DNA of 64,000 bases from Halosolutus halophilus (GTDB lineage Archaea > Halobacteriota > Halobacteria > Halobacteriales > Natrialbaceae). Positions 1-64,000 of this stretch are shown here, piece by piece; position 1 is the first letter of the stretch; each line of letters begins with the position of its first letter. Under the pieces are notes generated by a model. That model saw only the letters and a list, made by a program, of their open reading frames with translations. It did not search any database and was not told the DNA's origin. The position numbers were made by a program, and so were the translations under genes. The stretch covers positions 806,001 through 870,000 of the forward strand of contig NZ_CP094974.1 of NCBI RefSeq assembly GCF_022869805.1, read 5' to 3'.

Positions 1-311
1 GCTGTACGCTGCTATCGATCCAAAACGAACGAATTTCGCCATGCCAGTCTGTTTTCGACGCGGAACGAAGGAGTTACCTCGATCTTTCTCTCCGCACTCA
101 TCGATTCCGGGTCATGGCTCAAAGCAGCACTCTATCGACACGGACTCCGATTTCGACATGAAAAACACGGAAATCGGAACGCTATCGAACATCTCTTCCA
201 AAAGATACCACGTCGTATCTCTCAATTTGGAAACTACTTCAGAAATGCCGATCCAACAACCGCTGAAACATGGTTGCAGAGCTACGCATACTGCTGGAAC
301 CAACTCATCTG
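1..311 (+). pseudogene. IS6-family transposase remnant (C-terminal part)
   Basis: The window opens inside this remnant. One frame begins with LYAAIDP, as in the catalytic core of haloarchaeal IS6-type DDE transposases. After a frameshift near position 90 another frame reads HGNRNAIEH and ends WLQSYAYCWNQLI before a stop at 309-311, the usual C-terminus of that family. The frame break shows it is dead. Solo IS6-like ends (GGCTCTGTTGAAATCC type) elsewhere in the window fit past activity of this family. Family call rests on remembered motif similarity. Confidence 0.7.
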
Positions 312-315
312 AACA

Positions 316-654
316 ATGCCTCGTAGTACCACAACGTTCATTCCGGTTGGGCAAGCCCCTCACTACGTGCAGATCAGCGTCATCGGGAGCGGCTACGTGG
401 AGACGACGATCGCGGCCTGTGTCGCGGAGGTTGGGCACGAGGTGACCGCGATTGACATCGACCCGGGGTACGTCGAGAACCCGATCCCCGAGGCCGTCTA
501 CGTCCACGATACGTGTGCCGATACGTCGGCGTTCGAAGCCGCGACCGGCTGGGCACCCGCGATCGACTTCGAAGAAGGACTTCGACGCGTCTGTGCACAG
601 TACACTGACGCCACAGCGGAGACAGAAGCCGCGGCAGAGTCGTCGTCCCAGTAA
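316..654 (+). pseudogene. Chimeric remnant of nucleotide-sugar dehydrogenase and epimerase
   Basis: The open frame is intact (112 codons) but joins two unrelated scraps. Residues about 17-48 (ISVIGSGYVETTIAACVAEV) are the N-terminal NAD-binding fold of a UDP-glucose/GDP-mannose dehydrogenase. Residues about 60-98 (DTSAFEAATGWAPAIDFEEG) match the C-terminus of a GalE-type NAD-dependent epimerase. Neither domain is complete, so function is unlikely. It lies directly behind an IS remnant, which fits a deletion join. Similar sugar-nucleotide scraps occur at 11252, 18734 and 19258, suggesting debris of a lost surface-glycan locus. Confidence 0.65.
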
Positions 655-772
655 TCCGAGCAGCGCACGTTCTCCGGACTGCTTTGCGTGGGCACGTGCT
701 GTGGCTCTCAGCCGGTGAATTCAGCCTCGAAAGGAGGGCGATCCATGGCGGCCCAGAAAACGACACCACGGG

Positions 773-840
773 CTTTGTTGAAAGCTCATCCTTCAGATGT
801 GTTTTTGACTGAAACAACTGTTATGTAGATGTGCGAATGG
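773..840 (+). repeat. Solo IS6-like terminus plus R-element-like 3' end
   Basis: The sequence starts GGCTTTGTTGAAA and continues through a block also seen inverted at 4490-4556 and 2214-2277, ending with ACTGTTATGTAGATGTGCGAA, which resembles the 3' end of the R-element. GGCTCTGTTGAAATCC-type sequence resembles IS6-family terminal repeats. No transposase is attached on this side. Confidence 0.5.
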
Positions 841-931
841 AACATAGGTTGACGATTTTCAAACTCGAATTCAGTATCTCGATATAGTTGAAAACAGAAT
901 ATTTACGTCGACAATATTTTGATGTAGTCGT

Positions 932-1099
932 ATGTCCGATCGCACCGATCGATTACTCGCCGTGCTTGTCGTGCTGGTGGCATTGTTGGTCCTGTCCGCA
1001 CCGAATCTAACCGGAAATGATCTGGGGCTGATCATACCAAATCTGATCGCAATTTTCGCTCTACTGTATGGACTGATCGCACTGGTGAGAACGTCCTGA
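932..1099 (+). CDS. Very small two-helix membrane protein (55 aa)
   Basis: An ATG at 932 opens a 55-residue frame ending TGA at 1097-1099. After a short charged start (MSDRTDRL) there are two hydrophobic stretches, roughly residues 8-24 and 33-51, separated by a short polar loop. It is too small for most gene callers. Similar tiny two-helix proteins recur in this window (17724, 18247, 34110, 51935), each alone between repeats. Function unknown. Confidence 0.5.
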   Translation: MSDRTDRLLAVLVVLVALLVLSAPNLTGNDLGLIIPNLIAIFALLYGLIALVRTS

Positions 1100-1162
1100 C
1101 GAACCTATCCAAATTGATACGTCTGCGCCCTATACGTAACACGGCCACCGGGAACCTATCAT

Positions 1163-1178
1163 GACTGGAGGATTTCAA
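1163..1178 (-). repeat. Solo IS6-like terminus
   Basis: The reverse complement of GGCTCTGTTGAAATCC sits here directly against the broken DDE transposase that follows. Related copies lie near 773, 2277, 4556, 12837 and 37832. Confidence 0.45.
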
Positions 1179-1180
1179 CA

Positions 1181-1495
1181 GAGCCGATCAAGCGCAATCC
1201 CGGGGCGATTGACATTCTTCTCGGTGACAAAGGATATGACGACCAGAAAATCAGACTACTTGCTCGTCAATACGAGGTTCGTCCCCTGATCAAGCATCGT
1301 GAGTTCACGACGCTTCATAAGGTACGGAACGCACGCTTAGACGCTGATCTCTACGGACAGCGGAGTCAATCAGAGACAGTCAACTCAACGCTCAAGCGGA
1401 AATCCGGCGCGTTCGTTCGCTCACGATGATGGTGGAAGCAGTTCCGTGAACTCACCATCGCTTGTCTCATCCATGATATCGACCGATCACTCTGA
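1181..1495 (+). pseudogene. DDE transposase remnant (IS5/IS4-type, C-terminal third)
   Basis: The frame 1181-1495 encodes a typical C-terminal transposase part: LLGDKGYDDQKIR, RPLIKHREF, then RSQSETVNSTLKRK with the late catalytic Glu, ending FRELTIACLIHDIDRSL. It lacks its N-terminal two thirds and has an in-frame TGA at 1427-1429, so it is non-functional. Its left edge abuts a solo IS6-like end, suggesting one element interrupted or deleted into the other. Confidence 0.75.
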
Positions 1496-1545
1496 ACGGT
1501 CAGTACAGGCGTCGAAGTTAACAACCCAAGTTGAACGAGTTTCTC

Positions 1546-2154
1546 CTATTCGTCTGACCGAGGGGCAATCCGGATGAAGTCTGCCGCGACACTCTCGTCT
1601 GAGGAAACTGATTCGTGCGAGACTGGCTGAGCAGGTGTCCCGACATCCTTGACCGGCTCAGAAAGCACGGTGATGAGGTATCCGGTGTCGGAAAAGACAT
1701 CGGACTCCGAATTCACGTGGAGTAACACGTTTCTCTGGTTATCTCGGTGTTGCAGATCAGCAGTGATACCGATATCCGATCCCGTGGGTCGGTTCACTGG
1801 AGTGGGACTGGAACTCGACTCTCCGTCTTCCCGAGGAGACTGTCGCGTCGACGTACGGTTGGCTTCATCATCGGGCGCCGCGACCGGAATCTCGGTAAGT
1901 TGCGATTCTTCGCTGCTGTCTAATTGTGCAACTCCGTCGATTGAGAGGTCGTCAGGGACGCTTGCAGTCGTTGAACACCAGTATGCGAGACTCACGTGCT
2001 CATCTCGCTTGTTTCGCGCGTAAAGTGGGACGCGATCAGGGAGAGCAGAGCCAGCCCTACCCACGAGTCCGGCACAGCCCGCTAAACTCCCGGTGAGGAC
2101 AACACCGGAAGTTCTGAGGAGACCCCGCCGGCTGAATCCACTCATGTTTCTCAT
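1546..2154 (-). CDS. Tat-exported lipoprotein of unknown function (202 aa)
   Basis: The N-terminus has a twin-arginine motif (SRRGLLRTSG), a hydrophobic stretch and a lipobox (SLAGC, Cys about 27), so the protein should be exported folded and lipid-anchored outside the cell. The mature part is acidic and Ser/Thr-rich with a low-complexity linker around residues 97-125 and no domain I recognise. The short beta-rich segments suggest a small surface-exposed fold. An alternative start is the Met at residue 4. No partner gene shares its strand. Confidence 0.8.
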   Translation of the reverse strand: MRNMSGFSRRGLLRTSGVVLTGSLAGCAGLVGRAGSALPDRVPLYARNKRDEHVSLAYWCSTTASVPDDLSIDGVAQLDSSEESQLTEIPVAAPDDEANRTSTRQSPREDGESSSSPTPVNRPTGSDIGITADLQHRDNQRNVLLHVNSESDVFSDTGYLITVLSEPVKDVGTPAQPVSHESVSSDESVAADFIRIAPRSDE

Positions 2155-2213
2155 GTTCTATTGAGGCTGCAAGTATATTCTGTAAACGTAGTATCCAAAA
2201 TTGCTATAATTCG

Positions 2214-2277
2214 CCCTCTTCAACGACTGGCTGTTTCATACTGTGTGGTGTCTGAAGAATAGAATTTCAACAGAGCC
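2214..2277 (-). repeat. Solo IS6-like terminus
   Basis: The inverse strand reads GGCTCTGTTGAAATTCTATT and runs on through TTCAGA and GAAACAGCC blocks shared with 4490-4556 and 773-840. It lies in the upstream gap of the lipoprotein at 1546-2154. Confidence 0.5.
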
Positions 2278-2318
2278 GTAGATTCGTAATCAGTGGAATC
2301 CTGCGGCCGCCAATCGTG

Positions 2319-2612
2319 TCATTCGTCCGCTGAGACCGGTTCGCCGTCTTCCATCCGCCATTCGAGTTCGACTTCTAACTCAGCCTCGTCGTCGGTAACC
2401 TCGTACTCGACTTCCAGTTCGAAGTGCTCTGGAACCGCGACTGTGAAACCGTTGTCTCCTTCGATGTCGATTGTCCCGTTCTCCACACCATCGGCGACTT
2501 CGCGGAGGATCCTCGCACCGTCTGCCCGACTCATCACTTGCTCACCTTCACGTTCCGTCTCATCGTCTGCTGATTCCGCTTCGGTCTTGGATTCTTCGTC
2601 GTCGTTTCCCAT
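2319..2612 (-). CDS. Amphi-Trp domain-containing protein (97 aa)
   Basis: A highly acidic 97-residue protein. After a charged disordered head, residues about 27-60 (MSRADGARILREVADGVENG) match the start of the amphi-Trp domain found widely in haloarchaea, followed by an alternating beta pattern (FELEVEYEV, AELEVELEW) ending in the conserved Glu-Trp. The molecular role of the family is not established. Met 27 is an alternative start. It is a single gene flanked by a solo IS end and an R-element. Confidence 0.75.
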   Translation of the reverse strand: MGNDDEESKTEAESADDETEREGEQVMSRADGARILREVADGVENGTIDIEGDNGFTVAVPEHFELEVEYEVTDDEAELEVELEWRMEDGEPVSADE

Positions 2613-2742
2613 ACCGAACGTGCAACGGCTGTCAATAAAATATCTCGGCCTTCATATCTGCACAACCTGATCGGTGGTGGTCACCACTTCTATCGGAGCA
2701 CCATCGGAAGGATCCTTACTGTCTCAAGTGGTAAGTCTATCT

Positions 2743-2938
2743 CCTGTACTGAGCGATCACCACCGTCGGAAATCAAGCCGAATCTCATGCGACGTTCGCG
2801 CCTTCTATTCAGCAGCCCCTGGCCGAACTACCGACCTGCTGTCAGGAACGGAATGCGAGATACAGAGGATGAGTTCAGCACATGACTTTCGTTTGTTTCA
2901 CGCTGAAGTCACTGAACCGACTGCTCAGTAGACGTGCA
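2743..2938 (+). repeat. R-element copy 1 (full length)
   Basis: Full copy of the dispersed ~200 bp intergenic repeat. It starts CCTGTACTGAGCGATCACC, has the central TTCAGCAG, CTGCTGTCAG and GATACAGAGGATGAGTTCAGC blocks, and ends CTCAGTAGACGTGC. Terminal boxes ACTGAGC and GCTCAGT are inverted relatives. Open frames inside it are stops-by-chance. Confidence 0.85.
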
Positions 2939-2978
2939 TACTTATCGTGAGAAACGCTCTCTGGAATTCAACCCAAAG

Positions 2979-2990
2979 GCTCTTATCATA
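2979..2990 (+). promoter_or_regulatory. Archaeal TATA box upstream of the 3011 lipoprotein gene
   Basis: The AT-rich CTTATCATA lies about 25 bp before the ATG at 3011, the spacing expected for a leaderless haloarchaeal transcript. Confidence 0.45.
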
Positions 2991-3010
2991 GGTATTATTA
3001 GTTACTGAAC

Positions 3011-3456
3011 ATGTCTGGTATGCCCTCCCGCCGCACTATTCTCAGCCTGATAACGGTGAGTGGAATCGGAGGGATTGCCGGGTGTAGCGATGTGATTAAC
3101 TCAGAGAAACCTGCACACACTGTGAGTGTCTACTTGCATAATCGAAATGCTGTCCGTGATGTCACCGTCACGGTCAAAGAGGATATGGAGCGGTTGTGTT
3201 CGAACGGGATTACTCCCTTTCCGACGACAATGAAGCACATGAGGACGCAACGTTCCCCGAGTCAACCAATCCACATACCGTCGTCGTGACTGTCGATGGA
3301 AAACAGTTCAAACAGCCGTGGCCGGAATTCAACGACCCGAACAATCAGTGTTCCAAAGGGAATTGGGAAGGTATCGAAGTCTGGATTAAAGGTGCTCCGA
3401 GGGAATCCCCGACTGTTCTTTTAACAGGCAATTGCCAACATGTTACGATTGAATAA
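3011..3456 (+). pseudogene. Frameshifted Tat lipoprotein gene
   Basis: The first frame (from ATG 3011) encodes a twin-arginine lipoprotein signal: SRRTILSLITVSGIGGIAGC, then a beta-rich start (HTVSVYLHNRNAVRDVTVTVK). The coherent protein continues in the next frame, from about 3186, as VFERDYSLSDDNEAHEDATF through HTVVVTVDGKQF to GNCQHVTIE, stopping at 3456. The two halves together make a plausible ~148-residue haloarchaeal lipoprotein. One indel near 3180-3190 breaks it: a true mutation, or a sequencing error. Confidence 0.7.
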
Positions 3457-3511
3457 TGATGGCATCTATCAAAAGAACAAACACCACTTCTGAACGTTGT
3501 TCTATACACGC

Positions 3512-3708
3512 CCTATACTGAGCGATCACCACTTTCGTAGACCGAACCGGATCTCGTACCACATTCGCGCCCTTTATTCAGCAGACGAGATCAGAATTAA
3601 CGAGGAGTTGACAAGAGCGGCGTGCTGAATAGAGAGGGTATATGCAGCAGAACGACTCCGTTTATTTCGCGCCGAAAGCGGTGCATCACCCGCTCACTAA
3701 ACGTACGA
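3512..3708 (+). repeat. R-element copy 2 (full length)
   Basis: Begins CCTATACTGAGCGATCACC, contains TTTATTCAGCAG and GCGTGCTGAATAGAGAGG, and ends GCTCACTAAACGTACGAA. It fills the gap between the frameshifted lipoprotein gene and the terminator of the next, opposing gene. Confidence 0.8.
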
Positions 3709-3715
3709 ATCTAAC

Positions 3716-3739
3716 CCTGCCGCCAGCCTCGCAGGCGGT
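3716..3739. terminator. Hairpin at the 3' end of the DUF5789-like gene
   Basis: CCGCC and GGCGG arms flank an 8-nt loop directly behind the stop codon of the minus-strand gene at 3740. The AT-richer flank fits a possible transcription stop for either strand. Confidence 0.35.
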
Positions 3740-4084
3740 TTAGAACGACTCTTGGTGGCGCAGACCCTCCTGATCGGGTGCACCTTCGTCCTGGCGGTCC
3801 TCGCCGGGGGCGGGCGGCGTTCGGTCGCTGTAGTTCTTGCGTCCGATCGCCTCGTCGCCGACCATGTTCATGATCGTCTGTTTGACCTCCATCTCGGAGT
3901 CGTAGATGCCCTGATTGAGCGGTTCGAGGAGGTCGGCGAACGTCGCCCGTCCGTTGCCGAACTCGAGTTCGTGATCCCTGTAGGCCTCGAGCAGGTCCTC
4001 CTTGCTCGCCGGGTACTCGTGAGTTTCGAGCTTCTCATGGAGGTCGCCCAGATCGACGCCTTGCTCGCGGCTGCGGTCGCTCAT
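3740..4084 (-). CDS. DUF5789-like small acidic protein (114 aa)
   Basis: Starting at the Met encoded at 4084 (MSDRSREQGVDLGDLHEKLE) the protein has a compact helical domain of about 80 residues with the pattern HEYPASKEDLLEAYRDHELEF and VKQTIMNMVGDEAIGRKNYSDR, typical of haloarchaeal DUF5789/DUF2795-like proteins, then a charged disordered tail. An upstream in-frame Met (4153) would add basic, unhomologous residues, so I reject it. No function is established. It converges on an R-element and a hairpin. Confidence 0.75.
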   Translation of the reverse strand: MSDRSREQGVDLGDLHEKLETHEYPASKEDLLEAYRDHELEFGNGRATFADLLEPLNQGIYDSEMEVKQTIMNMVGDEAIGRKNYSDRTPPAPGEDRQDEGAPDQEGLRHQESF

Positions 4085-4370
4085 GGGTAGATGGTTGACG
4101 TTCGATGGAATACAATCCCACCTTGCAAGTGCGCACCGACGCGAACGATACAAGACGCGTCCTCACGTTCCAGTGATCGTTCTGTCTGGAATGAGTGAAA
4201 ACTTCATCGAATCCCGTGATCTCAATGAAGATGCTAACGAAGATGGAATCCTCGAAAACCGGTTGATCCCGGCGAGTTCGTCGAGGTAATTCGGCCATTC
4301 GAGAAGTTCCGGTTTGCAGTTATGATAGAGGACTGATGGCGACCGATTCAATGGTAACCCCTTCCCTTCC
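4085..4370. other. Gap with no supported gene
   Basis: Short overlapping frames on both strands are not convincing. I see no repeat copy or RNA signature before the R-element fragment at 4371. Confidence 0.4.
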
Positions 4371-4447
4371 TCTGTACTAAGCGATTCGGCCCGTCACAAT
4401 TTCTGTGGAGTACCGTGCGACATTCGCGCTATGGATTCAGCACGGCT
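4371..4447 (+). repeat. R-element copy 3 (5' part only)
   Basis: TCTGTACTAAGCGATTC followed by GTGCGACATTCGCGC and GGATTCAGCACG marks the 5' half. The 3' half is missing and a solo IS6-like end follows. Confidence 0.6.
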
Positions 4448-4489
4448 CTATCAACATCTATATTTCCTGATGAAAGCATTCACGTTAGG

Positions 4490-4556
4490 TTTGCAGATCT
4501 ACGTAACAGCTGTTTCAGACAAGATTGTATCTGAAGAATAGGATCTCAACAGAGCC
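4490..4556 (-). repeat. Solo IS6-like terminus with R-like flank
   Basis: On the minus strand this reads GGCTCTGTTGAGATCC, then blocks shared with 773-840 including CTGAAACAGCTGTTACGTAG. It sits just upstream of the beta-propeller gene and may affect its promoter. Confidence 0.5.
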
Positions 4557-4617
4557 GCGCCTCGCTATTATCGTCGCTAACGAAGACTTATGGTCAATCG
4601 ATTGGAACGTAGGGGCG

Positions 4618-5922
4618 ATGCGACCACCCCATGGGAGATCACGCACCACCGACCCGACCGGAGACGGTGCGACGACCCCCTCGTCGCCTGCGACTGTGCG
4701 AGGGACGACCCGACGGCGCATGCTGCTGACCGCGGGCGCCGGCATCGCGTCGATCGCCGGTGTCCGCTCGACGCAGGCGACACAGACCACCGGATGTGAC
4801 GAACGGTGGCACTTCGAAACCGGTGAACACGTTCACTCGTCACCGACGGTCGTCGACGGCACCGTCTTCGTCGGGAGTGGGGACAATAACCTGTACGCGG
4901 TGGACGCCGAAACGGGTGACGAACAGTGGCACTTCGAAACTGATGGCCCCGTCGGCCACGTCCGATCGTCACCGACGGTCGTTGACGGTACCGTCTTCGT
5001 CGGGAGTTATGACGACAACCTGTACGCAGTGGATGCCGAGACGGGCGACGAACAGTGGCATTTCGAAACCGGCGCCAGTATAAGCTCGTCGCCAACGGTC
5101 GTCGACGGTACCGTCTTCGTCGGGAGTTCTGACCACAACCTGTACGCAGTGGATGCCGAGACTGGTGACGAACAGTGGCATTTCGAAACCGGTGCCAGGA
5201 TACTCTCGTCGCCGATGGTGGTCGGCGGCACTGTCTTCGTTGGGAGTAATGACAACCACCTCTACGCAGTGGAGGCGGAGACGGGCAACGAACAGTGGCA
5301 CTTCGAAACCGGTGGCGATATTCCCTCCTCGCCGACAGTGGCCGAGGAAACCGTCTTCGTTGGGAGTATGGATAACAACTTGTACGCAGTGGACGTCGCA
5401 ACGGGTGACGAGCAGTGGCGCTTCGAAACCGGTGACGAGGTCTTCTCGTCGCCGACGGTGGTTGATGGGACCGCCTTCGTCGGGAGTGAGGACTACAACC
5501 TGTACGCAGTGGACGCCAAGACGGGTGAGAAACGGTGGCGCTTCGAAACCAGTGACCACGTTGTCTCGTCACCGACGGTGGCCGACAGCACGGTCTTCGT
5601 CGGGAGTCTGGACAACCACCTCTACGCAGTGGGCGCCGCAACGGGCGACGAGCAGTGGCGATTCAGAACCGGTGACCCGGTCTTCTCGTCGCCGACGGTG
5701 GTTGACGGCACTGTTTTCGTCGGAAGCTGGGACAATAACCTGTACGCAGTCGAGACAGGGGTCGCCGGATCGCGCGTTTGCCATGGGCAGTACACCACTC
5801 CGAGCGCTGACGACAGTATGTGGGGGGTTGCCGATGAGGTGCCGGGCTTCGGTGTTCCGGGTGCACTCACCGCCCTCGGCGGCGTGGCCTACCTGCTGAA
5901 CCGGCGACGTACCGACGAGTGA
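4618..5922 (+). CDS. Tat-exported PQQ-type beta-propeller protein with eight tandem blades and PGF-CTERM tail
   Basis: From ATG 4618 the 434-aa product has a Tat motif (TTRRRMLLTAGAG) and no lipobox Cys. Eight near-identical ~40-residue repeats follow (residues about 62-380), each with SSPTVVDGTVFVGS, NLYAVDAETGD and EQWHFETG: the PQQ/PQQ-like beta-propeller blade. The C-terminus VPGFGVPGALTALGG, a hydrophobic helix and NRRR form a PGF-CTERM signal for archaeosortase processing and lipid anchoring. The blades repeat at DNA level with a 120-bp period (4801-5755), so recent expansion or gene conversion is likely. No catalytic motif is seen; a binding or scaffolding role at the surface is inferred. 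The Met at 4525 is in repeat sequence and rejected. Confidence 0.85.
   Translation: MRPPHGRSRTTDPTGDGATTPSSPATVRGTTRRRMLLTAGAGIASIAGVRSTQATQTTGCDERWHFETGEHVHSSPTVVDGTVFVGSGDNNLYAVDAETGDEQWHFETDGPVGHVRSSPTVVDGTVFVGSYDDNLYAVDAETGDEQWHFETGASISSSPTVVDGTVFVGSSDHNLYAVDAETGDEQWHFETGARILSSPMVVGGTVFVGSNDNHLYAVEAETGNEQWHFETGGDIPSSPTVAEETVFVGSMDNNLYAVDVATGDEQWRFETGDEVFSSPTVVDGTAFVGSEDYNLYAVDAKTGEKRWRFETSDHVVSSPTVADSTVFVGSLDNHLYAVGAATGDEQWRFRTGDPVFSSPTVVDGTVFVGSWDNNLYAVETGVAGSRVCHGQYTTPSADDSMWGVADEVPGFGVPGALTALGGVAYLLNRRRTDE
4801..5755 (+). repeat. Eight 120-bp tandem repeats inside the beta-propeller gene
   Basis: Units recur every ~120 bp (the second about 6 bp longer), with shared blocks such as GTCTTCGTCGGGAGT and CTGTACGCAGTGGA. 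Similarity persists at silent sites, unlike the diverged blades of the propellers at 7087, 26805, 44539 and 52339. Confidence 0.85.
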
Positions 5923-5983
5923 CTGTACGCACAGCGCTTCGCAGTCCAGAGCGTGCAGCGAGAAGGTGAGATGGTCTAAATAG

Positions 5984-6043
5984 CTATACTGAGCAATTCG
6001 ACCCGTTCCGATTCCGATTGAGTCCGTGCTGAATATGCGCCCT
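5984..6043 (+). repeat. R-element copy 4 (5' part, interrupted by IS remnant)
   Basis: CTATACTGAGCAATTCG through GAATATGCGCCCT is the R-element 5' module. It stops where the ISH1-like terminal repeat GGGCCTTGTTTAGACGC begins. The complete IS at 41025 entered another copy at the same place. Confidence 0.65.
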
Positions 6044-6370
6044 GGGCCTTGTTTAGACGCGTGAAATCAGTGGTGTTAGAGCCTCACAGCTTGCTCGATG
6101 TTTCTGACGGCGGTCTTTAGGACGAGTTCTATGAACTGGCCAAACCACGTTCTCGCCGCAACATCTCGTCGAACCGATGTTTCAGTGCGAAGAAGATCGC
6201 GTCGACGATCGAGCGGCGGTGATAGACGTTCTCGTCGTGGTGAGCGTTGTACGCTTTGTCGAGTCCATAGAACGCACGATGTTTGATTACCGGGCGGATG
6301 CCAGCGTCCCTGAGTTCGTGCCACGGCGCGTCCCAGTCGTAGCTTTTGTCGGCGGTAATGTGTTGGGATG
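6044..6370 (-). pseudogene. Truncated ISH1-like (IS5 family) element
   Basis: The left terminal repeat GGGCCTTGTTTAGACGC at 6044 is followed on the minus strand by the end of a transposase (ARTWFGQFIELVLKTAVRNIEQ, stop at 6076). Further inside, in another frame, are VIKHRAFYGLDKAYNAH and RSIVDAIFFALKHRF, matching the intact copy at 41057-41908. Frameshift and loss of the N-terminal two thirds and right end make it a dead fragment. Confidence 0.75.
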
Positions 6371-6402
6371 GATTTTTGACGGTTTACTTGTAACGAATCT
6401 AT

Positions 6403-6606
6403 ATGAGTGGTCTCCATCTCGTAGTTGGTGGGCTGGTCGGCACAATAATTGGTTCCATGTTTGGGACTGTTGGGGCATTCTTCGGACTCCTCGTCGGTCT
6501 ATTTATCGGGGCGTACTTTTGGGAGGATTCGTCAAATGAGAATCAGCGCGTAGCAGAACTCGAACAGCGTGTGAACGAACTGGAAGGGGAATTAGAAGAC
6601 GAGTGA
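6403..6606 (+). CDS. Small glycine-zipper membrane protein with C-terminal coiled coil (67 aa)
   Basis: Starts at ATG 6403, about 30 bp after the IS remnant. Residues about 5-40 form one or two Gly-rich hydrophobic helices (GGLVGTIIGSMFG, GLLVGLFIGAYF). The tail from residue 43 is a charged heptad-like helix (RVAELEQRVNELEGELED). The organisation suggests a small oligomeric membrane protein. No family recognised and no partner gene. An R-element follows within 50 bp. Confidence 0.65.
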   Translation: MSGLHLVVGGLVGTIIGSMFGTVGAFFGLLVGLFIGAYFWEDSSNENQRVAELEQRVNELEGELEDE

Positions 6607-6653
6607 CACTGTTTTTGGGTGTGACGGTTGCTAATCGGTACGCTACCTCGTCG

Positions 6654-6850
6654 GCCTGTCCTGAGCGATCATCACTTTCGTAGATCGGTCACGATTTCGT
6701 GCCGCATTCGCGCTCGCTATTCAGCAGACGAGATCAGAACTGACGAGTCGTTGGCAAGAGCGGCGTGCTGAATAGAGAGGATGAGTTCAGCAGCTTGTAC
6801 CGACTTCGGACGTCATATTGGTCCGGCCGGCCCCTGATGAGTAGTCGCGG
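6654..6850 (+). repeat. R-element copy 5
   Basis: Starts GCCTGTCCTGAGCGATC, contains TATTCAGCAGACGAG and GCGTGCTGAATAGAGAGG ATGAGTTCAGCAG; the 3' part is diverged but ends TGAGTAGTCGC. The middle resembles copy 2 more than other copies. Confidence 0.75.
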
Positions 6851-6923
6851 CTAGCAGGATCAAATACTGGGGTTATCGTGCTGACTTGTCCGATGGCTAC
6901 CATTGTTGGGTAAGAAAACACCA

Positions 6924-7054
6924 TCACTGAGGTGAAAATATACGGCTACGGTTTATTTGAGGATCTGAGGAGCGAGAAGTGCGCATCCAACTCGCCCAGT
7001 ACAACGGTAGACGTACTGGGTTTGAACAGAAAATAGCTATTTTACCTCACTGAA
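6924..7054. repeat. Inverted-repeat pair upstream of the 7087 gene
   Basis: TCACTGAGGTGAAAATA (6924-6940) and TATTTTACCTCACTGA (7039-7054) are inverted copies differing by one substitution and one indel, spaced about 100 bp. Either a small MITE or a regulatory dyad; no clear target duplication seen. Confidence 0.45.
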
Positions 7055-7086
7055 GACACTTATGCTATCGGTGATTCCATGCGATT

Positions 7087-8352
7087 ATGGAACGACGAAC
7101 GGCGCTCAAACTGGCGGGCGGGGCCGTTTTGGCCGGGAGTTCGATCGCCGGGGGATATCAGGTCGTCTCCGAACGTGGTACGTGCGATTCCGGCGCGAAA
7201 GGCCATCGGTGGTGCTACGGCGTCGGCGGGCGGCTTGACGCCGTTACGGACGGGACGCTGTTCGCACGGGAGCAATCTGCAGAAGAGAAACCGTGGTACG
7301 AACGTCGCTTGCAGTCTGAACCGGTAGCCGACGGGGAGGTCGTCGCTCTCGACGCCGCCACGGGTGAGGTCCAGTGGACGTATGGCGAGACGGGGCAAAA
7401 CGACAGCTACACGGAGCTCGCAGTCGAAGACGGCGTGTACTTCGGCCACTGCGGCGACGACGATTGCACCGAGCTGATTGCAGTGGATGGGGACGGTGAG
7501 GAGCGCTGGACGCGGGACGTGCGCATCGGATATCGGCGTCCCATCGTGGCCGACGGGACCGTCTACGAGGATGGCCGACCGCTGCGTGCGCTCAACGCGG
7601 CCACGGGCGAAATACAGTGGACCTATCCGAAGGATCAGGACGGATCGGCCGCCGCGCTCCACGCCGCCGACGTCGTCTACGTGGGTTCCAACACCGCCAT
7701 CGTCGCGCTCGATCCAGACGACGGAGCCGTTCGCTGGCAGTACGACCTCGGCGAGGACACCGTCGACACGTCGTTCGAGGACGGCGTCGCGTACGTAGTG
7801 ACCGCCGAACAGGTCGCCGCAGTCGCGGACGGCGATCGGGTGTGGCGCTGGGAGTTCGACGTCGATGTCGACAGAGAGACGGAGATCGTCGGGATCGCTT
7901 CCAACCACCTGCTCGTGCTCTCCACCGATGGCAGCGGCGAGTACCGGCTCCACGCGTTCGACCTCGAAATGGGCGATCGATCCTGGGTCTCCGATCCGAT
8001 CGAGAACCCGAATTCGGAGTACGATCCAGACGTCGCCGTCCACGATCAGAGAGCCTACGTCGGAGCAGCACAGCTCCGAGCACTCGACGCGGCAACGGGG
8101 AGCGAGCACTGGAACGTGGCACTCGACGCTGGGCCAGTCCAGTCGGTGACCGTCGGGGGAGCTGGCGTCGGCGGAGACCACGAGGTGTTCGTGCAGGTCG
8201 ACGAACACCTGCTCGCCAGCTTCACGCAGGACGGCGAGCGGACGTGGGACGAGTCCGTCCCGGGGAGAATCTGGAACTACCTGGCCGACGAGTCCGTGTT
8301 CGTGGCGACGGACGAGGGAATCTTCACGCTGGATCGACAGGACAACCCATAG
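7087..8352 (+). CDS. Tat-exported PQQ-type beta-propeller protein (421 aa)
   Basis: The start ATG 7087 gives a Tat signal (MERRTALKLAGGAVLAGSS). Beta-propeller blades recur from residue about 75: VVALDAATGEVQWTY, LRALNAATGEIQWTYP, IVALDPDDGAVRWQYD, LRALDAATGSEHWNV. The blades are diverged, unlike those of the 4618 gene, so it is an older member. No lipobox Cys follows the signal, and no PGF-CTERM tail is present, so secretion or Tat-anchor retention is possible. Ligand unknown. It ends 15 bp before an R-element. A long antisense frame is a high-GC shadow. Confidence 0.85.
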   Translation: MERRTALKLAGGAVLAGSSIAGGYQVVSERGTCDSGAKGHRWCYGVGGRLDAVTDGTLFAREQSAEEKPWYERRLQSEPVADGEVVALDAATGEVQWTYGETGQNDSYTELAVEDGVYFGHCGDDDCTELIAVDGDGEERWTRDVRIGYRRPIVADGTVYEDGRPLRALNAATGEIQWTYPKDQDGSAAALHAADVVYVGSNTAIVALDPDDGAVRWQYDLGEDTVDTSFEDGVAYVVTAEQVAAVADGDRVWRWEFDVDVDRETEIVGIASNHLLVLSTDGSGEYRLHAFDLEMGDRSWVSDPIENPNSEYDPDVAVHDQRAYVGAAQLRALDAATGSEHWNVALDAGPVQSVTVGGAGVGGDHEVFVQVDEHLLASFTQDGERTWDESVPGRIWNYLADESVFVATDEGIFTLDRQDNP

Positions 8353-8366
8353 GACCTCGTCCAAGT

Positions 8367-8579
8367 GCTGTACGCATTGGCGAAGCGATTGATACGAGAG
8401 GTCCAGTCCCTCACAGATATTTAATCGCTACCTGCGCCTTGTCTCTTGCAGAGCTTCCACGAACGACCGAGCGACTGGCAGAAGCGATGTACGAGATATA
8501 GAGGATGTATCCATCACGGCGACTCGCATTATTTCACCTAATTGGCTCTGAACTATCCGGTATAGAGACGTGCTTATGT
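8367..8579 (+). repeat. R-element copy 6 (diverged)
   Basis: The 5' end is weak (CTGTACGCATTGGCGAAGCGATTG). The middle has GCGCCTTGTCTCTTGCAGAG and ATATAGAGGATGTATCCATC and the end GGTATAGAGACGTGC. It begins just behind the stop codon of the preceding gene. Confidence 0.6.
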
Positions 8580-8609
8580 AATGTGATATCTTTCACAGTC
8601 AACTGGCGT

Positions 8610-9080
8610 TCACTTCCGTGTCCCACTGCCAGCGAGCCATCCGGCCAGCCCAAGCAGTATCAGCCCCGAAACGCCCGTAATAACAACCGGTTCTGTCGGG
8701 GTGTGGGTCGTTCCGGAGAATTTAATTCCCCACTCTATCCAGTGGATACCGACTATACCGAGGGCACCAGCCACACCGAGATGCCACCCGGTATGGTGGG
8801 CGTCGGTTGCCCAGCGATGAACGAGGTGCGCAGCAGCGGTACCGACCAGTCCGAGAAGAAAGAGTTCTGCGATAAACACCACTGGCGCAACGGCTTCTGG
8901 GTAATTCACCCCCAGTATCGTAGTAAGTCTCTTCGGATTGGACGGAAAGAGAAGAGACCATCGCCACGGACTCTCGAGCGTGTCAAGTGGAGCCGCCGCT
9001 CGAAGACCGTACACCCCTGCAAGGAGTACCGTAGCGAGAGTGGTATTCCGGAGAAACGAGTTCCACCGCGTATGCATCAC
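8610..9080 (-). CDS. Multi-spanning membrane protein of unknown function (156 aa)
   Basis: Four hydrophobic segments are visible (about residues 12-29, 62-86, 98-115, 131-150) with short loops; loop motifs include FPSNPKRLTTILGVNY and HWIEWGIKFSG. No recognised family. It is the only gene between R-element copies 6 and 7 and is read against them. MMHTRW offers two adjacent starts. Confidence 0.65.
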   Translation of the reverse strand: MMHTRWNSFLRNTTLATVLLAGVYGLRAAAPLDTLESPWRWSLLFPSNPKRLTTILGVNYPEAVAPVVFIAELFLLGLVGTAAAHLVHRWATDAHHTGWHLGVAGALGIVGIHWIEWGIKFSGTTHTPTEPVVITGVSGLILLGLAGWLAGSGTRK

Positions 9081-9114
9081 CCATACTTCAGTCTACGATG
9101 TGATGATTATTTTG

Positions 9115-9312
9115 CCTGTACTTAGCGGTCATTAACGTCGCAAACCGAGTCGAATCTTGTGGCACATTCGCGCCTTATATTCAGCAGCGACTGGGCCTTA
9201 TACCCAAATACTGACAGGAACTGGGTGCGAGATACAGAGGATGAGTTTAGGACGACGGCTTCGTTTGCTTCATCCCGAAGTCAATGAAGCAACTGTTCAG
9301 TAGATATGCGAA
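9115..9312 (+). repeat. R-element copy 7 (full length)
   Basis: Starts CCTGTACTTAGCGGTCATT, with GGCACATTCGCGCC, TATTCAGCAG, GATACAGAGGATGAGTTTAG and the hairpin GGCTTCG...CGAAGTC, ending GTTCAGTAGATATGCGAA. One of the best full-length references. Confidence 0.85.
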
Positions 9313-9641
9313 TGGAACGCTGCGGAAGGACTCGAACATCCGCGGGCAAAGCGAGCGGTTCGCCGCCGGAGCGGGGTGAAACCTCGCAACGGTGGTTTTT
9401 TGACATCAACGGGTTTTACCGGGTTCGATCGAACGAGCGCAGCGAGTGAGAGAAGACCCCGGTAAAAGAGGGAGTTGTACTGATTGGTCGGCGCCACCGA
9501 CTCTCTCACCTCACTGAATGACCAGCGTAGCAATTACAGCCGTATACGACACCGCTTCACTCCTTCAAACGCTAATCTGAACAGCGCCCTCCCAGCGGAC
9601 CGGTATCTTGTTCTATTCGTAGTATCTTCTTTCATTCACGA
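9313..9641. other. Gap with a GC-rich palindromic block, no gene
   Basis: 9316-9470 is rich in short palindromes (CCGCGG, GCGAGCGG, GAGCGCAGCGAGTGAG) of a type common beside integrated haloarchaeal elements. A fragment (TTCGAGTCC on the minus strand) recalls a tRNA T-loop but no tRNA can be folded. 9480-9641 shows nothing clear. Confidence 0.3.
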
Positions 9642-10859
9642 ATGGCAGCCATCGCTAACGGGAAGTGGCGAGCACTCGTCCTGGTCGGGATCGCGGAGTT
9701 GTTCGCGATGACGCTGTGGTTTAGCGGGACAGCAGTCGGCCCGGAACTGGCCGAGATGTGGCACCTCTCCGCTGCCGAGACGGCGTGGCTGACCAACGCT
9801 GTCCAACTGGGCTTCGTCGTCGGTGCACTGCTGTCGGCAACGCTCACCATCGCTGATGTCATCCGGCCTCGGTATCTTTTTGCAGGCTCTGCGCTCGCCG
9901 GTGCTGGTGCGACAGCACTCATCGCTGGCTTCGTCTCGAGTGGCCTCCCGGCCATCGTCCTCCGTTTCGCCACCGGCGTCGCCCTCGCTGGTGTCTATCC
10001 GACGGGGATGAAGATGATGGCCGCATGGTTCGACAAAGGGCGCGGCCTCGCTATCGGTGTCCTCGTCGGCGCACTCACCGTCGGTTCAGCGTCGCCACAC
10101 CTCATCCGGGCCGTCGGCGGCATCGGCCAACCAGATCTCGTGCTCTACGGGACCGCAGGGCTCGCAGCCCTCGGTGGGCTTCTCGTCCTCGCTTACGAGG
10201 ACGGTCCACACCAGCCTGAGGCGTCCCCGTTCGACCCCAGCGCGATTCGGCGTATCGTCACCGACCGTAGCGTCGTCCTGGCGAACACCGGCTACTTCGG
10301 TCACATGTGGGAACTGTACGCGGTCTGGACCTGGATACCGATCTACCTCGCTGCCAGCTTTGAGGCCAGCGGGACGGCCAACGCGGAACAACTCGCCGCG
10401 CTCCTGGCGTTCGGTACAATCGCCATCGGCGGCGGGGGTGCCTGGCTCGCGGGCTCGGCCGCTGATCGCTGGGGCCGCTCGCTAGTGACGAGCGTCTCGA
10501 TGGGCGTTTCCGGCACCGCCTGTCTCCTTGCCGGGGTCGTCTTCGGTTCGTCACTGGCCGTCATCGTCCCATTCGTCCTCGTCTGGGGCTTTTTTATCGT
10601 CGCGGACTCCGCACAGTTCTCCGCGGCCGTCTCGGAACTCGCCGAAGAGAGTTACGTCGGCTCTGCACTGACGCTGCAGACTGCCATCGGCTTTCTCATC
10701 ACCATCGCCTCTATCCAGCTGATTCCCCTGGTCCAAAACGTGGTTGGGTGGCAGTGGGCCTTCGTGCCACTCGTCGTCGGCCCGCTCGTGGGCACGGGTG
10801 CGATGCTGTGGCTACGAACGCTCCCCGAGGCTGATCGACTGGCAAGTGGGCGCGGTTGA
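9642..10859 (+). CDS. MFS transporter (405 aa)
   Basis: A 12-helix major facilitator. Helix 1 begins LVLVGIAELFAMTLWFSGTA. The loop between helices 2 and 3 is short, and the central loop carries ADRWGRSLV, the motif-A-like signature of the second half. The conserved GVYPTGMKMMAAWF segment after helix 4 resembles nitrate/nitrite and sugar-phosphate type carriers, but the substrate cannot be assigned. Start ATG 9642. It stands alone outside the repeat-dense zones, with coding composition typical of the stable genes at 13-17 kb. Confidence 0.85.
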   Translation: MAAIANGKWRALVLVGIAELFAMTLWFSGTAVGPELAEMWHLSAAETAWLTNAVQLGFVVGALLSATLTIADVIRPRYLFAGSALAGAGATALIAGFVSSGLPAIVLRFATGVALAGVYPTGMKMMAAWFDKGRGLAIGVLVGALTVGSASPHLIRAVGGIGQPDLVLYGTAGLAALGGLLVLAYEDGPHQPEASPFDPSAIRRIVTDRSVVLANTGYFGHMWELYAVWTWIPIYLAASFEASGTANAEQLAALLAFGTIAIGGGGAWLAGSAADRWGRSLVTSVSMGVSGTACLLAGVVFGSSLAVIVPFVLVWGFFIVADSAQFSAAVSELAEESYVGSALTLQTAIGFLITIASIQLIPLVQNVVGWQWAFVPLVVGPLVGTGAMLWLRTLPEADRLASGRG

Positions 10860-10882
10860 CATCCTCCCCGCCCTGAACAGTA
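10858..10882 (+). repeat. IS200/IS605-like end fragment
   Basis: TGACATCCTCCCCGCCCTGAA, overlapping the stop codon of the MFS gene, resembles the conserved left-end sequence of IS605-group elements. A related hairpin version is at 16645. No TnpA/TnpB follows. Confidence 0.4.
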
Positions 10883-10922
10883 GACGCCGAAGCTAAGTTG
10901 CGGCGTTGCTGGTAGGGGTGCT

Positions 10923-11153
10923 ATGGTCGAGACGACCGAAGCAAAACAAGTCTGTCGCGCCGCTTCTACCGTCGTTTACCCAGCGCTCGAGTTCGATATC
11001 AAACCCTGTGGAAGCTATACGAGAGAGGACTTTCTGGAAGTCCTCTCTCGTGTCGCTTTTGAGCAAGCGTTCGCTAACTCCGCTGGAAAAACGTGCCAGC
11101 TCGATCACGGCGAGGTCGTTGACGTAAATGCACACGACGCACTACCGAAGTGA
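10923..11153 (+). CDS. Hypothetical protein or transposase N-terminal fragment (76 aa)
   Basis: The frame encodes KQVCRAASTVVYPALEFDI and YTREDFLEVLSRVAFEQAF, ending VDVNAHDALPK. The composition is protein-like and the ending on a proline-lysine just before a stop suggests truncation. It sits beside an IS605-like end. I suspect the N-terminus of a haloarchaeal DDE transposase but cannot prove it. Confidence 0.4.
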   Translation: MVETTEAKQVCRAASTVVYPALEFDIKPCGSYTREDFLEVLSRVAFEQAFANSAGKTCQLDHGEVVDVNAHDALPK

Positions 11154-11251
11154 CCGACAAAAAGGTCCGATCCCGGAGTCGCGTGACGGGTCCGATTGCC
11201 GCTTCACGATCCCCTGACTGGCCCCGAGACCGGTGTGGACAATCGGAGATC

Positions 11252-11457
11252 TCAGTCGGACGCGGACTCGACGGTCACGTCCCCGTCTTCGGCGTCCTCG
11301 CCCCCTTGCAGTCGCCGTTCGGCCTCGTCGCGATCAGCGGGATAGCCGACGTCGATCCGCCAGCCGTCGAGGCCGATCGCGTCGATCGTGCGGCCGCTCT
11401 GGATCAGCAGGTCGATCGCCTCGCTGAGGTCGTACTCGCCGCGATCACGTTGTAAGC
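11252..11457 (-). pseudogene. C-terminal fragment of a sugar nucleotidyltransferase
   Basis: On the minus strand the frame reads EYDLSEAIDLLIQSGRTIDA, then GLDGWRIDVGYPADRDEAERRL and an acidic tail before the TGA at 11252-11254. This is the end of a glucose-1-phosphate thymidylyl/uridylyltransferase-type catalytic domain, as in N-glycan sugar activation. About three quarters of the gene is missing and no start exists. Confidence 0.7.
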
Positions 11458-11490
11458 AAGAACCCAGAACCCATACTCTTTTGAATACCT

Positions 11491-11523
11491 ATTCCTAATA
11501 GGAATCATATGCCTAATAGGAAG
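11491..11523 (+). promoter_or_regulatory. Dyad operator before the MNT gene
   Basis: ATTCCTAATAGGAAT at 11491-11505 is a perfect dyad around a central base; a second CCTAATAGG half-repeats within the start region (11512-11520). This looks like an autoregulatory operator for the adjacent winged-helix protein. Confidence 0.55.
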
Positions 11524-12189
11524 GGGTCAACCACGATCGCGGTGGAGTATCCATTCCCGGAGGAGCGAATATTTCGCTACCAAGCGATGCAAGACGTCCT
11601 CTCTGTCGTGATCGATTAGCCGTACTCCGAGTTTACCGTCAGCGAGCTTGCGACGGTGATCGATGGGAATCAGGCGACCGTCTCGAAGGCAGTTAAGTTA
11701 CTTTCCGCAGCTGGCGTCGTGGAGACGCGCAAGGAGGGACGAAAACAGTACGTCGGGATCAACCGCGATCGGCTCAGTAACCCTGACCCAGTCCTTTCAA
11801 TTCCACAGTCGGAGTTTCACAAGCCGGTCCGGGCGTTTCTCGACCACCTCCACGAAGAGGTCGACGAGTTGATCGGCGTCGTACTTCTCGGCAGTGTTGC
11901 TCGGGGAGAAGCAGACCGAGCCAGCGATATCGACCTGCTCATCATCGTCGAAAAAGACAAGACCCCGGCTCGACGTGCCGTGCAGTCGATCGTTCGCGAA
12001 CTCCAAGAGACGAAGTTCGACGGAGATCGATACACGTTCCAGACGTTGGTCGAATCCGTCGAGAGTGCCCGTAGAATTGGCGAGCGGTTACAAGAACAGT
12101 TCGACGAAGGAATAACTCTCGTTGGGTCAGACCAACTCGCTGAGATCAGAACGGAGGTGTATAGCGATGGTGAACGAAGAGATTCGTGA
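11509..12189 (+). pseudogene. Winged-helix MNT nucleotidyltransferase, interrupted by a TAG
   Basis: From ATG 11509 the frame encodes MPNRKGSTTIAVEYPFPEER, meets an in-frame TAG at 11617-11619, then continues to 12189. It has a winged-helix (TVSELATVIDGNQATVSKAVK, residues about 40-85) and a minimal nucleotidyltransferase domain (GSVARGEADRASDIDLLII, the GS...DxD motif). In HEPN/MNT toxin-antitoxin pairs such MNT proteins AMPylate and neutralise the HEPN partner. The partner overlaps its end at 12167. A shorter product from ATG 11656 would lack part of the DNA-binding domain. Either inactive, or re-initiated. Confidence 0.75.
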
Positions 12190-12657
12190 CGATCTGGCAG
12201 CCGCTGAACGAACGTTCGAAGACTCGCCGGTCACGATCGAAGAAGGACTCAATGTCGACGATCCCGAGTGGTCCAACTTCGTCGGGCCTGCCGACTTCTC
12301 GCAGCGGGATTCCATCTGCTTGAGCGAGGGTACTACACCGTTGTGATCGAGTCGGCTTTCGTCGCGATCGAACGGACGATCCAGTTTCGGCTCATCCACG
12401 ACGGAGCGATGGCACCCGAGGAAATCATCAGCAGCCATAGTCGGCTCTACCAGCGAGGAGCCGAGGCCGGATTGTACGCCGATCGATTCGGTGAGGAACT
12501 CACCGAGCTGTGGAATCAAAACCGGACGAAAACGTACTATCGACTCGGGATCGCGACCGAGGAGCAAGCCGAAGCGATGCGCCAACTCGCCACCAACTTC
12601 CACCACTATCTGGTTTCGACGAGTCGGATCAAGTACGAGTGTATTTGCGAGAAGTGA
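12167..12657 (+). pseudogene. HEPN-domain protein with frameshift (partner of MNT gene)
   Basis: ATG 12167 overlaps the MNT gene end by 23 bp. The first frame gives MVNEEIRDDLAAAERTFEDS to about VDDPEWSNFV. The HEPN-like helical continuation lies in the next frame (LLERGYYTVVIESAFVAIER, then WNQNRTKTYYRLGIATEEQA and LATNFHHYLV) to the stop at 12657. An indel between about 12265 and 12310 separates them. The family is a toxin ribonuclease or antidefence module. The usual Rx4-6H motif is not evident: Tyr follows NRTKT. Both genes of the pair are broken, so it is probably decayed. Confidence 0.7.
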
Positions 12658-12779
<122 letters not shown>

Positions 12780-12837
12780 CATACCGACCCACGGCTGTTT
12801 CAGAAGGAAAGGTATCGAACCAATAGGATTTCAACAG
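12780..12837 (-). repeat. Solo IS6-like terminus
   Basis: The minus strand reads GGCCCTGTTGAAATCCTATT with CTGAAACAGCC further in, as at 2214 and 4490. Confidence 0.45.
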
Positions 12838-13087
12838 GGCCATCGCTTCGTAGTTTCAACCGTTCTATCGAGGATGGAGGATACGTCGTCTCGAGCCAGC
12901 ACACTCAACGACGACGGGCAGATACTGACCGGAGGAAAGCCATAGAACTGTTCTCACGGGCGTCTAACCAATCCCCAGAGGGGCTTCAGCACTGTGCCGA
13001 TGGTCGTTCAACAGACGCCATCTAGATTTAACTCTGCCCAGTAGGATGGGCGTCAGGCCGATCGTCCGGACCAGCGTCTGTCTGTGT

Positions 13088-13720
13088 ATGACAGGTGAAT
13101 CCTGTGCCTGCTGTGACGAAGCCGTCGAACAGTCCGACGAGACCGAGCGAACGGCGAACTGGATACGCACCGAGACGAGCGTCCTCGACGCCGAACTGCC
13201 CGAAGCGTTGCGCTCGACGTTCGGCCGGTTCTTGGGCCAGCGCGTCGAGACCGTCGGCGAGTGGGTCAACGCGCTGCAGCGGGTCGTCGACGGCTCGGTC
13301 GCGATCGAGGACCTCTGTCACTCCCCATCGGAGACGGACCACGTCGGCATCACCGACGACGAGACGTACTACTTCGCGTGTTTTTACGACGCCGTCATCC
13401 TAGCTGTGATGACCGCGGAACCGGTCGGGATTCACACCGAGAGCCCGGACGGAACGGCTATCGAGCTCCAAGCGTCCGACGACGGGGAACTGACGGTCAC
13501 TCCGGAAACGGCCGTGTTCTCGTTCGGCATCGACGAGACTGTCGATCCGCCCGCCGGCGAGACCCCGACGCTGGAGCGTGGCTACGCGGCGATCTGTCCC
13601 TACGTGAAGGCGTTCCCGACGCCGGAGGCTTACGAGCAGTGGGCTGACACGGTAGCGGCGCCGACGGTCACAATGTCACCCGCCGACGCGACGGAACTTG
13701 CCGCAGCGCTCGCGGAGTGA
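13088..13720 (+). CDS. merB: MerB-like organomercurial lyase (210 aa)
   Basis: Product from ATG 13088 (MTGESCACCDEAV). After a helical N-terminal part (PEALRSTFGRFLGQ, residues about 35-75) comes YYFACFYDAVILAVMT, where Cys and Asp are spaced CxxD like Cys96/Asp99 of MerB. Later, AICPYVKAFPTPEAYEQW aligns with the Cys159 region. MerB cleaves the carbon-mercury bond of organomercurials, releasing Hg(II). No merA or merR is adjacent, so role could be a related protonolysis. The N-terminal CACC might bind metal. ATG 13046 would add unrelated residues. Confidence 0.7.
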   Translation: MTGESCACCDEAVEQSDETERTANWIRTETSVLDAELPEALRSTFGRFLGQRVETVGEWVNALQRVVDGSVAIEDLCHSPSETDHVGITDDETYYFACFYDAVILAVMTAEPVGIHTESPDGTAIELQASDDGELTVTPETAVFSFGIDETVDPPAGETPTLERGYAAICPYVKAFPTPEAYEQWADTVAAPTVTMSPADATELAAALAE

Positions 13721-13751
13721 GCGCCCACCACCGAGTCCGCGCTGAGTCGCG

Positions 13752-14384
13752 TTACAGGAGCTTCGACAGCAGATTCCGTTCGGCCCGCTGGAGATGTTCG
13801 ACGACGGTCGACTGGTCCAGATCGAGTTCGGCGGCGATAGTCTCGGCCGACACCTCACGGGGGACCTCGAAATACCCCATGTCGTAGGCCGTCTGGATCA
13901 CCTCCCGCTGGCGATCGGTCAGCTCGTCCAGTGGCTCCGGCGTGCCGTCGTATGGACCGAGCCTGTCGAGTTCCGTCGAGACGCCGGCGGCCTCGTACGC
14001 GCTGATCGTGTTCGCGATCGTCTCCTGTGGGCCGACGAGCGAGAACGACACCGACGCCTCGTCGACCTCCGGATCACAGGTCCCGATCAGGTCGTCGGCT
14101 TCGTCGGCGAGGTGTGGCGGCAGGTCGGGTGCGGTGAACTCGACGACGTAGATGTGGCCGGCGTCGGTCTCGGCAACGTAGCTCCACTCGTCGACACACG
14201 AAAGCGCCGAGAGCCGGTCCTCGTCGTACCGGTCTTCGGCCGTCACCTTGACGACCGCCCCGGTGCCGTGACAGGCGAGTTCTTCGATCTCTCGGATGCC
14301 GGCCGCCTCCCCGAGCTCGATCAGCTCTCCGATTCCGACCGCGTCGAACATCGCGTCGCTGACCGAGATGTCTGCTTCGCGCAT
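13752..14384 (-). CDS. Bat-type helix-turn-helix transcriptional regulator (210 aa)
   Basis: Starting at MREADISVSDAMFDAVGIG (14384). The C-terminus has the HTH_10 Bat-type domain: LTDRQREVIQTAYDMGYFEV, PREVSAETIAAELDLDQSTV, EHLQRAERNLLSKLL. The N-terminal ~150 residues form the bacterio-opsin-activator-like sensing fold without PAS domains. Such proteins regulate nearby genes in haloarchaea; target unknown. It converges on the merB-like gene (31-bp gap) and is divergent from the ABC exporter operon. A TATA-like TTTTTAC lies about 30 bp upstream. Confidence 0.85.
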   Translation of the reverse strand: MREADISVSDAMFDAVGIGELIELGEAAGIREIEELACHGTGAVVKVTAEDRYDEDRLSALSCVDEWSYVAETDAGHIYVVEFTAPDLPPHLADEADDLIGTCDPEVDEASVSFSLVGPQETIANTISAYEAAGVSTELDRLGPYDGTPEPLDELTDRQREVIQTAYDMGYFEVPREVSAETIAAELDLDQSTVVEHLQRAERNLLSKLL

Positions 14385-14410
14385 CGCCGTACGGGATACT
14401 TCGGCGAGAC

Positions 14411-14422
14411 GCGGTAAAAAAT
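14411..14422 (-). promoter_or_regulatory. TATA box of the Bat-type regulator gene
   Basis: On the minus strand AATTTTTTACC lies about 30 bp before the start at 14384. Confidence 0.45.
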
Positions 14423-14744
14423 TGATTCCGCTCGGCCGAGGGAGTGGCGCCCTGGCTGTGTCCGCTCCGGGTCGGACCGAGCGTTGACGAGCGGTCGCAC
14501 CGATGGTTCGGGGCCGTGCTGGGGCGTTCGCGGGGAGGGACTTAAATCCGCCCAGCATACCCGGCGTAACGGGGCTCTGACCCCAGGCCGTCTGTCTACA
14601 CAGAATGGGTCACCCCAGACCGAGCACCGAGAATTCGGCCCCGACTCTGCAACTGATCACACCGGCTGACGCAGCGGGGTCAGTCGGAGCTATCGCATCG
14701 TTCGCCACCCGACTGGCCGTACCCACTGCCGAACGGAGGGACCC
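14423..14744. other. Divergent intergenic region
   Basis: No gene seen. GC-rich and without R-element. A GGAGG ribosome-binding site at 14735-14739 sits 5 bp before the ATG at 14745, consistent with a leadered transcript for the ABC operon. Confidence 0.45.
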
Positions 14745-15710
14745 ATGACTGCGATCGAGACCAGCGGACTGACCAAGCGCTTCGGCGAGGACGTCGTCGC
14801 CGTCGACGGACTCGACCTGACGGTCGAGGAGGCGGAGGTGTTCGGCTTCCTCGGCCCGAACGGCGCGGGCAAGTCGACGGTGATCAACATGCTTCTCGAT
14901 TTCGTCAGACCGACTGCCGGCTCGGCGACCGTCCTCGGCCACGATCCGACGAGCGAGGCCGAGGCGATCCGCCGTCGGACCGGCGTCCTGCCCGACGGCG
15001 GGAGCCTCTACGAACGACTGACCGGTTCCGAACACATCCGGTGGATGGCCCGCGCGAACGACGTCGACAGTGACGCCGACGACCTGCTCCGCCGCGTCGG
15101 CCTGTCGACCGAGGCCGCCGACCGCGCGGTCGGCGGCTACTCGAAGGGGATGCGACAGCGCCTCGCGTTCGCCATGGCGCTGGTCGGCGACCCCGAGTTG
15201 CTGATCCTCGACGAACCCTCTTCCGGGCTGGACCCGACGGGAATGCGAAAGTTTCGTGAACTCGTCCGCGACGTGGCGGCCGACGGCACGACCGTCTTCT
15301 TCTCCAGTCACATCCTCAGCGAGGTTGAGGCGGTGTGTGACCGGGTCGGCATCCTGAACGACGGCCGTCTCGTCGCGACCGGCACGCCCGCAGCGCTCAG
15401 GTCGGCGCTCGGACTCGGCGGGTCGATCAGCGTCGTGGTCTCGTCGGTCCCCGCCGACCACAGACTCGACGCCATCGACGGCGTGCGACGCGTCACGATC
15501 GACGGGGCGACGGTGACAGCCACACTCACCGACCCCGAGGCCAAGGTCGAGGTGGTCTCGCAGCTGGCCGACCGGACGCAGGTCCGGGACATCCACGCCG
15601 AGGACACGTCGCTCGAACAACTGTTCGACACCTATACCTCCGGCGACGGGGCACCTCGACCAGCACCGGATGGGGAACACGACGCGACACCTGTGGAGGC
15701 CATCCGATGA
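14745..15710 (+). CDS. ABC transporter ATP-binding protein (321 aa)
   Basis: Walker A GPNGAGKST at residues about 40-48, signature GGYSKGMRQRL, Walker B LLILDEPSSGLDP and H-loop SSHILSEVE are all intact, so it should hydrolyse ATP. The ~70-residue C-terminal extension is typical of the CcmA/DrrA-type subunits of ABC-2 exporters. The last four bases overlap the start of the permease gene, giving translational coupling. Substrate unknown; drug, polysaccharide or copper (NosF/Y-like) export are common alternatives. A GGAGG sits at the start. Confidence 0.9.
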   Translation: MTAIETSGLTKRFGEDVVAVDGLDLTVEEAEVFGFLGPNGAGKSTVINMLLDFVRPTAGSATVLGHDPTSEAEAIRRRTGVLPDGGSLYERLTGSEHIRWMARANDVDSDADDLLRRVGLSTEAADRAVGGYSKGMRQRLAFAMALVGDPELLILDEPSSGLDPTGMRKFRELVRDVAADGTTVFFSSHILSEVEAVCDRVGILNDGRLVATGTPAALRSALGLGGSISVVVSSVPADHRLDAIDGVRRVTIDGATVTATLTDPEAKVEVVSQLADRTQVRDIHAEDTSLEQLFDTYTSGDGAPRPAPDGEHDATPVEAIR

Positions 15711-16555
15711 GCGTCCGCGCCGTCGTTCACAAGGATTTCCTCGACGCTCGCCGGGCGAAGATCGTCTGGTTCGTTGGCGTCCACTACACGCTGCTGGTCG
15801 GACTGTTCTTCCTCCACGTCCGGCTGGGCAACGCCGAGGGACCGACCGGCCCGCTGACGGCGCTGTGGAACATGGTGTTCGTCGGGGCCGTGTTCGTCCC
15901 GGCTATCGCACTCGTCGCGGCCTACCTCGCCGTCGCCGGCGAGCGCGAGTCCGGGAGCATCAAACACCTGCTCTCGACGCCGATCAGCCGCCGCGACGTC
16001 GTCCTCGGGAAGTACGTCTCCCGGGCGAGTCTCGTCGCCCTGTCGCTCGGCGCGGGGTTCCTCGTCGCAGCGGGTCTGTCCACACTCTGGTTCGGGTCGG
16101 TTCGGGCCGCGGCGTTCGCCCACGTCGCCGCGCTGACGACGCTGTACGCGCTGGCGTACGTCGCCGTGGCGATCGGTATCTCGGCCGCGACTGACACGCG
16201 TTCGCGTGCGATGGCCGGCGCGCTAGGCTTCTACTTCGCGACGAATCTGGTCACGCTGAACGAGGACATCTCGGGACTGGCCGGGATCGAATACGTCCTC
16301 AACGACCTGCTGGGCCTGGGCGTCGGCGCGGCCCCGATCCAGTTCCTCGGGATGGTGACCAACCCCACCCGCGCCTATCTGGTGGCGACGATTGGCGCCT
16401 TTCCTGACGCGATGACCAGGTCGGTCGACGTCCCGACCCCGAACGAACTCGCGTGGTACGTCCAGCCGGAGGCCGCCATCGCGGTCTTGCTCGCGTGGCT
16501 GGCTCTCCCTGTCGTGTTCGGCATGTGGCGGTTCGGTCGGGCGGATATCGGGTGA
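15707..16555 (+). CDS. ABC-2 type permease (282 aa)
   Basis: Six hydrophobic segments (about residues 22-38, 57-80, 105-128, 138-160, 165-185, 260-277). The cytoplasmic loop GERESGSIKHLLSTPISRRDVVLGKYV is the characteristic coupling motif of ABC-2/NosY permeases. Starts ATG inside the ATGA overlap with the ATPase gene; GGAGG at 15692 precedes it. Forms the membrane half of the exporter with the upstream gene. Substrate not predictable. Confidence 0.9.
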   Translation: MSVRAVVHKDFLDARRAKIVWFVGVHYTLLVGLFFLHVRLGNAEGPTGPLTALWNMVFVGAVFVPAIALVAAYLAVAGERESGSIKHLLSTPISRRDVVLGKYVSRASLVALSLGAGFLVAAGLSTLWFGSVRAAAFAHVAALTTLYALAYVAVAIGISAATDTRSRAMAGALGFYFATNLVTLNEDISGLAGIEYVLNDLLGLGVGAAPIQFLGMVTNPTRAYLVATIGAFPDAMTRSVDVPTPNELAWYVQPEAAIAVLLAWLALPVVFGMWRFGRADIG

Positions 16556-16640
16556 CGCACCACCAGAAACGGTGCCGGGTCGCTCGCGACAGTCTGGGGG
16601 TCGCTTTCGCACCGGTCACGTCGAACGTAGCCGACCCACG

Positions 16641-16690
16641 TCTGACATCCTCCCACGGCGAAAGCCGTGGACTTTCGCCTCGCTACCGCT
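16641..16690 (+). repeat. IS200/IS605-like end hairpin
   Basis: GACATCCTCCCACGGCGAAA followed by GCCGTGG forms a CCACGGC/GCCGTGG hairpin, the classic form of IS605-group ends. No transposase genes are attached; a relic end. Confidence 0.5.
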
Positions 16691-16823
16691 GTAACAACTA
16701 CCAGCAATCTCAAAAATAGTATATAACTGTGGCTCAAGACCGCTACCGGGCACTCCGACGCTGAACTGCCTCGAAACCGGGGTTGAAAGACGCAGGGGAA
16801 GTACCTGCTGCCCGGACTCGGCC

Positions 16824-17480
16824 TCAGTAGCCCAGTTGGTCGCGAATCAGGACGACGGTCGTGCGCCCGTCTTCGAGTTCTTGGCGGAAGACGAGTTGCT
16901 TGGCAATCGCCGAGTCAACACCATAGGCGTCGTTCGCGCGTTCGTTTTCCAGTGGGTACGCAACGGACTCGAGTCGGTCAAGCGCCGCACCGAGCGTCGG
17001 CACGATTTTGTTCACGCCGCTGACGATGACGACATTACTGGCGGCAAACGGATACGCACCGATGCGACTTCCAGAGCGATCAGCCGCAACAAGTTCGCCC
17101 GTCTGGGCGATAGCGTTGATGCCGCCGAGGAAGTAGTCGGCCGTCTGTGATTCACGGCGGGCGGCCTGGCGCTCGGCATCGTCGTCGATGCTCCAGATCT
17201 CGTTCGGAAGGGACTCCCAGTCGTGCTCGCCCTCGGTCAGATAGTCGACGAATCCGATTTCTTCGAGGGTCGTTGAGTGTCCGTTCATCACGGTGACGTC
17301 AGCGGGGATGTGTGACTGGAGCGTCTCCAGGGCTTCGTCAGCGGAGTCAACGACGACGACATCGAACCCGTTGGCCTCGAGATTCGCGACGGTCTCGTCC
17401 AGTGTCTCTGCATCCGGTAGTTCGTCGAGCGTTGCGTCAATTGCGGTGTCGTCTACGTAGTCAGATTTCTGTTGGGACAT
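16824..17480 (-). CDS. LUD-domain protein (218 aa)
   Basis: Resembles LutC/LUD-type proteins of lactate utilisation: an N-terminal helix region, DVVVVDSADEALETLQSHIP, TVMNGHSTTLEEIGFVDYL, ADYFLGGINAIAQTGELV and NVVIVSGVNKIVPTL, in the family order. LutC-type proteins work with iron-sulfur LutB to oxidise lactate, but the stand-alone haloarchaeal members lack lutAB neighbours, as here, so the reaction is unknown. Start at MSQQKSDYVDD with a TATA-like CGATTTTTGC 25-30 bp upstream. Confidence 0.8.
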   Translation of the reverse strand: MSQQKSDYVDDTAIDATLDELPDAETLDETVANLEANGFDVVVVDSADEALETLQSHIPADVTVMNGHSTTLEEIGFVDYLTEGEHDWESLPNEIWSIDDDAERQAARRESQTADYFLGGINAIAQTGELVAADRSGSRIGAYPFAASNVVIVSGVNKIVPTLGAALDRLESVAYPLENERANDAYGVDSAIAKQLVFRQELEDGRTTVVLIRDQLGY

Positions 17481-17503
17481 CGGTGGTGGAACTGTATCCG
17501 ATC

Positions 17504-17514
17504 AGCAAAAATCG
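17504..17514 (-). promoter_or_regulatory. TATA box of the LUD gene
   Basis: CGATTTTTGC on the minus strand is centred about 28 bp before the start codon. Confidence 0.4.
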
Positions 17515-17614
17515 ATAGTGATGGCGGAGACATAAGCGCTCGCGGACACCGGTGCCAGGGGGTTACATCGAAGCCACCATCCACTCGGAGGGTCGTTCCA
17601 CCTGGCGGACCTCG

Positions 17615-17715
17615 TCCTCAGAAGTGCTGTGATTCAGCAGACCTGCTGCATACAGTGCGCGAATGTAACATGAGATTCGGCTCGATTTGCGAAGGTGGTG
17701 ATCGCTCAGTACAGA
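17615..17715 (-). repeat. R-element copy 8 (5' half, inverted)
   Basis: Read on the minus strand: CTGTACTGAGCGATCACCAC, GTTACATTCGCGCACTGTAT, GCAGCAGGTCTGCTGAATC. The 3' module is missing. First minus-oriented copy. Confidence 0.75.
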
Positions 17716-17723
17716 GGATTCAA

Positions 17724-17927
17724 TTACCGGTCCGACCAGTTTGGCACTTCATGATGGTCTCTTATGACATGGACAAGAAGATAGAGTGGTAAGAGGAAGA
17801 TTATCAATAGAGAGACGCTACCACCGATATCTCGAAAAATTTGGTTTGTATCAACTGTGACGGTTTCAAGGGCGATTACAGCCAATAAAAAAGTGATGAG
17901 CGCAAGGAACCAATCTGTTCTATCCAT
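17724..17927 (-). CDS. Small two-helix membrane protein (67 aa)
   Basis: MDRTDWFLALITFLLAVIAL and a second helix GGSVSLLIIFLLPLYLLVHVI, ending with a hydrophilic tail HHEVPNWSDR. No family recognised. It sits in the space between two R-element copies of its own orientation. Confidence 0.6.
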   Translation of the reverse strand: MDRTDWFLALITFLLAVIALETVTVDTNQIFRDIGGSVSLLIIFLLPLYLLVHVIRDHHEVPNWSDR

Positions 17928-17975
17928 ATAAACTCACTAACGACATCTATTACAAAGATTTGGATTTGATAAATA

Positions 17976-18170
17976 CGTACGTGTAGTGAGCAGGCGGTTC
18001 ACCGGTTTCGGCGTGAAATAAACAAGGCCGTCGTGCTGATCTCATGCTCTGTATCTTGCACGCCGCTTCTAACAACAGTTCGGGAGTTAGTTGAACTGCT
18101 GCAAGATACAAGGCGCGAATGTAGCATAGATGGTCGTCCACCTAGGAGGAGTACAATTGCTCAATACAGG
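17976..18170 (-). repeat. R-element copy 9 (full length, inverted)
   Basis: On the minus strand it runs from CCTGTATTGAGCAATTGTAC to GCTCACTACACGTACG with TTGCAGCAG, GTTGTTAGAAGCGGCGTGC, and the 3' hairpin GGCCTTGT...CGCCG. It shares the CAATTGTACTCC variant with copy 28. Confidence 0.8.
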
Positions 18171-18246
18171 GGGCGCACAGAACTATTGATACGGATTATC
18201 CCCTTTGCATACCAATGTTTATTGCAGAATAGAATCGTCTTTGCTT

Positions 18247-18429
18247 ATGTCCACGCAGGCCCTCCGTCGGACGATCCGTCGATGTACCGCCGTTCTCGTG
18301 ATAGCATTCGGTGCTGTAATGGCGAATGATGGGCATCAGCAGGAAGATATAGCCTTGTTGGCTCTTTTCGGCGCGGTCCTGTACCTTATGGGAAGCCGCG
18401 TCCTCCAGATGAGGAACTCATCAGTATAG
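18247..18429 (+). CDS. Small two-helix membrane protein (60 aa)
   Basis: ATG 18247: MSTQALRRTIRRCTAVLVIA then a short acidic-polar loop (MANDGHQQED) and helix IALLALFGAVLYLMGSRVL. Basic N-terminus suggests N-in topology. The upstream Met (18205) lies in unconserved sequence. Another tiny envelope gene isolated between repeats. Confidence 0.55.
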   Translation: MSTQALRRTIRRCTAVLVIAFGAVMANDGHQQEDIALLALFGAVLYLMGSRVLQMRNSSV

Positions 18430-18475
18430 ATGGCGAACCGATTCCCGTAGGTAGTTCGCAGGACTACTGATCAGC

Positions 18476-18575
18476 AAATTCAGCACAGTTCCCTTGGCAC
18501 AAATGAGAGTGGATTACTGCATCCACTCTATATTCAGCAAGCCGTTTCTAACAGCCATCCGGGAATTAGATGGAG
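18476..18575 (-). repeat. R-element copy 10 (partial, inverted)
   Basis: TATTCAGCAAGCCGTTTCTA ACAGCC and TCCACTCTATATTCAGCA preserve the central stem region. Both ends are lost or diverged. Confidence 0.5.
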
Positions 18576-18733
18576 TACACCGGTAACGCCTTCGCCTGTA
18601 CTGGCCGCAGAGGGGTATGAACCCATCACTCTCTGCGGGTATCAACAGAGCTACAACACGTAGTCTGAGTTCTCATCTCCCAACGCTCTAACGTCTCCCA
18701 CCTCGAACCCGATCGGTGGGACGGCGACCGCGG

Positions 18734-19058
18734 TTAGTCGGGGTCCGACTCGGACCGCGCTGGAATCCGGGTGTTTAGCTCGATCAGCGCGCCGGAGAGC
18801 GCCACCCCTGCGAGGTGGGAGTCCGCGTCGATGATCGAGCGGCGCACCGTCGCCCCCTCGAGCGTCGCGTCGGGGGGGACCACCGATCGCTCCACTGTGG
18901 CGTCGACGAGCGTCGCACCCGCCATCACGTAGACGTTCTCGCCGATCGTCGCGTTTGCGAGGGTCGCACTGTCGGCCACCAGTGAGTCCCTACCGAGGTG
19001 CCACGCGACGGCGTCGAGCTAGCTTGCGGGCGTGTCGGTGTCGAACCACGCCCCCTTG
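18734..19058 (-). pseudogene. C-terminal remnant of an AglF-type sugar nucleotidyltransferase
   Basis: Minus frame reads GAWFDTDTPAS, a stop (TAG, about 19020), LDAVAWHLGRDSLV, then left-handed beta-helix hexapeptides: ADSATLANATIGENVYVMAG, TVERSVVPPDATLEGATVRR, IIDADSHLAGVAL. This is the C-terminal acyltransferase-like domain of haloarchaeal glucose-1-phosphate nucleotidyltransferases. Only the tail remains and is interrupted, so dead. Confidence 0.75.
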
Positions 19059-19257
19059 AATTACAGGGCACACTGACTCACCCGTGTCATCCAGCGCTCC
19101 GATCCTGGTCATACACCACGAGCTGCCTCGCCTCTCACTGCTTGAGTGGCGGTCTGTTGGCCCCTCGCGCGGAGCAGTCGGACCGACTGCCGATCGCGGT
19201 CGGCCGCGTCGGCTGCGGGCTGGATGGCTCCGCAACGCTGTCCATCCCGCGTGATGC

Positions 19258-19534
19258 GGGTGGATTCCGTCGTCGAAACCCTCCAAGCGAAAAACGCCGA
19301 CGTTGTCGCCTACGACCCCGTTGCCACGGAGAACAGGACCGGTTCTCTGGCCTCGAGTACGCCACCAGCGCGGCCGAAGCCCATGGCGCCGTCGACGTCA
19401 CCGACTGGGACGCGGTCGTCGCCCTTGACGACGCAGTCCAGCCCATGACGTATCCGGTGGTCGTCGACGGCCGCCGCAGCGACGAGCCCACGGGAGGCAT
19501 CGTCTCCGCGGGGCTGACCCGGAAGGACCCCTGA
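19258..19534 (+). pseudogene. C-terminal remnant of a nucleotide-sugar dehydrogenase
   Basis: VDSVVETLQAKNADVVAYDP is the start of the C-terminal UDP-binding domain of UDP-glucose/GDP-mannose dehydrogenases. After a frameshift near 19335, EYATSAAEAHGAVDVTDWDA leads to VVVDGRRSDEP and a stop at 19534. Catalytic and NAD-binding parts are absent. With the adjacent nucleotidyltransferase scrap this marks a deleted glycan locus. Confidence 0.7.
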
Positions 19535-19666
19535 TGTGCCTCCGGGACCGCTCCAGGGAATCCATGCCGTCTAGCCGGTCTGACGCCCGTTCGAGTCCAC
19601 ACGCGGGAACAACGGGATTTTGCCGCTATCAGCAGCGATTACCGGTCGATTCGTTGGTATGCGGGT

Positions 19667-20578
19667 ATGGCAACTGCCGACCCAGGAGAAGCGGATCCGC
19701 TTTCGCTCAGGGGCGTCGTTCCGCCGACAGTGACTGCGTTCGACGAAGAGGAGTCCGTCGATTACGATCGGACGGCAGCCCACGCTCGCTTCGTCGTCGA
19801 TCGGGGCGTACACGCCGTCTTTCCGCTCGGGACCAACGGCGAATTTCCCCTCCTGACCCAGCAGGAACGCGGGCGCGTCGTCGAACGTGTGGTCGAAGCG
19901 GTCGACGGCGACGTTCCCGTGATTGCCGGTGTCGGCGCACCCAGCACGTATCAGACCGTCGCACACGCCGAACACGCCGAATCCGTCGGCGCTGACGGGG
20001 TGGTCGTCGTCACACCGTTTTATTATCCGCTGGACGAAACGGGCGCAATCGAGCACTATCGGCGGGTCGCAAACGCCGTTTCCGTTCCGGTGTACGTCTA
20101 CCACATCCCGAGTCGAACAGGAAACGCGCTCTCTCACGACACGCTGACCGAACTCGTGGAGATCGACAACGTGGTCGGACTGAAGGATTCGAGCAAGGAC
20201 GTGCCGTGGCTGGTCCAAACCATCGACGCCCACCCCGAACTCACCTATCTCTCGGGATCGGATTCGCTGCTCTACACGGGACTCGCAGTCGGGTGTAGCG
20301 GGATGGTGAGCGCCGTTGCAAACGTCTTCCCCGAACTCGTCGTCGAACTCTACGAGGCGTACACTGGCGGGGAGCGAAAACGGGCTCGTGAACTCCAGGG
20401 AACGGTTTTCTCCGTTCGGAATGCCCTGAAATCGGGCGGTGGATACATGGCCGGGGTAAAAACCGCGCTTTCGTTCAGGGACTTCGACGCCGGGCCGCTT
20501 CGGAGCCCGCTTCGTCGCATGGACGAGACTGAACGCGCAGAGCTCCGAGAGCGACTTGAGGCGCTCGATCTCATCTGA
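19667..20578 (+). CDS. DHDPS/NanA-family class I aldolase, probable KDG/KDPG aldolase (303 aa)
   Basis: Single-domain (beta/alpha)8 aldolase of the dihydrodipicolinate synthase superfamily. Visible signatures are GTNGEFPLLTQQER (pyruvate-binding loop), the catalytic Tyr in YVYHIPSRTG and the Schiff-base Lys in VVGLKDSS. Length ~300 is normal. In archaea this family includes 2-keto-3-deoxygluconate aldolases (KdgA) and dapA proper. A KDG kinase fragment 120 bp downstream favours a role in KDG metabolism. ATG 19667 chosen; extra N-terminal residues are short. Whether it accepts KDG, KDPG or another keto acid cannot be told. Confidence 0.8.
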   Translation: MATADPGEADPLSLRGVVPPTVTAFDEEESVDYDRTAAHARFVVDRGVHAVFPLGTNGEFPLLTQQERGRVVERVVEAVDGDVPVIAGVGAPSTYQTVAHAEHAESVGADGVVVVTPFYYPLDETGAIEHYRRVANAVSVPVYVYHIPSRTGNALSHDTLTELVEIDNVVGLKDSSKDVPWLVQTIDAHPELTYLSGSDSLLYTGLAVGCSGMVSAVANVFPELVVELYEAYTGGERKRARELQGTVFSVRNALKSGGGYMAGVKTALSFRDFDAGPLRSPLRRMDETERAELRERLEALDLI

Positions 20579-20714
20579 ATCCGTTTCCAGACCCGGATCG
20601 GGGCTCCGAACGTCGTCGTGATTGAGAACAGCTCACCCGCAAGAAGCCGGGTACAAACGGCGCGGTATGCCCGAGAGAGCCCGTCTCCCGTCCGATAGAA
20701 GTCACTGACTACGT

Positions 20715-20990
20715 TTGGCGAACCGATGGGGCGGTTCTCACCGGCCGAGGGCACGCGGATCGAAACCGCGGCGGAACTCGAGGTTCGGTCGGCGGATGCC
20801 GAAAACGACGTCGCGATTGCAGCAGCCAATATCGGGTCGTCAGCGAGGTGGCTCTCAAAACGCCCCGATTCCGCGCTGGGACGGAAAGCGTCCGGGAGGT
20901 CCGACAAAATGGGATCGAACCAGCCATTACCTCGCGTCCGGCCCGAATAGCCGATCGAATGGCCAACACACCCCCGACATGGAGCGGCGG
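20715..20990 (+). pseudogene. N-terminal fragment of a 2-keto-3-deoxygluconate kinase (PfkB family)
   Basis: The frame encodes RFSPAEGTRIETAAELEVRS, AENDVAIAAANIGSSARWLS KRPDSALGRK, matching the N-terminus of haloarchaeal KDG kinases (PfkB ribokinase-like). A frameshift near 20900 moves the match to NGIEPAIT in the next frame, then it stops; the ATP-binding C-terminal half is missing. It probably formed a pair with the aldolase upstream. Confidence 0.6.
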
Positions 20991-21167
20991 CCTCGTACTG
21001 GACCGGGTCGTCCTCGCGTGGACGAGCGTCCTCGCGGCTGTCGCGATCGCCGGCACAGCGGTGGGGCCACCGAAGGCAGGCCAACGACGGTAGAGACTCC
21101 GTTTCTCTCTCCGTCTCCCGGGATCGGGGCTGGACCGGCGACGTGCCGCCAATGTACCGATCGCTCG

Positions 21168-21881
21168 TCACGTCGCAGCTGTCGGCTCTGCGTGGGGACG
21201 CGCGACGACGGCCGAGTACTCGAGCCAGGCGACGCCGACGAGGAAGGCGAGCATGCCGGCGACGGCGACCAGCCCGGAGTGGACCGTCAGCGCGACCACG
21301 GCGCCGAAGAGCAGCGCGAGCGGCACGATCGACACGCCGCGGCGGCGGTAGCCGACGGCCGTCGCAGCCACGGCGACGAGGAAGCCGAGCGCGCCGATGC
21401 CGGCGACGGCCATGATGGCCGGCGCCTCCAGGAGGTACGCGAGTGCGGCGTCGATACCCGCCTGTTCGGCCGGCGCGAGGCCGGTTCCAGCGCGCACGAT
21501 GAGCGCGCTCGAGAGGCCGACCATCGCGACGTACCCGCCGTAGCACACGGTGAAGACGGCCGCCCCGAGCCGGCCGAGCAGCGCCACCCGGCCACGCACG
21601 CGATCGAGCAGCAGGTACGTGCCGACGCCCAGCAGCGGCAGCGAGGCGAACAGGAGCACGTGCACGAGGAGCCACGTGTCGGCGGCGGCCGCGATGGAGG
21701 CGAAGGGCGCATCGCCGACGTGCGGGTGGATGAGCATCGCGACGGCGGCGCCGATCGGCGCGAGCCCGAGGGCCCCCCGTCGGAGGGCCGTGCGGCGCGG
21801 GCCCTCGCTCGCGGGTCGATCATGTCGGTGCGGTCCGTCTGTGACGGCAGTGGGATCGGGTCCTGCCATATCCGGAGACAC
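21168..21881 (-). CDS. Polytopic membrane protein (237 aa)
   Basis: Six or seven hydrophobic segments follow an approximately 35-residue charged head: ALGLAPIGAAVAMLIHP, WLLVHVLLFASLPLLGVG, LGAAVFTVCYGGYVAMVG, AIMAVAGIGALGFLVAVA, VPLALLFGAVVALTVHSG, VAVAGMLAFLVGVAWLEY. No recognised family. GC content is higher than in the repeat-rich blocks. It is co-oriented with the Bat-type regulator gene just upstream (60-bp gap), which may control it. Confidence 0.7.
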   Translation of the reverse strand: MSPDMAGPDPTAVTDGPHRHDRPASEGPRRTALRRGALGLAPIGAAVAMLIHPHVGDAPFASIAAAADTWLLVHVLLFASLPLLGVGTYLLLDRVRGRVALLGRLGAAVFTVCYGGYVAMVGLSSALIVRAGTGLAPAEQAGIDAALAYLLEAPAIMAVAGIGALGFLVAVAATAVGYRRRGVSIVPLALLFGAVVALTVHSGLVAVAGMLAFLVGVAWLEYSAVVARPHAEPTAAT

Positions 21882-21941
21882 CGTCGCGCGCTTGGTTGCT
21901 CTGTTGCCGCTGATCTGGGGTCGTTTAAGTGAGCCCCCGCC

Positions 21942-22577
21942 TCAGGCATCCGCCAGCGTCGAGAACACACGCGATTCGAGCTTGCGCAGGTGCTCCGCGG
22001 CGGTGCTCGGCGCGCAGTCGGCCACCTCGGCGACGTCGGCTACCGTGGCCTCGCGCGGAACCGAATAGTAGTCCACGCTGATGGCGGCGTCGAGGAGCTG
22101 TCGCTGGCGCGGCGTGAGTTCGGCGTGCAACCCACGCGCGACCGGCGAGAACGACGTGAGCCGCTCGACGGTCGTCTGCGCTTTGATCGGCTCGGGAATC
22201 ACGTCGTAGGCGGCCTGTAGGTGCTCGGTCTCACCGAGCAACGAGACCGTGACGCCGCGATCGTCGAACACGATGGGCAGCTCGATAACGAGATTGTACG
22301 TGTCGATCACCTCGATGAGCGCGTCGACGATCTCGTTTGGCGTGGACCGGTGGTAGACGTACACGTACTCGCCGGCTGGGTCGAACCGTTCGAACGCGAG
22401 CGTTTCCGTGGGGATGTTCTCGGGCGAGATCGTGCCGTCGTCGGCCGGAATCTGGTAGAGCTCGATCATGCTCCCGTCGCGGAGGTACTGCCAGTTGATG
22501 ATCTCCCCGGTGTCGATCGTCTCGGGGCAGGCCGCCGCCTCGCGGGACAGGGTGGCCTGAAGGCGTCGCATACGCAT
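21942..22577 (-). CDS. Bat-type helix-turn-helix transcriptional regulator (211 aa)
   Basis: Starts at MRMRRLQATLSREAAACPET (22577; Met 3 also possible). The C-terminus is HTH_10: LTPRQRQLLDAAISVDYYSV, PREATVADVAEVADCAPSTA, EHLRKLESRVFSTLADA. N-terminal ~140 residues carry the bacterio-opsin-activator-type regulatory domain. The long in-frame extension to 23123 is basic, low in conserved patterning and rejected. Divergent from the M14 peptidase gene, co-directional with the membrane protein gene downstream. Confidence 0.85.
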   Translation of the reverse strand: MRMRRLQATLSREAAACPETIDTGEIINWQYLRDGSMIELYQIPADDGTISPENIPTETLAFERFDPAGEYVYVYHRSTPNEIVDALIEVIDTYNLVIELPIVFDDRGVTVSLLGETEHLQAAYDVIPEPIKAQTTVERLTSFSPVARGLHAELTPRQRQLLDAAISVDYYSVPREATVADVAEVADCAPSTAAEHLRKLESRVFSTLADA

Positions 22578-23065
22578 CCATCCCGACGGCCAGCGCGAAA
22601 AAGGGCGGGCACCAGCGACTGCGGTGGGGCCCCGTGTCCGGGGACGCGAACACGCCGGTGGAGCCACAGACCACTTGGGCCCGTCGGCCCGGCGGCGACC
22701 GCGTTTCGCCGTGGATGCGGTGGAGCGACCGGACGGGGCCGGACGCGGCGTCGATCGCGGCCGCCACCCCGAAATCCGCCGCGTGATCGAGCCCCACACC
22801 ACGTCCGGCAGGACCAGTCCGGGCAGTTGTGACGCGCCAGCCCGCCGAGCGAGTGGCGAACGGATCGCCGCCTTCGGGGACGTGCATCCGGGAGCGGGAG
22901 CGCCAGCAGACCGGACTCGTCGCTCCGGCCGCCCCCGGACCAGTTTCGATTCGATGTCCCGCCGATCAATAAGAATTTCCACCTGCTCAAATTTATGAGA
23001 AAGCCAATCAGGATCTTTTGATAGTCTGTGATCGGGTGGTGTGTGGCATCCTGTCACACTTCCAC
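22578..23065. other. Gap of 488 bp without a supported gene
   Basis: GC-rich frames on both strands are open but incoherent. A stretch on the minus strand around 22690-22780 (AAIDAASGPVRS, GSTGVFASPDTG) recalls a beta-propeller blade, so the gap may contain a decayed propeller gene. No R-element here. Confidence 0.35.
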
Positions 23066-25915
23066 ATGAGTAGCGATCCACGGCAACACGACGATCCTGC
23101 ACCGCACGATGACCGCGAGACATACACCTACGAAGACGCCGCGGAACTCGACGAGGACGCGTTTGCTGGGAGCGCGATCGACCGACGGACCTTCTTGAGC
23201 GTCGCCGCAGCGACCGGTGTTGGACTCGCCGCTCCGAGCACGGTCTCGGCCGCGGTCACCGACGAGGCACTGACCGCACTCGCCGAGTTTGTGATCAACG
23301 CGACGCCCGCCGACTACGAAGCAACACTGGTCCTCGAGTTTGGGGACGCCGACTCCCTCGATGCGTTCGCCGCCGAGTTCGGCGACCCCGACTGGGACAT
23401 CGACGAGGACGACCGCGCCCCGAAGGTCGTGACGCGCGAGGAGCCGACGCCCGCCGCACACGCCTCTCTCACGGCCGCCGAACTCGAGTACGCGCTCGAT
23501 GCCCTCGACGCCGCCGTCGACCACGTCGACTTTTCGCCGGGGGCGAACCCGTTCTGGAAGCTGGACGACCCCTACGCCGACGGGGTCTTCCCCGACATCG
23601 AGGCCGCACGCGACTGGATCTCCCACGCGGAGGCCGGCCAGGCGCTCGACCACCTCGAGGAGGAATATCCCGACCGGGTGCGCGTCCACCGGATCGGGCA
23701 GGGGCCGGGCTGGGAGAATTTCCACACCGGTGAGGATCCCGACCGGCGCGAAATCTACGTCGCGGAACTGACCAACGAGATTCGGGACGAGGAGTCGTTC
23801 CGAGAGAAGGACAAGGCGGTGTTCATCGTCGGGATCCACGGCAACGAGCGAGCGGGCGTCGAGGCCGGCAGCCGGGTTCTCGAACAGGCAGCCAAGGATG
23901 ACGCAGACGACTTCACTCACCTCCTCGACGACATCGTCATCGTCTACGTCTATATCAATCCCGACGGCTGGACCGTCCGGAACCCACAGTACGGCCCCCA
24001 TCCCTGGAACCGGTTCGTCGAGGGAACCTTCTACGGGCACTACCGCGGGAACGCGTCGCAAGTCGACACCAACCGCCAGTATCCGACGATCGGCTGGGCG
24101 AATCCGGGGTTCTGGCCCGCCGATCCGGACGACGCGCCCGCCACCCGTCCCGGCTACGACGTCGGCTACGCGGACGTCGTCCCGGACGCGCTGGCGACTG
24201 TCGCCCACCTCCGGGAGTACGCTAACGTCGAATACCTCTGTGACTACCACATGATGGGCTGGGCGGATTCGATGGTCCTGAACCTCGAGTCGAACGCCGC
24301 GTACGATCACGACGGCACGCACGATCTCGACGAGGTGAATCGCCGGATCGGCGCGGGGATGGAGGCCCACTGGGGCAGCCCCGCGGCGATCGCCGACGAC
24401 ACGATTCGGGCCGGCCGGGATACGGCCGGCATCGACGAATACGTCCCGGATCGGCTGTTCGATTACGGCTCGATCTACGACTCGCTGGGATACAACATCA
24501 CCGGCGGCTTGCTCGGCTGGGCGGGCCAGCCCGAAGCGTTCGGCGGCCTCGGCGCCATTACGGTCGCCCCCGAGCTGGGCCTGCGCGACGCCATCAACTG
24601 GCGCCCGTATATCGAACGGCATCTGGCGACGGCGTATCGGATCTCGATGCGCGAGTACGCCGAACTCTGCGCCGCGGACACCGATGCCACGGTGGCCACC
24701 GGCGGACAGGATACCGCCTACGTCACCACGGATGCCCTGACGCGCCGGTCCGCGGACCTCTCGCACACCGACGAGAGCCCCGGCCAGGGGGACGGCCCTG
24801 GCCAACAGCGTGCGACCGAGGTGCAGCGTCGCCACGAAACCGTCCACCCCGGGCCAGAGGGGCGCGCCACGCCGACGATGGCGGAGCGAACCCACTCGCT
24901 GGCCGCGCAGTTCGCCGCGTCCGGCACCGAAGACGGTGTCGTCACACTGGTCAACCCGGGCGGCGAGGTCGTGCGGGCGGTCGACCTCGCGGAGAGCGAC
25001 GTCAGGAGTTTCTACGTCCCCGATCCCGATGCGGGCGAGTGGACGATCGAGTTCGACGGCGCCGGCGAGCTCGACGTCGACATCGTCACGATCGAGAGCG
25101 ACGACGAGCATCCCGATCCCGAGGAGGCGTTCGGCTACTCCCAGACGGAGTACGTCGTCAACCCGATGCAGTTCTTCGCAGATCTCGAGGCCCACCTCGA
25201 GGACGGGGCCATGGACGGACTGCGGGTGCACGACGTGACGACCGGCCGCCTGATGCGCGGCAGCTCCGGCGAGCGCCGCTACGACAAACTCGTGATCTCA
25301 CACGATGTCGGCCGCGACGACGACGCGTATATTGCGGCGATCGAGGAATTCGTCGAGGCCGGTGGCGACCTCGTACTCACAGATACGGGGCTCTATCTCT
25401 TGGCTGCCATCGAGGTCGGCCAGGCTGCGGAGCTCTCGGCGGACGATATGCGAACCGTGCAACTCGGCATCGCGAACCTGATCGACCGCGACTTCGATCA
25501 CTACCTGCTCGCGGATATCAGGGACCTCCAGCACGAGATCTGGAAGAGCCCACAGGTCGGGTACGTCCCGAACGCAAACGATCAGCCCGCGACGATCATC
25601 GACGACGACGCCTTCGAGGCCGCCGGCGGCGACGTCGCTGGCCGAATGCAGGTCGACGTCTCGGGGAGTCCGTGGACGCCGCCGGAAATCACCGACGAAG
25701 GGGTCGGAGCCGGCTCTCTGGCAGCGGGCGACGCGGAGATCAACCTCATCGGGTCGGTCCTGCCGCCGGCGAACCAGCGCGAACTCCATCCGTTCGGAAT
25801 GGCGGACTACGCGGTGTCGTTCATGGGGCACACGATGCTCTGTAACGCGCTCGGCTTCGAGCAGCGTCGCTTCGTCGCGGGCGACCGTGTCGGGACCTGG
25901 GGCGACGTCCGGTAA
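23066..25915 (+). CDS. Tat-exported M14-family zinc carboxypeptidase (949 aa)
   Basis: From ATG 23066 the protein has an acidic head and a late Tat motif (IDRRTFLSVAAATGVG, about residue 40), then a processing site after STVSAA. The M14 domain spans about 180-560: IHGNERAG provides the zinc His and Glu, CDYHMMGW the third ligand region, VAPELG the likely catalytic Glu. The remaining ~350 residues include a beta-sandwich-like domain and a segment (DKLVISHDVG, FVEAGGDLVLTDTG) resembling a GATase/ThuA-type fold. Expected to trim peptides or cell-surface glycoprotein outside the cell. The long antisense frame is a shadow. Confidence 0.85.
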   Translation: MSSDPRQHDDPAPHDDRETYTYEDAAELDEDAFAGSAIDRRTFLSVAAATGVGLAAPSTVSAAVTDEALTALAEFVINATPADYEATLVLEFGDADSLDAFAAEFGDPDWDIDEDDRAPKVVTREEPTPAAHASLTAAELEYALDALDAAVDHVDFSPGANPFWKLDDPYADGVFPDIEAARDWISHAEAGQALDHLEEEYPDRVRVHRIGQGPGWENFHTGEDPDRREIYVAELTNEIRDEESFREKDKAVFIVGIHGNERAGVEAGSRVLEQAAKDDADDFTHLLDDIVIVYVYINPDGWTVRNPQYGPHPWNRFVEGTFYGHYRGNASQVDTNRQYPTIGWANPGFWPADPDDAPATRPGYDVGYADVVPDALATVAHLREYANVEYLCDYHMMGWADSMVLNLESNAAYDHDGTHDLDEVNRRIGAGMEAHWGSPAAIADDTIRAGRDTAGIDEYVPDRLFDYGSIYDSLGYNITGGLLGWAGQPEAFGGLGAITVAPELGLRDAINWRPYIERHLATAYRISMREYAELCAADTDATVATGGQDTAYVTTDALTRRSADLSHTDESPGQGDGPGQQRATEVQRRHETVHPGPEGRATPTMAERTHSLAAQFAASGTEDGVVTLVNPGGEVVRAVDLAESDVRSFYVPDPDAGEWTIEFDGAGELDVDIVTIESDDEHPDPEEAFGYSQTEYVVNPMQFFADLEAHLEDGAMDGLRVHDVTTGRLMRGSSGERRYDKLVISHDVGRDDDAYIAAIEEFVEAGGDLVLTDTGLYLLAAIEVGQAAELSADDMRTVQLGIANLIDRDFDHYLLADIRDLQHEIWKSPQVGYVPNANDQPATIIDDDAFEAAGGDVAGRMQVDVSGSPWTPPEITDEGVGAGSLAAGDAEINLIGSVLPPANQRELHPFGMADYAVSFMGHTMLCNALGFEQRRFVAGDRVGTWGDVR

Positions 25916-26057
25916 GCCGAGCCCGGACTCGTCGCTGCCCCGTCGAGAGCCCCCTTCTTTTCGCGACCGTGGCACCTGTGAGTCGGGAGTCGAAACCAAC
26001 CCCGGCCCCGTCGGGTGAAGTGTTGTCAATTCAGCCAACGCCCCGCTCGGCCTACGC

Positions 26058-26175
26058 ATGAGAGACCGGATCGAGAACCGAGAGGTCGTCATCGTCGGAC
26101 CGGGTACGGCTGGCGGTGTGATCATACGAACTGGCCCGACACGATATCGAGGTAATCGGCCGTGAGGCTGGCCCC
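26058..26175 (+). pseudogene. N-terminal scrap of an FAD-dependent oxidoreductase
   Basis: ATG 26058 gives RDRIENREVVIVGPGTAGGV, a Rossmann GxGxxG start. A frameshift follows, and ARHDIEVIG in another frame continues it. Nothing further matches. Confidence 0.5.
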
Positions 26176-26267
26176 GCACGATCGCGCTCTGGGCAGCCGC
26201 CAGGTTCTGACCCGCGGCTCAGTCGGACAGGCGGTGGTCGTGGCTCACCGCATGTGCGAAGCGACGC

Positions 26268-26501
26268 TTACGAGAAGGCAGCGAGCACGTCGGCCTCGTC
26301 GTCGACGTCCGGCTGGTTCGGCCACGCGTTCATTTTCTCGACACAGCAGGCACAACAGTAGAGTTCGTGTGTGTTCGGCGCCTGCCAGTTCTCCCGCTCC
26401 AACCAGAACCCCTCGACGGTAACCCCGTCGATCGCGGTCCCACACTCCAGACAGTCGTAGATCTCACCGGGCGACGTCGGTTCCGGCCAGTAGAGTTGCA
26501 T
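26268..26501 (-). CDS. Small Cys-rich (putative zinc-binding) protein (77 aa)
   Basis: MQLYWPEPTSPGEIYDCLEC begins a compact protein with CLEC (17-20) and CCACC (50-54), enough for a zinc ribbon-like site, and an acidic tail. Such short haloarchaeal zinc proteins are often uncharacterised. Single gene between the FAD scrap and a propeller gene read in the opposite direction. Confidence 0.65.
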   Translation of the reverse strand: MQLYWPEPTSPGEIYDCLECGTAIDGVTVEGFWLERENWQAPNTHELYCCACCVEKMNAWPNQPDVDDEADVLAAFS

Positions 26502-26773
26502 GGACCGCAGTTCCGATAGCTGTCATATAAGCTTTCAGGTCTTCGGGAGCCGATCGGGTGTTGGGGTATTGGATCGGGATCGGTGCGCTCGGTGTATCCA
26601 CAGGAGGAACAAGACCACACTCCGCGGTGGCCGCTGGAGAAATCCCTCGCCGAACGCACGGCCACCCCCGAACTGCGCAGGCCGTCTGGAGCCCTCCCGA
26701 ACGGAGATCTCGAAGAAGTCGGTCAGCGACCATCCTCCGGAGCCGACTGTTGAGAACCCTCCGCGGTCCAGTA
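26502..26773. other. Gap of ~300 bp with no supported gene
   Basis: Overlapping frames in both directions lack domain signals. No R-element or IS end recognised. Confidence 0.4.
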
Positions 26774-26784
26774 AATTTTTGTCG
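26774..26784 (+). promoter_or_regulatory. TATA box of the 26805 propeller gene
   Basis: TAAATTTTTG is 22-30 bp upstream of the ATG in GC-rich surroundings. Confidence 0.5.
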
Positions 26785-26804
26785 GCTCTCTCGGAAGCCA
26801 GCGT

Positions 26805-28121
26805 ATGCCCGATCCACCCTCCATCTCCCGACGCCAGGCACTCGGGGCCGTTGGCGGTGCCGCGACTGGGGTCGGTGGCTACATCGCGGGCGTCCGCTCC
26901 GCCGACAGCGTCCCCGACTGGCTCGCTGGCCGCGACTGTGCCCCGTCCCCGCTCGCCACGAACCCGACGGACTGGCCGTTTCCCCGGCACGACCGAGCGA
27001 ACACGCGCCACGCTCCCGCACGCGCTGGCCCGGACTGGCCGCCCGACCGGACGTGGGAACGGGAGTGGCCGGTCGGTGACGTGTACGAGCTGCGTCCGCT
27101 CATCGTCGTCGACGGCGTCGTCGTCGCCCTCATAGAGGCTGCCCCGCAAAGCGTCCTGCTCGCGATCTCGCTCGCTGACGGTCGAGTGCTGTGGCGTCGT
27201 GAAGCCGAGGACGCCAGCTACGCGCAGGTCTGTGCCGCGGGTGGAATGGCGTTCGTCGAGGGAGAAGTTCCCGACTCTCCCGTCCGGTTCGCGGCCCGCT
27301 CGCTCGGCGACGGTGCGGCGCTGTGGACCGACTCCGTCTCCTCACACGTCCCACGGACGCTCGCTGGCGGCCGGTTACTTGCCGTCGACCGTACGCGCGA
27401 CGACAACTTCGCCGTCACCGCGCGCGACGCCCGCACCGGCGTCGAGTGCTGGCGCGCTGTCCACGGGGGGCGGCCCCACGACATCGCGGTCGCCGACGGA
27501 CGGGTCGTCCTGCCAACGCGCGACGACGGTGTCCTCGCGCTCGACCCCGCATCCGGCGACCGGCAGTGGCGCTCGGACGCCGGCGGCGACACGGCCGCGG
27601 TCGTCGCCGGCCGAGTGATCTCGCGGCGGTTTCCGGGCGAACTCAGAGCGTTGTCGCTCGCGGATGGGGCGATCGAGTGGCGCGTCCAGAGCGAGCACTT
27701 CCTCGAGGACGGGGAGAGCGACGATGGGACACGGTATGCCCGCCCCGGGTTCGAGGTCGGCGCCGTCACGCCGGAGGTGGTCGTCTACGCGCTGGATGTA
27801 CACAGCGACTACCCGAGTCGACTGCAGGCCCGCGACCTCGAAACTGGCGACCTGCTGTGGGACGTCGGGCCAGAACCCACCCCGGTCGAGTTCCACGGCT
27901 ACTCGCGGCCGATCGTGGTCGGTGACGACCTCTTCGCGATCAGGTACGCCCGGCGCGAGGACAGCGAGGATCCGCCGGACGCACTCCTGCGGTTCGACGT
28001 CGCCACCGGGACGGAGCGCGACCGGATCACCTTCCCCGCCGACGAGTACGTCCGCCCGCCGATCGTCGCCGATACCACCCTGCTGGTCCCGACGAACCTG
28101 CGGTTGGTCGCCTACACGTGA
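26805..28121 (+). CDS. Tat-exported PQQ-type beta-propeller protein (438 aa)
   Basis: A Tat signal (SRRQALGAVGGAATGVGG) precedes a propeller domain with blades such as AISLADGRVLWRREAEDA, RDARTGVECWRAVHGG, LALDPASGDRQWRSDAGG, ALSLADGAIEWRVQSE and ARDLETGDLLWDVGPE. No lipobox Cys at the signal end and no PGF-CTERM. Diverged blades indicate an old gene. Third of five propellers in this window; ligand unknown. Start ATG 26805 has a TATA box at leaderless spacing. Confidence 0.85.
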   Translation: MPDPPSISRRQALGAVGGAATGVGGYIAGVRSADSVPDWLAGRDCAPSPLATNPTDWPFPRHDRANTRHAPARAGPDWPPDRTWEREWPVGDVYELRPLIVVDGVVVALIEAAPQSVLLAISLADGRVLWRREAEDASYAQVCAAGGMAFVEGEVPDSPVRFAARSLGDGAALWTDSVSSHVPRTLAGGRLLAVDRTRDDNFAVTARDARTGVECWRAVHGGRPHDIAVADGRVVLPTRDDGVLALDPASGDRQWRSDAGGDTAAVVAGRVISRRFPGELRALSLADGAIEWRVQSEHFLEDGESDDGTRYARPGFEVGAVTPEVVVYALDVHSDYPSRLQARDLETGDLLWDVGPEPTPVEFHGYSRPIVVGDDLFAIRYARREDSEDPPDALLRFDVATGTERDRITFPADEYVRPPIVADTTLLVPTNLRLVAYT

Positions 28122-28226
28122 CCCTGACTATACTCTTCGTGCAGGGGGCAACGTCCACACGCCTCCGGAGCATGGGAGAGGCCACTGTCGGACCAGTCGC
28201 AGTGGTTTAAGGAAACCCTCCGGGAC

Positions 28227-28275
28227 TGCTAGGGTCCTGTACTGGTGATAGATACAGAGTGCGTCTCTGTCAGCA
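28227..28275 (+). repeat. R-element copy 11 (short fragment)
   Basis: CCTGTACTGGTGATAG and ATACAGAGTGCGTCTCTGTC match the beginning and middle of subfamily-2 copies such as 33933-34108, fused by deletion. Confidence 0.4.
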
Positions 28276-28358
28276 ACGGAAAAGTCGGATACGCTATTTT
28301 CTGAGTACGCGATTCTGTCGGAAAAAGCAGTTGTCAAGTGAGGATATTTACTGAGTTT

Positions 28359-28451
28359 ATGACCCCTCCACTATCTCGTCGCCAGGTGCTTGCCGTTGGT
28401 TCTATTGCTGGTATTGCCGTAGCCACGATCAATCAGATGCTTGTCGTCTGA
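28359..28451 (+). pseudogene. Orphan Tat signal peptide remnant (30 aa)
   Basis: ATG 28359 encodes MTPPLSRRQVLAVGSIAGIA and stops within 10 further residues. A perfect Tat signal with no mature part, running into the convergent TusA-like gene by 23 bp: most likely the 5' stub of a deleted exported protein. Confidence 0.5.
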
Positions 28452-28695
28452 GGAACGCAATAACCCCGTCATCTGTCCCGCGGGTACTGATAAGCGAGGC
28501 GCCGTCGAGTCTCCTAACCCAGTCCTCGACATCCTCGCATTCGTCTACGGGCTTTCCAGTCTTGATGGCTAGCAGGTCGCCATCGGCTGCGCTACGAAGC
28601 TCATCTGCGGCCGTTAAGATGGGCATCGCACACACCTGACCGGTCACGTCCAATACAGCGTCAGCGTCCTCGATCGTGAACGATTTCTCTACCAT
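28429..28695 (-). CDS. TusA-family sulfur carrier/transferase-like protein (88 aa)
   Basis: LDVTGQVCAMPILTAADEL near residue 14-32 is the TusA motif; the single conserved Cys (CAMP, canonical CPxP) carries persulfide in the family. GDLLAIKTGKPVDECEDVED and the rest fit the two-layer alpha/beta fold. Family roles include sulfur relay for tRNA thiolation or sulfur oxidation. No partner DsrE or sulfurtransferase gene is next to it. Start ATG at 28695. Confidence 0.8.
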   Translation of the reverse strand: MVEKSFTIEDADAVLDVTGQVCAMPILTAADELRSAADGDLLAIKTGKPVDECEDVEDWVRRLDGASLISTRGTDDGVIAFLRRQASD

Positions 28696-28969
28696 GGGGC
28701 TGTTTACTTACATCCGCTTTCCGTCGTTTGTCTTGCTCACGGATCTCTCCTGAGAGTATTGTACACACTTCGTATTATTACTGTCGGTGGCACCGGCACG
28801 GAACTCCGCTGCTGACCGGGACACCAGTTATAGAGAACGTGCGATAGGACTGCAGCAGTTGTCTGGCTAATCCGAGCAACGGGCTTTCAACACGCGTCTT
28901 GTACGAACGGCAGTCTCTGTCAGTCCACACCCATCATCGGACAAAATTACCCCGCTCTCTCCCCTTGTC

Positions 28970-29159
28970 AGTATTGGACGATTTTAGCAATTGTGAGCAT
29001 GAGTATTTCGGGGTCGGGTCGCTCGGTGCGGCGCTCGCCGGTAGCGTCCTCGAAGGCGGGTCGTTCGGGACGCTATTTCGACTGTTCGCGGTCCTCCCGC
29101 TGGTCGCCCTCGTCGCCGTGTTCGGCATCAATCGGATTGGCGGGTCGGCAAAGAACTGA
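28970..29159 (+). pseudogene. C-terminal remnant of a membrane transporter (MFS-like)
   Basis: The frame YFGVGSLGAALAGSVLEGGS, FGTLFRLFAVLPLVALVAVF, GINRIGG resembles the last two helices of an MFS permease and then stops at 29159. The remainder of the gene is absent. Confidence 0.5.
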
Positions 29160-29224
29160 GAGGCAACCACCGATCGGGCACAACCAGAGACTACATGAGG
29201 ATAGATCACCCACTAAATAGCTCG

Positions 29225-29416
29225 GCTGTATTGACCGATCACCCTCCATCGATCGAGTATTGGCACCTCTGAATTCGAACCCACCATTCAGCAGAAGTGA
29301 GTCAAACTACCGAAATAGCGGGAGAACTTGTGTGCTGAATACAGAGCGTGGATGTCTCGCCCGCTTTCGACACGTGGTTCCAGAAAACACGTATCGACGT
29401 GTACTCAGTCCTACGT
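29225..29416 (+). repeat. R-element copy 12 (full length)
   Basis: Starts GCTGTATTGACCGATCACC, centre CATTCAGCAGAAGTG and GTGTGCTGAATACAGAGCG, end GTACTCAGTCCTACG. Its last base immediately precedes the ATG of the next gene (29417). Confidence 0.75.
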
Positions 29417-29875
29417 ATGAGGCAGAGACACCACCTGATTGAGTCCGTCGTGGGGCTGGTCGGTGCAGCGTTCCTCACCGCCGGCTTGGTGTCCCCCTGG
29501 ATACAGCAGAACCCATCGTATCACGGGGATGTGCCGAGTGTCTACCTCGCCGGTATGCAGAGTGGACTCCAACGGCCGGATTACCTGCTGCTTGGGGGAA
29601 TCGGGGTCACGCTCTTTTGTATCTTCACTCGCCGATATACCACGACCACGAACCGGGTCATAATCGCGACTGGTGGTGGGGCCGTTCTTGCAGTCGGCAG
29701 TAATATTCTGTCGTACGTTCCCGCCTACGCTCCGATCGTTGTCCCGGCACGGGGTGCGTATTTCACGATAGTCGGTGGACTCCTTCTCAGTGGCATCGGA
29801 CTCACACGACCTCGTACCGGCCAAAACGACACGCCGGACAATCCAAGTGGGAGTACAGAACTGGCTGATAAATAG
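29417..29875 (+). CDS. Four-helix membrane protein, fitted exactly between two R-elements (152 aa)
   Basis: From ATG 29417: MRQRHHLIESVVGLVGAAFL then helices at about 10-27, 59-75, 83-100 and 110-130, ending in a polar tail (RPRTGQNDTPDNPSGSTELA). No family recognised. ATG 29348 would place 23 residues within the repeat and is rejected. The stop codon touches the next R-element, so gene plus repeat form a clean cassette-like unit. Confidence 0.7.
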   Translation: MRQRHHLIESVVGLVGAAFLTAGLVSPWIQQNPSYHGDVPSVYLAGMQSGLQRPDYLLLGGIGVTLFCIFTRRYTTTTNRVIIATGGGAVLAVGSNILSYVPAYAPIVVPARGAYFTIVGGLLLSGIGLTRPRTGQNDTPDNPSGSTELADK

Positions 29876-30025
29876 GCGCGTTCTATGCAGCAGCGGCCGC
29901 TCGTTCTGCGCGACCACTGTCAGAAACGGCGTGCTGAATACAGAGGACGTATCCAGCACGGCGGCCCACGTTATTTCGCGGTATAGGGCCTGAACTACCC
30001 GAAAGAAAACCAGCGGACTGACCGC
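29873..30025 (+). repeat. R-element copy 13 (subfamily 2, 5'-truncated)
   Basis: GCGCGTTCTATGCAGCAGCG, GTCAGAAACGGCGTGCTGAA, CAGAGGACGTATCCAGCACG and CAGCGGACTGACCG. It lacks the 5' ACTGAGC module and begins within the stop codon of the previous gene. Confidence 0.75.
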
Positions 30026-30083
30026 TTAGAGTTCTATCAACTGTTGCATAGATCGGGTGAGGCACGCGAGGGCCGAAGCCAGT

Positions 30084-30239
30084 ATGCGACACAACGAAAA
30101 TATAACCGGTCAGATCGAACGACTGACCGAGTTGGTTCTATCGCGGGGTGATGGCGTCCACGGAGCCAGTTCCGAGAAACAACCCGACGAGAGGCATCTC
30201 GATGCGCCCTCCTTTTTGGTGACCGTCAGGTCGGAGTAG
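30084..30239 (+). CDS. Possible tiny protein (51 aa)
   Basis: ATG 30084 opens MRHNENITGQIERLTELVLS, an amphipathic helix, then a disordered tail, overlapping by 14 bp the convergent regulator gene. No homologue known; may be chance. Confidence 0.25.
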   Translation: MRHNENITGQIERLTELVLSRGDGVHGASSEKQPDERHLDAPSFLVTVRSE

Positions 30240-33183
30240 GGGACGAGAACACCGATTCAAACACCTTCCTTTCGGCACTGCGGAGGTGCTGGGAGAACGT
30301 TGGTGGGGCGATATCCAGCGATTCGGCGAGGTCCTCGCCGGACGCGTCTCGCGGCCACTCGAAGTATCCCCGGTGATAGGCGGTTTCGAGGACCGCCTGC
30401 TGGCGGTCGGTGAGTTTCTCGACGAGCATCTGCCGAACGTGAGTCGCCGGCTGCCGGGAGCGCGGGAACTGGCGTTTGGCGAGCAACTGGGCGGTCGGAT
30501 ACGCGCTGCGGACCGTCTCGGTGACGGATCTCGTGTCGACGCTCGGCGCGAGATGGACCCGGAGACGGAGGTCGCCACCCTCGAACAGGACCTCGTCGAT
30601 AGAGCCACCCTGCGAGGCCACTTCGGAACGAAGCGGGAGTTCACTGACGCGAGCCTCGAACCTGGTGACGGTACCTTCTTCGGCGAGCACAGTCAGCGAG
30701 TCCCAGCGGGGGTGCTGGTCGATCAGGGCGTCGAGCGTCTCACGGGCAGCGGGAGTCGCGGTGCCGTAAACGAGTTGGGCCTCGTCGCTGGTCGCAACGA
30801 CGTCGTCGATGGTGATCCGCCCCTCGGCCGTCGCGTCGATCTCCATGGATCCGAGGATATTCGGGATGCGGAACTCGAGCTCGACGATCTCGTCGCTTAT
30901 CAACGCTCGCTTTCGTTCGGTGGCGGCGATCGCGTGGCCGACGAGCGCTCCGAGCTGGCCGATCACCGTCGACTTTTCTCCCTCGAACGCAGACGGACGG
31001 CCTGCGCACACGTTCAACACGCCGTACGCCGTGCCGTCGTGCACGAGCGGAATCGCGGCTGCCGAACGGACGTCGATAGCGTCGGCTTGGCTACACCACA
31101 GTTCGCGTTCGGAGTCGGCGTCGATACCGTTCGCGACCTGCATCGACTGCGTCCGAAAAGCGGCTTTCGTCGGTCCGCCGCCATCTTCGTCCTCGGAATT
31201 GCCTGAGAAAGCGCTCTCGTCGAGATTACAGCCGTCTCCGACCATGGTTCTGACGTGTACCGTCTGCGAATCGGTGTCGACGTCGCCGATCCACGCGAGT
31301 TCACAGGAGTCCGTGTCGGCGAGGGCCTTGCAGACGGTCTGCTCAATCTCCTCGCGTGTAGATTGGTTGATGACCGCGGCCGTGATGTCGTGGACGATGT
31401 TGTTGACGTCATTGAGGGCGGCCAATTGCTCCCGGTTACGCTCCAGTTCCCGTTCGGCCTCCACGCGGTCGGTGATGTCGCGTCCTTCCGGAACGAGGTG
31501 GGTAACCTCGCCGCGGTCGTCGGTCACTGGACGGACGGAGAAATCGATGACAGCGATACGATCGGTGCCCCGTGCTTCGACCTCGCGGCGGACGAACTCG
31601 CCGTCGCGGGCGCGTTCGACCGCCTCGCGGACGCGGTCGGATGCCTTGCCGTGCTCAAACCAGTACGCGTTCCACAACTTCTGCCCGACGACCGCCGCTC
31701 GGTCGACCCCGCCGAAACTCAGGGCGGACTCGTTGGCCTCGACGAGCGTGCCATCTGGTTCTAGGAGACCGGTGAACTGATAGGTCTGGTTGAAGATGGC
31801 GTCATAGCGGCGTTCGCGCTCCTTGCGTTCGGTGATGTCGTGAATGACCGCGACCGTGCCGGCGCTTCCCCTGTCGGCGTCGTGAATCGGCGCCGTCGAG
31901 ATGCTCACGTCGACCGAGTCGCCCGCTTTCGTCCGACGCTGCACTTCGAGTCCGTGGAACGTCTCACCCTCGTTCACCGCCTCCAGCCGCTCTTCGAACG
32001 CGGACCGTTTCGCTTCCGGCACCACCGGGATGACCTCCCCGAGCACTTCGGCTTCCGTCCAGCCAAAGATCCGTTCCGCGCCCGGGTTCCACCCCTCGAC
32101 GATGCCGTTTTCGTCCAACACGACGATCCCGTTCGGCGACGCTTCGATGACCGCTTCGAGGTGTTCCGTCGTCGCACGGAGTTCGCGCTCGCGCTCCTCG
32201 CGGTCCGTGACGTCGCGTATGATCGAGAGATGACGACCGGGGAGAACGTTCGGTGTCGCCGCGAACTCGACGGTGCGTCGCTCCCCGTCGGACCGGACGA
32301 ACGGGAACAGACCGCGATCCTGGTCGGACTCCTGGAACTCGTGCCAGGCCCGCTCGAAGTCGTAGTCCTCGGGGGCAAATTCATCGATTGATCGGCCGAG
32401 CAGGTCCGCCGCCGGAAGGTCGAACAGGTCGGCGGCGGCCGGGTTGACGTCGACGTACGTCGCGTCGTCGTCGGCGATCAGCATCGCGTCGAACGCCTCC
32501 TCGAAGACGGCGCGGAACTTCCGTTCGCTCTCGATGAGGTCCGATCGGGCGCGCCGACGCTCGGTGACGTCGAAGTAGAGTTCGACCCGCCCCCCTGCGT
32601 ACGGACCCGACTCGACCGGTGTACTGCGGTGTCGGAGCCAGCGCGCCTCGCGTTTCTCCCCGGCCGTCACACGGCACTCGAACTGCTCGGTGTACGTATT
32701 GTCGTCGTACGTCGCCAGAACCGTCTCTTTGAAGCGTTCTCTCTCGTCGATACGAGGGGAGATACGCTCCGCCACGAGCCGTCGCTTGTCCCGACCGACG
32801 ACGGCCTCGCGGTCGATCCCGAAGTACCGCTCGGTCGTATCGTTGATCCACACCACCTCGAAGTTCTCGTCAAGGAGGAACGCGCCGATATCGGCGCTGT
32901 CGAGCACGTCCTTCAGCAGCGACGTTTCAGCGGCTGGCCAGTCCCTGGCGGTAGAAGATCGGCCGTCCGTTCGACCCCGTGGCCGCCACCACACGCGCCC
33001 GTTCGCACCGACCTTCTTGGTTTCGAGCCGGTCGTGTTCGACGAGGCGCCTCAGGCGTTCGTAGGTGCTGCGGCGCCCGAGGTCGAGGCGGTCCGCCACT
33101 TCGGTTGTCGTTTGTGGAGTTCCGAATTCATCGAAGAGTGCGAGGGTTTCCCGAAGCACCTCGCTCACCGCGTGAGAACTCAT
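30226..33183 (-). CDS. Multi-PAS/GAF Bat-type transcriptional regulator (985 aa)
   Basis: Start at MSSHAVSEVLRETLALFDEF (33183). Order: N-terminal winged helix (TTTEVADRLDLGRRSTYERL, about 23-80); four PAS modules (roughly 85-210, 220-335, 345-465, 470-595) with typical EGWNPGAERIFGWTEAEVLG and DITERK joins; a GAF domain (about 610-750); a bacterio-opsin-activator region; C-terminal HTH_10 (LTDRQQAVLETAYHRGYFEW, SLDIAPPTFSQHLRSAERKV). No histidine-kinase domain. It would bind DNA directly in response to redox, light or small ligands; targets unknown. The largest gene in the window. Confidence 0.9.
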   Translation of the reverse strand: MSSHAVSEVLRETLALFDEFGTPQTTTEVADRLDLGRRSTYERLRRLVEHDRLETKKVGANGRVWWRPRGRTDGRSSTARDWPAAETSLLKDVLDSADIGAFLLDENFEVVWINDTTERYFGIDREAVVGRDKRRLVAERISPRIDERERFKETVLATYDDNTYTEQFECRVTAGEKREARWLRHRSTPVESGPYAGGRVELYFDVTERRRARSDLIESERKFRAVFEEAFDAMLIADDDATYVDVNPAAADLFDLPAADLLGRSIDEFAPEDYDFERAWHEFQESDQDRGLFPFVRSDGERRTVEFAATPNVLPGRHLSIIRDVTDREERERELRATTEHLEAVIEASPNGIVVLDENGIVEGWNPGAERIFGWTEAEVLGEVIPVVPEAKRSAFEERLEAVNEGETFHGLEVQRRTKAGDSVDVSISTAPIHDADRGSAGTVAVIHDITERKERERRYDAIFNQTYQFTGLLEPDGTLVEANESALSFGGVDRAAVVGQKLWNAYWFEHGKASDRVREAVERARDGEFVRREVEARGTDRIAVIDFSVRPVTDDRGEVTHLVPEGRDITDRVEAERELERNREQLAALNDVNNIVHDITAAVINQSTREEIEQTVCKALADTDSCELAWIGDVDTDSQTVHVRTMVGDGCNLDESAFSGNSEDEDGGGPTKAAFRTQSMQVANGIDADSERELWCSQADAIDVRSAAAIPLVHDGTAYGVLNVCAGRPSAFEGEKSTVIGQLGALVGHAIAATERKRALISDEIVELEFRIPNILGSMEIDATAEGRITIDDVVATSDEAQLVYGTATPAARETLDALIDQHPRWDSLTVLAEEGTVTRFEARVSELPLRSEVASQGGSIDEVLFEGGDLRLRVHLAPSVDTRSVTETVRSAYPTAQLLAKRQFPRSRQPATHVRQMLVEKLTDRQQAVLETAYHRGYFEWPRDASGEDLAESLDIAPPTFSQHLRSAERKVFESVFSSPTPT

Positions 33184-33402
33184 CGTACGGTTTACCCGGG
33201 CTACAGATATAGACTCTCGCGTTGGAGGGAAATTTTCACTCAAATTTAGCGGTAGTCAATGGATCCATGGTTTACTGTACTTCAATCAAACCGAAGCGTC
33301 CTACCGCTGGTCCACCCGTTTTTGCGAACACCCTACTCACGTTTACCGTGCAGATATGGGTGACAAGATCCGAGCCGAAACCGCTGCGAGAAGGATTCCA
33401 CC
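33184..33402. other. Divergent promoter region
   Basis: Separates the large regulator (-) and the wHTH gene (+). AT-rich GGGAAATTTTCACTCAAATTT near 33230 may hold the TATA of the regulator gene. No repeat. Confidence 0.35.
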
Positions 33403-33708
33403 ATGAGTCAATCTATACGTGACGAAAGAGCGTTCAGATACGTCGGAACGGAGCATCTGGCCGAAAATACGTATCATCGGTTGCTCTCGGCAGATCGCCG
33501 AAGGACGATGCTCGACGTCTTGATGAACTCGAACACTCCGGTCGAGATCGGGGAGCTGGTGGCGACAGTGGCCGCACAAGAAAAAGAAGCGGACGTCGCC
33601 AACGAAGAGACCGTCGAACGCGTGTCAGTAACACTCCTTCACGTTCACCTCCCGATGATGGCAGAACTTGGAGTCATTGAAGTCGTCTCTGACCCGAACC
33701 GCGCCTAA
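33403..33708 (+). CDS. DUF7344-like winged-helix protein (101 aa)
   Basis: HLAENTYHRLLSADRRRTML DVLMNSNTPVEIGELVATVA, then TVERVSVTLLHVHLPMMAEL GVIEV: the arrangement of the small haloarchaeal winged-helix family DUF7344, where the L..HLP.L...G.I pattern forms the wing-proximal helix. Probable transcription factor without an effector domain. It lies divergent from the multi-PAS regulator. Confidence 0.75.
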   Translation: MSQSIRDERAFRYVGTEHLAENTYHRLLSADRRRTMLDVLMNSNTPVEIGELVATVAAQEKEADVANEETVERVSVTLLHVHLPMMAELGVIEVVSDPNRA

Positions 33709-33932
33709 CCCCTCGACGCTGCTGCGGTTCCTGACTCAGTGCGATTGCAGTAGTGTCGACGTGTATACCTGGATGGCTTGGGCACCGAGATACGTGATTT
33801 GCACCGTTGCAAATAGAGGATACCGTCGTTCCGACGCGAAGCGAGAGATCGCAATAAATCCATCCCCTGTATCCAGCACGCGATTTTTGGTATTTGTATG
33901 ATGGATCAATAATCTCGCTGGTAACGCCTTCA

Positions 33933-34100
33933 TCTGTACAGACCGATCACCGCCCTCCGCAGCTCGAGTTTCAACTCGTGGCACGTTCGCGCGTTCTATG
34001 CAGCAGCGGTTACTCTTTCTGCGTGAACACTGTCAGAAACGGCGTGCTGACTACAGAGCGTGTCTCTGTCAGCGCAAGAGATTACTGTCAGTAGATTATT
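33933..34100 (+). repeat. R-element copy 14 (subfamily 2)
   Basis: Begins ATCTGTACAGACCGATCACC, continues GTGGCACGTTCGCGCGTTCT, ATGCAGCAGCGG and GCGTGCTGACTACAGAGCG, ends CTGTCAGTAGATTATTTC. It stops about 10 bp before the next gene. Confidence 0.8.
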
Positions 34101-34109
34101 TCACGTAAT

Positions 34110-34307
34110 ATGGAGTCGTTTGAACAGATTGCCATCGCCGATCTGAAATTTAGAGTCGTCATCGTTGCTTCGACGCTGGCGTTTTCAACCGTTTTCGTCC
34201 CCTTGAATTTCGGTCTTCAGTCAAAGATGGGTATGCAACTCGGAGTCGTACTCGGGGTCGTCTCCGCCGTTGCAACAGCCTACTTTACGGTAAAGAGGTT
34301 GCCCTGA
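34110..34307 (+). CDS. Small two-helix membrane protein (65 aa)
   Basis: MESFEQIAIADLKFRVVIVA STLAFSTVFV then MQLGVVLGVVSAVATAYFTV, ending KRLP. Two transmembrane helices; no family known. Squeezed between R-element copies 14 and 15, with stop overlapping the start of the latter. Confidence 0.65.
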   Translation: MESFEQIAIADLKFRVVIVASTLAFSTVFVPLNFGLQSKMGMQLGVVLGVVSAVATAYFTVKRLP

Positions 34308-34692
34308 GCAGAACTCTCAGGTGCACACGCGCTTTGTATTCAGCAGATGTCGACCGAATTACCGAGATCCTGTCACAAACGGCGTGCTGAATAGAGTGCT
34401 CTGTAGGATCGCTAGACGACGCTGTGATTAGCCTACTTTCGTCGGAGAGCAGTCAACCACTGGACTAGTATCTGGAATCCACCGTAGTCTCTTGGTTTTG
34501 CAAGGATCTGTTCATCCAGCCATCAGTATTAGGAAAATATTCGTCCAACTCTCACCGCAACTAACCAGCTCCAATTGCCCTGAAGTCGTCGCAGTCTAGT
34601 GATCCTACAGAGCAGAATAGAGAGCATGAGTTCAGCACGACCGTCGGCACGAAGCGGAAGACGAGCGGCGGTCGAGTCACGTCGATTCAGTC
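34302..34692 (+). repeat. R-element copy 15, split by a MITE
   Basis: Left part 34302-34396: CCTGAGCAGAACTC, GCGCTTTGTATTCAGCAG, GCGTGCTGAATAGAG. Right part 34615-34692: GAATAGAGAGCATGAGTTCA GCACG. The 8-bp GAATAGAG is duplicated on either side of the 218-bp insertion. Confidence 0.8.
34397..34614. mobile_element. 218-bp MITE with 21-bp terminal inverted repeats and 8-bp TSD
   Basis: Ends are TGCTCTGTAGGATCGCTAGA(C) and the inverse of TGCTCTGTAGGATCACTAGA(C), one mismatch in 21. GAATAGAG at 34389-34396 and 34615-34622 is a perfect target duplication. No coding capacity; a non-autonomous element mobilised in trans. Parent transposase not in the window. Confidence 0.9.
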
Positions 34693-34718
34693 GCCAGAAC
34701 ATCGATGGTCGTGCCCTT

Positions 34719-35849
34719 TCACTCGACCGGCTCGGCTTCGGGGAACTGATAGCCCCCGTCGAGAATCTCCTCGCGCGGACCGTACAGTCGGACCGTATAG
34801 TTCCACCCCTCTGGCGCGTAGAGGAAGTTCGGCTGGTCGGGATCATCGCCGAAGTGAATCGTGACGCTGCCGTCGTCGTCTCGCTCTGCGGTTACGTTGT
34901 TGATCGAGTACGCGTCGTACTCGTTTTCCTCGAGGTACCAGTCGCTGTTGTAGACGGTGACCGACCAGTACCCGTCGACGGGGACGTCGTCGACGGTGAG
35001 CGTATATGGCGTTTCGCCGTCGTTCTGTTCGGGCGTTCGCCAGAGAACGAACTCGTCCGTCTCCGGACTTCCACCCCAGGCGATCGCAGTGCCGAGGAAA
35101 TGCTTGACGGGATCGACCTCGTCGGCGTCGCCCCACACGCCCCGGGAGTCGTCCATCGTCTCTCCGACCGTGATGAGCGCCTCCCGGATTCGCTCGAGCG
35201 AGTCCTGATCCCAGTTGGGTATCTCGAACGTGCCGGGCGATCGTTGACTCGCCGTGATCTCGTCCTGGATGGCGTGAACGGTCTCGACGTCGTCCGGATC
35301 GTTCGGATCGAATAACGTGCGGACCAGGACCAGACAGTACCGCGTCCCGACTTCGTCCTGTGTCAGCGTGTATTCGCCGGCGGTTGTGGACGATCCCCTC
35401 AAGTAGTTATCTTGATTGATGACGATCAGCAACTGGTAGCGGTCACCGGTGTCCGGTTGGGTGACGGTGACCGGTTCGGTCAGGTCGAAGACGCCAGCCG
35501 AGTAGAGGGTATCACGATTCATCTGGATGACGTTCTGCTCGTCGATGGGGACCAGCTCTCGGAGGTGATAGAACTCTCCGAACCCGCCCAGTTCGGCGTA
35601 TCGCGCGAGGTACGTGTCGGACTCTGCGCGCGGGTAGTTCTCCCACGTTACCGGGACTGGCTCGTCATCTTCCGTCTCGTTTTCAGCCTGGTGGGTATTC
35701 GCCTCCGGGGAGTGGTGGCTGGCAGTGGCGCTGCCGCCGCCCATCGCGAGTAAGCCGGCGAGACCCGCTCCGCGAAGCGCGGTGCGGCGGGTTGCTCGCA
35801 GCGGTTCGGCATCCGATTCCCTCGTCGTGTGGTGTGTCTTATCGCTCAT
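34719..35849 (-). CDS. Tat-exported DUF1254/DUF1214-domain protein (376 aa)
   Basis: Start at MSDKTHHTTRESDAEPL (35849) gives a Tat signal (TRRTALRGAGLAGLLAMGGG). An acidic linker is followed by DUF1254 (YPRAESDTYLARYAELGGFG, QNVIQMNRDTLYSAGVFDL) and C-terminal DUF1214 (DGYWSVTVYNSDWYLEENEY, YSINNVTAERDDDGSVTIHF, YNYTVRLYGPRE-like end). Such proteins are exported in bacteria and archaea; activity is unknown. No lipobox. Runs against the flanking R-elements. Confidence 0.8.
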   Translation of the reverse strand: MSDKTHHTTRESDAEPLRATRRTALRGAGLAGLLAMGGGSATASHHSPEANTHQAENETEDDEPVPVTWENYPRAESDTYLARYAELGGFGEFYHLRELVPIDEQNVIQMNRDTLYSAGVFDLTEPVTVTQPDTGDRYQLLIVINQDNYLRGSSTTAGEYTLTQDEVGTRYCLVLVRTLFDPNDPDDVETVHAIQDEITASQRSPGTFEIPNWDQDSLERIREALITVGETMDDSRGVWGDADEVDPVKHFLGTAIAWGGSPETDEFVLWRTPEQNDGETPYTLTVDDVPVDGYWSVTVYNSDWYLEENEYDAYSINNVTAERDDDGSVTIHFGDDPDQPNFLYAPEGWNYTVRLYGPREEILDGGYQFPEAEPVE

Positions 35850-36044
35850 GGCGCATGTCTCTCTGAGTGCCCCACACAGTGGATGGGACCGACTCACACT
35901 CTCGCACGTCAGCGCCCCATATAATACGATAACGATAATTGGAAATTATGTCATGACAAGATGATAGTATTGACTTGGTGATGAACTCTGCTCCGTAAGT
36001 TATGATGGATTCCGCCGGCCAACCGAGTACATAGACGTTCTCGA
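35850..36044. other. Upstream region of the DUF1254 gene
   Basis: AT-rich stretch 35925-36000 (ATAATACGATAACGATAATT) probably carries its promoter. Nothing else recognised. Confidence 0.35.
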
Positions 36045-36456
36045 GCATCACCAGATGCTACAGTCGCGCCCTGTATTCAGCAAGAACTAATCGAACTACC
36101 AGAACACTGTTAAGAGCGGCGTGCTGAATACAGAGGGTGAGCCGTGTTTAGACGCGAAAATTCGAGGGTAACGACAGCCACAGACCGAGAGTCGATACGA
36201 AGGGGCTGGAAATGGAATCGCCATCGAGGAACTAGTCTCTACAATTTCGCTTCTACAGCCGTTTTACCGAAGTTTGAGGGACCATCGCCTCGATCGAGGG
36301 TCAAACCTCTCGACGAGGTATCGGATAGCGGATCAGCATCGAGCCACAACACCGCTCTCACTCGCGTCGAAACAAGGCCGAGAAGATGTGTTCAGCACGA
36401 CGGGTCTGTTTGTTTCATCCCGAATCCAATGAACCAGCCGTTCAGTAGACCTGCTT
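36045..36456 (+). repeat. R-element copy 16, split by an ISH1-derived MITE
   Basis: Left part 36045-36140: GTCGCGCCCTGTATTCAGCA, GCGTGCTGAATACAGAGGG. Right part 36381-36456: GATGTGTTCAGCACGACGGG, AATGAACCAGCCGTTCAGTA GACC. The insertion interrupts the GAGGATGAG block between the two competing stems. Confidence 0.75.
36141..36378. mobile_element. ~238-bp non-autonomous ISH1-like element (MITE)
   Basis: Left end GCCGTGTTTAGACGCGAA and right end (inverted) GCCTTGTTTCGACGCGAG match the terminal repeats of the complete IS at 41025-41960. The interior has no transposase. Target duplication is eroded. Confidence 0.7.
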
Positions 36457-36493
36457 ATTGACCGTCTGGCAGTGATTATAAAGTGAGGGAATA

Positions 36494-36757
36494 TCAGTTG
36501 CCGTCGGCTGTTTCAAGTGGTGAATTACAGAGCCTACATCGGTTTCGGTCAGGCCTGTTCGGTGCGCCGCATTCAGAACAATTAGTCCGAGCCGGTGGTT
36601 CGTCGGTATCGTCCCACGATAGAACCGCCATTACGAGAAGGATGAAGAATACAAACAAGAACAACCCTAATGGACCGAATGAGAGGAGAAAAATGGCAAC
36701 GAAGAAGACAGGGAAGCCAATGAGCACGTACACCAAGAGTGTTGAGAGACGATCCAT
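36494..36757 (-). CDS. Two-helix membrane protein with C-terminal zinc ribbon (87 aa)
   Basis: Helices LLVYVLIGFPVFFVAIFLLS and LGLFLFVFFILLVMAVLSW are followed by TNCSECGAPNRPDRNRCRLC, two CxxC pairs of a zinc ribbon, in the cytoplasm. This architecture is frequent among uncharacterised archaeal membrane proteins. Between R-element copy 16 and the flavoprotein gene. Confidence 0.7.
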   Translation of the reverse strand: MDRLSTLLVYVLIGFPVFFVAIFLLSFGPLGLFLFVFFILLVMAVLSWDDTDEPPARTNCSECGAPNRPDRNRCRLCNSPLETADGN

Positions 36758-36940
36758 GGATTATACTCTAAAACGTAGGATCAAAAATCTCTAGTCAACG
36801 GGTTCTGGGTGTCCGATCACTTACTTTGAATAGAACGCGCGAAGGGAGCAAATATAATCGGCTTTTTCAAACGGTATAGAAATAAGATCAGACCGACAGT
36901 TATGACATGAGTCTCAGGGGGTGACGTATACGTTACTCGG

Positions 36941-36951
36941 AAATACTTATT
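36941..36951 (+). promoter_or_regulatory. TATA box of the flavoprotein gene
   Basis: AAATACTTATT centred about 30 bp before ATG 36976; leaderless spacing. Confidence 0.5.
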
Positions 36952-36975
36952 GCTGAGACACAAACCGATCAGTGC

Positions 36976-37566
36976 ATGAGTGACACAGATGTCATCGTCG
37001 TCGGTGGCGGGCCGGCCGGATTGAGCGCTAGTCTCTACACGCAGAAGAACGGGCTCGAAACGATTCTCTTCGACACGGACTCGACGTGGATGCACAAGGC
37101 CCACCTGTTCAACTATCTCGGTATCGGCTCGATAGATGGGTCGGCGTTCATGGAGACCGCGAGAACGCAGGTAGACAGTTTCGGTGTCGAACGAAAGCAG
37201 GGTGAGACGGTCGAAGCCGTCACTCCCTCGGACAACGGGTTTGTTGTCGAAACACCAGCGGACGAATACGAGGCCACCTACGTCGTGCTTGCGACCGGCG
37301 CAAACCGTGACTTGGCAGAATCGCTCGGCTGCTCGTTCGATGGAGATGTCGTAGACGTTGATGTCACAATGGAGACGACCGTTACCGACGCGTACGCGAC
37401 AGGAGCGATGGTTCGAGCCGAAGAGTGGCAAGCAATTATTTCCGCCGGTGACGGTGCAGCTGCCGCGTTGAACATCCTTTCGAAGGAGAAGGGGGAGCAC
37501 TATCACGACTTCGACGTTCCGGAGGACGCCGCCGGCGTATTTGGCGCGATGGCAGCCGAAGAGTAG
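36976..37566 (+). CDS. Thioredoxin reductase-like FAD/NAD(P)-binding protein (196 aa)
   Basis: MSDTDVIVVGGGPAGLSASL YTQ is the FAD-binding GxGxxG. YLGIGSIDGSAF, TYVVLATGANRDLAESLGC and DAYATGAMVRAEEWQAIISA GDGAAAA correspond to the split FAD domain of thioredoxin reductase-like proteins. At ~196 residues it lacks the NAD(P)H domain and the CxxC redox pair, so it is a short haloarchaeal relative, perhaps accepting electrons from a partner. Single gene with its own promoter. Confidence 0.8.
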   Translation: MSDTDVIVVGGGPAGLSASLYTQKNGLETILFDTDSTWMHKAHLFNYLGIGSIDGSAFMETARTQVDSFGVERKQGETVEAVTPSDNGFVVETPADEYEATYVVLATGANRDLAESLGCSFDGDVVDVDVTMETTVTDAYATGAMVRAEEWQAIISAGDGAAAALNILSKEKGEHYHDFDVPEDAAGVFGAMAAEE

Positions 37567-37639
37567 CGGAAAAGCGAGTGAACAGCAGCGCATTCGTCCC
37601 TCTTCCGAGTGAGTAGTCCTACACACCAGACGACACGAT

Positions 37640-37690
37640 CATGCTGAATTCGTGCTCTCTGGTTAGCACGCCGTTCTTGATAAACAATGG
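37640..37690 (-). repeat. R-element fragment (central stem, inverted)
   Basis: GCTGAATTCGTGCTCTCTGG and GCACGCCGTTCTTGATAA resemble the inverted middle of the element, facing copy 17. Short and diverged. Confidence 0.35.
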
Positions 37691-37721
37691 ATAGATTGCG
37701 ATTCACAGCATTACATCGTTC

Positions 37722-37832
37722 ACCTGTACTGACCGATCACCACCGTCGCAAATTGAGTCGAATCTCGTGCTACATTCGCAGCCTGTAGTGAGCAGTGGTT
37801 TTGCGAGAATTACTGTGTAAAGGATAGGATTT
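37722..37832 (+). repeat. R-element copy 17 (5' half) joined to IS6-like end
   Basis: CCTGTACTGACCGATCACCA through GCTACATTCGCAGCCTGTAG is the 5' half; it is cut by an inverted GGCTTTGTTGAAATCC (37816-37832), so an IS6-type event removed the rest. Confidence 0.7.
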
Positions 37833-37861
37833 CAACAAAGCCTCTCAGATGCAACTCCTAA

Positions 37862-37871
37862 TACATATACC
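37862..37871 (+). promoter_or_regulatory. TATA box of the 37896 lipoprotein gene
   Basis: ATACATATAC about 30 bp upstream of the ATG. Confidence 0.45.
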
Positions 37872-37895
37872 GAGAGGTGGACATCATTTGGCTAA

Positions 37896-38393
37896 ATGCG
37901 ACTTCCCTCCCACCGTGTCGCCGTCACTTGTATTATAACAGGTCTGGTGCTCGTTGCCGGGTGCTCAACACCATTCTCTGACGACGAGACACAGATACTA
38001 ATCGAGAACGAGCACGAGTCCGCCTATCAGGTGACTGCCTTCCAGAGTGCGCAGGGGAGCCAAGACGGACTCAAGTTCGACGTCACCACCGAGGACGGAG
38101 AACGACGGATCGTAGGCTTTGACGAGCTACAAGACGGGGCGAACTACACCAATGTCACCCTCAGCGGCGCGGAGCGTTCGGTACGAGTGCCGACGATAGC
38201 GGATGACAACAGTACACAGTTCGTGGACGACTGGAACGAGAGTCAGACGACCATCTACGTCGTCGAAACGTACGAGAATGAGCTAGTGGACATTCACGTC
38301 GTAGAGTGCACTCGTGATATGGCTCTCACGTTCACAACTGCCTCGGACGGATCATTTACCACCTCCTCACGCTGCGCAAAGAGCGTTCATTGA
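37896..38393 (+). CDS. Sec-type lipoprotein of unknown function (165 aa)
   Basis: MRLPSHRVAVTCIITGLVLV AGC: a signal without twin arginines, hydrophobic core and lipobox VAGC (Cys about 23). The mature part is acidic and beta-rich (TQILIENEHESAYQVTAFQS, VVETYENELVDIHVVECTRD) with two late Cys that may form a disulfide. No recognised family. Single gene with its own TATA box; followed after 100 bp by R-element copy 18. Confidence 0.75.
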   Translation: MRLPSHRVAVTCIITGLVLVAGCSTPFSDDETQILIENEHESAYQVTAFQSAQGSQDGLKFDVTTEDGERRIVGFDELQDGANYTNVTLSGAERSVRVPTIADDNSTQFVDDWNESQTTIYVVETYENELVDIHVVECTRDMALTFTTASDGSFTTSSRCAKSVH

Positions 38394-38492
38394 CCCCGGT
38401 TCAACGCATTACTAGCGACGTTTGTGCGCGGCTTGTTTGATAGATAGCAAAGACAGGAACGACGCGAAGAGCCAGCGATTGCTACCTACTTA

Positions 38493-38636
38493 TCCTGCAC
38501 TGAGCGATCACCTCCCATCTGATCGGCGGCCAGTTCTTGCTAGATTCGCGCCTTGTATCTCGCAGAGTCGCAACGAACTCCCGAGCTATTGTCAGAAACG
38601 CTCTGCTAAATCCAGAGGATAGGTTCGGCGAACGAT
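38493..38636 (+). repeat. R-element copy 18
   Basis: CCTGCACTGAGCGATCACCT, CTAGATTCGCGCCTTGTATC, GTCAGAAACGCTCTGCTAAA TCCAGAGGATAGGTTC. The 3' module is missing; the adjoining minus gene's end overlaps its last 45 bp. Confidence 0.7.
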
Positions 38637-38864
38637 CATGAATTCATCTACGTCGTAGTCACGTCCGCTGTTTAGATTCGTGAGAGAAGGGGCATCAGTA
38701 CCCGTGAGGAAGAACCGATAGTGACCTCCCCTAGTACCCTCAACTTCGAACGAGTTTTCAGAGATATTAGTAACGGTTTGAGCGTGTTTTCGTCCATTCC
38801 AGATCACTTCGCTTCCCTTCTTAACATTCTCCATCTCCTCCAAGATTTCGGTCATCGATTGCAT
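38592..38864 (-). CDS. Small hypothetical protein (90 aa; 87 from Met 4)
   Basis: MTEILEEMENVKKGSEVIWN GRKHAQTVTN, then beta segments ENSFEVEGTRGGHYRFFLTG and GRDYDVDEFMIVRRTY. A small beta-barrel-like fold is plausible. Its C-terminal ~15 codons fall in an R-element edge, so the tail may be a read-through replacement. Function unknown. Confidence 0.55.
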   Translation of the reverse strand: MQSMTEILEEMENVKKGSEVIWNGRKHAQTVTNISENSFEVEGTRGGHYRFFLTGTDAPSLTNLNSGRDYDVDEFMIVRRTYPLDLAERF

Positions 38865-39103
38865 ACTATTGGATTGGAATCATCTCTTGAAAACCGTTTC
38901 CGCCGTTACTGGTTCCCAAGAGGTTGTGACCGATTCATGCTGTGTATCTTGTACGAGCGCTATCGACCTCCCCATGTTCTATCATGACCAGCGTGACCGA
39001 TACAGAGGACATTCAGCCATCGAAACAGTCGAAGCCATCGAGAACTATCGGGGAGCGCAGCAGAATACAGAGATTCAAGCCCCGGCCCACAGTTGCACTT
39101 TGT

Positions 39104-40174
39104 ATGGAACTTCCTCCCTTCGAACTTGAACGGTGGCTCGATGAATACGAGCCAGACGCTGATTTGATGCTCGCTGAAAGCGGGGTTCGGAGTCTTCCAG
39201 CAAGCCGTTTCGATCTCGATGTGGGTGAACTCGGGTACGTCATTCCCACTGACGGTGCTCCGGAATTTAGAGCCGCTATCGCCGAGCGTTACGACCGCGA
39301 CACTGAGGAAGTCGTTCTCACCTGCGGAACACAGGAAGCCGACTTCCTCACATTCATGGCCCTCCTTAGCGAGGGAGACCACAGCGTAGTCGTCTCACCG
39401 ACCTATCAGTCGCTTTCGAGTGTTCCCAACGCCGTCGGTGACGTGAGCGAAGTTCGAACCGAGCCACCGGAGTGGAACCTCTCGGTTGATGCCGTCGCCG
39501 AAGAGATACGGCCCGAGACGCGACTGGTTGTCCTCACGAATCCGAGTAACCCGACGGGGAAGTACCTCGGGCCGGAGACGATGCAGGCACTGTACGACCT
39601 CGTCGAGGAGAACAACGCGCACCTCCTCGTTGACGAAGTGTATCGAATGCTGGCCGACGAGCCTCACGCGCCCGCCGCCGCGCTCGGCCCGCGCGCGATC
39701 TCGACCGCCGGTGTCTCGAAGTCGTACGGTCTTGCAGGGGCGCGTCTCGGGTGGGTCGTCGCAGTCACGGAGATCGCGGACGCAGTGCGGAAGTGGAAAG
39801 ATTACACGACAATCTCACCCCCGATCGTTGGCCACCACGTCGCTCAGCAGGCGCTCGGTGAGCGAGAGGCCGAGATTCTTGAGGCGAACCGTGCCCACGC
39901 GAAAGCGAACCGGGAACGCGTCGCCGAGTTCGTCGAACGCTACGATCTCGACTGGTTCGAGCCGACGGGCGTAAACGGCTTCCCGACGATCCCGGACGGG
40001 TTCGAGAGCGGGAAGGAGTTCTGCCGGTCGCTGTTCGAGGCCGAGAGTGTCGTCCTCGCTCCCGGTGACGTCTTCGGGTATCCCGACCGGTTCCGAATTG
40101 GGTTCGGTCTTCACACCGAGGAACTCGAGGAGGGCCTCGACCGAATCGGTCGTTACATCGAAAACCACCGCTGA
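39104..40174 (+). CDS. PLP-dependent class I/II aminotransferase (356 aa)
   Basis: ATG 39104 (MELPPFELERWLDEYEPDAD) chosen; the upstream in-frame Met at 38942 lies in unrelated sequence. Fold type I signatures: VLTCGTQEADFLTFMALLSE, TNPSNPTGKYL (Asn), LLVDEVYRML (Asp/Tyr pair), the PLP Lys in GVSKSYGLAGARLGW, and a late FRIGFGLHTEEL (substrate carboxylate Arg). Transfers amino groups between amino and keto acids; amino-acid specificity unclear. Stands alone among envelope genes; R-element copy 19 follows in 35 bp. Confidence 0.85.
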   Translation: MELPPFELERWLDEYEPDADLMLAESGVRSLPASRFDLDVGELGYVIPTDGAPEFRAAIAERYDRDTEEVVLTCGTQEADFLTFMALLSEGDHSVVVSPTYQSLSSVPNAVGDVSEVRTEPPEWNLSVDAVAEEIRPETRLVVLTNPSNPTGKYLGPETMQALYDLVEENNAHLLVDEVYRMLADEPHAPAAALGPRAISTAGVSKSYGLAGARLGWVVAVTEIADAVRKWKDYTTISPPIVGHHVAQQALGEREAEILEANRAHAKANRERVAEFVERYDLDWFEPTGVNGFPTIPDGFESGKEFCRSLFEAESVVLAPGDVFGYPDRFRIGFGLHTEELEEGLDRIGRYIENHR

Positions 40175-40207
40175 CCGGCACTAATAGATCCACGAAATCA
40201 GAACTCT

Positions 40208-40368
40208 CGGCGATTCGGAATAGGCGCTGTATATTCAACAGCATTCGAACAAATCACCGAACTGCTGTCAGGACCGGCGTGTTGAATATAGAGAACGAGT
40301 TCAGCCGACGATCTCGTTTGGTTCACGTCTAAATACGTGAACCAACTGTTCAGTAGACCTGCGAACGT
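40208..40368 (+). repeat. R-element copy 19 (3' two thirds)
   Basis: TATATTCAACAGC, CTGCTGTCAGGACCGGCGTG, GAATATAGAGAACGAGTTCA GCCGACG, hairpin GGTTCACGT...ACGTGAACC, end GTTCAGTAGACCTGCGAAC. Its last ~75 bp are almost identical to copy 20. Confidence 0.8.
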
Positions 40369-40427
40369 ACCGATTTCTATTTCGGTATGGCGAAAATCAT
40401 ATGAGATTTCTTACCAGATTTTAACTA

Positions 40428-40970
40428 ATGCATTTCAGACGAAAATTCCTCGCCTCATCGGGTGCTGGTCTTATAGGGGTCGGGGTTGCAGGCTGCCTTT
40501 CGGGAACGAATACCCTCTCTGCCGAGTGGCTCCAATTGAAAGCCATTAGTGTTGAATGGACTCACAGCGGACGCGCGTATCAAGACCAGATTCTTCAGTT
40601 GATGTCCGATGGAGAAGACGAGCTAAGGGGTAGAGTGGCATCAGAATATAATGGTGTCATTTCTTCTCCTTCCGAAGTTACTGCTTCGGAGGACTTTCAT
40701 GATGACCTCCAGTTCGATTTCGAGGCGATAAAATACGTCGTTGGGTTTTGCGGGAGCGACTTCGATTCGGACGATGAGTTTGGGTGTCTGAATACAGGAA
40801 CCCCCCGAGAAGATTTTAATGCTGTTCAATTCGGTGACCAAGCTGATGTCGAAGTAAGGGATAACCAATTCCACATTCACGACGTTCAGAGCGGGGGTAT
40901 CTCGGAATGGAATACTGACATCAATGAATTTGAATGGTCTGAGAAGCATGACTATCCAATTGATAAGTAG
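40428..40970 (+). CDS. Tat-exported lipoprotein (180 aa)
   Basis: MHFRRKFLASSGAGLIGVGV AGC: twin arginines and lipobox VAGC. Mature domain acidic with two Cys (about 107 and 119) that could bridge; segments LQFDFEAIKYVVGFCGSDFD and ADVEVRDNQFHIHDVQSGGI. No family recognised. AT-richer codon use than most neighbours suggests distinct origin. It sits between copies 19 and 20, whose 3' modules are nearly identical: a candidate recently inserted unit. Confidence 0.75.
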   Translation: MHFRRKFLASSGAGLIGVGVAGCLSGTNTLSAEWLQLKAISVEWTHSGRAYQDQILQLMSDGEDELRGRVASEYNGVISSPSEVTASEDFHDDLQFDFEAIKYVVGFCGSDFDSDDEFGCLNTGTPREDFNAVQFGDQADVEVRDNQFHIHDVQSGGISEWNTDINEFEWSEKHDYPIDK

Positions 40971-41024
40971 ATCACCTGTATTTAGCGATCAGCGCCTTCG
41001 CAAATCGAGCCACATTCGCGCCCT

Positions 41025-41960
41025 GGGTCTTGTTTAGACGGTCGAAATCATCAGAGTTAGGCCCTGAGCGATTGTTCGATGTTTCTGACGGCGGCCTTAA
41101 GGACGAGTTCTCGGAACTGTCCAAACCACGTTCTTGCCTTAAGTGTTGAACCGAATCGCTTGCGCAACGCGAAAAACATCGATTCTGCGATAGACCGTTG
41201 ATGGTAGGTTTCATCATTAATCCGAGCATTGTGTGTGGCATCGAGCGAGTAGAACTCACGATGCTTGATCACCGGTCTAATCCCCTCGTTTCGCAGCATC
41301 TGGCGGAGTTCATCCCAATCAAACCCTTTGTCAGCGACGACGGTTTCCACGTTGCTGAGGTTTCTTTTCAGGACTTGCCACGCAATCTGCGTGTCATGTG
41401 GTAGGTTCATCGAGCAGTGTATATCGAGAATAGCTCGCGTGGAACAGTCTACGAGAATAGTGGTTTTGACCGACTCAAACGTCCCTTTGACGCGTTTTGC
41501 GTAGTTATGGCTGGACGAGCGATGAGCGATGCAGGTTGAGTCGATTGCTTGTACCTCTCCGGTATCGAATAGTTCCGCCGACAGCTGCAACAGCATCCGC
41601 CAGACGGGCATCTTGAGATCCTGTTTTCGAACACAAACGGTGGTGAAGTCCGGCAACTCATCCGGTGAAAGGCCGAGTTTGGCGACAATAGCTGGCATTT
41701 CTCGAAGAACGTCTAGCAACCGTCGGTAGGAGTGATCGAGGTATTCCCGAAGACCATGGATCGCTACGATCACCCAATCAGCGTAGCCACCCTTTCCTTT
41801 GCTGAGAGGTTCTTTCGAACCGCTTCCGACAGCTTTTTGAGACAATTCGACGCATCGTTCGGTGAAGCGGGCCAGTTTGGAGTGCACATCCACCTGTGCT
41901 CGCTTCATTTCCTAGAATTCCCGACATAGAGGCAATATTACTAGCGTCTAAACACGGCCC
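41025..41960 (-). mobile_element. Complete ISH1-like insertion sequence (IS5 family), ~935 bp
   Basis: Terminal repeats GGGTCTTGTTTAGACG (left) and inverse GGGCCGTGTTTAGACG (right). The flanks repeat CGCGCCCT: 7 to 9 bp depending on how terminal G/C is assigned (8 is typical of the ISH1 group). One transposase gene spans most of it. Remnants of the same family: 6044-6370 and the MITE at 36141. Confidence 0.9.
41057..41908 (-). CDS. ISH1-like (IS5 family) transposase (283 aa)
   Basis: Intact DDE transposase: QAIDSTCIAHRSSSHNYAKR (first Asp), VVADKGFDWDELRQML (second Asp), RSIAESMFFALRKRFG (Glu with the YREK-like context) and C-terminal WFGQFRELVLKAAVRNIEQS. Length is normal for the group. Cuts and pastes the IS by its terminal repeats. 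Being intact, it could mobilise the 36141 MITE and perhaps explains the truncated copy at 6044. Confidence 0.9.
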   Translation of the reverse strand: MKRAQVDVHSKLARFTERCVELSQKAVGSGSKEPLSKGKGGYADWVIVAIHGLREYLDHSYRRLLDVLREMPAIVAKLGLSPDELPDFTTVCVRKQDLKMPVWRMLLQLSAELFDTGEVQAIDSTCIAHRSSSHNYAKRVKGTFESVKTTILVDCSTRAILDIHCSMNLPHDTQIAWQVLKRNLSNVETVVADKGFDWDELRQMLRNEGIRPVIKHREFYSLDATHNARINDETYHQRSIAESMFFALRKRFGSTLKARTWFGQFRELVLKAAVRNIEQSLRA

Positions 41961-42125
41961 GCGCCCTGTATTCAGCAGATCCTGACCGAAATCCCGAGTC
42001 GCTGTCACGAGCGGCGTGCTGAATACAGAGCATGAGTTCAGCACGACGATCTCGTTTGGTTCACGTCTAAATACGTGAACCAACTGTTCAGTAGACCTGC
42101 GGAGTAACCGCGAACGGTGCGCCAC

Positions 42126-43409
42126 CTACGTTCCAGTTTCCGGATTCGAACTGATCGATGACTGTTCGATCGGTGACTCCCAGAGTAAGATCACAACCGA
42201 ACCGACGACCAATATTACACCTGCTGCCGAAAGTGCGATTAACGGTGAGACGATATCCGAGATCACGCCGCTTCCGAGCTGAAACGGGATGACGGTTACC
42301 GCACTCACCATCGCCATCGCGCTCAAGACAGTTGCACGACCGAGCGTCTCGATGCGGTCGTTCACGTACTGTCCCGCAAGCACTCGCGTCGGCTCAACAC
42401 ACGCCCATCCGACGAACAACGCGACGAGCGCTATCGGAGGTACGAACACCATTCCTGTCAGAAGCCCACCGACGAGGAGCGGGACTGCAATAAACCACCG
42501 ACGCAATCCGACCCGCTCCTCGATAAGACTGATACGGTAGCTGATTGCCGCCGAGACGAGATTGATCGCTGCATAATACACCCCCAGAAGCGTTTCGACG
42601 TTCTCGGTCGAGAGAGCGAGTGTGTAGGGGTCTCCTTGACCGGGAACCGGGAGTAAGAAAGTTAGACGCATATTCAGGTCGGTCACGACGGACTCGAATA
42701 TCGGCTGGAGGAAAATAAACACGAGATAGGTAACGGCCGAGAACAGCACGAAGTAGTAGACGATGAACGATCGAATGCGACGCTGACCGACAGCCTGTTT
42801 GACGACACCCCACGCCTCTCGGATGCCCATCTCGCTCGAGTCGCTTTCCTCGTAAGTCGCCGGTTCGTCCAGCGTCACGATCACGAGCAGGCCTAACCCA
42901 GTGAACAGCGCAGCTGCGAGAAACGGGTATGCGAGGTCGAGATCACCGAGGTAGCCACCGACGAGTGACGCACCGACACCGGCCGTCAAGGCAATCGATT
43001 GCCCACGTCCACGAACGCGGGTGAACTCGTCACTTGCAGACACGTCCGTGAGCGTTTCATAGACCCACGCATCCTCCGTTCCCGAGCGGAAGTTATAGCC
43101 AAGCGACCAACAGATAAAGAGGAGGGCGAACGCGAGAAACGAAGACGCGAACGCGATGCCAACTAACGTCGCCGTAATGAGTGCCGACCCGATGAGAAGG
43201 CTGTTTCGGCGCCCAATCCGGTCACCGACGTACCCGGTCGGCATCTCGCCGAGGACTGTCGTAAGGTTGTAAAGCGCCTCGATGATGACGATTTGCGTGA
43301 AAGATAATCCCTGCGAGAGAAAATAGAGGTACATGATCGGCCGATAGAACTCGACCGCTTCCGTCGCTTTGTAGAGATAATATTTGAAAACGGCTCTGGT
43401 GATCGCCAT
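42126..43409 (-). CDS. MFS transporter (427 aa)
   Basis: Start at MAITRAVFKYYLYKATEAVE (43409); the 37 residues upstream are not homologous in pattern. Twelve helices: early FYRPIMYLYFLSQGLSFTQI, motif-A-like GYVGDRIGRRNSLLIGS, long second half with ISLIEERVGLRRWFI. Drug or metabolite exporter of the MFS-1 type; substrate unknown. Its stop codon is 18 bp from R-element copy 20 and its upstream flank is 110 bp from copy 21. Confidence 0.85.
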   Translation of the reverse strand: MAITRAVFKYYLYKATEAVEFYRPIMYLYFLSQGLSFTQIVIIEALYNLTTVLGEMPTGYVGDRIGRRNSLLIGSALITATLVGIAFASSFLAFALLFICWSLGYNFRSGTEDAWVYETLTDVSASDEFTRVRGRGQSIALTAGVGASLVGGYLGDLDLAYPFLAAALFTGLGLLVIVTLDEPATYEESDSSEMGIREAWGVVKQAVGQRRIRSFIVYYFVLFSAVTYLVFIFLQPIFESVVTDLNMRLTFLLPVPGQGDPYTLALSTENVETLLGVYYAAINLVSAAISYRISLIEERVGLRRWFIAVPLLVGGLLTGMVFVPPIALVALFVGWACVEPTRVLAGQYVNDRIETLGRATVLSAMAMVSAVTVIPFQLGSGVISDIVSPLIALSAAGVILVVGSVVILLWESPIEQSSISSNPETGT

Positions 43410-43519
43410 ATCCGAATGGTCACACCACCCATCGGTAATGACTTCGGTAACCACCTGCGTTCTCCGGTTCTCTCTTCGGACTGAAACGTGTGCAGAAACT
43501 GCGATGAGTTCCGGATACA

Positions 43520-43719
43520 CGATACTGACAGATCACTCACCTTCATAGATCGACCTTCAACCCGTGCCACATTCGCGCCTTGTATTCCACAGAAGTCGAC
43601 CGGACTACCGAGATGCTGTCACAAATGGCCTGCTGAATAGAGAGAACGAGTTCAGCACGACGGTTCCGTTTGTGTCTCGCCGAGCCAATAAACCAGCCAG
43701 TCAGTAAATCTGCGAACTA
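43520..43719 (+). repeat. R-element copy 21 (full length)
   Basis: CGATACTGACAGATCACTC, CGTGCCACATTCGCGCCTTG, TATTCCACAG, CTGCTGAATAGAGAGAACGA GTTCAGCACGACGG, CAGTCAGTAAATCTGCGAAC. Ends 4 bp before the stop codon of the lipoprotein gene. Confidence 0.85.
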
Positions 43720-43723
43720 ACCG

Positions 43724-44224
43724 CTACGTTTTTCTCGAGTAGTCGATCGGACATACTCTTCTAGTGTCCTCCTCTATAACCCAGAACTCGTACGCGAGGC
43801 TATCACAGTTGTCCAGAAGGCGAATCCAGACGGACTCCTCGTAGCGGACCTGTGCCGTCGCACACTCGACGGTATCGCGCCCCCCGGCGTCGACCTCGTC
43901 GAGCGATTTGCCCTCCCAGTCGCCGCCGTCGACGCGAGCGAACAGTTCGTAGTCACCGGGCGTCGTTCCCCAGTCGCAGTCCGCGACCTCGCCGTGCACG
44001 CGGGCGTCTTCTTTCCCGGGGATCTCGTGGGAGGACCGGTGGACCGTCTCTCCATCCCGGTCGACGCGAAGGTCGAACCGGTGGGGAGCAGAATCCCAGT
44101 TGCTTACCGAGAGTCGAGCGAGTTGCATCGGGTGAGTACGTAACTCGGAGACGAGGTCTAGGCACCCGGCGGTCGAAGCCGTCATAGCTCCCGCGAGCGT
44201 CCCGAGGAGGGCGCGGCGTCGCAT
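43724..44224 (-). CDS. Tat-exported lipoprotein (166 aa)
   Basis: MRRRALLGTLAGAMTASTAG C: arginine-rich Tat signal with lipobox STAGC. Mature part is beta-rich: ARLSVSNWDSAPHRFDLRVD RDGETVHRSSHEIPG, DYELFARVDGGDWEGKSLDE, WIRLLDNCDSLAYEF with Cys pairs. Resembles haloarchaeal small immunoglobulin-like surface lipoproteins (as do 46034 and 3011). Role unknown. Flanked closely by copies 21 and 22. Confidence 0.75.
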   Translation of the reverse strand: MRRRALLGTLAGAMTASTAGCLDLVSELRTHPMQLARLSVSNWDSAPHRFDLRVDRDGETVHRSSHEIPGKEDARVHGEVADCDWGTTPGDYELFARVDGGDWEGKSLDEVDAGGRDTVECATAQVRYEESVWIRLLDNCDSLAYEFWVIEEDTRRVCPIDYSRKT

Positions 44225-44281
44225 ACGACCCGTGGCTCACGTGTAGTAATAGATTTTCTGAATATGGTGTCAGGAGAGACG

Positions 44282-44440
44282 CCTGTACTTGGCGATCATC
44301 ACTTTCGCAGATCGGGGGGTCTCGTGGTGTATACGCGTCTTCTATTCAGCAGATCTGACCGAACTACTGACCTGCTGTCAGTAACGGAACGCGAGAGACA
44401 GAAAACGAACTCACCAAACCGAGTTCAATTCTCAGGGTTC
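44282..44440 (+). repeat. R-element copy 22
   Basis: CCTGTACTTGGCGATCATCA CTTTCGCAGATCGG, CTATTCAGCAGATCTGACCG, CTGCTGTCAGTAACGGAACG CGAGAGACAG. The nested CTGAC/GTCAG stem is especially clear. 3' module diverged. Confidence 0.75.
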
Positions 44441-44538
44441 TGTGTCACGCAGTTCGTAAGAGCCGAATCAGTCATGCTGACCAGAATGTACCCATACCGC
44501 CCAACATTTTTCACCGCACAGAGAAGTGACTGACACAG

Positions 44539-45774
44539 ATGCCATCGCGAGATAGTAGACGCGGCTTCCTGTGCGCTTGTTTTGGAGGTATTGTGGCGAT
44601 GGCCGGGTGCATGTCGTCCAGAACGGACGTTGACCACGGAACACCTCCCTTCGAGAGCGACCCGTGGCCCATGGTACATTTCGATGCACAAAACACCGGT
44701 TATACACCCGAGGTGACCGGGCCACAGTCAGCGGTTTCGGAACAGTGGAGTCAGATTACTGCTTACGGAGCGAACGTCGATGTCTCGTGTCCGATACTTG
44801 CCAACAATCGAGTCTACACAGGCATGAGTACCGATCGGGCCGTGCTAAGCGCTTTTTCAGCCGCTGATGGAACCGAAGCGTGGCAATTCCAGTCCGGCGT
44901 GAGCAGTTCTACCCCGGCTGCCAGCGACGGACGTCTCTACTTCGGCGACGACGGGGTTATTTACGCAATCGACAGCGAAGACGGGACTACAGAGTGGTCC
45001 GTCGACACGGATGGCTCGCTGATGACCTCGGTCACGGTCAGAGACGGGACAGTATACACTTGGGGCGGCCCCAGAAGCCGGCGATTGTATGCAATTGACG
45101 CAGAGACAGGGGCGATCGAGTGGACACATACAACGGCCGATCTTGACGGTCCCACCAACGATGTCCCGCCCGCTGTCCATGCGGATGGAGTTGTGGTCGC
45201 GGTGGATGTCTACAGCGAAAGTTCGAGTGCGTCGCAAATTCGCGGACTAGCGCCGGATGGCGAGGAACAGTGGCGGTACGAGAACCCCACTGGACAGTCA
45301 TCGATTTCCGCCCCGGTAGTCCAGGACGGACGTGTCTTTGCGTCGGTCGGTGGGCAGGGAATTGTCGCACTCGATAGGATGACTGGGGAGGCCGAGTGGG
45401 TCTACCCTGTCGATACTTTTCGAGCAGTGAACGGAATCATGTCTGGTCCAGCCATCGCTGAGGGGGTCGTCTACGGAACCAGTGGTGGCAGAGAACTGGT
45501 TGCGATTTCGCAGACAGATGGAACCATCGAGTGGCAAATCGATCTCGGACTCCCCACGATTTCCTCGCCAGTCATCACGGGCCGTCAGTTGTATATCGGG
45601 ACGACCGATCGGACTGTCGGATCGGACAGAGAGTCCGAAGTCTTCGGAATCGACACTGACGATGGTACGGTCGATTGGCGGTGGACGGCACCGAACCCTG
45701 TAACGACAACGGCTAGCATCGGGGACAGTACCCTGTTTGTTGCAACGGATAGGACGCTACACGCGCTTGCATGA
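44539..45774 (+). CDS. Tat-exported PQQ-type beta-propeller lipoprotein (411 aa)
   Basis: SRRGFLCACFGGIVAMAGCM: Tat motif and lipobox MAGC (Cys about 24). WPMVHFDAQNTGYTPEVTGP is the entry motif of BamB-like/PQQ propellers, followed by blades LSAFSAADGTEAWQFQSG, IYAIDSEDGTTEWSVDTDG, LYAIDAETGAIEWTHTTAD, IVALDRMTGEAEWVYPVD, LVAISQTDGTIEWQIDLG and FGIDTDDGTVDWRWTAPN. Likely surface-anchored binding or scaffold protein. Flanked by copies 22 and 23. Confidence 0.85.
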   Translation: MPSRDSRRGFLCACFGGIVAMAGCMSSRTDVDHGTPPFESDPWPMVHFDAQNTGYTPEVTGPQSAVSEQWSQITAYGANVDVSCPILANNRVYTGMSTDRAVLSAFSAADGTEAWQFQSGVSSSTPAASDGRLYFGDDGVIYAIDSEDGTTEWSVDTDGSLMTSVTVRDGTVYTWGGPRSRRLYAIDAETGAIEWTHTTADLDGPTNDVPPAVHADGVVVAVDVYSESSSASQIRGLAPDGEEQWRYENPTGQSSISAPVVQDGRVFASVGGQGIVALDRMTGEAEWVYPVDTFRAVNGIMSGPAIAEGVVYGTSGGRELVAISQTDGTIEWQIDLGLPTISSPVITGRQLYIGTTDRTVGSDRESEVFGIDTDDGTVDWRWTAPNPVTTTASIGDSTLFVATDRTLHALA

Positions 45775-45824
45775 TAACAGAATCAGCGTATATTTTTATC
45801 GAACGAGTTTGAATTGTGTGTGGA

Positions 45825-46020
45825 CAGTTATCCGTTCTAGTTTAGCAGAATTGAGCCGAATTTCGCGCCATATTCGCGCCCTCTATGCAGCAGCGGTCGA
45901 GCGTTATACCTGGACACTGTCAGAAACGGCGTGCTGATTGCCGAGTAGACAGCCATCACGCCGCGTCTGTTGATTTCCAGCCAATAGTGATGAGCCAGCC
46001 GCTATGTGTAGATGCGAACT
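45825..46020 (+). repeat. R-element copy 23 (subfamily 2)
   Basis: TTTAGCAGAATTGAGCCGAA, CATATTCGCGCCCTCTATGC AGCAGCGG, GTCAGAAACGGCGTGCTGAT, ATCACGCCGCGTCTGTTGAT TTCCAGCC, CTATGTGTAGATGCGAACTG. Ends 14 bp before the next stop codon. Confidence 0.75.
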
Positions 46021-46033
46021 GAGCGTTGTACTG

Positions 46034-46522
46034 TTACTCGTCGTATCCCGGAATCGAGATGGGTTCTCCGGCCTCGTTCAGATTGGCCCAGACATCACCG
46101 GTGTGCTCGACGACAACTTCGAATTGATACGTACCTCTCCCATCCTGAGCTCGGGAGTTGAACGATACTACTTCGTGATTGGCGTGACGCTTTGAGGCCG
46201 CGGTCAGGCTGTAGACACCATCTCCTGTATCCAAGCCTTGAACTACCATCTTGGGTTCGCCACTAGCGGGCGCATCAACCGTCGTCCAGACTGGACGTTC
46301 GGTATTCCCTTCGTGGGAGCCATAAACCAGTGTCAGCCGTACCGGTTCTGTATTCCCGGTATCGCTTCGAACGACGATTCGTTCAAGGGGAGGTTCCGAG
46401 GTGGACGCTGCGTCGGTACCGCCGTCAAAAGAAAGGGCAGAACAGCCAGCCAACGCGGTCAGCGTCGTCACTCCGCACGCAAGGAGGCTTCTCCGCGATG
46501 TGGACGGGGACAATTCGACCAT
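46034..46522 (-). CDS. Tat-exported lipoprotein (162 aa)
   Basis: TSRRSLLACGVTTLTALAGC: Tat motif, lipobox LAGC (Cys about 27). After a Ser/Thr linker, LERIVVRSDTGNTEPVRLTL VYG, MVVQGLDTGDGVYSLTAASK, TYQFEVVVEHTGDVWANLNE: an all-beta, immunoglobulin-like domain. Similar overall to 43724. Unknown role. Single gene between copies 23 and 24. Confidence 0.75.
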   Translation of the reverse strand: MVELSPSTSRRSLLACGVTTLTALAGCSALSFDGGTDAASTSEPPLERIVVRSDTGNTEPVRLTLVYGSHEGNTERPVWTTVDAPASGEPKMVVQGLDTGDGVYSLTAASKRHANHEVVSFNSRAQDGRGTYQFEVVVEHTGDVWANLNEAGEPISIPGYDE

Positions 46523-46562
46523 ATCACCGATGTACTACGTCTCGTAGATGAAAATTTCGGTA

Positions 46563-46776
46563 CTGCTATCTACACACTCTACACGAAGCGATTACTCTCC
46601 CACGTGATCGGCCACCAACTCGTGCCACATTCGCGCTTTGTATCTTGCACCGACTCGACTAACTACCACAATGCTGTCAGAAAGTGCGTGCTGACTACAG
46701 AGCATGAGTTCAGCACGTTGGCTTCATTGGTTTCCCGTTGAAGCCGATGAACCAACCGTTCAGTAGACCTGCGAGT
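46563..46776 (+). repeat. R-element copy 24 (full length)
   Basis: ACGAAGCGATTACTC (weak 5' end), CGTGCCACATTCGCGCTTTG, CTGTCAGAAAGTGCGTGCTG, CATGAGTTCAGCACGTTGGC TTC...GAAGCC, GAACCAACCGTTCAGTAGAC CTGCG. Confidence 0.8.
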
Positions 46777-46828
46777 TGAACGATATTGAGGCAGACCGCA
46801 AAGAAACGGATTGGGTTGGAAAGCAAAA

Positions 46829-47230
46829 CTATGTAGATGCCTTCCAGCGGTTACGGGTCTTGGCGGCGAGAATACCACCTGCAGCAGCAAAAACGCCGAG
46901 AACGGGGACGAGAGCGAGGACCATCACCGCTGAATAGATACCTGTTATGAACACAAAATCGCCATACCCAAGGCGAATCGGTAAGCCTTCGAAAAGAAAG
47001 AACACGAGTGAAACGGTAAAGAAACCGATTCCAGTGAGAACGCCGCCCCACCCAGCTTTAATCAGTTCATCGTCATACCGTTCACAGGACCACCCGATTG
47101 CGATACCTACGAGGAGGCTTATTGAAACAAGCGTTGATGCGCCTCCTAGTGGGCCGAATGCGAGCGCCCCTCCTGTTCCAAACCCAGCAGCAAGGACGAT
47201 CCGTTTCCAATGAACCTCAGTAGTTGCCAT
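46829..47230 (-). CDS. Four-helix membrane protein, DUF5518-like (133 aa)
   Basis: Start at MATTEVHWKRIVLAAGFG (47230). Helices about residues 10-24, 28-45, 59-78 and 95-124, Gly- and Ala-rich with small loops (SCERYDDELIKAGW), as in small haloarchaeal DUF5518-type proteins. Function unknown. Met at 47275 would add an AT-rich, poorly coding stretch. Confidence 0.6.
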   Translation of the reverse strand: MATTEVHWKRIVLAAGFGTGGALAFGPLGGASTLVSISLLVGIAIGWSCERYDDELIKAGWGGVLTGIGFFTVSLVFFLFEGLPIRLGYGDFVFITGIYSAVMVLALVPVLGVFAAAGGILAAKTRNRWKAST

Positions 47231-47306
47231 AATAATCCTTATATTCGATACAATTAAAATACTGCGGAAAGTCAAAGCAGTAACATCCTGTTTCTTATGT
47301 ATTTCA

Positions 47307-47498
47307 CCCGTGCTGAACGATCATTGACTTCGTAAATTGAGCCAAGGTGCCACATTCGCGCGTTCTATGCAGCAGCGACTGCCCATTCTGCGTGAATACC
47401 GTCAGAAACGCGCTGACTACGGAGCATACATCCATCACGTCGCGTCTATTACTTTCCAGCCGATGGGGGCTAAACCAGCCACTATGTGGAGATGCGGA
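47307..47498 (+). repeat. R-element copy 25 (subfamily 2)
   Basis: CCGTGCTGAACGATCATTGA, GGTGCCACATTCGCGCGTTC TATGCAGCAGCG, CTGACTACGGAGCATACATC CATCACGTCGCGTC, CCACTATGTGGAGATGCGGA. Last plus-oriented copy; a short fragment (GTCGTGCTGAATACAGGGCG) follows at 47540. Confidence 0.75.
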
Positions 47499-47650
47499 CA
47501 TACCGCTGAGGTTCCTCCCAGTTTCAGATGATGTCCAGCGAGTCGTGCTGAATACAGGGCGCGTCTCACCCGAGAAACGCTACGCGAATCATGTGGTTCC
47601 AGTGAACTGAAAGCGGAATATCTTTCTTATCGAAGACGGAGACGTTTCGT

Positions 47651-48121
47651 ATGCCCTCCAGAAGAAAATTGCTAGCCGCCGTCGGCAGCGTGGCCGTCGC
47701 CGGGATGGCTGGCTGTAGCGGGTCAGGCTCGGGCGGTTCCGATACGGTCGATTGTCAGACGGCCGCCTCCGATCACGGTGATGGGGACGTTCTCGACAAT
47801 GCCGCAAGCGGGACAGTCGAAGACGGCGACGTGAGACTCGCAATCCCGCTGTCAGTCGACGATGTCCGAGAAAATGATGTCGACAGACTCGACGTGTACG
47901 ACGCGACAGACGCGCTGGCGTACACGATCCCGGTGTCGACGGACGACGCCGGGCTAATGGCGAACAAGGTAGGCGTGAACGAGGGCCAACTCCTGTATGA
48001 GCAATCTCTTGGTCGCCGACCATTCCACGGTCAATACCGGATCGTCGCGGTGAACACAGCCGGCGAAATCGTCGATTCCGTCATCGTCGAGTTCAATTGT
48101 TTCTCCGACGTTAGCGACTGA
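47651..48121 (+). CDS. Tat-exported lipoprotein (156 aa)
   Basis: MPSRRKLLAAVGSVAVAGMA GC: Tat motif and lipobox MAGC (Cys 22). Ser/Gly linker, then ASGTVEDGDVRLAIPLSVDD VREN, VNEGQLLYEQSLGRRPFHGQ YRIVAVNTAGEIVDSVIVEF, typical of small haloarchaeal surface lipoproteins. Function unknown. It stands at the point where R-element orientation flips: plus copies to its left, minus copies to its right. Confidence 0.75.
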   Translation: MPSRRKLLAAVGSVAVAGMAGCSGSGSGGSDTVDCQTAASDHGDGDVLDNAASGTVEDGDVRLAIPLSVDDVRENDVDRLDVYDATDALAYTIPVSTDDAGLMANKVGVNEGQLLYEQSLGRRPFHGQYRIVAVNTAGEIVDSVIVEFNCFSDVSD

Positions 48122-48179
48122 CCGGCCGTTCCGTACACCGGTAAGTCGTTCCACCCCTTAGATAACGAATTCGCCCGTC

Positions 48180-48328
48180 TGTACCGGCCTGCTGAACACA
48201 TCCTCTCTGTCCAGCACGCTATTTGTGACAGTGTTCAGGTAGATCGCGGAGCTGTTGCTGAATACAGGGCGCGACTGTCGCACGAGATTCGACCCGATTT
48301 ACGACGGTGGTGATCGCTCAATACAGGA
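48180..48328 (-). repeat. R-element copy 26 (inverted)
   Basis: Minus strand: CCTGTATTGAGCGATCACCA CCGTCG, GTGCGACAGTCGCGCCCTGT ATTCAGCA, ACAAATAGCGTGCTGGACAG AGAGGATGTGTTCAGC. First copy after the orientation flip. Confidence 0.8.
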
Positions 48329-48460
48329 GATCTATGTACTGTTTAGTAGATCTTCCACGAAGCCCGAATCGTCATGTTTCCTGCAATATTGAGTTACTCA
48401 CAGCGGTCGTACAATTGATGTTCCACACGTGATGGCGGCGTCCCAAGATGTCGAGCGGTG

Positions 48461-48967
48461 TTATATGGTCGCATAGATGACAACTATCACGACCGGAACG
48501 GCAAGCAAAGTGATTGCGCTAACGATCGGTCGATCGCGTCGAGACGCCGCTGCGGCGTAGAATCCGGCGAAGACGGCGATCGTTCCGAGAAACCGTAACA
48601 GTTCCGCCAGGCGGAGCTCGGCGACACCGGACAGCAGGGCGGCTGAGACCGAGACCTCTCCCGCCAATGCAGGCCCGACGATGAACCAGGCAATACCCGC
48701 AATCCGCTGAGCGAAGACCCCCCAGACTGCGACGGTGCCGATTTCCCAGGCCGCCGCTGTCGGACGGTTGCGGACGTACGCGAGGGTTGCAACCACGACG
48801 GGCACCAGAGCGATGACTCGTTCCAGTTCGAGCGTCCAGGTCGTCGATTGTACCAATAAGAACACCTGCAAAACTAGCCCGAGCACGACGATGCCTCCAA
48901 GCAAGCCAGCAAACGTGAGCCTGTCCAGGTCGGCGACCGACGAGCGAGAGAATGGCGAAGTGGGCAT
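48461..48967 (-). CDS. Polytopic membrane protein (168 aa)
   Basis: MPTSPFSRSSVADLDRLTFA then five hydrophobic segments (about 17-36, 45-63, 72-92, 98-115, 120-168). No recognised family. High-GC coding; the overlapping frames are shadows. Between copy 26 and the decayed repeat at 49030. Confidence 0.65.
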   Translation of the reverse strand: MPTSPFSRSSVADLDRLTFAGLLGGIVVLGLVLQVFLLVQSTTWTLELERVIALVPVVVATLAYVRNRPTAAAWEIGTVAVWGVFAQRIAGIAWFIVGPALAGEVSVSAALLSGVAELRLAELLRFLGTIAVFAGFYAAAASRRDRPIVSAITLLAVPVVIVVIYATI

Positions 48968-49029
48968 ACCACACTATCTTGGGTTGCCGATAAGTGCTTT
49001 CTGTAGTACAAATGTGTGAAGGAGACGGC

Positions 49030-49195
49030 TGTTGACGCCGTCGCTCAGGTATCCAGGTCGTCCGTCGGGTGATCAGTGCGCACGTGCACCTACCACGTTA
49101 CTTCTATCAGATGCCAGTGGTGTTGGCAGAGGCGTGCGGAATACGAGGCGCGTATCTCGAACAACGTCTCTCAATTTTCGAGATCACCTTCGATA
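49030..49195 (-). repeat. Decayed R-element-like sequence
   Basis: GCTCAGGTATCCAGG, GTGGTGTTGGCAGAGGCGTG CGGAATACGAGGCGCGTATC keeps the general order of the inverted element but is strongly diverged; not counted as a full copy. Confidence 0.3.
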
Positions 49196-49228
49196 ACTGT
49201 TAACACGATACGCGGGGAAACTGTACTC

Positions 49229-50017
49229 GTGACGCGTGACCTCGTTACTACCGCGAACGAAAACCTGCGGCGTGCCTTTGGCATACTGGCAGACGAAGCC
49301 CAATCCGGCGAGTCTCGACGGTTCGGGCCACTCACGGTGGCCTCCGCCGGGGTTCCAGCACCATTTTTCAATCGAGTATTTGCCTTCGACGCCCCGCCCC
49401 TTGGTGAGCTTTCGGCGGCTGTCGCGTGGATGGCCGAGCGTGACGTGCCGTTCTGGGTCACCGTGACCGAACCTACGGTCGAGGTTGTCGAGAGCCACCC
49501 TGTCGATCTCGACCTCGTGAAGGCTGCCGAGCAACCTGGGATGGCGATGGCCACACTCGATGAGATACCGCCCCGGGACTCGGTCGCCGAGATCGCTGAG
49601 GTGACCGACTCGGATGAACGTGACGAGTTCAGCACGGTTACCGCATCGGCCTTCGAATGGCCGCTGGACGTCGTAGAGCAGGTCGATCAGGCCGCTCTGG
49701 CGGCAGACGATGTGCGCTTGTTCCTCGGCAGAGTGGACGGACACCCCGCCGCTAGCGGGCTCTTGATACAGAGCGGGCACGTGGCTGGCGTCTACTCGAT
49801 CGGCGTGGTCGAGGAATTTCGCCGACGGGGAATCGGGGAAGCGATGAGTTGGGAGGTGCTCCAAGCCGGACGCGAGGCTGGCTGCCAGGTGGGGGTGTTG
49901 CAATCGTCCGAGATGGGCTATCCACTCTACGAGAGGATGGGATTCGAGACGGTCGTCACCTACCACCACTTCGAACCTGCCATCGAAGCGGTACGTGGTG
50001 CCCAGAGTAGCCCATAA
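49229..50017 (+). CDS. GNAT-family N-acetyltransferase (262 aa)
   Basis: A GTG at 49229 (VTRDLVTTANENLRRAFGIL) is preferred since upstream codons lie in the decayed repeat. The C-terminal half is the GNAT fold: VAGVYSIGVVEEFRRRGIGE AMSWEVLQAGREAG is motif A (R-x-x-G-x-G/A acetyl-CoA pyrophosphate loop), followed by LQSSEMGYPLYERMGFETVV. The N-terminal ~110 residues form a second, degenerate GNAT-like half. Acceptor substrate unknown. Confidence 0.8.
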   Translation: MTRDLVTTANENLRRAFGILADEAQSGESRRFGPLTVASAGVPAPFFNRVFAFDAPPLGELSAAVAWMAERDVPFWVTVTEPTVEVVESHPVDLDLVKAAEQPGMAMATLDEIPPRDSVAEIAEVTDSDERDEFSTVTASAFEWPLDVVEQVDQAALAADDVRLFLGRVDGHPAASGLLIQSGHVAGVYSIGVVEEFRRRGIGEAMSWEVLQAGREAGCQVGVLQSSEMGYPLYERMGFETVVTYHHFEPAIEAVRGAQSSP

Positions 50018-50039
50018 TCCATCGGCCTGGGCCAACTTG

Positions 50040-50182
50040 ACCACCCTGCTGAATCCAGCCTCTCTATTCAGCACGCCGCTCTTATCAACGACTTGCTAGT
50101 TCTGATCTCATCTGCTGAATAGAGAGCGCGAATGTCGCATGAGATTGGGTCCAATTTGCGAAGGTAGTGATCGCTCAGTGCG
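50040..50182 (-). repeat. R-element copy 27 (inverted, 5' two thirds)
   Basis: Minus strand: CGCACTGAGCGATCACTACC TTCGC, CATGCGACATTCGCGCTCTC TATTCAGCAG, AAGAGCGGCGTGCTGAATAG AGAGGCTGGATTCAGCAG. Starts ~20 bp after the stop codon of the GNAT gene. Confidence 0.8.
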
Positions 50183-50319
50183 GTAGACTAACCGAACGCT
50201 GACACCGAATTTAGTTATCGCTCGGTCAGTAAGGTTTTCCCTACGGTTTCCAGACACATATGTGGGTATATGACACACCGCCAAGGGCGAGTAATAGTTG
50301 ATCTGGAGGGGAAGGTTCT

Positions 50320-50733
50320 GTGAACTACGTGTTATGGGCGCTGCTGGCGATGGGTTGTTACTCGTTCGCGTTCCTGTTTATGAAAATTGCACTCCAAGAT
50401 CTGTCGACATTCACCGTCATGCCGATTGCGGTCGGCACACTGGCCGTGGGAGCGACGACTGTGGCGTCCCTGTTCGGTGAGTGGTCGGTTCCGTCGGTGA
50501 CGAGCCGACCTGTCGGGTTCGCACTCGCAGCAGGAATCTGTCTCGCTGGTGCTGTCGTCGGGTATTTCCGCGCACTCTCGACTGGCCCTGTTAGCGTCGT
50601 CGTGCCGATCTTCGGGATGTTCCTCGTCGGTGGAGCACTCCTCGGAATCGTCGTGTTGGGCGAGGGAGTCACGGCGAAGAAGGCCCTCGGCATCGCGTTT
50701 GGTGCTGTTGCGGTCGTCCTCATTGCCACGTGA
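50320..50733 (+). CDS. Half-size EamA/DMT-family membrane protein (137 aa)
   Basis: GTG 50320 start (MNYVLWALLAMGCYSFAFLF M). About five helices with KIALQDLSTFTVMPIAVGT, GYFRALSTGPVSVVVPIFGM and GEGVTAKKALGIAFGAVAVV LIAT match one EamA repeat of drug/metabolite transporters. At half length it must dimerise, like SMR-type ancestors. Substrate unknown. SD-like GGAGGGG about 10 bp upstream. Confidence 0.8.
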   Translation: MNYVLWALLAMGCYSFAFLFMKIALQDLSTFTVMPIAVGTLAVGATTVASLFGEWSVPSVTSRPVGFALAAGICLAGAVVGYFRALSTGPVSVVVPIFGMFLVGGALLGIVVLGEGVTAKKALGIAFGAVAVVLIAT

Positions 50734-50784
50734 TGCCCCGAGTCTGATCACGCGTGATCCGTGTGTTCTACGCAACTGCACAAT

Positions 50785-50977
50785 ACGCATGTGTAGTGAG
50801 CCGGGGTTCACCGGTTTCGGCGTGAAACAGACGAAGTCGTCGTACTGAACTCAGGCTCTTAGTCGGTCACGCCGTTTCTGACAAGAATCGAGTAGTTGAT
50901 CTAGTATCTGCTGAACTCACAGCGCGAATGCAGCATGGATCGTCGCCCACTCAGGGGGGAGTACAATTGCTCAATTC
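50785..50977 (-). repeat. R-element copy 28 (full length, inverted)
   Basis: Minus strand: AATTGAGCAATTGTACTCC, CATGCTGCATTCGCGCTGTG AGTTCAGCAG, GTCAGAAACGGCGTGACC, hairpin CGCCGAAACCGG, GGCTCACTACACATGCG. Closest to copy 9. Confidence 0.8.
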
Positions 50978-51080
50978 TTCCACAGTTTCGGTGGACTATT
51001 CCGGTTTCCGGCCAGCGGATATCCTCTTTCACGAAGCCCAGCAGAGAAGACATATATGCTATAGTGCCTAATTTGAAGGT

Positions 51081-51551
51081 GTGAGTAGTTACCAATTATT
51101 AATTTTAGTTATAGTCTCTGTGAGTATACTACCGATGACTGGCTGCGTCGGCGTCGAAAACGGCTATGAAGACTATGAGTACACGGTTTCGGCGAGCGAG
51201 CCCCACACCGGGGACGTCTTCGGCGACGTAACAGAAACGCAGTTCTACTCAGAATGGGGGTATACCTATGCGTCCGTGACAGTGAGGAACGGGGTCAACG
51301 AATCGCTGGTCGATTCGAGCGGGAACTGGTCGATTCCGGATGGGAATGCGACGACCGTCCGGTTAGAGCAAGTACGGATCACCAACGGATCGACGGTGGT
51401 TCAGGGTGGCCGCGAAATTACGCCGGACGATCCCGATTGGGGCGCCCATCTCGACGTTCCGTCTGACGGCGACGAGGAACGGTATCTGCTGCGGGCGACG
51501 GCAGACAATAGAACAATAGACTCCATCGAGATAACGATACGAGAGACGTGA
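51081..51551 (+). CDS. Sec-type lipoprotein (156 aa)
   Basis: GTG 51081 start. LLILVIVSVSILPMTGC: signal without twin arginines, lipobox MTGC (Cys 22). The mature region is acidic and beta-rich: YEYTVSASEPHTGDVFGDVT, YTYASVTVRNGVNESLVDSS, ATTVRLEQVRITNGSTVVQG. No family recognised. Upstream AT-rich TATATGC 30 bp before the start may be its promoter. Confidence 0.7.
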   Translation: MSSYQLLILVIVSVSILPMTGCVGVENGYEDYEYTVSASEPHTGDVFGDVTETQFYSEWGYTYASVTVRNGVNESLVDSSGNWSIPDGNATTVRLEQVRITNGSTVVQGGREITPDDPDWGAHLDVPSDGDEERYLLRATADNRTIDSIEITIRET

Positions 51552-51749
51552 CAGAATTGCAGGGACAGATACGTACGCATTTCAGGGACTGATCGGTGCG
51601 GTCGTCACACTCGGTGTCGGATTGCTCGTGATGAATGGTCCCTATACACCGTCCGAGACGCCCGACTCGTCCGCTTCGTCATTCTGTGGCTGCCCGTCGT
51701 AATTCCGAACCCGTACTCGAAACTCCTCTCGTAGACTAATCACAGATAG
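51552..51749. other. Gap with a membrane-protein-like scrap
   Basis: A startless frame reads FQGLIGAVVTLGVGLLVMNG PYTPS and then stops, probably the tail of a deleted gene. Otherwise nothing before R-element copy 29. Confidence 0.3.
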
Positions 51750-51888
51750 TGTAATGACATGCTCTTTATTCAGCACGCCGATCATGACAGTGATTCGGGA
51801 GTTCGATCGGGTCTTGCTGAATAGATAGCGCGAATGCGGCACGAGATTGTGACCGATCTACGAACGTGGTGATCGCTCAGTACAGGAC
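51750..51888 (-). repeat. R-element copy 29 (inverted)
   Basis: Minus strand: CCTGTACTGAGCGATCACCA CGTTCGTAGATCGG, CGTGCCGCATTCGCGCTATC TATTCAGCA, CATGATCGGCGTGCTGAATA AAGAGCATG. 3' module absent. Confidence 0.85.
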
Positions 51889-51934
51889 GCTGTAATATCA
51901 GTTCAAAAATCACTAATTCTATTATAATTCTGCT

Positions 51935-52114
51935 ATGAGTGCTATTATGGACGAATCTGCCCTCCAGAACCGTCTTGACACTATCCAATTGATATTGCTG
52001 GTGAACACCCTTCTCTTACTTGGAATCGGATTTAAATACGCTACTGAATCAACAGTTGGAGTGATAGTACTCGCAGCATTAGTTGGATACGGGCATCTGA
52101 AGAGCAGTCGATAA
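51935..52114 (+). CDS. Very small two-helix membrane protein (59 aa)
   Basis: ATG 51935, stop TAA 52112-52114. MSAIMDESALQNRLDTIQL, helix ILLVNTLLLLGIGFKYA, then VGVIVLAALVGYGHLKSSR. Promoter-like AT-rich ATTCTATTATAATTC precedes it. It fills the space between copies 29 and 30. Function unknown; below the usual size cut-off, so probably unannotated. Confidence 0.6.
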   Translation: MSAIMDESALQNRLDTIQLILLVNTLLLLGIGFKYATESTVGVIVLAALVGYGHLKSSR

Positions 52115-52133
52115 TCTGAACTGAGTTCAGTAA

Positions 52134-52320
52134 GTTCGCAGATTTACTGAACAGCTGGTTCATTGGATTCAGCGTGAAACAAACGAAGCCATCGTACTGA
52201 ACTCATCCTCTGTATTCATCACGCCGCTCTTGACAACAACTCGGTAGCTGGTTCAGCTTCTGCTGAATAGACAGCGCAAGTCTGTCAGTGTCTCGTCGAT
52301 AGAGCAGGGTGCTGAATCCT
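52134..52320 (-). repeat. R-element copy 30 (inverted, 3' two thirds)
   Basis: Minus strand ends GTTCAGTAAATCTGCGAAC, carries GGCTTCGTTTGTTTCACGCT, GCGTGATGAATACAGAGGAT GAGTTCAG and CGCTGTCTATTCAGCAG. The 5' module is replaced by CAGCACCCTGCTC. Confidence 0.75.
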
Positions 52321-52338
52321 GTTGCGCCATAACGCGTG

Positions 52339-53667
52339 TTAGCCAAACGGACAGCGACCAGCAACCTCGAACGAGCACTCGCCGAACGCGTGGAGGTTCC
52401 CGAAGTTCGATCCGAGCCCGAGGTTCGATCCGAGGAAGACGAGGTCAGAGGTGACCGCCGGAGTCCCCTTGCCGGCCTCTTCGTTGCGCCCCATCTCTGC
52501 GCGACCGAGTTCCTCGCCCGTTGCAGCGTCGACGACGAACAGGTGACCGTACATCGTACCACGCTGAATCCAGCCCGTGGCGTAGACTGCATCACCGGAA
52601 ACGACCGGCGTCGAGACGAGATCGACCTGTGGCTCGCCCTGGGGGCGCTTGCCCTCGTCGGGACCAAACCGCCACACCCGCTCACCCGTCTCGAGACGGC
52701 GGGCCTCGAGGCCGAAAGCCGCGACATGATAGATCAGTCCGTCAGCGACGGCACACCCCGCGACCGGCCAGCGGGAACCGATCGGCTGCCGCCAGCGAAG
52801 CGATCGGTCATCGCGGTCCAGCGCGACGAGCGTGTGCTGCTCGTCGTCCTGGTGCCAGAGCGGCACGAGCAGCAGGTCGTCGACGACGGTCGGGGTTCCG
52901 TAGATAGGCTCCTCCCAGCGCCAGTACTCCTCACCGGTCGCCAGATCGAGCGCGACGAGACCATCACGATGGAACGGGGCGTAAACCATGTTATCGGTTC
53001 CGGCCAATCGCACCATCCCTTCACACTCGGGGAAGGGCGTTTGCCACTGTTCATCGCCAGTCGCGGGATCGATGCCGTAGACACGTTCGTCTTGGTGGTC
53101 TTCGGCGCTGTACGCCCCCGTGACGACAACGTCGTCGGTAACGACGGGCGTGATGTTGTAGGGGGGTCGTTGCTGGCCGCGAGAGAGGTTGTCGAAGGCC
53201 CACTGAACCTTTCCGTCAGTGGTGAGCATCGTCAACCCAGGCTTGGTCTGGAGGAACAACCGGTCCCCGTCGACGACCGTTGAATCCGAGTGGTACACAT
53301 AATGGAACTTGTCGGTCCGGAAGAGTTCGGTCGTCCACCTGGAGTTGCCAGTCGCCGCGTCGAACGCCTCGATCCACGCCCCGCCGCGTTCCTTACCTCG
53401 TGGCTCCTGTGAATAGGCAAAGTAGAGCACGCCATCGTCGACCACCGGAGAGGTATCGACCACGCCGCCGCGCGATCGCTCCCTGTGCCAGACTGTGTGG
53501 AGGTCCGTAGTCGGCCCCTCTGTAGTCGAGTACCCCGTGTGGGCGTTATTCAGCGTTCGTCTGGGCCAGGAACCGTCGGCGGACGAGTTCTCGGTCGAGA
53601 CGCATCCCGCGAATGCACCGCTCCCAGCAGTACACGCTGCGAGAACCGACCGACGAGTGGAGGGCAT
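52339..53667 (-). CDS. Tat-exported PQQ-type beta-propeller lipoprotein (442 aa)
   Basis: Start at MPSTRRSVLAACTAGSGAFA GC (53667): Tat motif and lipobox FAGC. SWPRRTLNNAHTGYSTTEGP is the PQQ-propeller entry. Blades: IEAFDAATGNSRWTTELF, YGIDPATGDEQWQTPFPE, LVALDLATGEEYWRWEEP, LVALDRDDRSLRWRQPIG, ARRLETGERVWRFGPDEG, FVVDAATGEELGRAEMG. BamB-like surface protein, ligand unknown. Residues upstream of this Met are rejected. Fifth propeller in the window. Confidence 0.85.
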   Translation of the reverse strand: MPSTRRSVLAACTAGSGAFAGCVSTENSSADGSWPRRTLNNAHTGYSTTEGPTTDLHTVWHRERSRGGVVDTSPVVDDGVLYFAYSQEPRGKERGGAWIEAFDAATGNSRWTTELFRTDKFHYVYHSDSTVVDGDRLFLQTKPGLTMLTTDGKVQWAFDNLSRGQQRPPYNITPVVTDDVVVTGAYSAEDHQDERVYGIDPATGDEQWQTPFPECEGMVRLAGTDNMVYAPFHRDGLVALDLATGEEYWRWEEPIYGTPTVVDDLLLVPLWHQDDEQHTLVALDRDDRSLRWRQPIGSRWPVAGCAVADGLIYHVAAFGLEARRLETGERVWRFGPDEGKRPQGEPQVDLVSTPVVSGDAVYATGWIQRGTMYGHLFVVDAATGEELGRAEMGRNEEAGKGTPAVTSDLVFLGSNLGLGSNFGNLHAFGECSFEVAGRCPFG

Positions 53668-53769
53668 TGGTACGAGGGTTACCGTGGCGCAAATTATAAA
53701 TTCCGGTCGTCTATTACCAGTTTCAGAACAGCGGAGTGGAGACGTGGACATCGAACCAGGAGCTAAATC

Positions 53770-53893
53770 CATCCTCTGAGTCGGTCACGTCGTTTCTGAC
53801 AAGAATTAGGTAGTTTGTTTAGTGTGTGCTGAACTCAGAGCGCGAATGGTGCACAAGATTCGGCTCAGTCTGCGAAGGTGGTGAATCACTCAC
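53770..53893 (-). repeat. R-element copy 31 (inverted)
   Basis: Minus strand: TGAGTGATTCACCACCTTCG CAGACTGAGCC, CATTCGCGCTCTGAGTTCAG CAC, GTCAGAAACGACGTGACCGA. 5' box and 3' module incomplete. Confidence 0.7.
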
Positions 53894-53914
53894 GATAAGG
53901 CAAGTAGATAACGT

Positions 53915-54055
53915 TCAACCAAGTGGTGTTGCTAGGCCGATAGCGCCTGCAATGAATACATCTGCAACGAATAGCAGGAAAGCAAACCACGGTTTAAACT
54001 TGTGTTCAGTCGTGGTAGCAGAAGCGTGGACATAGGCTGCTAAGCTGACAACCAT
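53915..54055 (-). CDS. Very small membrane protein (46 aa)
   Basis: ATG at 54055 to TGA at 53915: MVVSLAAYVHASATTTEHKF, helix WFAFLLFVADVFIAGAIGLA, short tail. One or two membrane segments. Its frame is the only coherent feature between copies 31 and 32. No homology known. Confidence 0.5.
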   Translation of the reverse strand: MVVSLAAYVHASATTTEHKFKPWFAFLLFVADVFIAGAIGLATPLG

Positions 54056-54104
54056 ACTACTGAATTACGTTCTGTCGGTAAAAATATCGTTATATCGTTG
54101 TTCG

Positions 54105-54270
54105 GTTCGCAGATCTCCTGAACGGTTAATTCATCAAATTTGGGGCGAAACAAAGGAAGCCGCCGTGCTGAATCCATACTCTGTAGTCAGCACGCCGTTT
54201 CTGACAGTGGTCACGCAGAATGAGCAGCCGCTGCTGGACAGAACGCGCGAATGTGGCACAAGCGGAAACT
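54105..54270 (-). repeat. R-element copy 32 (subfamily 2, inverted)
   Basis: Minus strand: TTGTGCCACATTCGCGCGTT CTGTCCAGCAGCGGCTGCTC, GTCAGAAACGGCGTGCTGAC TACAGAGTATGGATTCAGCA CGGCGG, GTTCAGGAGATCTGCGAAC. Confidence 0.8.
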
Positions 54271-54374
54271 CGGTATCGAGGAGCGGCGTCTGTCTGGAAC
54301 CGTGAACGCGGTCGAAGATCGCTTCGAAGTCTGTTGAGACGTACGTTTATAAAATACACACCACAACAAGGTCT

Positions 54375-55403
54375 GTGGATATTTCTGACAAGTTCACGCG
54401 GTACGCGGGTTGGGTAGAAAATAAGTGTCCACTGTACGCTAAACTCACAAAAGCAGCGGCCGATGACGGTCACCTTCTCGATATCGCATCGGAAGCGTCC
54501 CCTGGACAGCCGGAACCTGAACTTCTGCTCGCGGCGACGCATTCTTTACTCTTAGAGGAAAGAGACCATCCACTCGCCCAGTTTTACCCCACTTGTGAGC
54601 AAACCGGATCCGATGAATCGCCTGTGGCTCATTTTCGGGACTTTTGCACACAGAATGAAGACCAGTTGCGATCGATCATCGCTACTCGCCGTTGTCAAAC
54701 TAACGACGTCGGTCGATCGGCGATCCTTCTTCCGGCATTCGAACACGTCTCGAGACTTGTGGAATCCAATTCACTCGCTCAGATCGAAATCGGAACGAGT
54801 GCGGGCCTCAACCTCAACTGGGATCAATACTCGTACGAATTCGTCGGAGTCGATCGGGTGGGAGAGCCTGATTCTCCTGTAACGATCACGACCGAGGTAC
54901 GCGGCAAGGGACGGCCTCCGCTCCCTCAAAACTTCCCTACGGTTGCTCATCGATGTGGGATCGATCTCAACACGCTCGACGTGACCGACGATGAGGATGC
55001 GCGGTGGCTTCATGCACTGATTCATCCAAATCAGACTCGTCGCCACCGCCAGCTCGTGGCGGCTATCGAAGTGGCGCGAGAGAACCAATCGTCACTCATT
55101 GAGGGCGATGTCTTCGATGAACTACCGGCGCAACTGTCGAATGCTCCGAGTAACGCTGATCTTATCGTATTCAGTACACATGTCCTCTATCAACTCACTG
55201 AAGATAAGATAGCGGAACTCCGGTCACTCCTCTCTAGCCATAGTTCGGAACAACCCGTCCATTGGCTCTCTATCGATCCCGACGAAGAACTTGGTGAGCC
55301 TACATATCGGTTAGTCACATTTGTGGATGGAGACGCTACTGAATCGCAGATTGCACAGTTCGAACCGTATGGTGACTGGATCCAGTGGCAGGGTAATCGT
55401 TGA
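54375..55403 (+). CDS. DUF2332-family protein (342 aa)
   Basis: GTG 54375 start (MDISDKFTRYAGWVENKCPL Y). Family signatures: PELLLAATHSLLLEERDHPL AQFYP, then QIEIGTSAGLNLNWDQYSYE, which resembles the glycine loop of a methyltransferase-like fold, and DLIVFSTHVLYQL. DUF2332 proteins are of unknown activity; an S-adenosylmethionine-binding fold has been suggested by sequence appearance only. Less GC-rich than most genes here. Between copies 32 and 33. Confidence 0.8.
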   Translation: MDISDKFTRYAGWVENKCPLYAKLTKAAADDGHLLDIASEASPGQPEPELLLAATHSLLLEERDHPLAQFYPTCEQTGSDESPVAHFRDFCTQNEDQLRSIIATRRCQTNDVGRSAILLPAFEHVSRLVESNSLAQIEIGTSAGLNLNWDQYSYEFVGVDRVGEPDSPVTITTEVRGKGRPPLPQNFPTVAHRCGIDLNTLDVTDDEDARWLHALIHPNQTRRHRQLVAAIEVARENQSSLIEGDVFDELPAQLSNAPSNADLIVFSTHVLYQLTEDKIAELRSLLSSHSSEQPVHWLSIDPDEELGEPTYRLVTFVDGDATESQIAQFEPYGDWIQWQGNR

Positions 55404-55502
55404 CCCTCCCTACATCTATTGCTACATCAGTTTCTCCTTTGATCAGATTGCATAGTTACAAAGCAGATGATTCATCGTAGTCGTAAAAACAAACACGGCT
55501 AG

Positions 55503-55643
55503 CGTGCTGAACTTATCCTCTCTATCCAGCACGCAATGTCTGCCAGCATCCAGATAGTTCGTTCAGACGCTGCTGAATAGAACGTGTGAATGTCGCACGA
55601 AGTCTGGCTCGATTTGCGAACGTGGTGATCACCCAGTACAGAC
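55503..55643 (-). repeat. R-element copy 33 (inverted)
   Basis: Minus strand: TGTACTGGGTGATCACCACG TTCGCAAATCGAGCC, CGTGCGACATTCACACGTTC TATTCAGCAG, GCGTGCTGGATAGAGAGGAT AAGTTCAGCACG. 3' module absent. Confidence 0.8.
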
Positions 55644-55664
55644 ATCTCAAACGCCGATCAAATA

Positions 55665-55940
55665 CTAGACGATATCCCCTCTGATTCGTCGGAAAACGAA
55701 CACTACAACCGCCGAAAAGATAGCAGTGTAAACAATACCCAAAACTAACCAGTACAACAAAGCAGCCCCGCTATTAGAAATCTGAAGTGGAAGCCCATTC
55801 ACAATAAAGTCAAGAGTATAATATGAGAGTTGCAGCGGAACTGTGCGCGTGGTATCTAACCCCCAAATCAAAACGGTAGTTGATAGGAAGGTGACAATAT
55901 CAATGAGGGTGCTGATATGAGTTACTTCCTCTATTTTCAT
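55665..55940 (-). CDS. Small membrane protein (91 aa)
   Basis: Start at MKIEEVTHISTLIDIVTFLS (55940). Hydrophobic segments about residues 10-27 and 55-83 (LLYWLVLGIVYTAIFSAVVV FVF) and a basic end RRIRGDIV. AT-rich coding unlike the high-GC neighbours at 56-58 kb. Flanked by copies 33 and 34. No family recognised. Confidence 0.6.
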   Translation of the reverse strand: MKIEEVTHISTLIDIVTFLSTTVLIWGLDTTRTVPLQLSYYTLDFIVNGLPLQISNSGAALLYWLVLGIVYTAIFSAVVVFVFRRIRGDIV

Positions 55941-55989
55941 AGTATTGGTCAGATACCCAACATATATATGTTTTCTGTAATAGTGTTCA

Positions 55990-56145
55990 GTTCGCATATC
56001 TACTGAACGGCTGGTTCATTGGCTTCGGGATGGAACAAACAAAGCCGTCGTGCTGGGCCCGTCCTCTGTAGTCAGCACGCCGTTTCTGACGGTGGTCGCG
56101 CAGAATGAACAGCCACTGGTGTTTTCTGTGGACTTATATCCGATA
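55990..56145 (-). repeat. R-element copy 34 (subfamily 2, inverted, 3' part)
   Basis: Minus strand: GGCTGTTCATTCTGCGCGAC CACC, GTCAGAAACGGCGTGCTGAC TACAGAGGACGGGCCCAGCA CGACGGCTTTG, GTTCAGTAGATATGCGAAC. Last copy before the 56-kb gene block. Confidence 0.8.
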
Positions 56146-56164
56146 CTGTTCAGTAACCCAGCGG

Positions 56165-58117
56165 TTACATCTGGTACCAGAGAAGATTCCAGTACCAGAG
56201 CAGCCATGTGAACACGATCGCAGCGAGCGCGACCACCGTGTAGTGAACCCGCGTCCAGCGTCCCCACTCTCGGTTCCGTATGGCGATACCGGCGAAGACC
56301 ACCGTCGAAACGCTCGCTACTGCGCCGACGAGTGAGGGAATCGTGAGGAGCCGAAACAGTAGCCGGTCTCCATACAGAAACGCAGTTGGTCGCATCGTCA
56401 GCGCTCCTACGAAACCGACGACAAACAGGAGGAAACAGACAGCAGCTATGCCGCCTGTCCACTGTGCAAATCGGAGTGGAGAGTCTCCCCGGGATCGTTC
56501 CGCGCCACGATACCAGCGCCAAATGGCTGCTCCCGACCATCCAACAACGGCCGTCACGAACACTACGACAGAGAAAGCAACGATCGCACCGTGAACCCGT
56601 GGTTGTTCTAGTAGCGAAAGTCGTTCGTACGCCGACGCTGGACGACTCCCGAGAAACAGGTGTGTGACGTCTCCATCGGTTTCGCGAAATGCGAGTCGGT
56701 CAGGACCGTCGATTTCACGGAAGAAGAGCGGTTCCGCTTCGACCCATCGCTTCGTGTCATCGCCGTGTGTCGTTATCAGTCGTCCTCGATCGTCGAGAGA
56801 AACGGAGACGGACTCGGTGACGCCGATGAACTTCTCTGAGGTCGTAGACGGGACCCTGAGCGTTCTGTACGTCCCTTCGAGGTCGGTCCCTCGAGTTGGT
56901 GTACCATCCGGAATCGTCACTGACGGCTCTTCCGTGGGAAAGTACTGCTCGATGAATTCGTCGATGAACTCCTCTCTGGCGTTGGTACCACCCGTGCTGT
57001 TGTACGAAACGAACACCCCCACGTCGTGTTCGGGGACGAGAAAGAGGAGGCTGTGAAATAATCGCGTGTCTCCAGCGTGACCAATCACTCGTACACCGTG
57101 GCGACTCATCTCGTAAAAGCCGAATCCCATCCCGTTCACCCGTTCGTCGTTGGCGAACCGACGGCGGTGCATCTCCGCGACCGTTTCCGATTCGAGTATC
57201 CGGTCATCATCGACAGTTCCGCCCTGAAGGTGTGCCCGGACGAATCGTGCCATGTCAGTCGCGGTCGCACTCATTGCACCTGTCGCCGGCATACCGACGA
57301 ACTCGAAGTCGCCTTCTCGGAACTCGCCGTCTGTGGCTGTGTACCCCTTCGCAAGATCAGCCCGAAGACCGTCCGGAACCGGCTGGGCGAACGTGCTCCG
57401 TTTCATCGAGAGCGGATCGAAAATTTCCTCATTGACGTAGTTCTCGAACGACGTCTCGGCGGCTGTTGCCACGATGTGACCGGAGAGGGCAGCGCCGTAG
57501 TTCGAGTAGGCAGTAAACCGTCCTGGCGGACGGATGCGAGCAGGTTGTTCTTCGACAAGCGTCTGCTCCAGTGGCTGGAGGTCGGTTTCGGCTAACACGA
57601 ACGTCCCGTGGGCCCGATCCTCGAACCCGGGCGTATGAGTCCCGAGATGGTCGAGTGTGATCGGTTGCTCGTACGTCCTGGGAACGTCGATCTCATCGAG
57701 ATACTGGTTTACGTCGGTGTCGAGATCGAATCGCCCGCGTTCGACGCCCTGCATCACGGCGGTCCAGGTGAACAGTTTCGACACGGAACCGATACGAAAG
57801 AGCGTTTCATCGGCGCGAACGGGTGTCTCCGACTCGACGTCACTGAAGCCGTATCCCTTTGCGAACTCCGAATCACCATCGACGACAGCGACTGTCGCCC
57901 CTGGAATACTGTGCCCCTCCAGTTGCGCACGTATGAGACCGTCGAGAAATGACTCGAAAGCGTTCGGATCGGCGAGTGGTCCCGCATCAAGCTGGGCAAC
58001 GGCCCTACTCGCGGTATCCGTGCTGGCAGCTACGGGCGTCGAGACGACAGCAGCACTAACCGCGAGTCCACCCAGCACTTCCCGGCGCGAAACGGTATCC
58101 ATTGTACTGTAACTCAC
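56165..58117 (-). CDS. Tat-exported SxxK serine hydrolase (beta-lactamase/transpeptidase-like) with C-terminal membrane domain (650 aa)
   Basis: VSRREVLGGLAVSAAVVSTP: Tat signal. The class-C beta-lactamase-like domain (about 50-400) shows RIGSVSKLF (nucleophile Ser and Lys), YSNYG (YxN) and VIGHAGDTRL (HxG). Residues about 410-500 form a lipocalin-like beta domain, then five helices (AIVAFSVVVFVTAVVGWSGA to FTWLLWYWNLLWYQM). Such proteins hydrolyse esters or peptides at the surface; substrate unknown in archaea without peptidoglycan. The GTG start at 58117 overlaps the upstream stop as GTGA; ATG 58102 is an alternative. Confidence 0.85.
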   Translation of the reverse strand: MSYSTMDTVSRREVLGGLAVSAAVVSTPVAASTDTASRAVAQLDAGPLADPNAFESFLDGLIRAQLEGHSIPGATVAVVDGDSEFAKGYGFSDVESETPVRADETLFRIGSVSKLFTWTAVMQGVERGRFDLDTDVNQYLDEIDVPRTYEQPITLDHLGTHTPGFEDRAHGTFVLAETDLQPLEQTLVEEQPARIRPPGRFTAYSNYGAALSGHIVATAAETSFENYVNEEIFDPLSMKRSTFAQPVPDGLRADLAKGYTATDGEFREGDFEFVGMPATGAMSATATDMARFVRAHLQGGTVDDDRILESETVAEMHRRRFANDERVNGMGFGFYEMSRHGVRVIGHAGDTRLFHSLLFLVPEHDVGVFVSYNSTGGTNAREEFIDEFIEQYFPTEEPSVTIPDGTPTRGTDLEGTYRTLRVPSTTSEKFIGVTESVSVSLDDRGRLITTHGDDTKRWVEAEPLFFREIDGPDRLAFRETDGDVTHLFLGSRPASAYERLSLLEQPRVHGAIVAFSVVVFVTAVVGWSGAAIWRWYRGAERSRGDSPLRFAQWTGGIAAVCFLLFVVGFVGALTMRPTAFLYGDRLLFRLLTIPSLVGAVASVSTVVFAGIAIRNREWGRWTRVHYTVVALAAIVFTWLLWYWNLLWYQM

Positions 58118-58773
58118 TCGCCTCGATGGACGAGTGTATCGGGTCGGTCGGGGCTCCCGAGCAGGTAGCCACCGAAGGCTACCAGCCAGAGCATCACTGG
58201 GTAGACGATCATTCGTTCGGTCCCCCCGTGGCCGATAGGGCCGAACGCCGCCGTATTGCCGGCATCACCCGCCGCCATGAGCACAACGAACACGAGCCCA
58301 ATACCACCGGCGAGGACCGATATCGCCCGCATTACGCCGGAGAGTCGAGTTGCAGTCCCGAGGGCCTGTACGTTGAAGAACACGAACGCGAGGAGTGCGA
58401 ACAGCGAGTGGAGTCCGCCGGTATCGAGCGGGAAGACGCCGGCACCGATCGCACCGATGCCGGCGAGTGCGAAGATGGCGAAGAGCCAGCGTTTTCCGTG
58501 GGTCTGGTAGAAGTAGAACCCGCCAAGGAGGTTGCACAGGCCGGCGACGATGAGCGAGATATTGAACACCAGCGCGGTCTCGGCGATGACGCCGAGGTCA
58601 CTGATGGCAGCCGCACCGAAGTCGTAGCCAGGGGCCATCGCTGCTGCAAGCATGATGACCGTCATAAACTGGGCGGCGAGTGCGACGAAGAAAACACCTG
58701 CGCGTTTCCGGTTATCTGACGCCGTTCCATGGATTTCACCAGTGGCCTGGCTATACGCGGTATTCCGAGTCAT
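58114..58773 (-). CDS. DUF998-type membrane protein (219 aa)
   Basis: Start at MTRNTAYSQATGEIHGTASD (58773). Six helices: AGVFFVALAAQFMTVIMLAA AM, SDLGVIAETALVFNISLIVA G, WLFAIFALAGIGAIGAGVFP, GGLHSLFALLAFVFFNVQAL G, VLAGGIGLVFVVLMAAG, MIVYPVMLWLVAFGGYLLG. The PGYDFGAAAISDLG loop is the DUF998 signature. Its stop overlaps the hydrolase start, so the two are co-translated. Function unknown. Confidence 0.8.
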   Translation of the reverse strand: MTRNTAYSQATGEIHGTASDNRKRAGVFFVALAAQFMTVIMLAAAMAPGYDFGAAAISDLGVIAETALVFNISLIVAGLCNLLGGFYFYQTHGKRWLFAIFALAGIGAIGAGVFPLDTGGLHSLFALLAFVFFNVQALGTATRLSGVMRAISVLAGGIGLVFVVLMAAGDAGNTAAFGPIGHGGTERMIVYPVMLWLVAFGGYLLGSPDRPDTLVHRGE

Positions 58774-58808
58774 CGTGTGGTCACTGATTGCTAGTCCGCT
58801 CCCAGAGA

Positions 58809-58820
58809 ACATATAGTAGC
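58809..58820 (-). promoter_or_regulatory. TATA box of the DUF998-hydrolase operon
   Basis: CTACTATATGTT on the minus strand, about 40 bp before the start. Confidence 0.4.
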
Positions 58821-58893
58821 TCTGCTGAAATCCGCAGAGCATTACAGCTCCGGCCGACAGTCCGGTCAGATGAAGACCTTCCCGCAGTCAGGG

Positions 58894-59253
58894 TTACTTC
58901 CGACCGAGTACATACCCGAAAACGAACCACAGACCAGCCATTACCGCACGCTTCCGTGTGTCACCGAACGGGATGAATCGGGTATCCTGGTTCGTTATTT
59001 CCACGACACCGGTCGGAGTAGCCCAGACACCGCCGCCCATCCCGCCTCCCTCGCCGGCTTCTCGGTTCTCGGCTGCAGTATCGACGTCCTCGCGGCCGCC
59101 CGATTCGTATCCGCCCCCGAATCCGTACGCTACCTTTGCGACGGGAACGATCGTTTTCCCGTCGTGTGCGACGGGCTCGCCGTACACTTGGGTGACGCCC
59201 GCGTGGTCCTGAAGACGATCACCGATTGCAGAGAGTCGTTCCCTGTCGTTCAT
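58894..59253 (-). CDS. GerW/YtfJ-like protein (119 aa)
   Basis: MNDRERLSAIGDRLQDHAGV TQVYGEPVAHDGKTIVPVAK VAYGFGGGYESG and GEGGGMGGGVWATPTGVVEI T follow the glycine-rich pattern of the GerW family, sporulation-associated in Firmicutes but widespread in haloarchaea, which do not sporulate. The hydrophobic C-terminus VMAGLWFVFGYVLGRK may anchor it in the membrane. Role unknown. Confidence 0.8.
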   Translation of the reverse strand: MNDRERLSAIGDRLQDHAGVTQVYGEPVAHDGKTIVPVAKVAYGFGGGYESGGREDVDTAAENREAGEGGGMGGGVWATPTGVVEITNQDTRFIPFGDTRKRAVMAGLWFVFGYVLGRK

Positions 59254-59452
59254 ACACACGCACCGACGAGACTCCCCGATCTAGCTTCGTCACCCCGATG
59301 CTACCGGTCCCGTCGAAATCGAGATCCGAGTTGATATAATCAGGACGGATAGACGATCGAAGCGGGAATCTGGCGAGGTTCCCACGATGCGCTACCGACC
59401 CTGGGTGGGTGCTTTATTGGATTCGAGCGTGTATCTGAAGTGGTGATTTGAC

Positions 59453-60045
59453 GTGGGTTCGTTCCTCGTGTGCTATGGAACCGGAGAGGGGCAGCGGCAA
59501 CAGTCGCTACTCGCATCGCTGACGCACTCACGGAACGGGGGCACGATGCTACGTCGGAGAACGCCGATGAGATTCCAGCGGACCTCGTCGTCGATGATTT
59601 CGATGCGGTTCTCGTTGGTGCGTCCGTTCATCGCGGTGCGCACCAGCCGGCGATCCGTGAGTTCGTCAGATCAAACCGCGACGCCCTCACGTCGAAACCG
59701 ACCGCGTTTTTCCAGGTCTCGCTGTCCTCCGCGACCGAAGCGGGCCGTGCGCAAGCGGCGGAATACGTCGACGCATTCCTCGAGGACACGGACTGGCATC
59801 CCGACCGGATCGGCCTCTTCGGCGGCGCGCTTCGGTACTCGAAGTACGGCTTTCTCAAGCGACTGCTGATGAAACAGATTGCCAAGCGAACGATCTCTGA
59901 GATGCCCGAGGAGGACGCATCCGGTGACATTGAATTTACAGACTGGGCCGAAGTGGAAGCGTTCGCTGCCGACGTCGCCGCATTCGTTGAGGGACGTCTG
60001 GGTGTAACGTCGCCGGCGACCGGTGACTCGGAACTGAGCGAGTGA
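59453..60045 (+). pseudogene. Flavodoxin/HemG-like protein with N-terminal frameshift
   Basis: A GTG at 59453 starts VGSFLVCYGTGEG, the FMN phosphate loop. The rest follows in another frame from about 59488: ATVATRIADALTERGHDATS, VLVGASVHRGAHQPAIREFV, PTAFFQVSLSSATEAGRAQA, RIGLFGGALRYSKYGFLKRL LMKQI. This is the flavodoxin-domain of HemG-type (menaquinone-dependent) protoporphyrinogen dehydrogenase. A one-base indel separates the loop from the fold, so either a mutation or sequence error. A GTG at 59470 would give a product without the loop. Confidence 0.7.
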
Positions 60046-60340
60046 GGCCGATTGCAGAACGCCCCTGTTCCGCAACTCGTTTGGTGAGCGTTTGACACCC
60101 GTCTTTGACATGGTCGAACCACTTCGACCGAGGGATGTCGATCGTACCGGCGAATCTGCGGATCCAACTGATGTATGACTGGTTTGGTATTTAACTGGGA
60201 CGGCCACAACGACAACATTCCTATAGGTGAGAAATCAGCCACATGGGAATGTGGTGGGTTCTGCTACTGCCTCTACGGATACTACAGACGACCTCAAACA
60301 TATTTGAGTTACATTACTGCCAATATGTAGAATGAGAGAC
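60046..60340. other. Gap of ~300 bp, no gene
   Basis: No R-element copy or coherent frame. A promoter for the next gene lies at its end. Confidence 0.4.
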
Positions 60341-60352
60341 AATATTTATGCC
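60341..60352 (+). promoter_or_regulatory. TATA box of the MFS-like/bactofilin-like operon
   Basis: AATATTTATG centred about 29 bp before ATG 60375; AT-rich island in GC-rich DNA, leaderless spacing. Confidence 0.55.
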
Positions 60353-60374
60353 GGATTGAGGATTACAGCACGCT

Positions 60375-61652
60375 ATGAAGTTCTTCGAGTTCGTCCGTGA
60401 AGGCCAGTGGATCCCCATCACTGGATATCTAATCTACGTTTCTGCGCTCACGGCCGGATACTATTACAACCTCACGTTCGTCCAACTGGGACTGACCGAT
60501 CTCGGAACGCGGGGGATCGGTCTGTCGCCCGGGGACGTGTCGATGGCGATGGCCATACTCGCGCTCCTCACTCTCGTCGCTGCCGTCGCCAGCGGCGTCC
60601 TGATGGATCGCCGTGGATGGAGCACTGACCTGTACGTGAAGTTCCGGTTGCTCTTTCTGGTCGTTTTCGTCCAACTGCTGCTGACGATCGCCGCCCCCCA
60701 CGTGAGTACGGTCGAACAGTTTGTGCTCTGGGTGATCGTCTGTTCGATGGCGCTCGGCGTCGGAATCCCGGTGACGTTCAGTTTCATGCTCGATTTCGTT
60801 CCCGTGAGGGACCGCGGATACGTCGCTGCCATCGTGGCAGGATCGTCGTTCTTCGTCGCGGCCCTGTATCCGATCGAATGGCGGATCGACGAGTTCAGTC
60901 TCGTCATGAGCGCGACGATGGTTCCGGCAGTCCTCGTTCTCGCCGTTCTCTCGGTCAGGCGGTTCCGATTCGTCGATAGACTCGCCAGTCAACACGAACG
61001 CGACGCGTTCGGAACTGGCCGATTCTGCCGGCCGACACCGGTTCGAACGGCAAGTTTCGCGTTCTGGGGACCGGTTCTGCTGATGTTCGGCGTCTTCTTC
61101 ATCGATAGCCTGGGCTTTCTCCGAATCATCGAGACGCCGCTGTACATCTACACGTCCTGGCAATCTCCCGATCTGAGCGTCCGGTTGTTTATCGCTGTCT
61201 TGCACGTCGTCGGGGCGTTCGCTGCTGGCATCATCTACACGAATTTCGACCGAAACTGGCTGTTCCTCTGGGTGTTCGGCCTGTTCGCGTTCACACACCT
61301 CCTGTACGTCTTCCACGTCCAGTTTGGCGCGGGTGACACCCCACCGCTGGTACTGCCGATGTTCTACGTGCTCGCGGTCAGTTTCTACACGACGCTCAAC
61401 TTCGCACTCTGGCCGGACCTCTCCACGCCCGAGACGATCGGCACGCACACGGCCCTCGGCGTCGGGATAGCGGGGTGGCTGGCGACCTTCTCGAGTACCG
61501 CGCTGGCGCTGTACTCCGAGGGGATCGGACTCTCGCTGTTGAGTCACCTGACGTACGTGAACGCGCTGGCACTGCTGTTCGTCGTCGCGTTGCCGGTGCT
61601 GCTATACGTGCATCGGATGGTTGAATTGGCTCGTGGAGGGACGACGCCATGA
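60375..61652 (+). CDS. MFS-like membrane protein (425 aa)
   Basis: Twelve hydrophobic segments; LMDRRGWSTDLYVKFRLLFL after helix 2 resembles MFS motif A. VPVRDRGYVAAIVAGSSFFV AA and TNFDRNWLFLWVFGLFAFTH suggest a distant MFS branch of haloarchaea. No substrate motif. Its last four bases (ATGA) overlap the next gene, making a two-gene operon with a TATA box at leaderless spacing. Confidence 0.75.
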   Translation: MKFFEFVREGQWIPITGYLIYVSALTAGYYYNLTFVQLGLTDLGTRGIGLSPGDVSMAMAILALLTLVAAVASGVLMDRRGWSTDLYVKFRLLFLVVFVQLLLTIAAPHVSTVEQFVLWVIVCSMALGVGIPVTFSFMLDFVPVRDRGYVAAIVAGSSFFVAALYPIEWRIDEFSLVMSATMVPAVLVLAVLSVRRFRFVDRLASQHERDAFGTGRFCRPTPVRTASFAFWGPVLLMFGVFFIDSLGFLRIIETPLYIYTSWQSPDLSVRLFIAVLHVVGAFAAGIIYTNFDRNWLFLWVFGLFAFTHLLYVFHVQFGAGDTPPLVLPMFYVLAVSFYTTLNFALWPDLSTPETIGTHTALGVGIAGWLATFSSTALALYSEGIGLSLLSHLTYVNALALLFVVALPVLLYVHRMVELARGGTTP

Positions 61653-62512
61653 ACCTGGAGCTCATCCCGCTCTTGATAATCGCGCTGCTCATGATCTCGG
61701 CGGGCGGGGCAGACGTCGAGACCACCGAGTTCGTTATCGAAGGCGACCACGAGATGACCGAGCACCGGGGCGCGTTGATCGTCGGGGATGCGACGGTCAC
61801 GGTACCGCCCGACGAAGCGGTGTCCGGTCCGGTCTACGTTATCGGTGGCGAGTTTCGGGTCCAGGGAACAGTCGACGGTGACGTGACGCAACTCTCCGGA
61901 TCGCTCGTCGTCGAGGACGGTGCAACGATCGGCGGAGAACTCCAGCACATCGGAGGGAGTGAGGTGCTGTCCGATGGAGCAGTCATTACGGAGCGGACCA
62001 CGGTCGTGTTCGAATCCGCCGAACCCGGCCCGATCGCCGCGTACACGCCGTTCGTTCTGACGACGCTGATGCTGGCGCTCGTGGGGGCGTTGCTCTCCCG
62101 AAAACGCGAACCACTGCTCGATAACGTCGGGGCAGCCACGCAAGATCATCCATTGATCAGCCTCACCGTGGGAGCACTCCTCTCCGTAACGTTCCTCTCC
62201 GTGTTCGTATTCATGGCGTTCACCCTGATCCTCCTCCCCGTGAGCATACTCGGTCTTCTGATCGGATTGCTGACAATCGCTTACGGTATCATCGCACTGG
62301 GATATCTCGCCGGCCAGCGACTGGACACCCCACGCGTCGGACTGGCGACCGGTCTCGGAGTCGTTGCTATCATGGTGTTGTTACAGGTGATCGGAGTGAT
62401 TCCGATCCTCGGGGACCTGATCGCGGGCGGGCTTCTCCTCACCGGACTGGGTGCTGTCGTACTGACGTACTTCGGGCTGCAAGAGTTCGAACCGGTATCG
62501 CTTCCGGAGTAA
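61649..62512 (+). CDS. Bactofilin-like polymer-forming domain plus membrane domain protein (287 aa)
   Basis: A signal-like helix (residues 3-18) is followed by GDHEMTEHRGALIVGDATVT, GPVYVIGGEFRVQGTVDGDV TQLSGSLVVEDGATIGGELQ: a short right-handed beta-helix of bactofilin type. Four to five helices follow (about residues 128-150, 170-190, 195-222, 235-270). The family is thought to shape or organise membranes through its polymer-forming segment, which here would face outside. Translationally coupled to the MFS-like gene. Confidence 0.8.
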   Translation: MNLELIPLLIIALLMISAGGADVETTEFVIEGDHEMTEHRGALIVGDATVTVPPDEAVSGPVYVIGGEFRVQGTVDGDVTQLSGSLVVEDGATIGGELQHIGGSEVLSDGAVITERTTVVFESAEPGPIAAYTPFVLTTLMLALVGALLSRKREPLLDNVGAATQDHPLISLTVGALLSVTFLSVFVFMAFTLILLPVSILGLLIGLLTIAYGIIALGYLAGQRLDTPRVGLATGLGVVAIMVLLQVIGVIPILGDLIAGGLLLTGLGAVVLTYFGLQEFEPVSLPE

Positions 62513-62551
62513 CGGCGAGAGTACCAACCGAGAAGTAGACGAGTCGCTGCC

Positions 62552-63439
62552 TCACAGCCCGATTGTAACTGTTCCTGTATCATCCATTTTGAGACGAATC
62601 GTCTCATTGCCCAGCGTAATTTCGAAAGTAGCTGCAAACGGGTTGTCGGAGACGATATCCGTCACAATTACATCCGATGTGATGTACTCGAAAAATTCCC
62701 AGAGTGGAACGTCCAGCAGCGAAATGTCGTGCTCCCAAAACTGGTGGAGGACTGCTGGGTGAAACGCAACCGTCACTTCAATCGGGATACTGATTATATG
62801 TTGGCATTCACGACACGAGCTAACGTGGAGGTGAATCGTTTTCCCATTGTGCTCGTACACGTCAACAGCCGTATCGACGCGACCGAAACACTCCGGGCAA
62901 ACGTCCCCTCGTAGCTGAATGTACATACTCCAGATGCGGTAGCCGAAGCTCTCGATGATCTCTGCAGATGTCCGGTCACGCGTCTGACTCCGAGGAAAGA
63001 AATCGGTTACGAGGATCGCGTCACACGAGGTGCAGCGAATACGGAAGTGTTCGGCGTCAAGCGTTGCTAGGAGTGACGCTTCGTCACAGAACAAGCAGAC
63101 ACCGGAGACCTCACTGTCTTCAAATGTTGCAGTACTTTCGTACACATCGGAGATGATCACACGAACGATTTTGTGACCACTATACGTGAGTCGATATCCA
63201 TCAGGAGTCTCACTGATGAATTGTCCGACGAGCTGATCGAGGTGATACGAAAATTGGGACGAGCTATCGATATCTACTGCGTCATATAATTCTGTAAAGG
63301 ACATCGTGTGCCACGGTTTCTGATGTTCTTGTTCTACCTTATCCAACGCGAGTAATATTTGCAGCCGCTGGGTGTTTCCGAGCGCGTTGATGGCATCAAC
63401 CACTTCCTGATCGATTTGATCGCTCTGATCCGCTACCAT
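62552..63439 (-). CDS. ArsR-like winged-helix regulator with zinc-ribbon (DUF7351-like) domain (295 aa)
   Basis: Start at MVADQSDQIDQEVVDAINAL GN (63439). Winged helix: NTQRLQILLALDKVEQEHQK, SFTELYDAVDIDSSSQFSYH LDQLVGQFI (about 15-85). Then CLFCDEASL with CTSCDAILV and CPECFGRVD with CRECQHIIS: two zinc-knuckle pairs. Transcription factor of haloarchaeal type, effector unknown. ATG 63562 is in-frame but its extra residues lie in a poorly coding stretch, so not chosen. Confidence 0.8.
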   Translation of the reverse strand: MVADQSDQIDQEVVDAINALGNTQRLQILLALDKVEQEHQKPWHTMSFTELYDAVDIDSSSQFSYHLDQLVGQFISETPDGYRLTYSGHKIVRVIISDVYESTATFEDSEVSGVCLFCDEASLLATLDAEHFRIRCTSCDAILVTDFFPRSQTRDRTSAEIIESFGYRIWSMYIQLRGDVCPECFGRVDTAVDVYEHNGKTIHLHVSSCRECQHIISIPIEVTVAFHPAVLHQFWEHDISLLDVPLWEFFEYITSDVIVTDIVSDNPFAATFEITLGNETIRLKMDDTGTVTIGL

Positions 63440-63714
63440 GACTAGTACAACTACGTCCCATCTGGGCACCCAGCGAGATAAGAACCCTTGGCTCCGACGA
63501 ATCAGTTTCTCGATCTCATGCCCGATATGCCCCACACCGATGACGAGCCCGCTGATCGCCATTCCACCGGCAGTGGCGCAGCGGGGAGAGAGCCATTTCT
63601 GGAACTCTTTCGCAGCATACGCCGAGAAAATACCGCGGAATAGCAGTGTTCCCGCTCTGTTTAAACATTTAGGAATTGAGATAATATTCGTGCTGAGTAT
63701 AGAGGCTTAAGTTA
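63440..63714. other. Gap, no gene supported
   Basis: A minus frame (IGVGHIGHEIEKLIRRSQG) and a plus frame overlap but neither has context. Fragment GTGCTGAGTATAGAGG at 63690 resembles the R-element stem only faintly. Confidence 0.3.
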
Positions 63715-63999
63715 CTATTCGGTACTATCCGCTGACTTTCCCCGTGCCGACGGCTGATCAAGTAACCACCAGCCGGTGACCAGAAGGACGACTCCCGTCG
63801 TAGTTGTGATAGCCAACGGTGTGGGGTTGTCAGCCGGGGCAATGAGTGGACCGCCAACGGACGCGCCGAACAGAAGCGAGATCGTCCCGATGACTAGACA
63901 GACGCCACCGACCGTCTGGAACATGACCCCTTTCTCCCCATCGCCCGACCGGAGCCGCGCCACCCCCGCGCCGACGATCGCCAGTAAGTAGAGAAACAC
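63715..63999 (-). CDS. Small membrane protein, possibly partial at the window edge (94+ aa)
   Basis: Three hydrophobic segments: LYLLAIVGAGVARL, GVCLVIGTISLLFGASVGGP LI, TTTTGVVLLVTGWWLLD, with polar tail. The first codon in view is GTG at 63999; the true start may lie beyond the window. No family recognised. Confidence 0.55.
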   Translation of the reverse strand: MFLYLLAIVGAGVARLRSGDGEKGVMFQTVGGVCLVIGTISLLFGASVGGPLIAPADNPTPLAITTTTGVVLLVTGWWLLDQPSARGKSADSTE

Positions 64000-64000
64000 C

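Follow-up and report, generated by a model that had tools for sequence, protein, structure and literature searches.

Several described systems bear on the repeats analyzed here. Mobile insertion cassettes (MIC231 of Bacillus cereus and the qnrD mic; definition in PMC3913671) resemble the units reported below in that inverted repeats bracket a passenger, no transposase lies inside, the target is duplicated, and mobilization in trans by a parent insertion sequence (IS) is presumed. The present units differ in their long ends (~110–130 bp with the tip), their IS5-type tip and their haloarchaeal setting, and most copies are tip-less and fused into many-cassette arrays with a conserved palindromic junction. 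Integron arrays and CALINs, including archaeal integrons (PMC9668308), likewise consist of tandem single-gene cassettes with palindromic repeats in one orientation, and many of their cassette genes are of unknown function. In contrast, most of the present arrays contain no intI, the attC core motifs are missing, gene orientation is mixed, and the free units have terminal inverted repeats (TIRs) and an 8-bp target-site duplication (TSD). The main text of the archaeal integron paper (PMC9668308) names neither Halobacteriota nor Euryarchaeota.

The IS5 family (NF033579) is represented here by a transposase associated with the same tip and an 8-bp duplication, and by a relative inserted into a repeat (41026–41960); unlike an IS5 element, the cassettes have no transposase, the internal IS sequence being replaced by passengers and repeat modules. 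The MITEs, PATEs and SMRs described in Haloquadratum (PMC3119063) are also transposase-free and trans-mobilized, include elements that target other elements, and in one MITE type (ISH2) carry an ORF, but they are short, mostly non-coding and not organized in gene-cassette arrays. TIME-COMP structures (PMC4133298) similarly use non-autonomous ends to mobilize any DNA between them, but they derive from Tn3, comprise two complete miniature elements, and have neither tip-less fused junctions nor long arrays. In the open-access literature we found no description of haloarchaeal integron-like arrays or of the tip GGCTCTGTTGAAAYCC.

Here we analyze a 64,000-nucleotide stretch of the Halosolutus halophilus genome (the window, at its full length), in which genes alternate with a repeat family that we call R-elements (R). 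These arrays resemble bacterial integron arrays in raw sequence, yet they appear to be built from transposon ends: R-elements are probably fused ends of IS5-type transposons that carry genes but no transposase, i.e., mobile insertion cassettes, a reading drawn from sequence comparison.

R-elements form uniformly oriented arrays

The window has ~30 copies of R, with 37 profile matches at E<1e-3. A model based purely on sequence and derived from 16 copies in the window locates R at no fewer than 150 places in the 5.06-Mb chromosome and finds it in 34 of the 41 genomes searched, the own genome included. The full element comprises a left module (CTGTACTGAGCGATCACC...TCGTGCCACATTCGCGC), followed by a palindromic core of ~70 nt (TATTCAGCA - 39 nt - TGCTGAATA) and a right module (GATGAGTTCAGCACGACGG...CGTTCAGTAGATCTGCGAAC). 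Copies are highly divergent, with a mean column identity of 57%. The median gap between copies is 825 bp in the own genome, and 97 of 108 neighboring pairs share the same orientation (binomial p about 1e-18).

A copy without the left module often opens a run, as it does in 12 of the multi-copy runs. The array starts at L046 8450–8500, L052, window 18453–18652 and L049 5980–6100 share the motif CAGTACAGG.GAAGGCGTTACCG..., which follows a degenerate tip and a CCGCAGAG/CTCTGCGG hairpin and may be an array anchor. We note that a stretch inside the window array, 36817–37626, is kept at ~72% DNA identity in most family genomes, so that the array does not consist purely of accessory genes. R was also considered as a fossil ORF, since frame 1 of one subfamily is protein-like, yet this frame is interrupted in most copies and the idea was rejected.

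Table 1. Coordinates of R-elements, genes and related features (window positions; the last two rows give positions of arrays in the own genome)
Feature	Position	Strand	Evidence and remarks
Upstream R (copy 12)	29214..29351	+	Profile; left module and core recognizable, right module decayed up to the ATG
Putative passenger gene, 152-aa predicted membrane protein	29417..29875	+	ORF
Downstream R (copy 13)	29872..30021	+	Profiles (29872-30000 in one); core border GCGC abuts the stop codon, left module absent
Smaller R run with cassettes	2727..9319	+	Profile
Short R run	17641..18571	-	Profile
Start-type R, no left module	18453-18571	-	Degenerate tip precedes at 18652
Main R run, single-gene cassettes between copies	33919..47505	+	Profile
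DUF1254/DUF1214 cassette	34719..35897	-	G002 and G129 have units of 93% identity that end in R halves
~240-bp transposase-less relative of the IS at 41026-41960	36140..36380		Boundaries approximate
R split by an insertion sequence	40958..42109	+	Pieces: 40958-41025 (left module) and 41961-42109 (core plus right module)
IS5-family IS	41026..41960	-	Bears the tip GGTCTTGTTTAGACG; encodes a transposase at 41057-41908; sits in an R, at its core border
MFS transporter cassette	42126..43520	-	Unit 96% identical in congener G002, R remnants at both ends
Best-preserved full R (left module, core, right module)	43510..43723	+	Stop codon of the next gene from 43724
Adjoining R run with cassettes	48183..56118	-	Profile
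Cassette with gene 48461-48967	48256..49086	-	82% identical to solitary unit L214 1927-2916
R arrays, own genome, first group	~560-580, 776-890 (window inside), 1030-1050, 1070-1100 kb
R arrays, own genome, second group	1912-1938, 2998-3018, 3700-3730, 4052-4066, 4918-4960 kb

A gene in contact with an R core

The initial annotation had described one gene as packed base-to-base between two R-elements. Its ATG at 29417, its stop codon (TAG, 29873–29875) and the R core that begins at 29876 (GCGCGTTCTATGCAGCAG...) are borne out by the sequence. On the upstream side an R is indeed present, but it does not extend to 29416 as proposed: the profile fades at ~29351–29353, and the 65 bases that precede the ATG are either a decayed right module or the gene's own leader. 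A shorter R model places the two copies at 29273–29353 and 29856–30021.

The encoded protein has no match in Pfam or NCBIfam. Searched against 125 family genomes, it has matches at E<=0.001 in 21, the own genome included, with 26–36% identity once the gene itself is excluded, and a paralogue lies inside another R array (G000:C1:1043409-1043747). Of the 19 loci at which distant homologues lie, 17 are free of R in their vicinity, and R is therefore not intrinsic to this gene. The gene is best read as a captured passenger, and its contact with the downstream core reflects an R that lacks the left module.

Spacing between genes and R-elements

The other tight joins listed in the initial annotation are borne out, with gaps of 0 (43723/43724), 8 (46025/46034) and 16 nucleotides (42109/42126) and an overlap of 13 (40970/40958), except at 34302, where no ORF of >=80 aa has its end. 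Such spacing had been described as expected for gene cassettes, an argument that gains no statistical backing. An R edge lies within 16 nt of an ORF end in 9 of 58 cases in the window, as against 10.5 (sd 2.1) expected when each R is put at random within its own intergenic gap; in gaps this short, chance alone yields as many tight joins, and they were rejected as a signal. As a general rule, the absence of room for a separate promoter fails as well, with 40–110 bases between the start and the nearest R in most window genes. Gene direction relative to R is mixed in the window (~13 same, ~12 opposite).

R-to-R intervals behave as exchangeable cassettes

One part of the proposal that genes here are cassettes with an attached recombination site is upheld, in that R-to-R intervals act as exchangeable cassettes in which homology starts and stops within R. 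BLAST comparison of array against array reveals duplicated gene units with homology limits inside R. Congener G002 gives the same picture, with R remnants at either end of units such as the MFS unit (42086–43587, 96%) and the DUF1254 unit (34621–36084, 93%). More distant homologues of the DUF1254/DUF1214 gene carry no R. At the syntenic locus L046/L114, two congeners have different cassettes between the same flanks, and several further genomes have the anchor genes side by side and lack the array.

At base level the exchange borders are sharp and coincide either with the core edges, at GCGC to the left and CAGAG to the right, or with the outer R ends. Around cassette bodies that are 96–98% identical, the R modules are 70–87% identical in five of six comparisons; around bodies of 96–97% identity, the modules differ by 18–30% between arrays H and J and by 20–25% between array F and G002. 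Since near-identical bodies carry differing modules, the modules are either replaced or diverge much faster than the enclosed gene, as if R were preferentially converted or mutated. Taken over H/J, F/G002_C7 and J/G002_C4 (five of six comparisons), the module differences amount to 13–30% and are mostly transitions.

Solitary units have inverted-repeat tips and target duplications

Scanning of array starts and ends uncovered a common tip, GGCTCTGTTGAAAYCC, which lies outward of the module arms, by ~38 nt on the right-module side or ~43 nt on the left-module side. It occurs 57 times in the genome with <=2 mismatches, compared with 0 for the reversed pattern. Among 2526 inward-facing tip pairings, 13 are flanked by an 8-bp TSD at <=1 mismatch (~1 expected), and the TSD is perfect in 9 (0.04 expected). 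One of the 13, G007 12207–13185, is a complete IS of the IS5 type, with GGCCTTGTTTAGACG as its tip; another, 218 bp long and located in the window, bears the differing tip TGCTCTGTAGGATC and is probably unrelated.

Five loci (L214, L205, L117, L118 and L121) contain solitary gene-carrying units with inverted-repeat tips and no transposase. The L214 unit (1927–2916; G000:C1:4519926-4520915) has both tips, the TSD TCACTCCA and a passenger of 170 aa, and congener G002 has the empty site, a single uninterrupted TCACTCCA. Close to this site G002 carries another tip-bounded unit, for which the own genome is empty. The L205 unit (1013–1988) has the TSD GTAGCAAC and a methyltransferase-like passenger, and in G003 the tips bound a whole three-cassette array with a TSD matching at 7 of 8 positions. 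TIRs, the lack of a transposase, an 8-bp TSD and an empty site in G002, all features of mobile insertion cassettes, are thus found in solitary units; bracketing of this kind is confined to them, the array-internal cassettes having no tips, and the window array has no intact flanking tips or TSD. TIRs together with 8-bp TSDs on solitary units point to transposition rather than to integron-type recombination.

The cassette at 48256–49086 connects the two forms. Its homology to the L214 unit sets in precisely at the boundary between the 43-nt tip and the module arm, and an R core stands in place of the L214 tip. Because the window gene 48461–48967 is a homologue of the L214 passenger, the same gene is seen once on its own, in a transposon-like unit, and once within an array.

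These units also bear on the view that R is an old dispersed MITE-like repeat, piled up in tolerant gene-poor islands with no relation to the genes in between. The high divergence of the copies, their clustering in islands, and the accumulation of other insertion sequences in R would suit such a repeat, but a gene together with its R halves is found again elsewhere as a unit, units of the tip-gene-tip form stand alone with TSDs and, in one case, an empty site, and the orientation is uniform; we regard this view as very unlikely.

A second subterminal end type with the same tip (GGCTCTGTTGAAATCCTATTCTTCAGAT...CAGCTGTTACGTAGAT.TGCGAACTGAACG) is seen at L176 1501–2202 and at window positions 771, 2277 and 4556; of the right module it shares the outer part alone.

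One IS5-family element shares the tip and a second type inserts into R

The cassettes themselves contain no transposase. The element at L202 3477–5628 has the same tip, GGCTCTGTTGAAAYCC, a perfect 8-bp TSD (AAATTCTT) and a 275-aa transposase of the IS5 family (NF033579, transpos_IS5_2; 216 bits, cut-off 140). An IS6-like tip and the 8-bp TSD had suggested IS6/IS26 as the mobilizer, an idea rejected on the absence of any PF13610 (DDE_Tnp_IS240) match, i.e., of an IS6-type transposase, in the genome.

The IS that splits an R in the window is flanked by the 8-bp duplication GCGCCCTG (41018–41025 and 41961–41968), and its transposase also matches NF033579 (41060–41905, 208 bits, over the cut-off). 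Eleven further insertions of this type occupy the same position of R with differing 8-bp sequences, and four more lie in or near the mirrored position. R is accordingly also a preferred insertion target, of this second IS5 type. The tip of this type reads GG.CTTGTTTAGACG, and its target is the 8 bp outside the TATTCAGCA arm or sometimes a place near the mirrored one; R-targeting copies are found in the window (41026–41960), at L091, L095 and L104, and in arrays D, F, H and J. The short relative at 36140–36380 also sits within an R, between the pieces 36041–36141 and 36381–36464.

Proposed origin of the arrays

A free unit opens with a tip and the right module, followed by the passenger gene, the left module and a second tip, so that the two R modules are its subterminal regions. 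The tip starts with GGCTCTGTTGAAAYCC and insertion duplicates 8 base pairs, all of which is seen in the sequence. We propose that such units are moved in trans by the transposase of an IS5-family element with the same tip. Array neighbors would have been fused with loss of their outer tips, so that the ~70-nt core joins the left module to the right module of the next unit; the core-linked structure is observed, and its origin is our proposal. Passenger genes would sit wherever they were captured, which is why a stop codon may touch R. Recombination or gene conversion between R copies would then reshuffle the arrays, as identical genes with different R modules suggest.

The 39-nt core spacer was considered as the remains of two tips and rejected, its alignment with the tip sequence being no better than that of shuffled tips. 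Within a core, the arms co-vary (odds ratio 23, p=1.4e-10), but no such association is found between the ends of a cassette (odds ratio 2.2, p=0.16), which argues that the core is inherited as a unit of its own rather than as halves of adjacent transposons. The uniform orientation of neighbors counts against the joined-ends explanation, because independent transposition fails to account for it.

These observations are compatible with a variant in which the arrays are a haloarchaeal integron analogue derived from transposon ends, the core being an active exchange site where cassettes enter, are swapped and are ordered unidirectionally, while single cassettes and whole arrays also hop in the manner of IS5. 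Inheritance of the core as a unit, uniform orientation and distinctive array starts keep this variant in consideration, as a minority reading that is unlikely but of real weight.

A true integron- or attC-like site, used by a recombinase in trans, with the tip-bounded units as a secondary fate of cassettes, was our initial main reading and was dropped after the tips and TSDs emerged; we now consider it distinctly unlikely. It would explain why R orientation is uniform within arrays, why the array-opening R, which has no left module, has its own conserved upstream motif, why the core arms co-vary as a unit, why switch points fall exactly at the core borders GCGC and CAGAG, and why congeners differ in the cassettes between the same flanks; in addition, integrase genes lie inside two arrays. 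Against it, TIRs and TSDs flank solitary units, exchange borders flank the core on both sides instead of marking one crossover point, gene orientation is unbiased, and most arrays, including those of the window, have no integrase nearby. Nor is the attC signature RYYYAAC ... GTTRRRY enriched in R, with 20 and 8 matches of the two motifs in 168 copies and ~26 expected for each. The genome has 11 matches to the integrase family PF00589, but the window array and its immediate surroundings have none; three are near arrays, at array H only, and the best of them is XerA-like and below the curated cut-off. An attached site-specific recombination site of the integron kind, as first proposed for this locus, is not supported by the motif counts, the mixed gene directions and the lack of an integrase at the window array. 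Tyrosine-recombinase genes or fragments in or beside array H are located at G000:C1:3713835-3714776, 3719263-3720054 and 3706310-3706705, and one array-H recombinase is 77% identical to an integrase from a Natrinema salinisoli plasmid, where it likewise lies inside an R array (L001 9163–9837).

Least probable of all, and close to negligible, is a structured regulatory RNA or intergenic terminator with incidental mobility, for which the intergenic location, the palindromic core and its pairing, covarying arms would speak, and which was rejected on the lack of an Rfam match in the window, the absence of a consensus fold and an ordinary consensus folding energy (z -1.28), with half-modules at transposon ends bearing TSDs and the presence of R whatever the gene orientation also against it.

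If R-elements are joined transposon ends, the arrays would provide a concrete mechanism by which haloarchaea collect and shuffle single genes of unknown function, namely non-autonomous transposon cassettes concatenated into chromosome-wide arrays, and cassette arrays would account for a large share of the accessory islands of Natrialbaceae. The system offers testable tools in its ends, its tips and its candidate transposase. Should the core be an active exchange site, it would represent an independent archaeal origin of an integron-like system.

Among the passengers, bacterio-opsin-activator-type HTH_10 regulators and DUF7344 proteins are recurrent (window 33403–33708; L114 12331–12855), and the transposase-bearing element L202 3477–5628 is also among the units with HTH_10/DUF7344 passengers.
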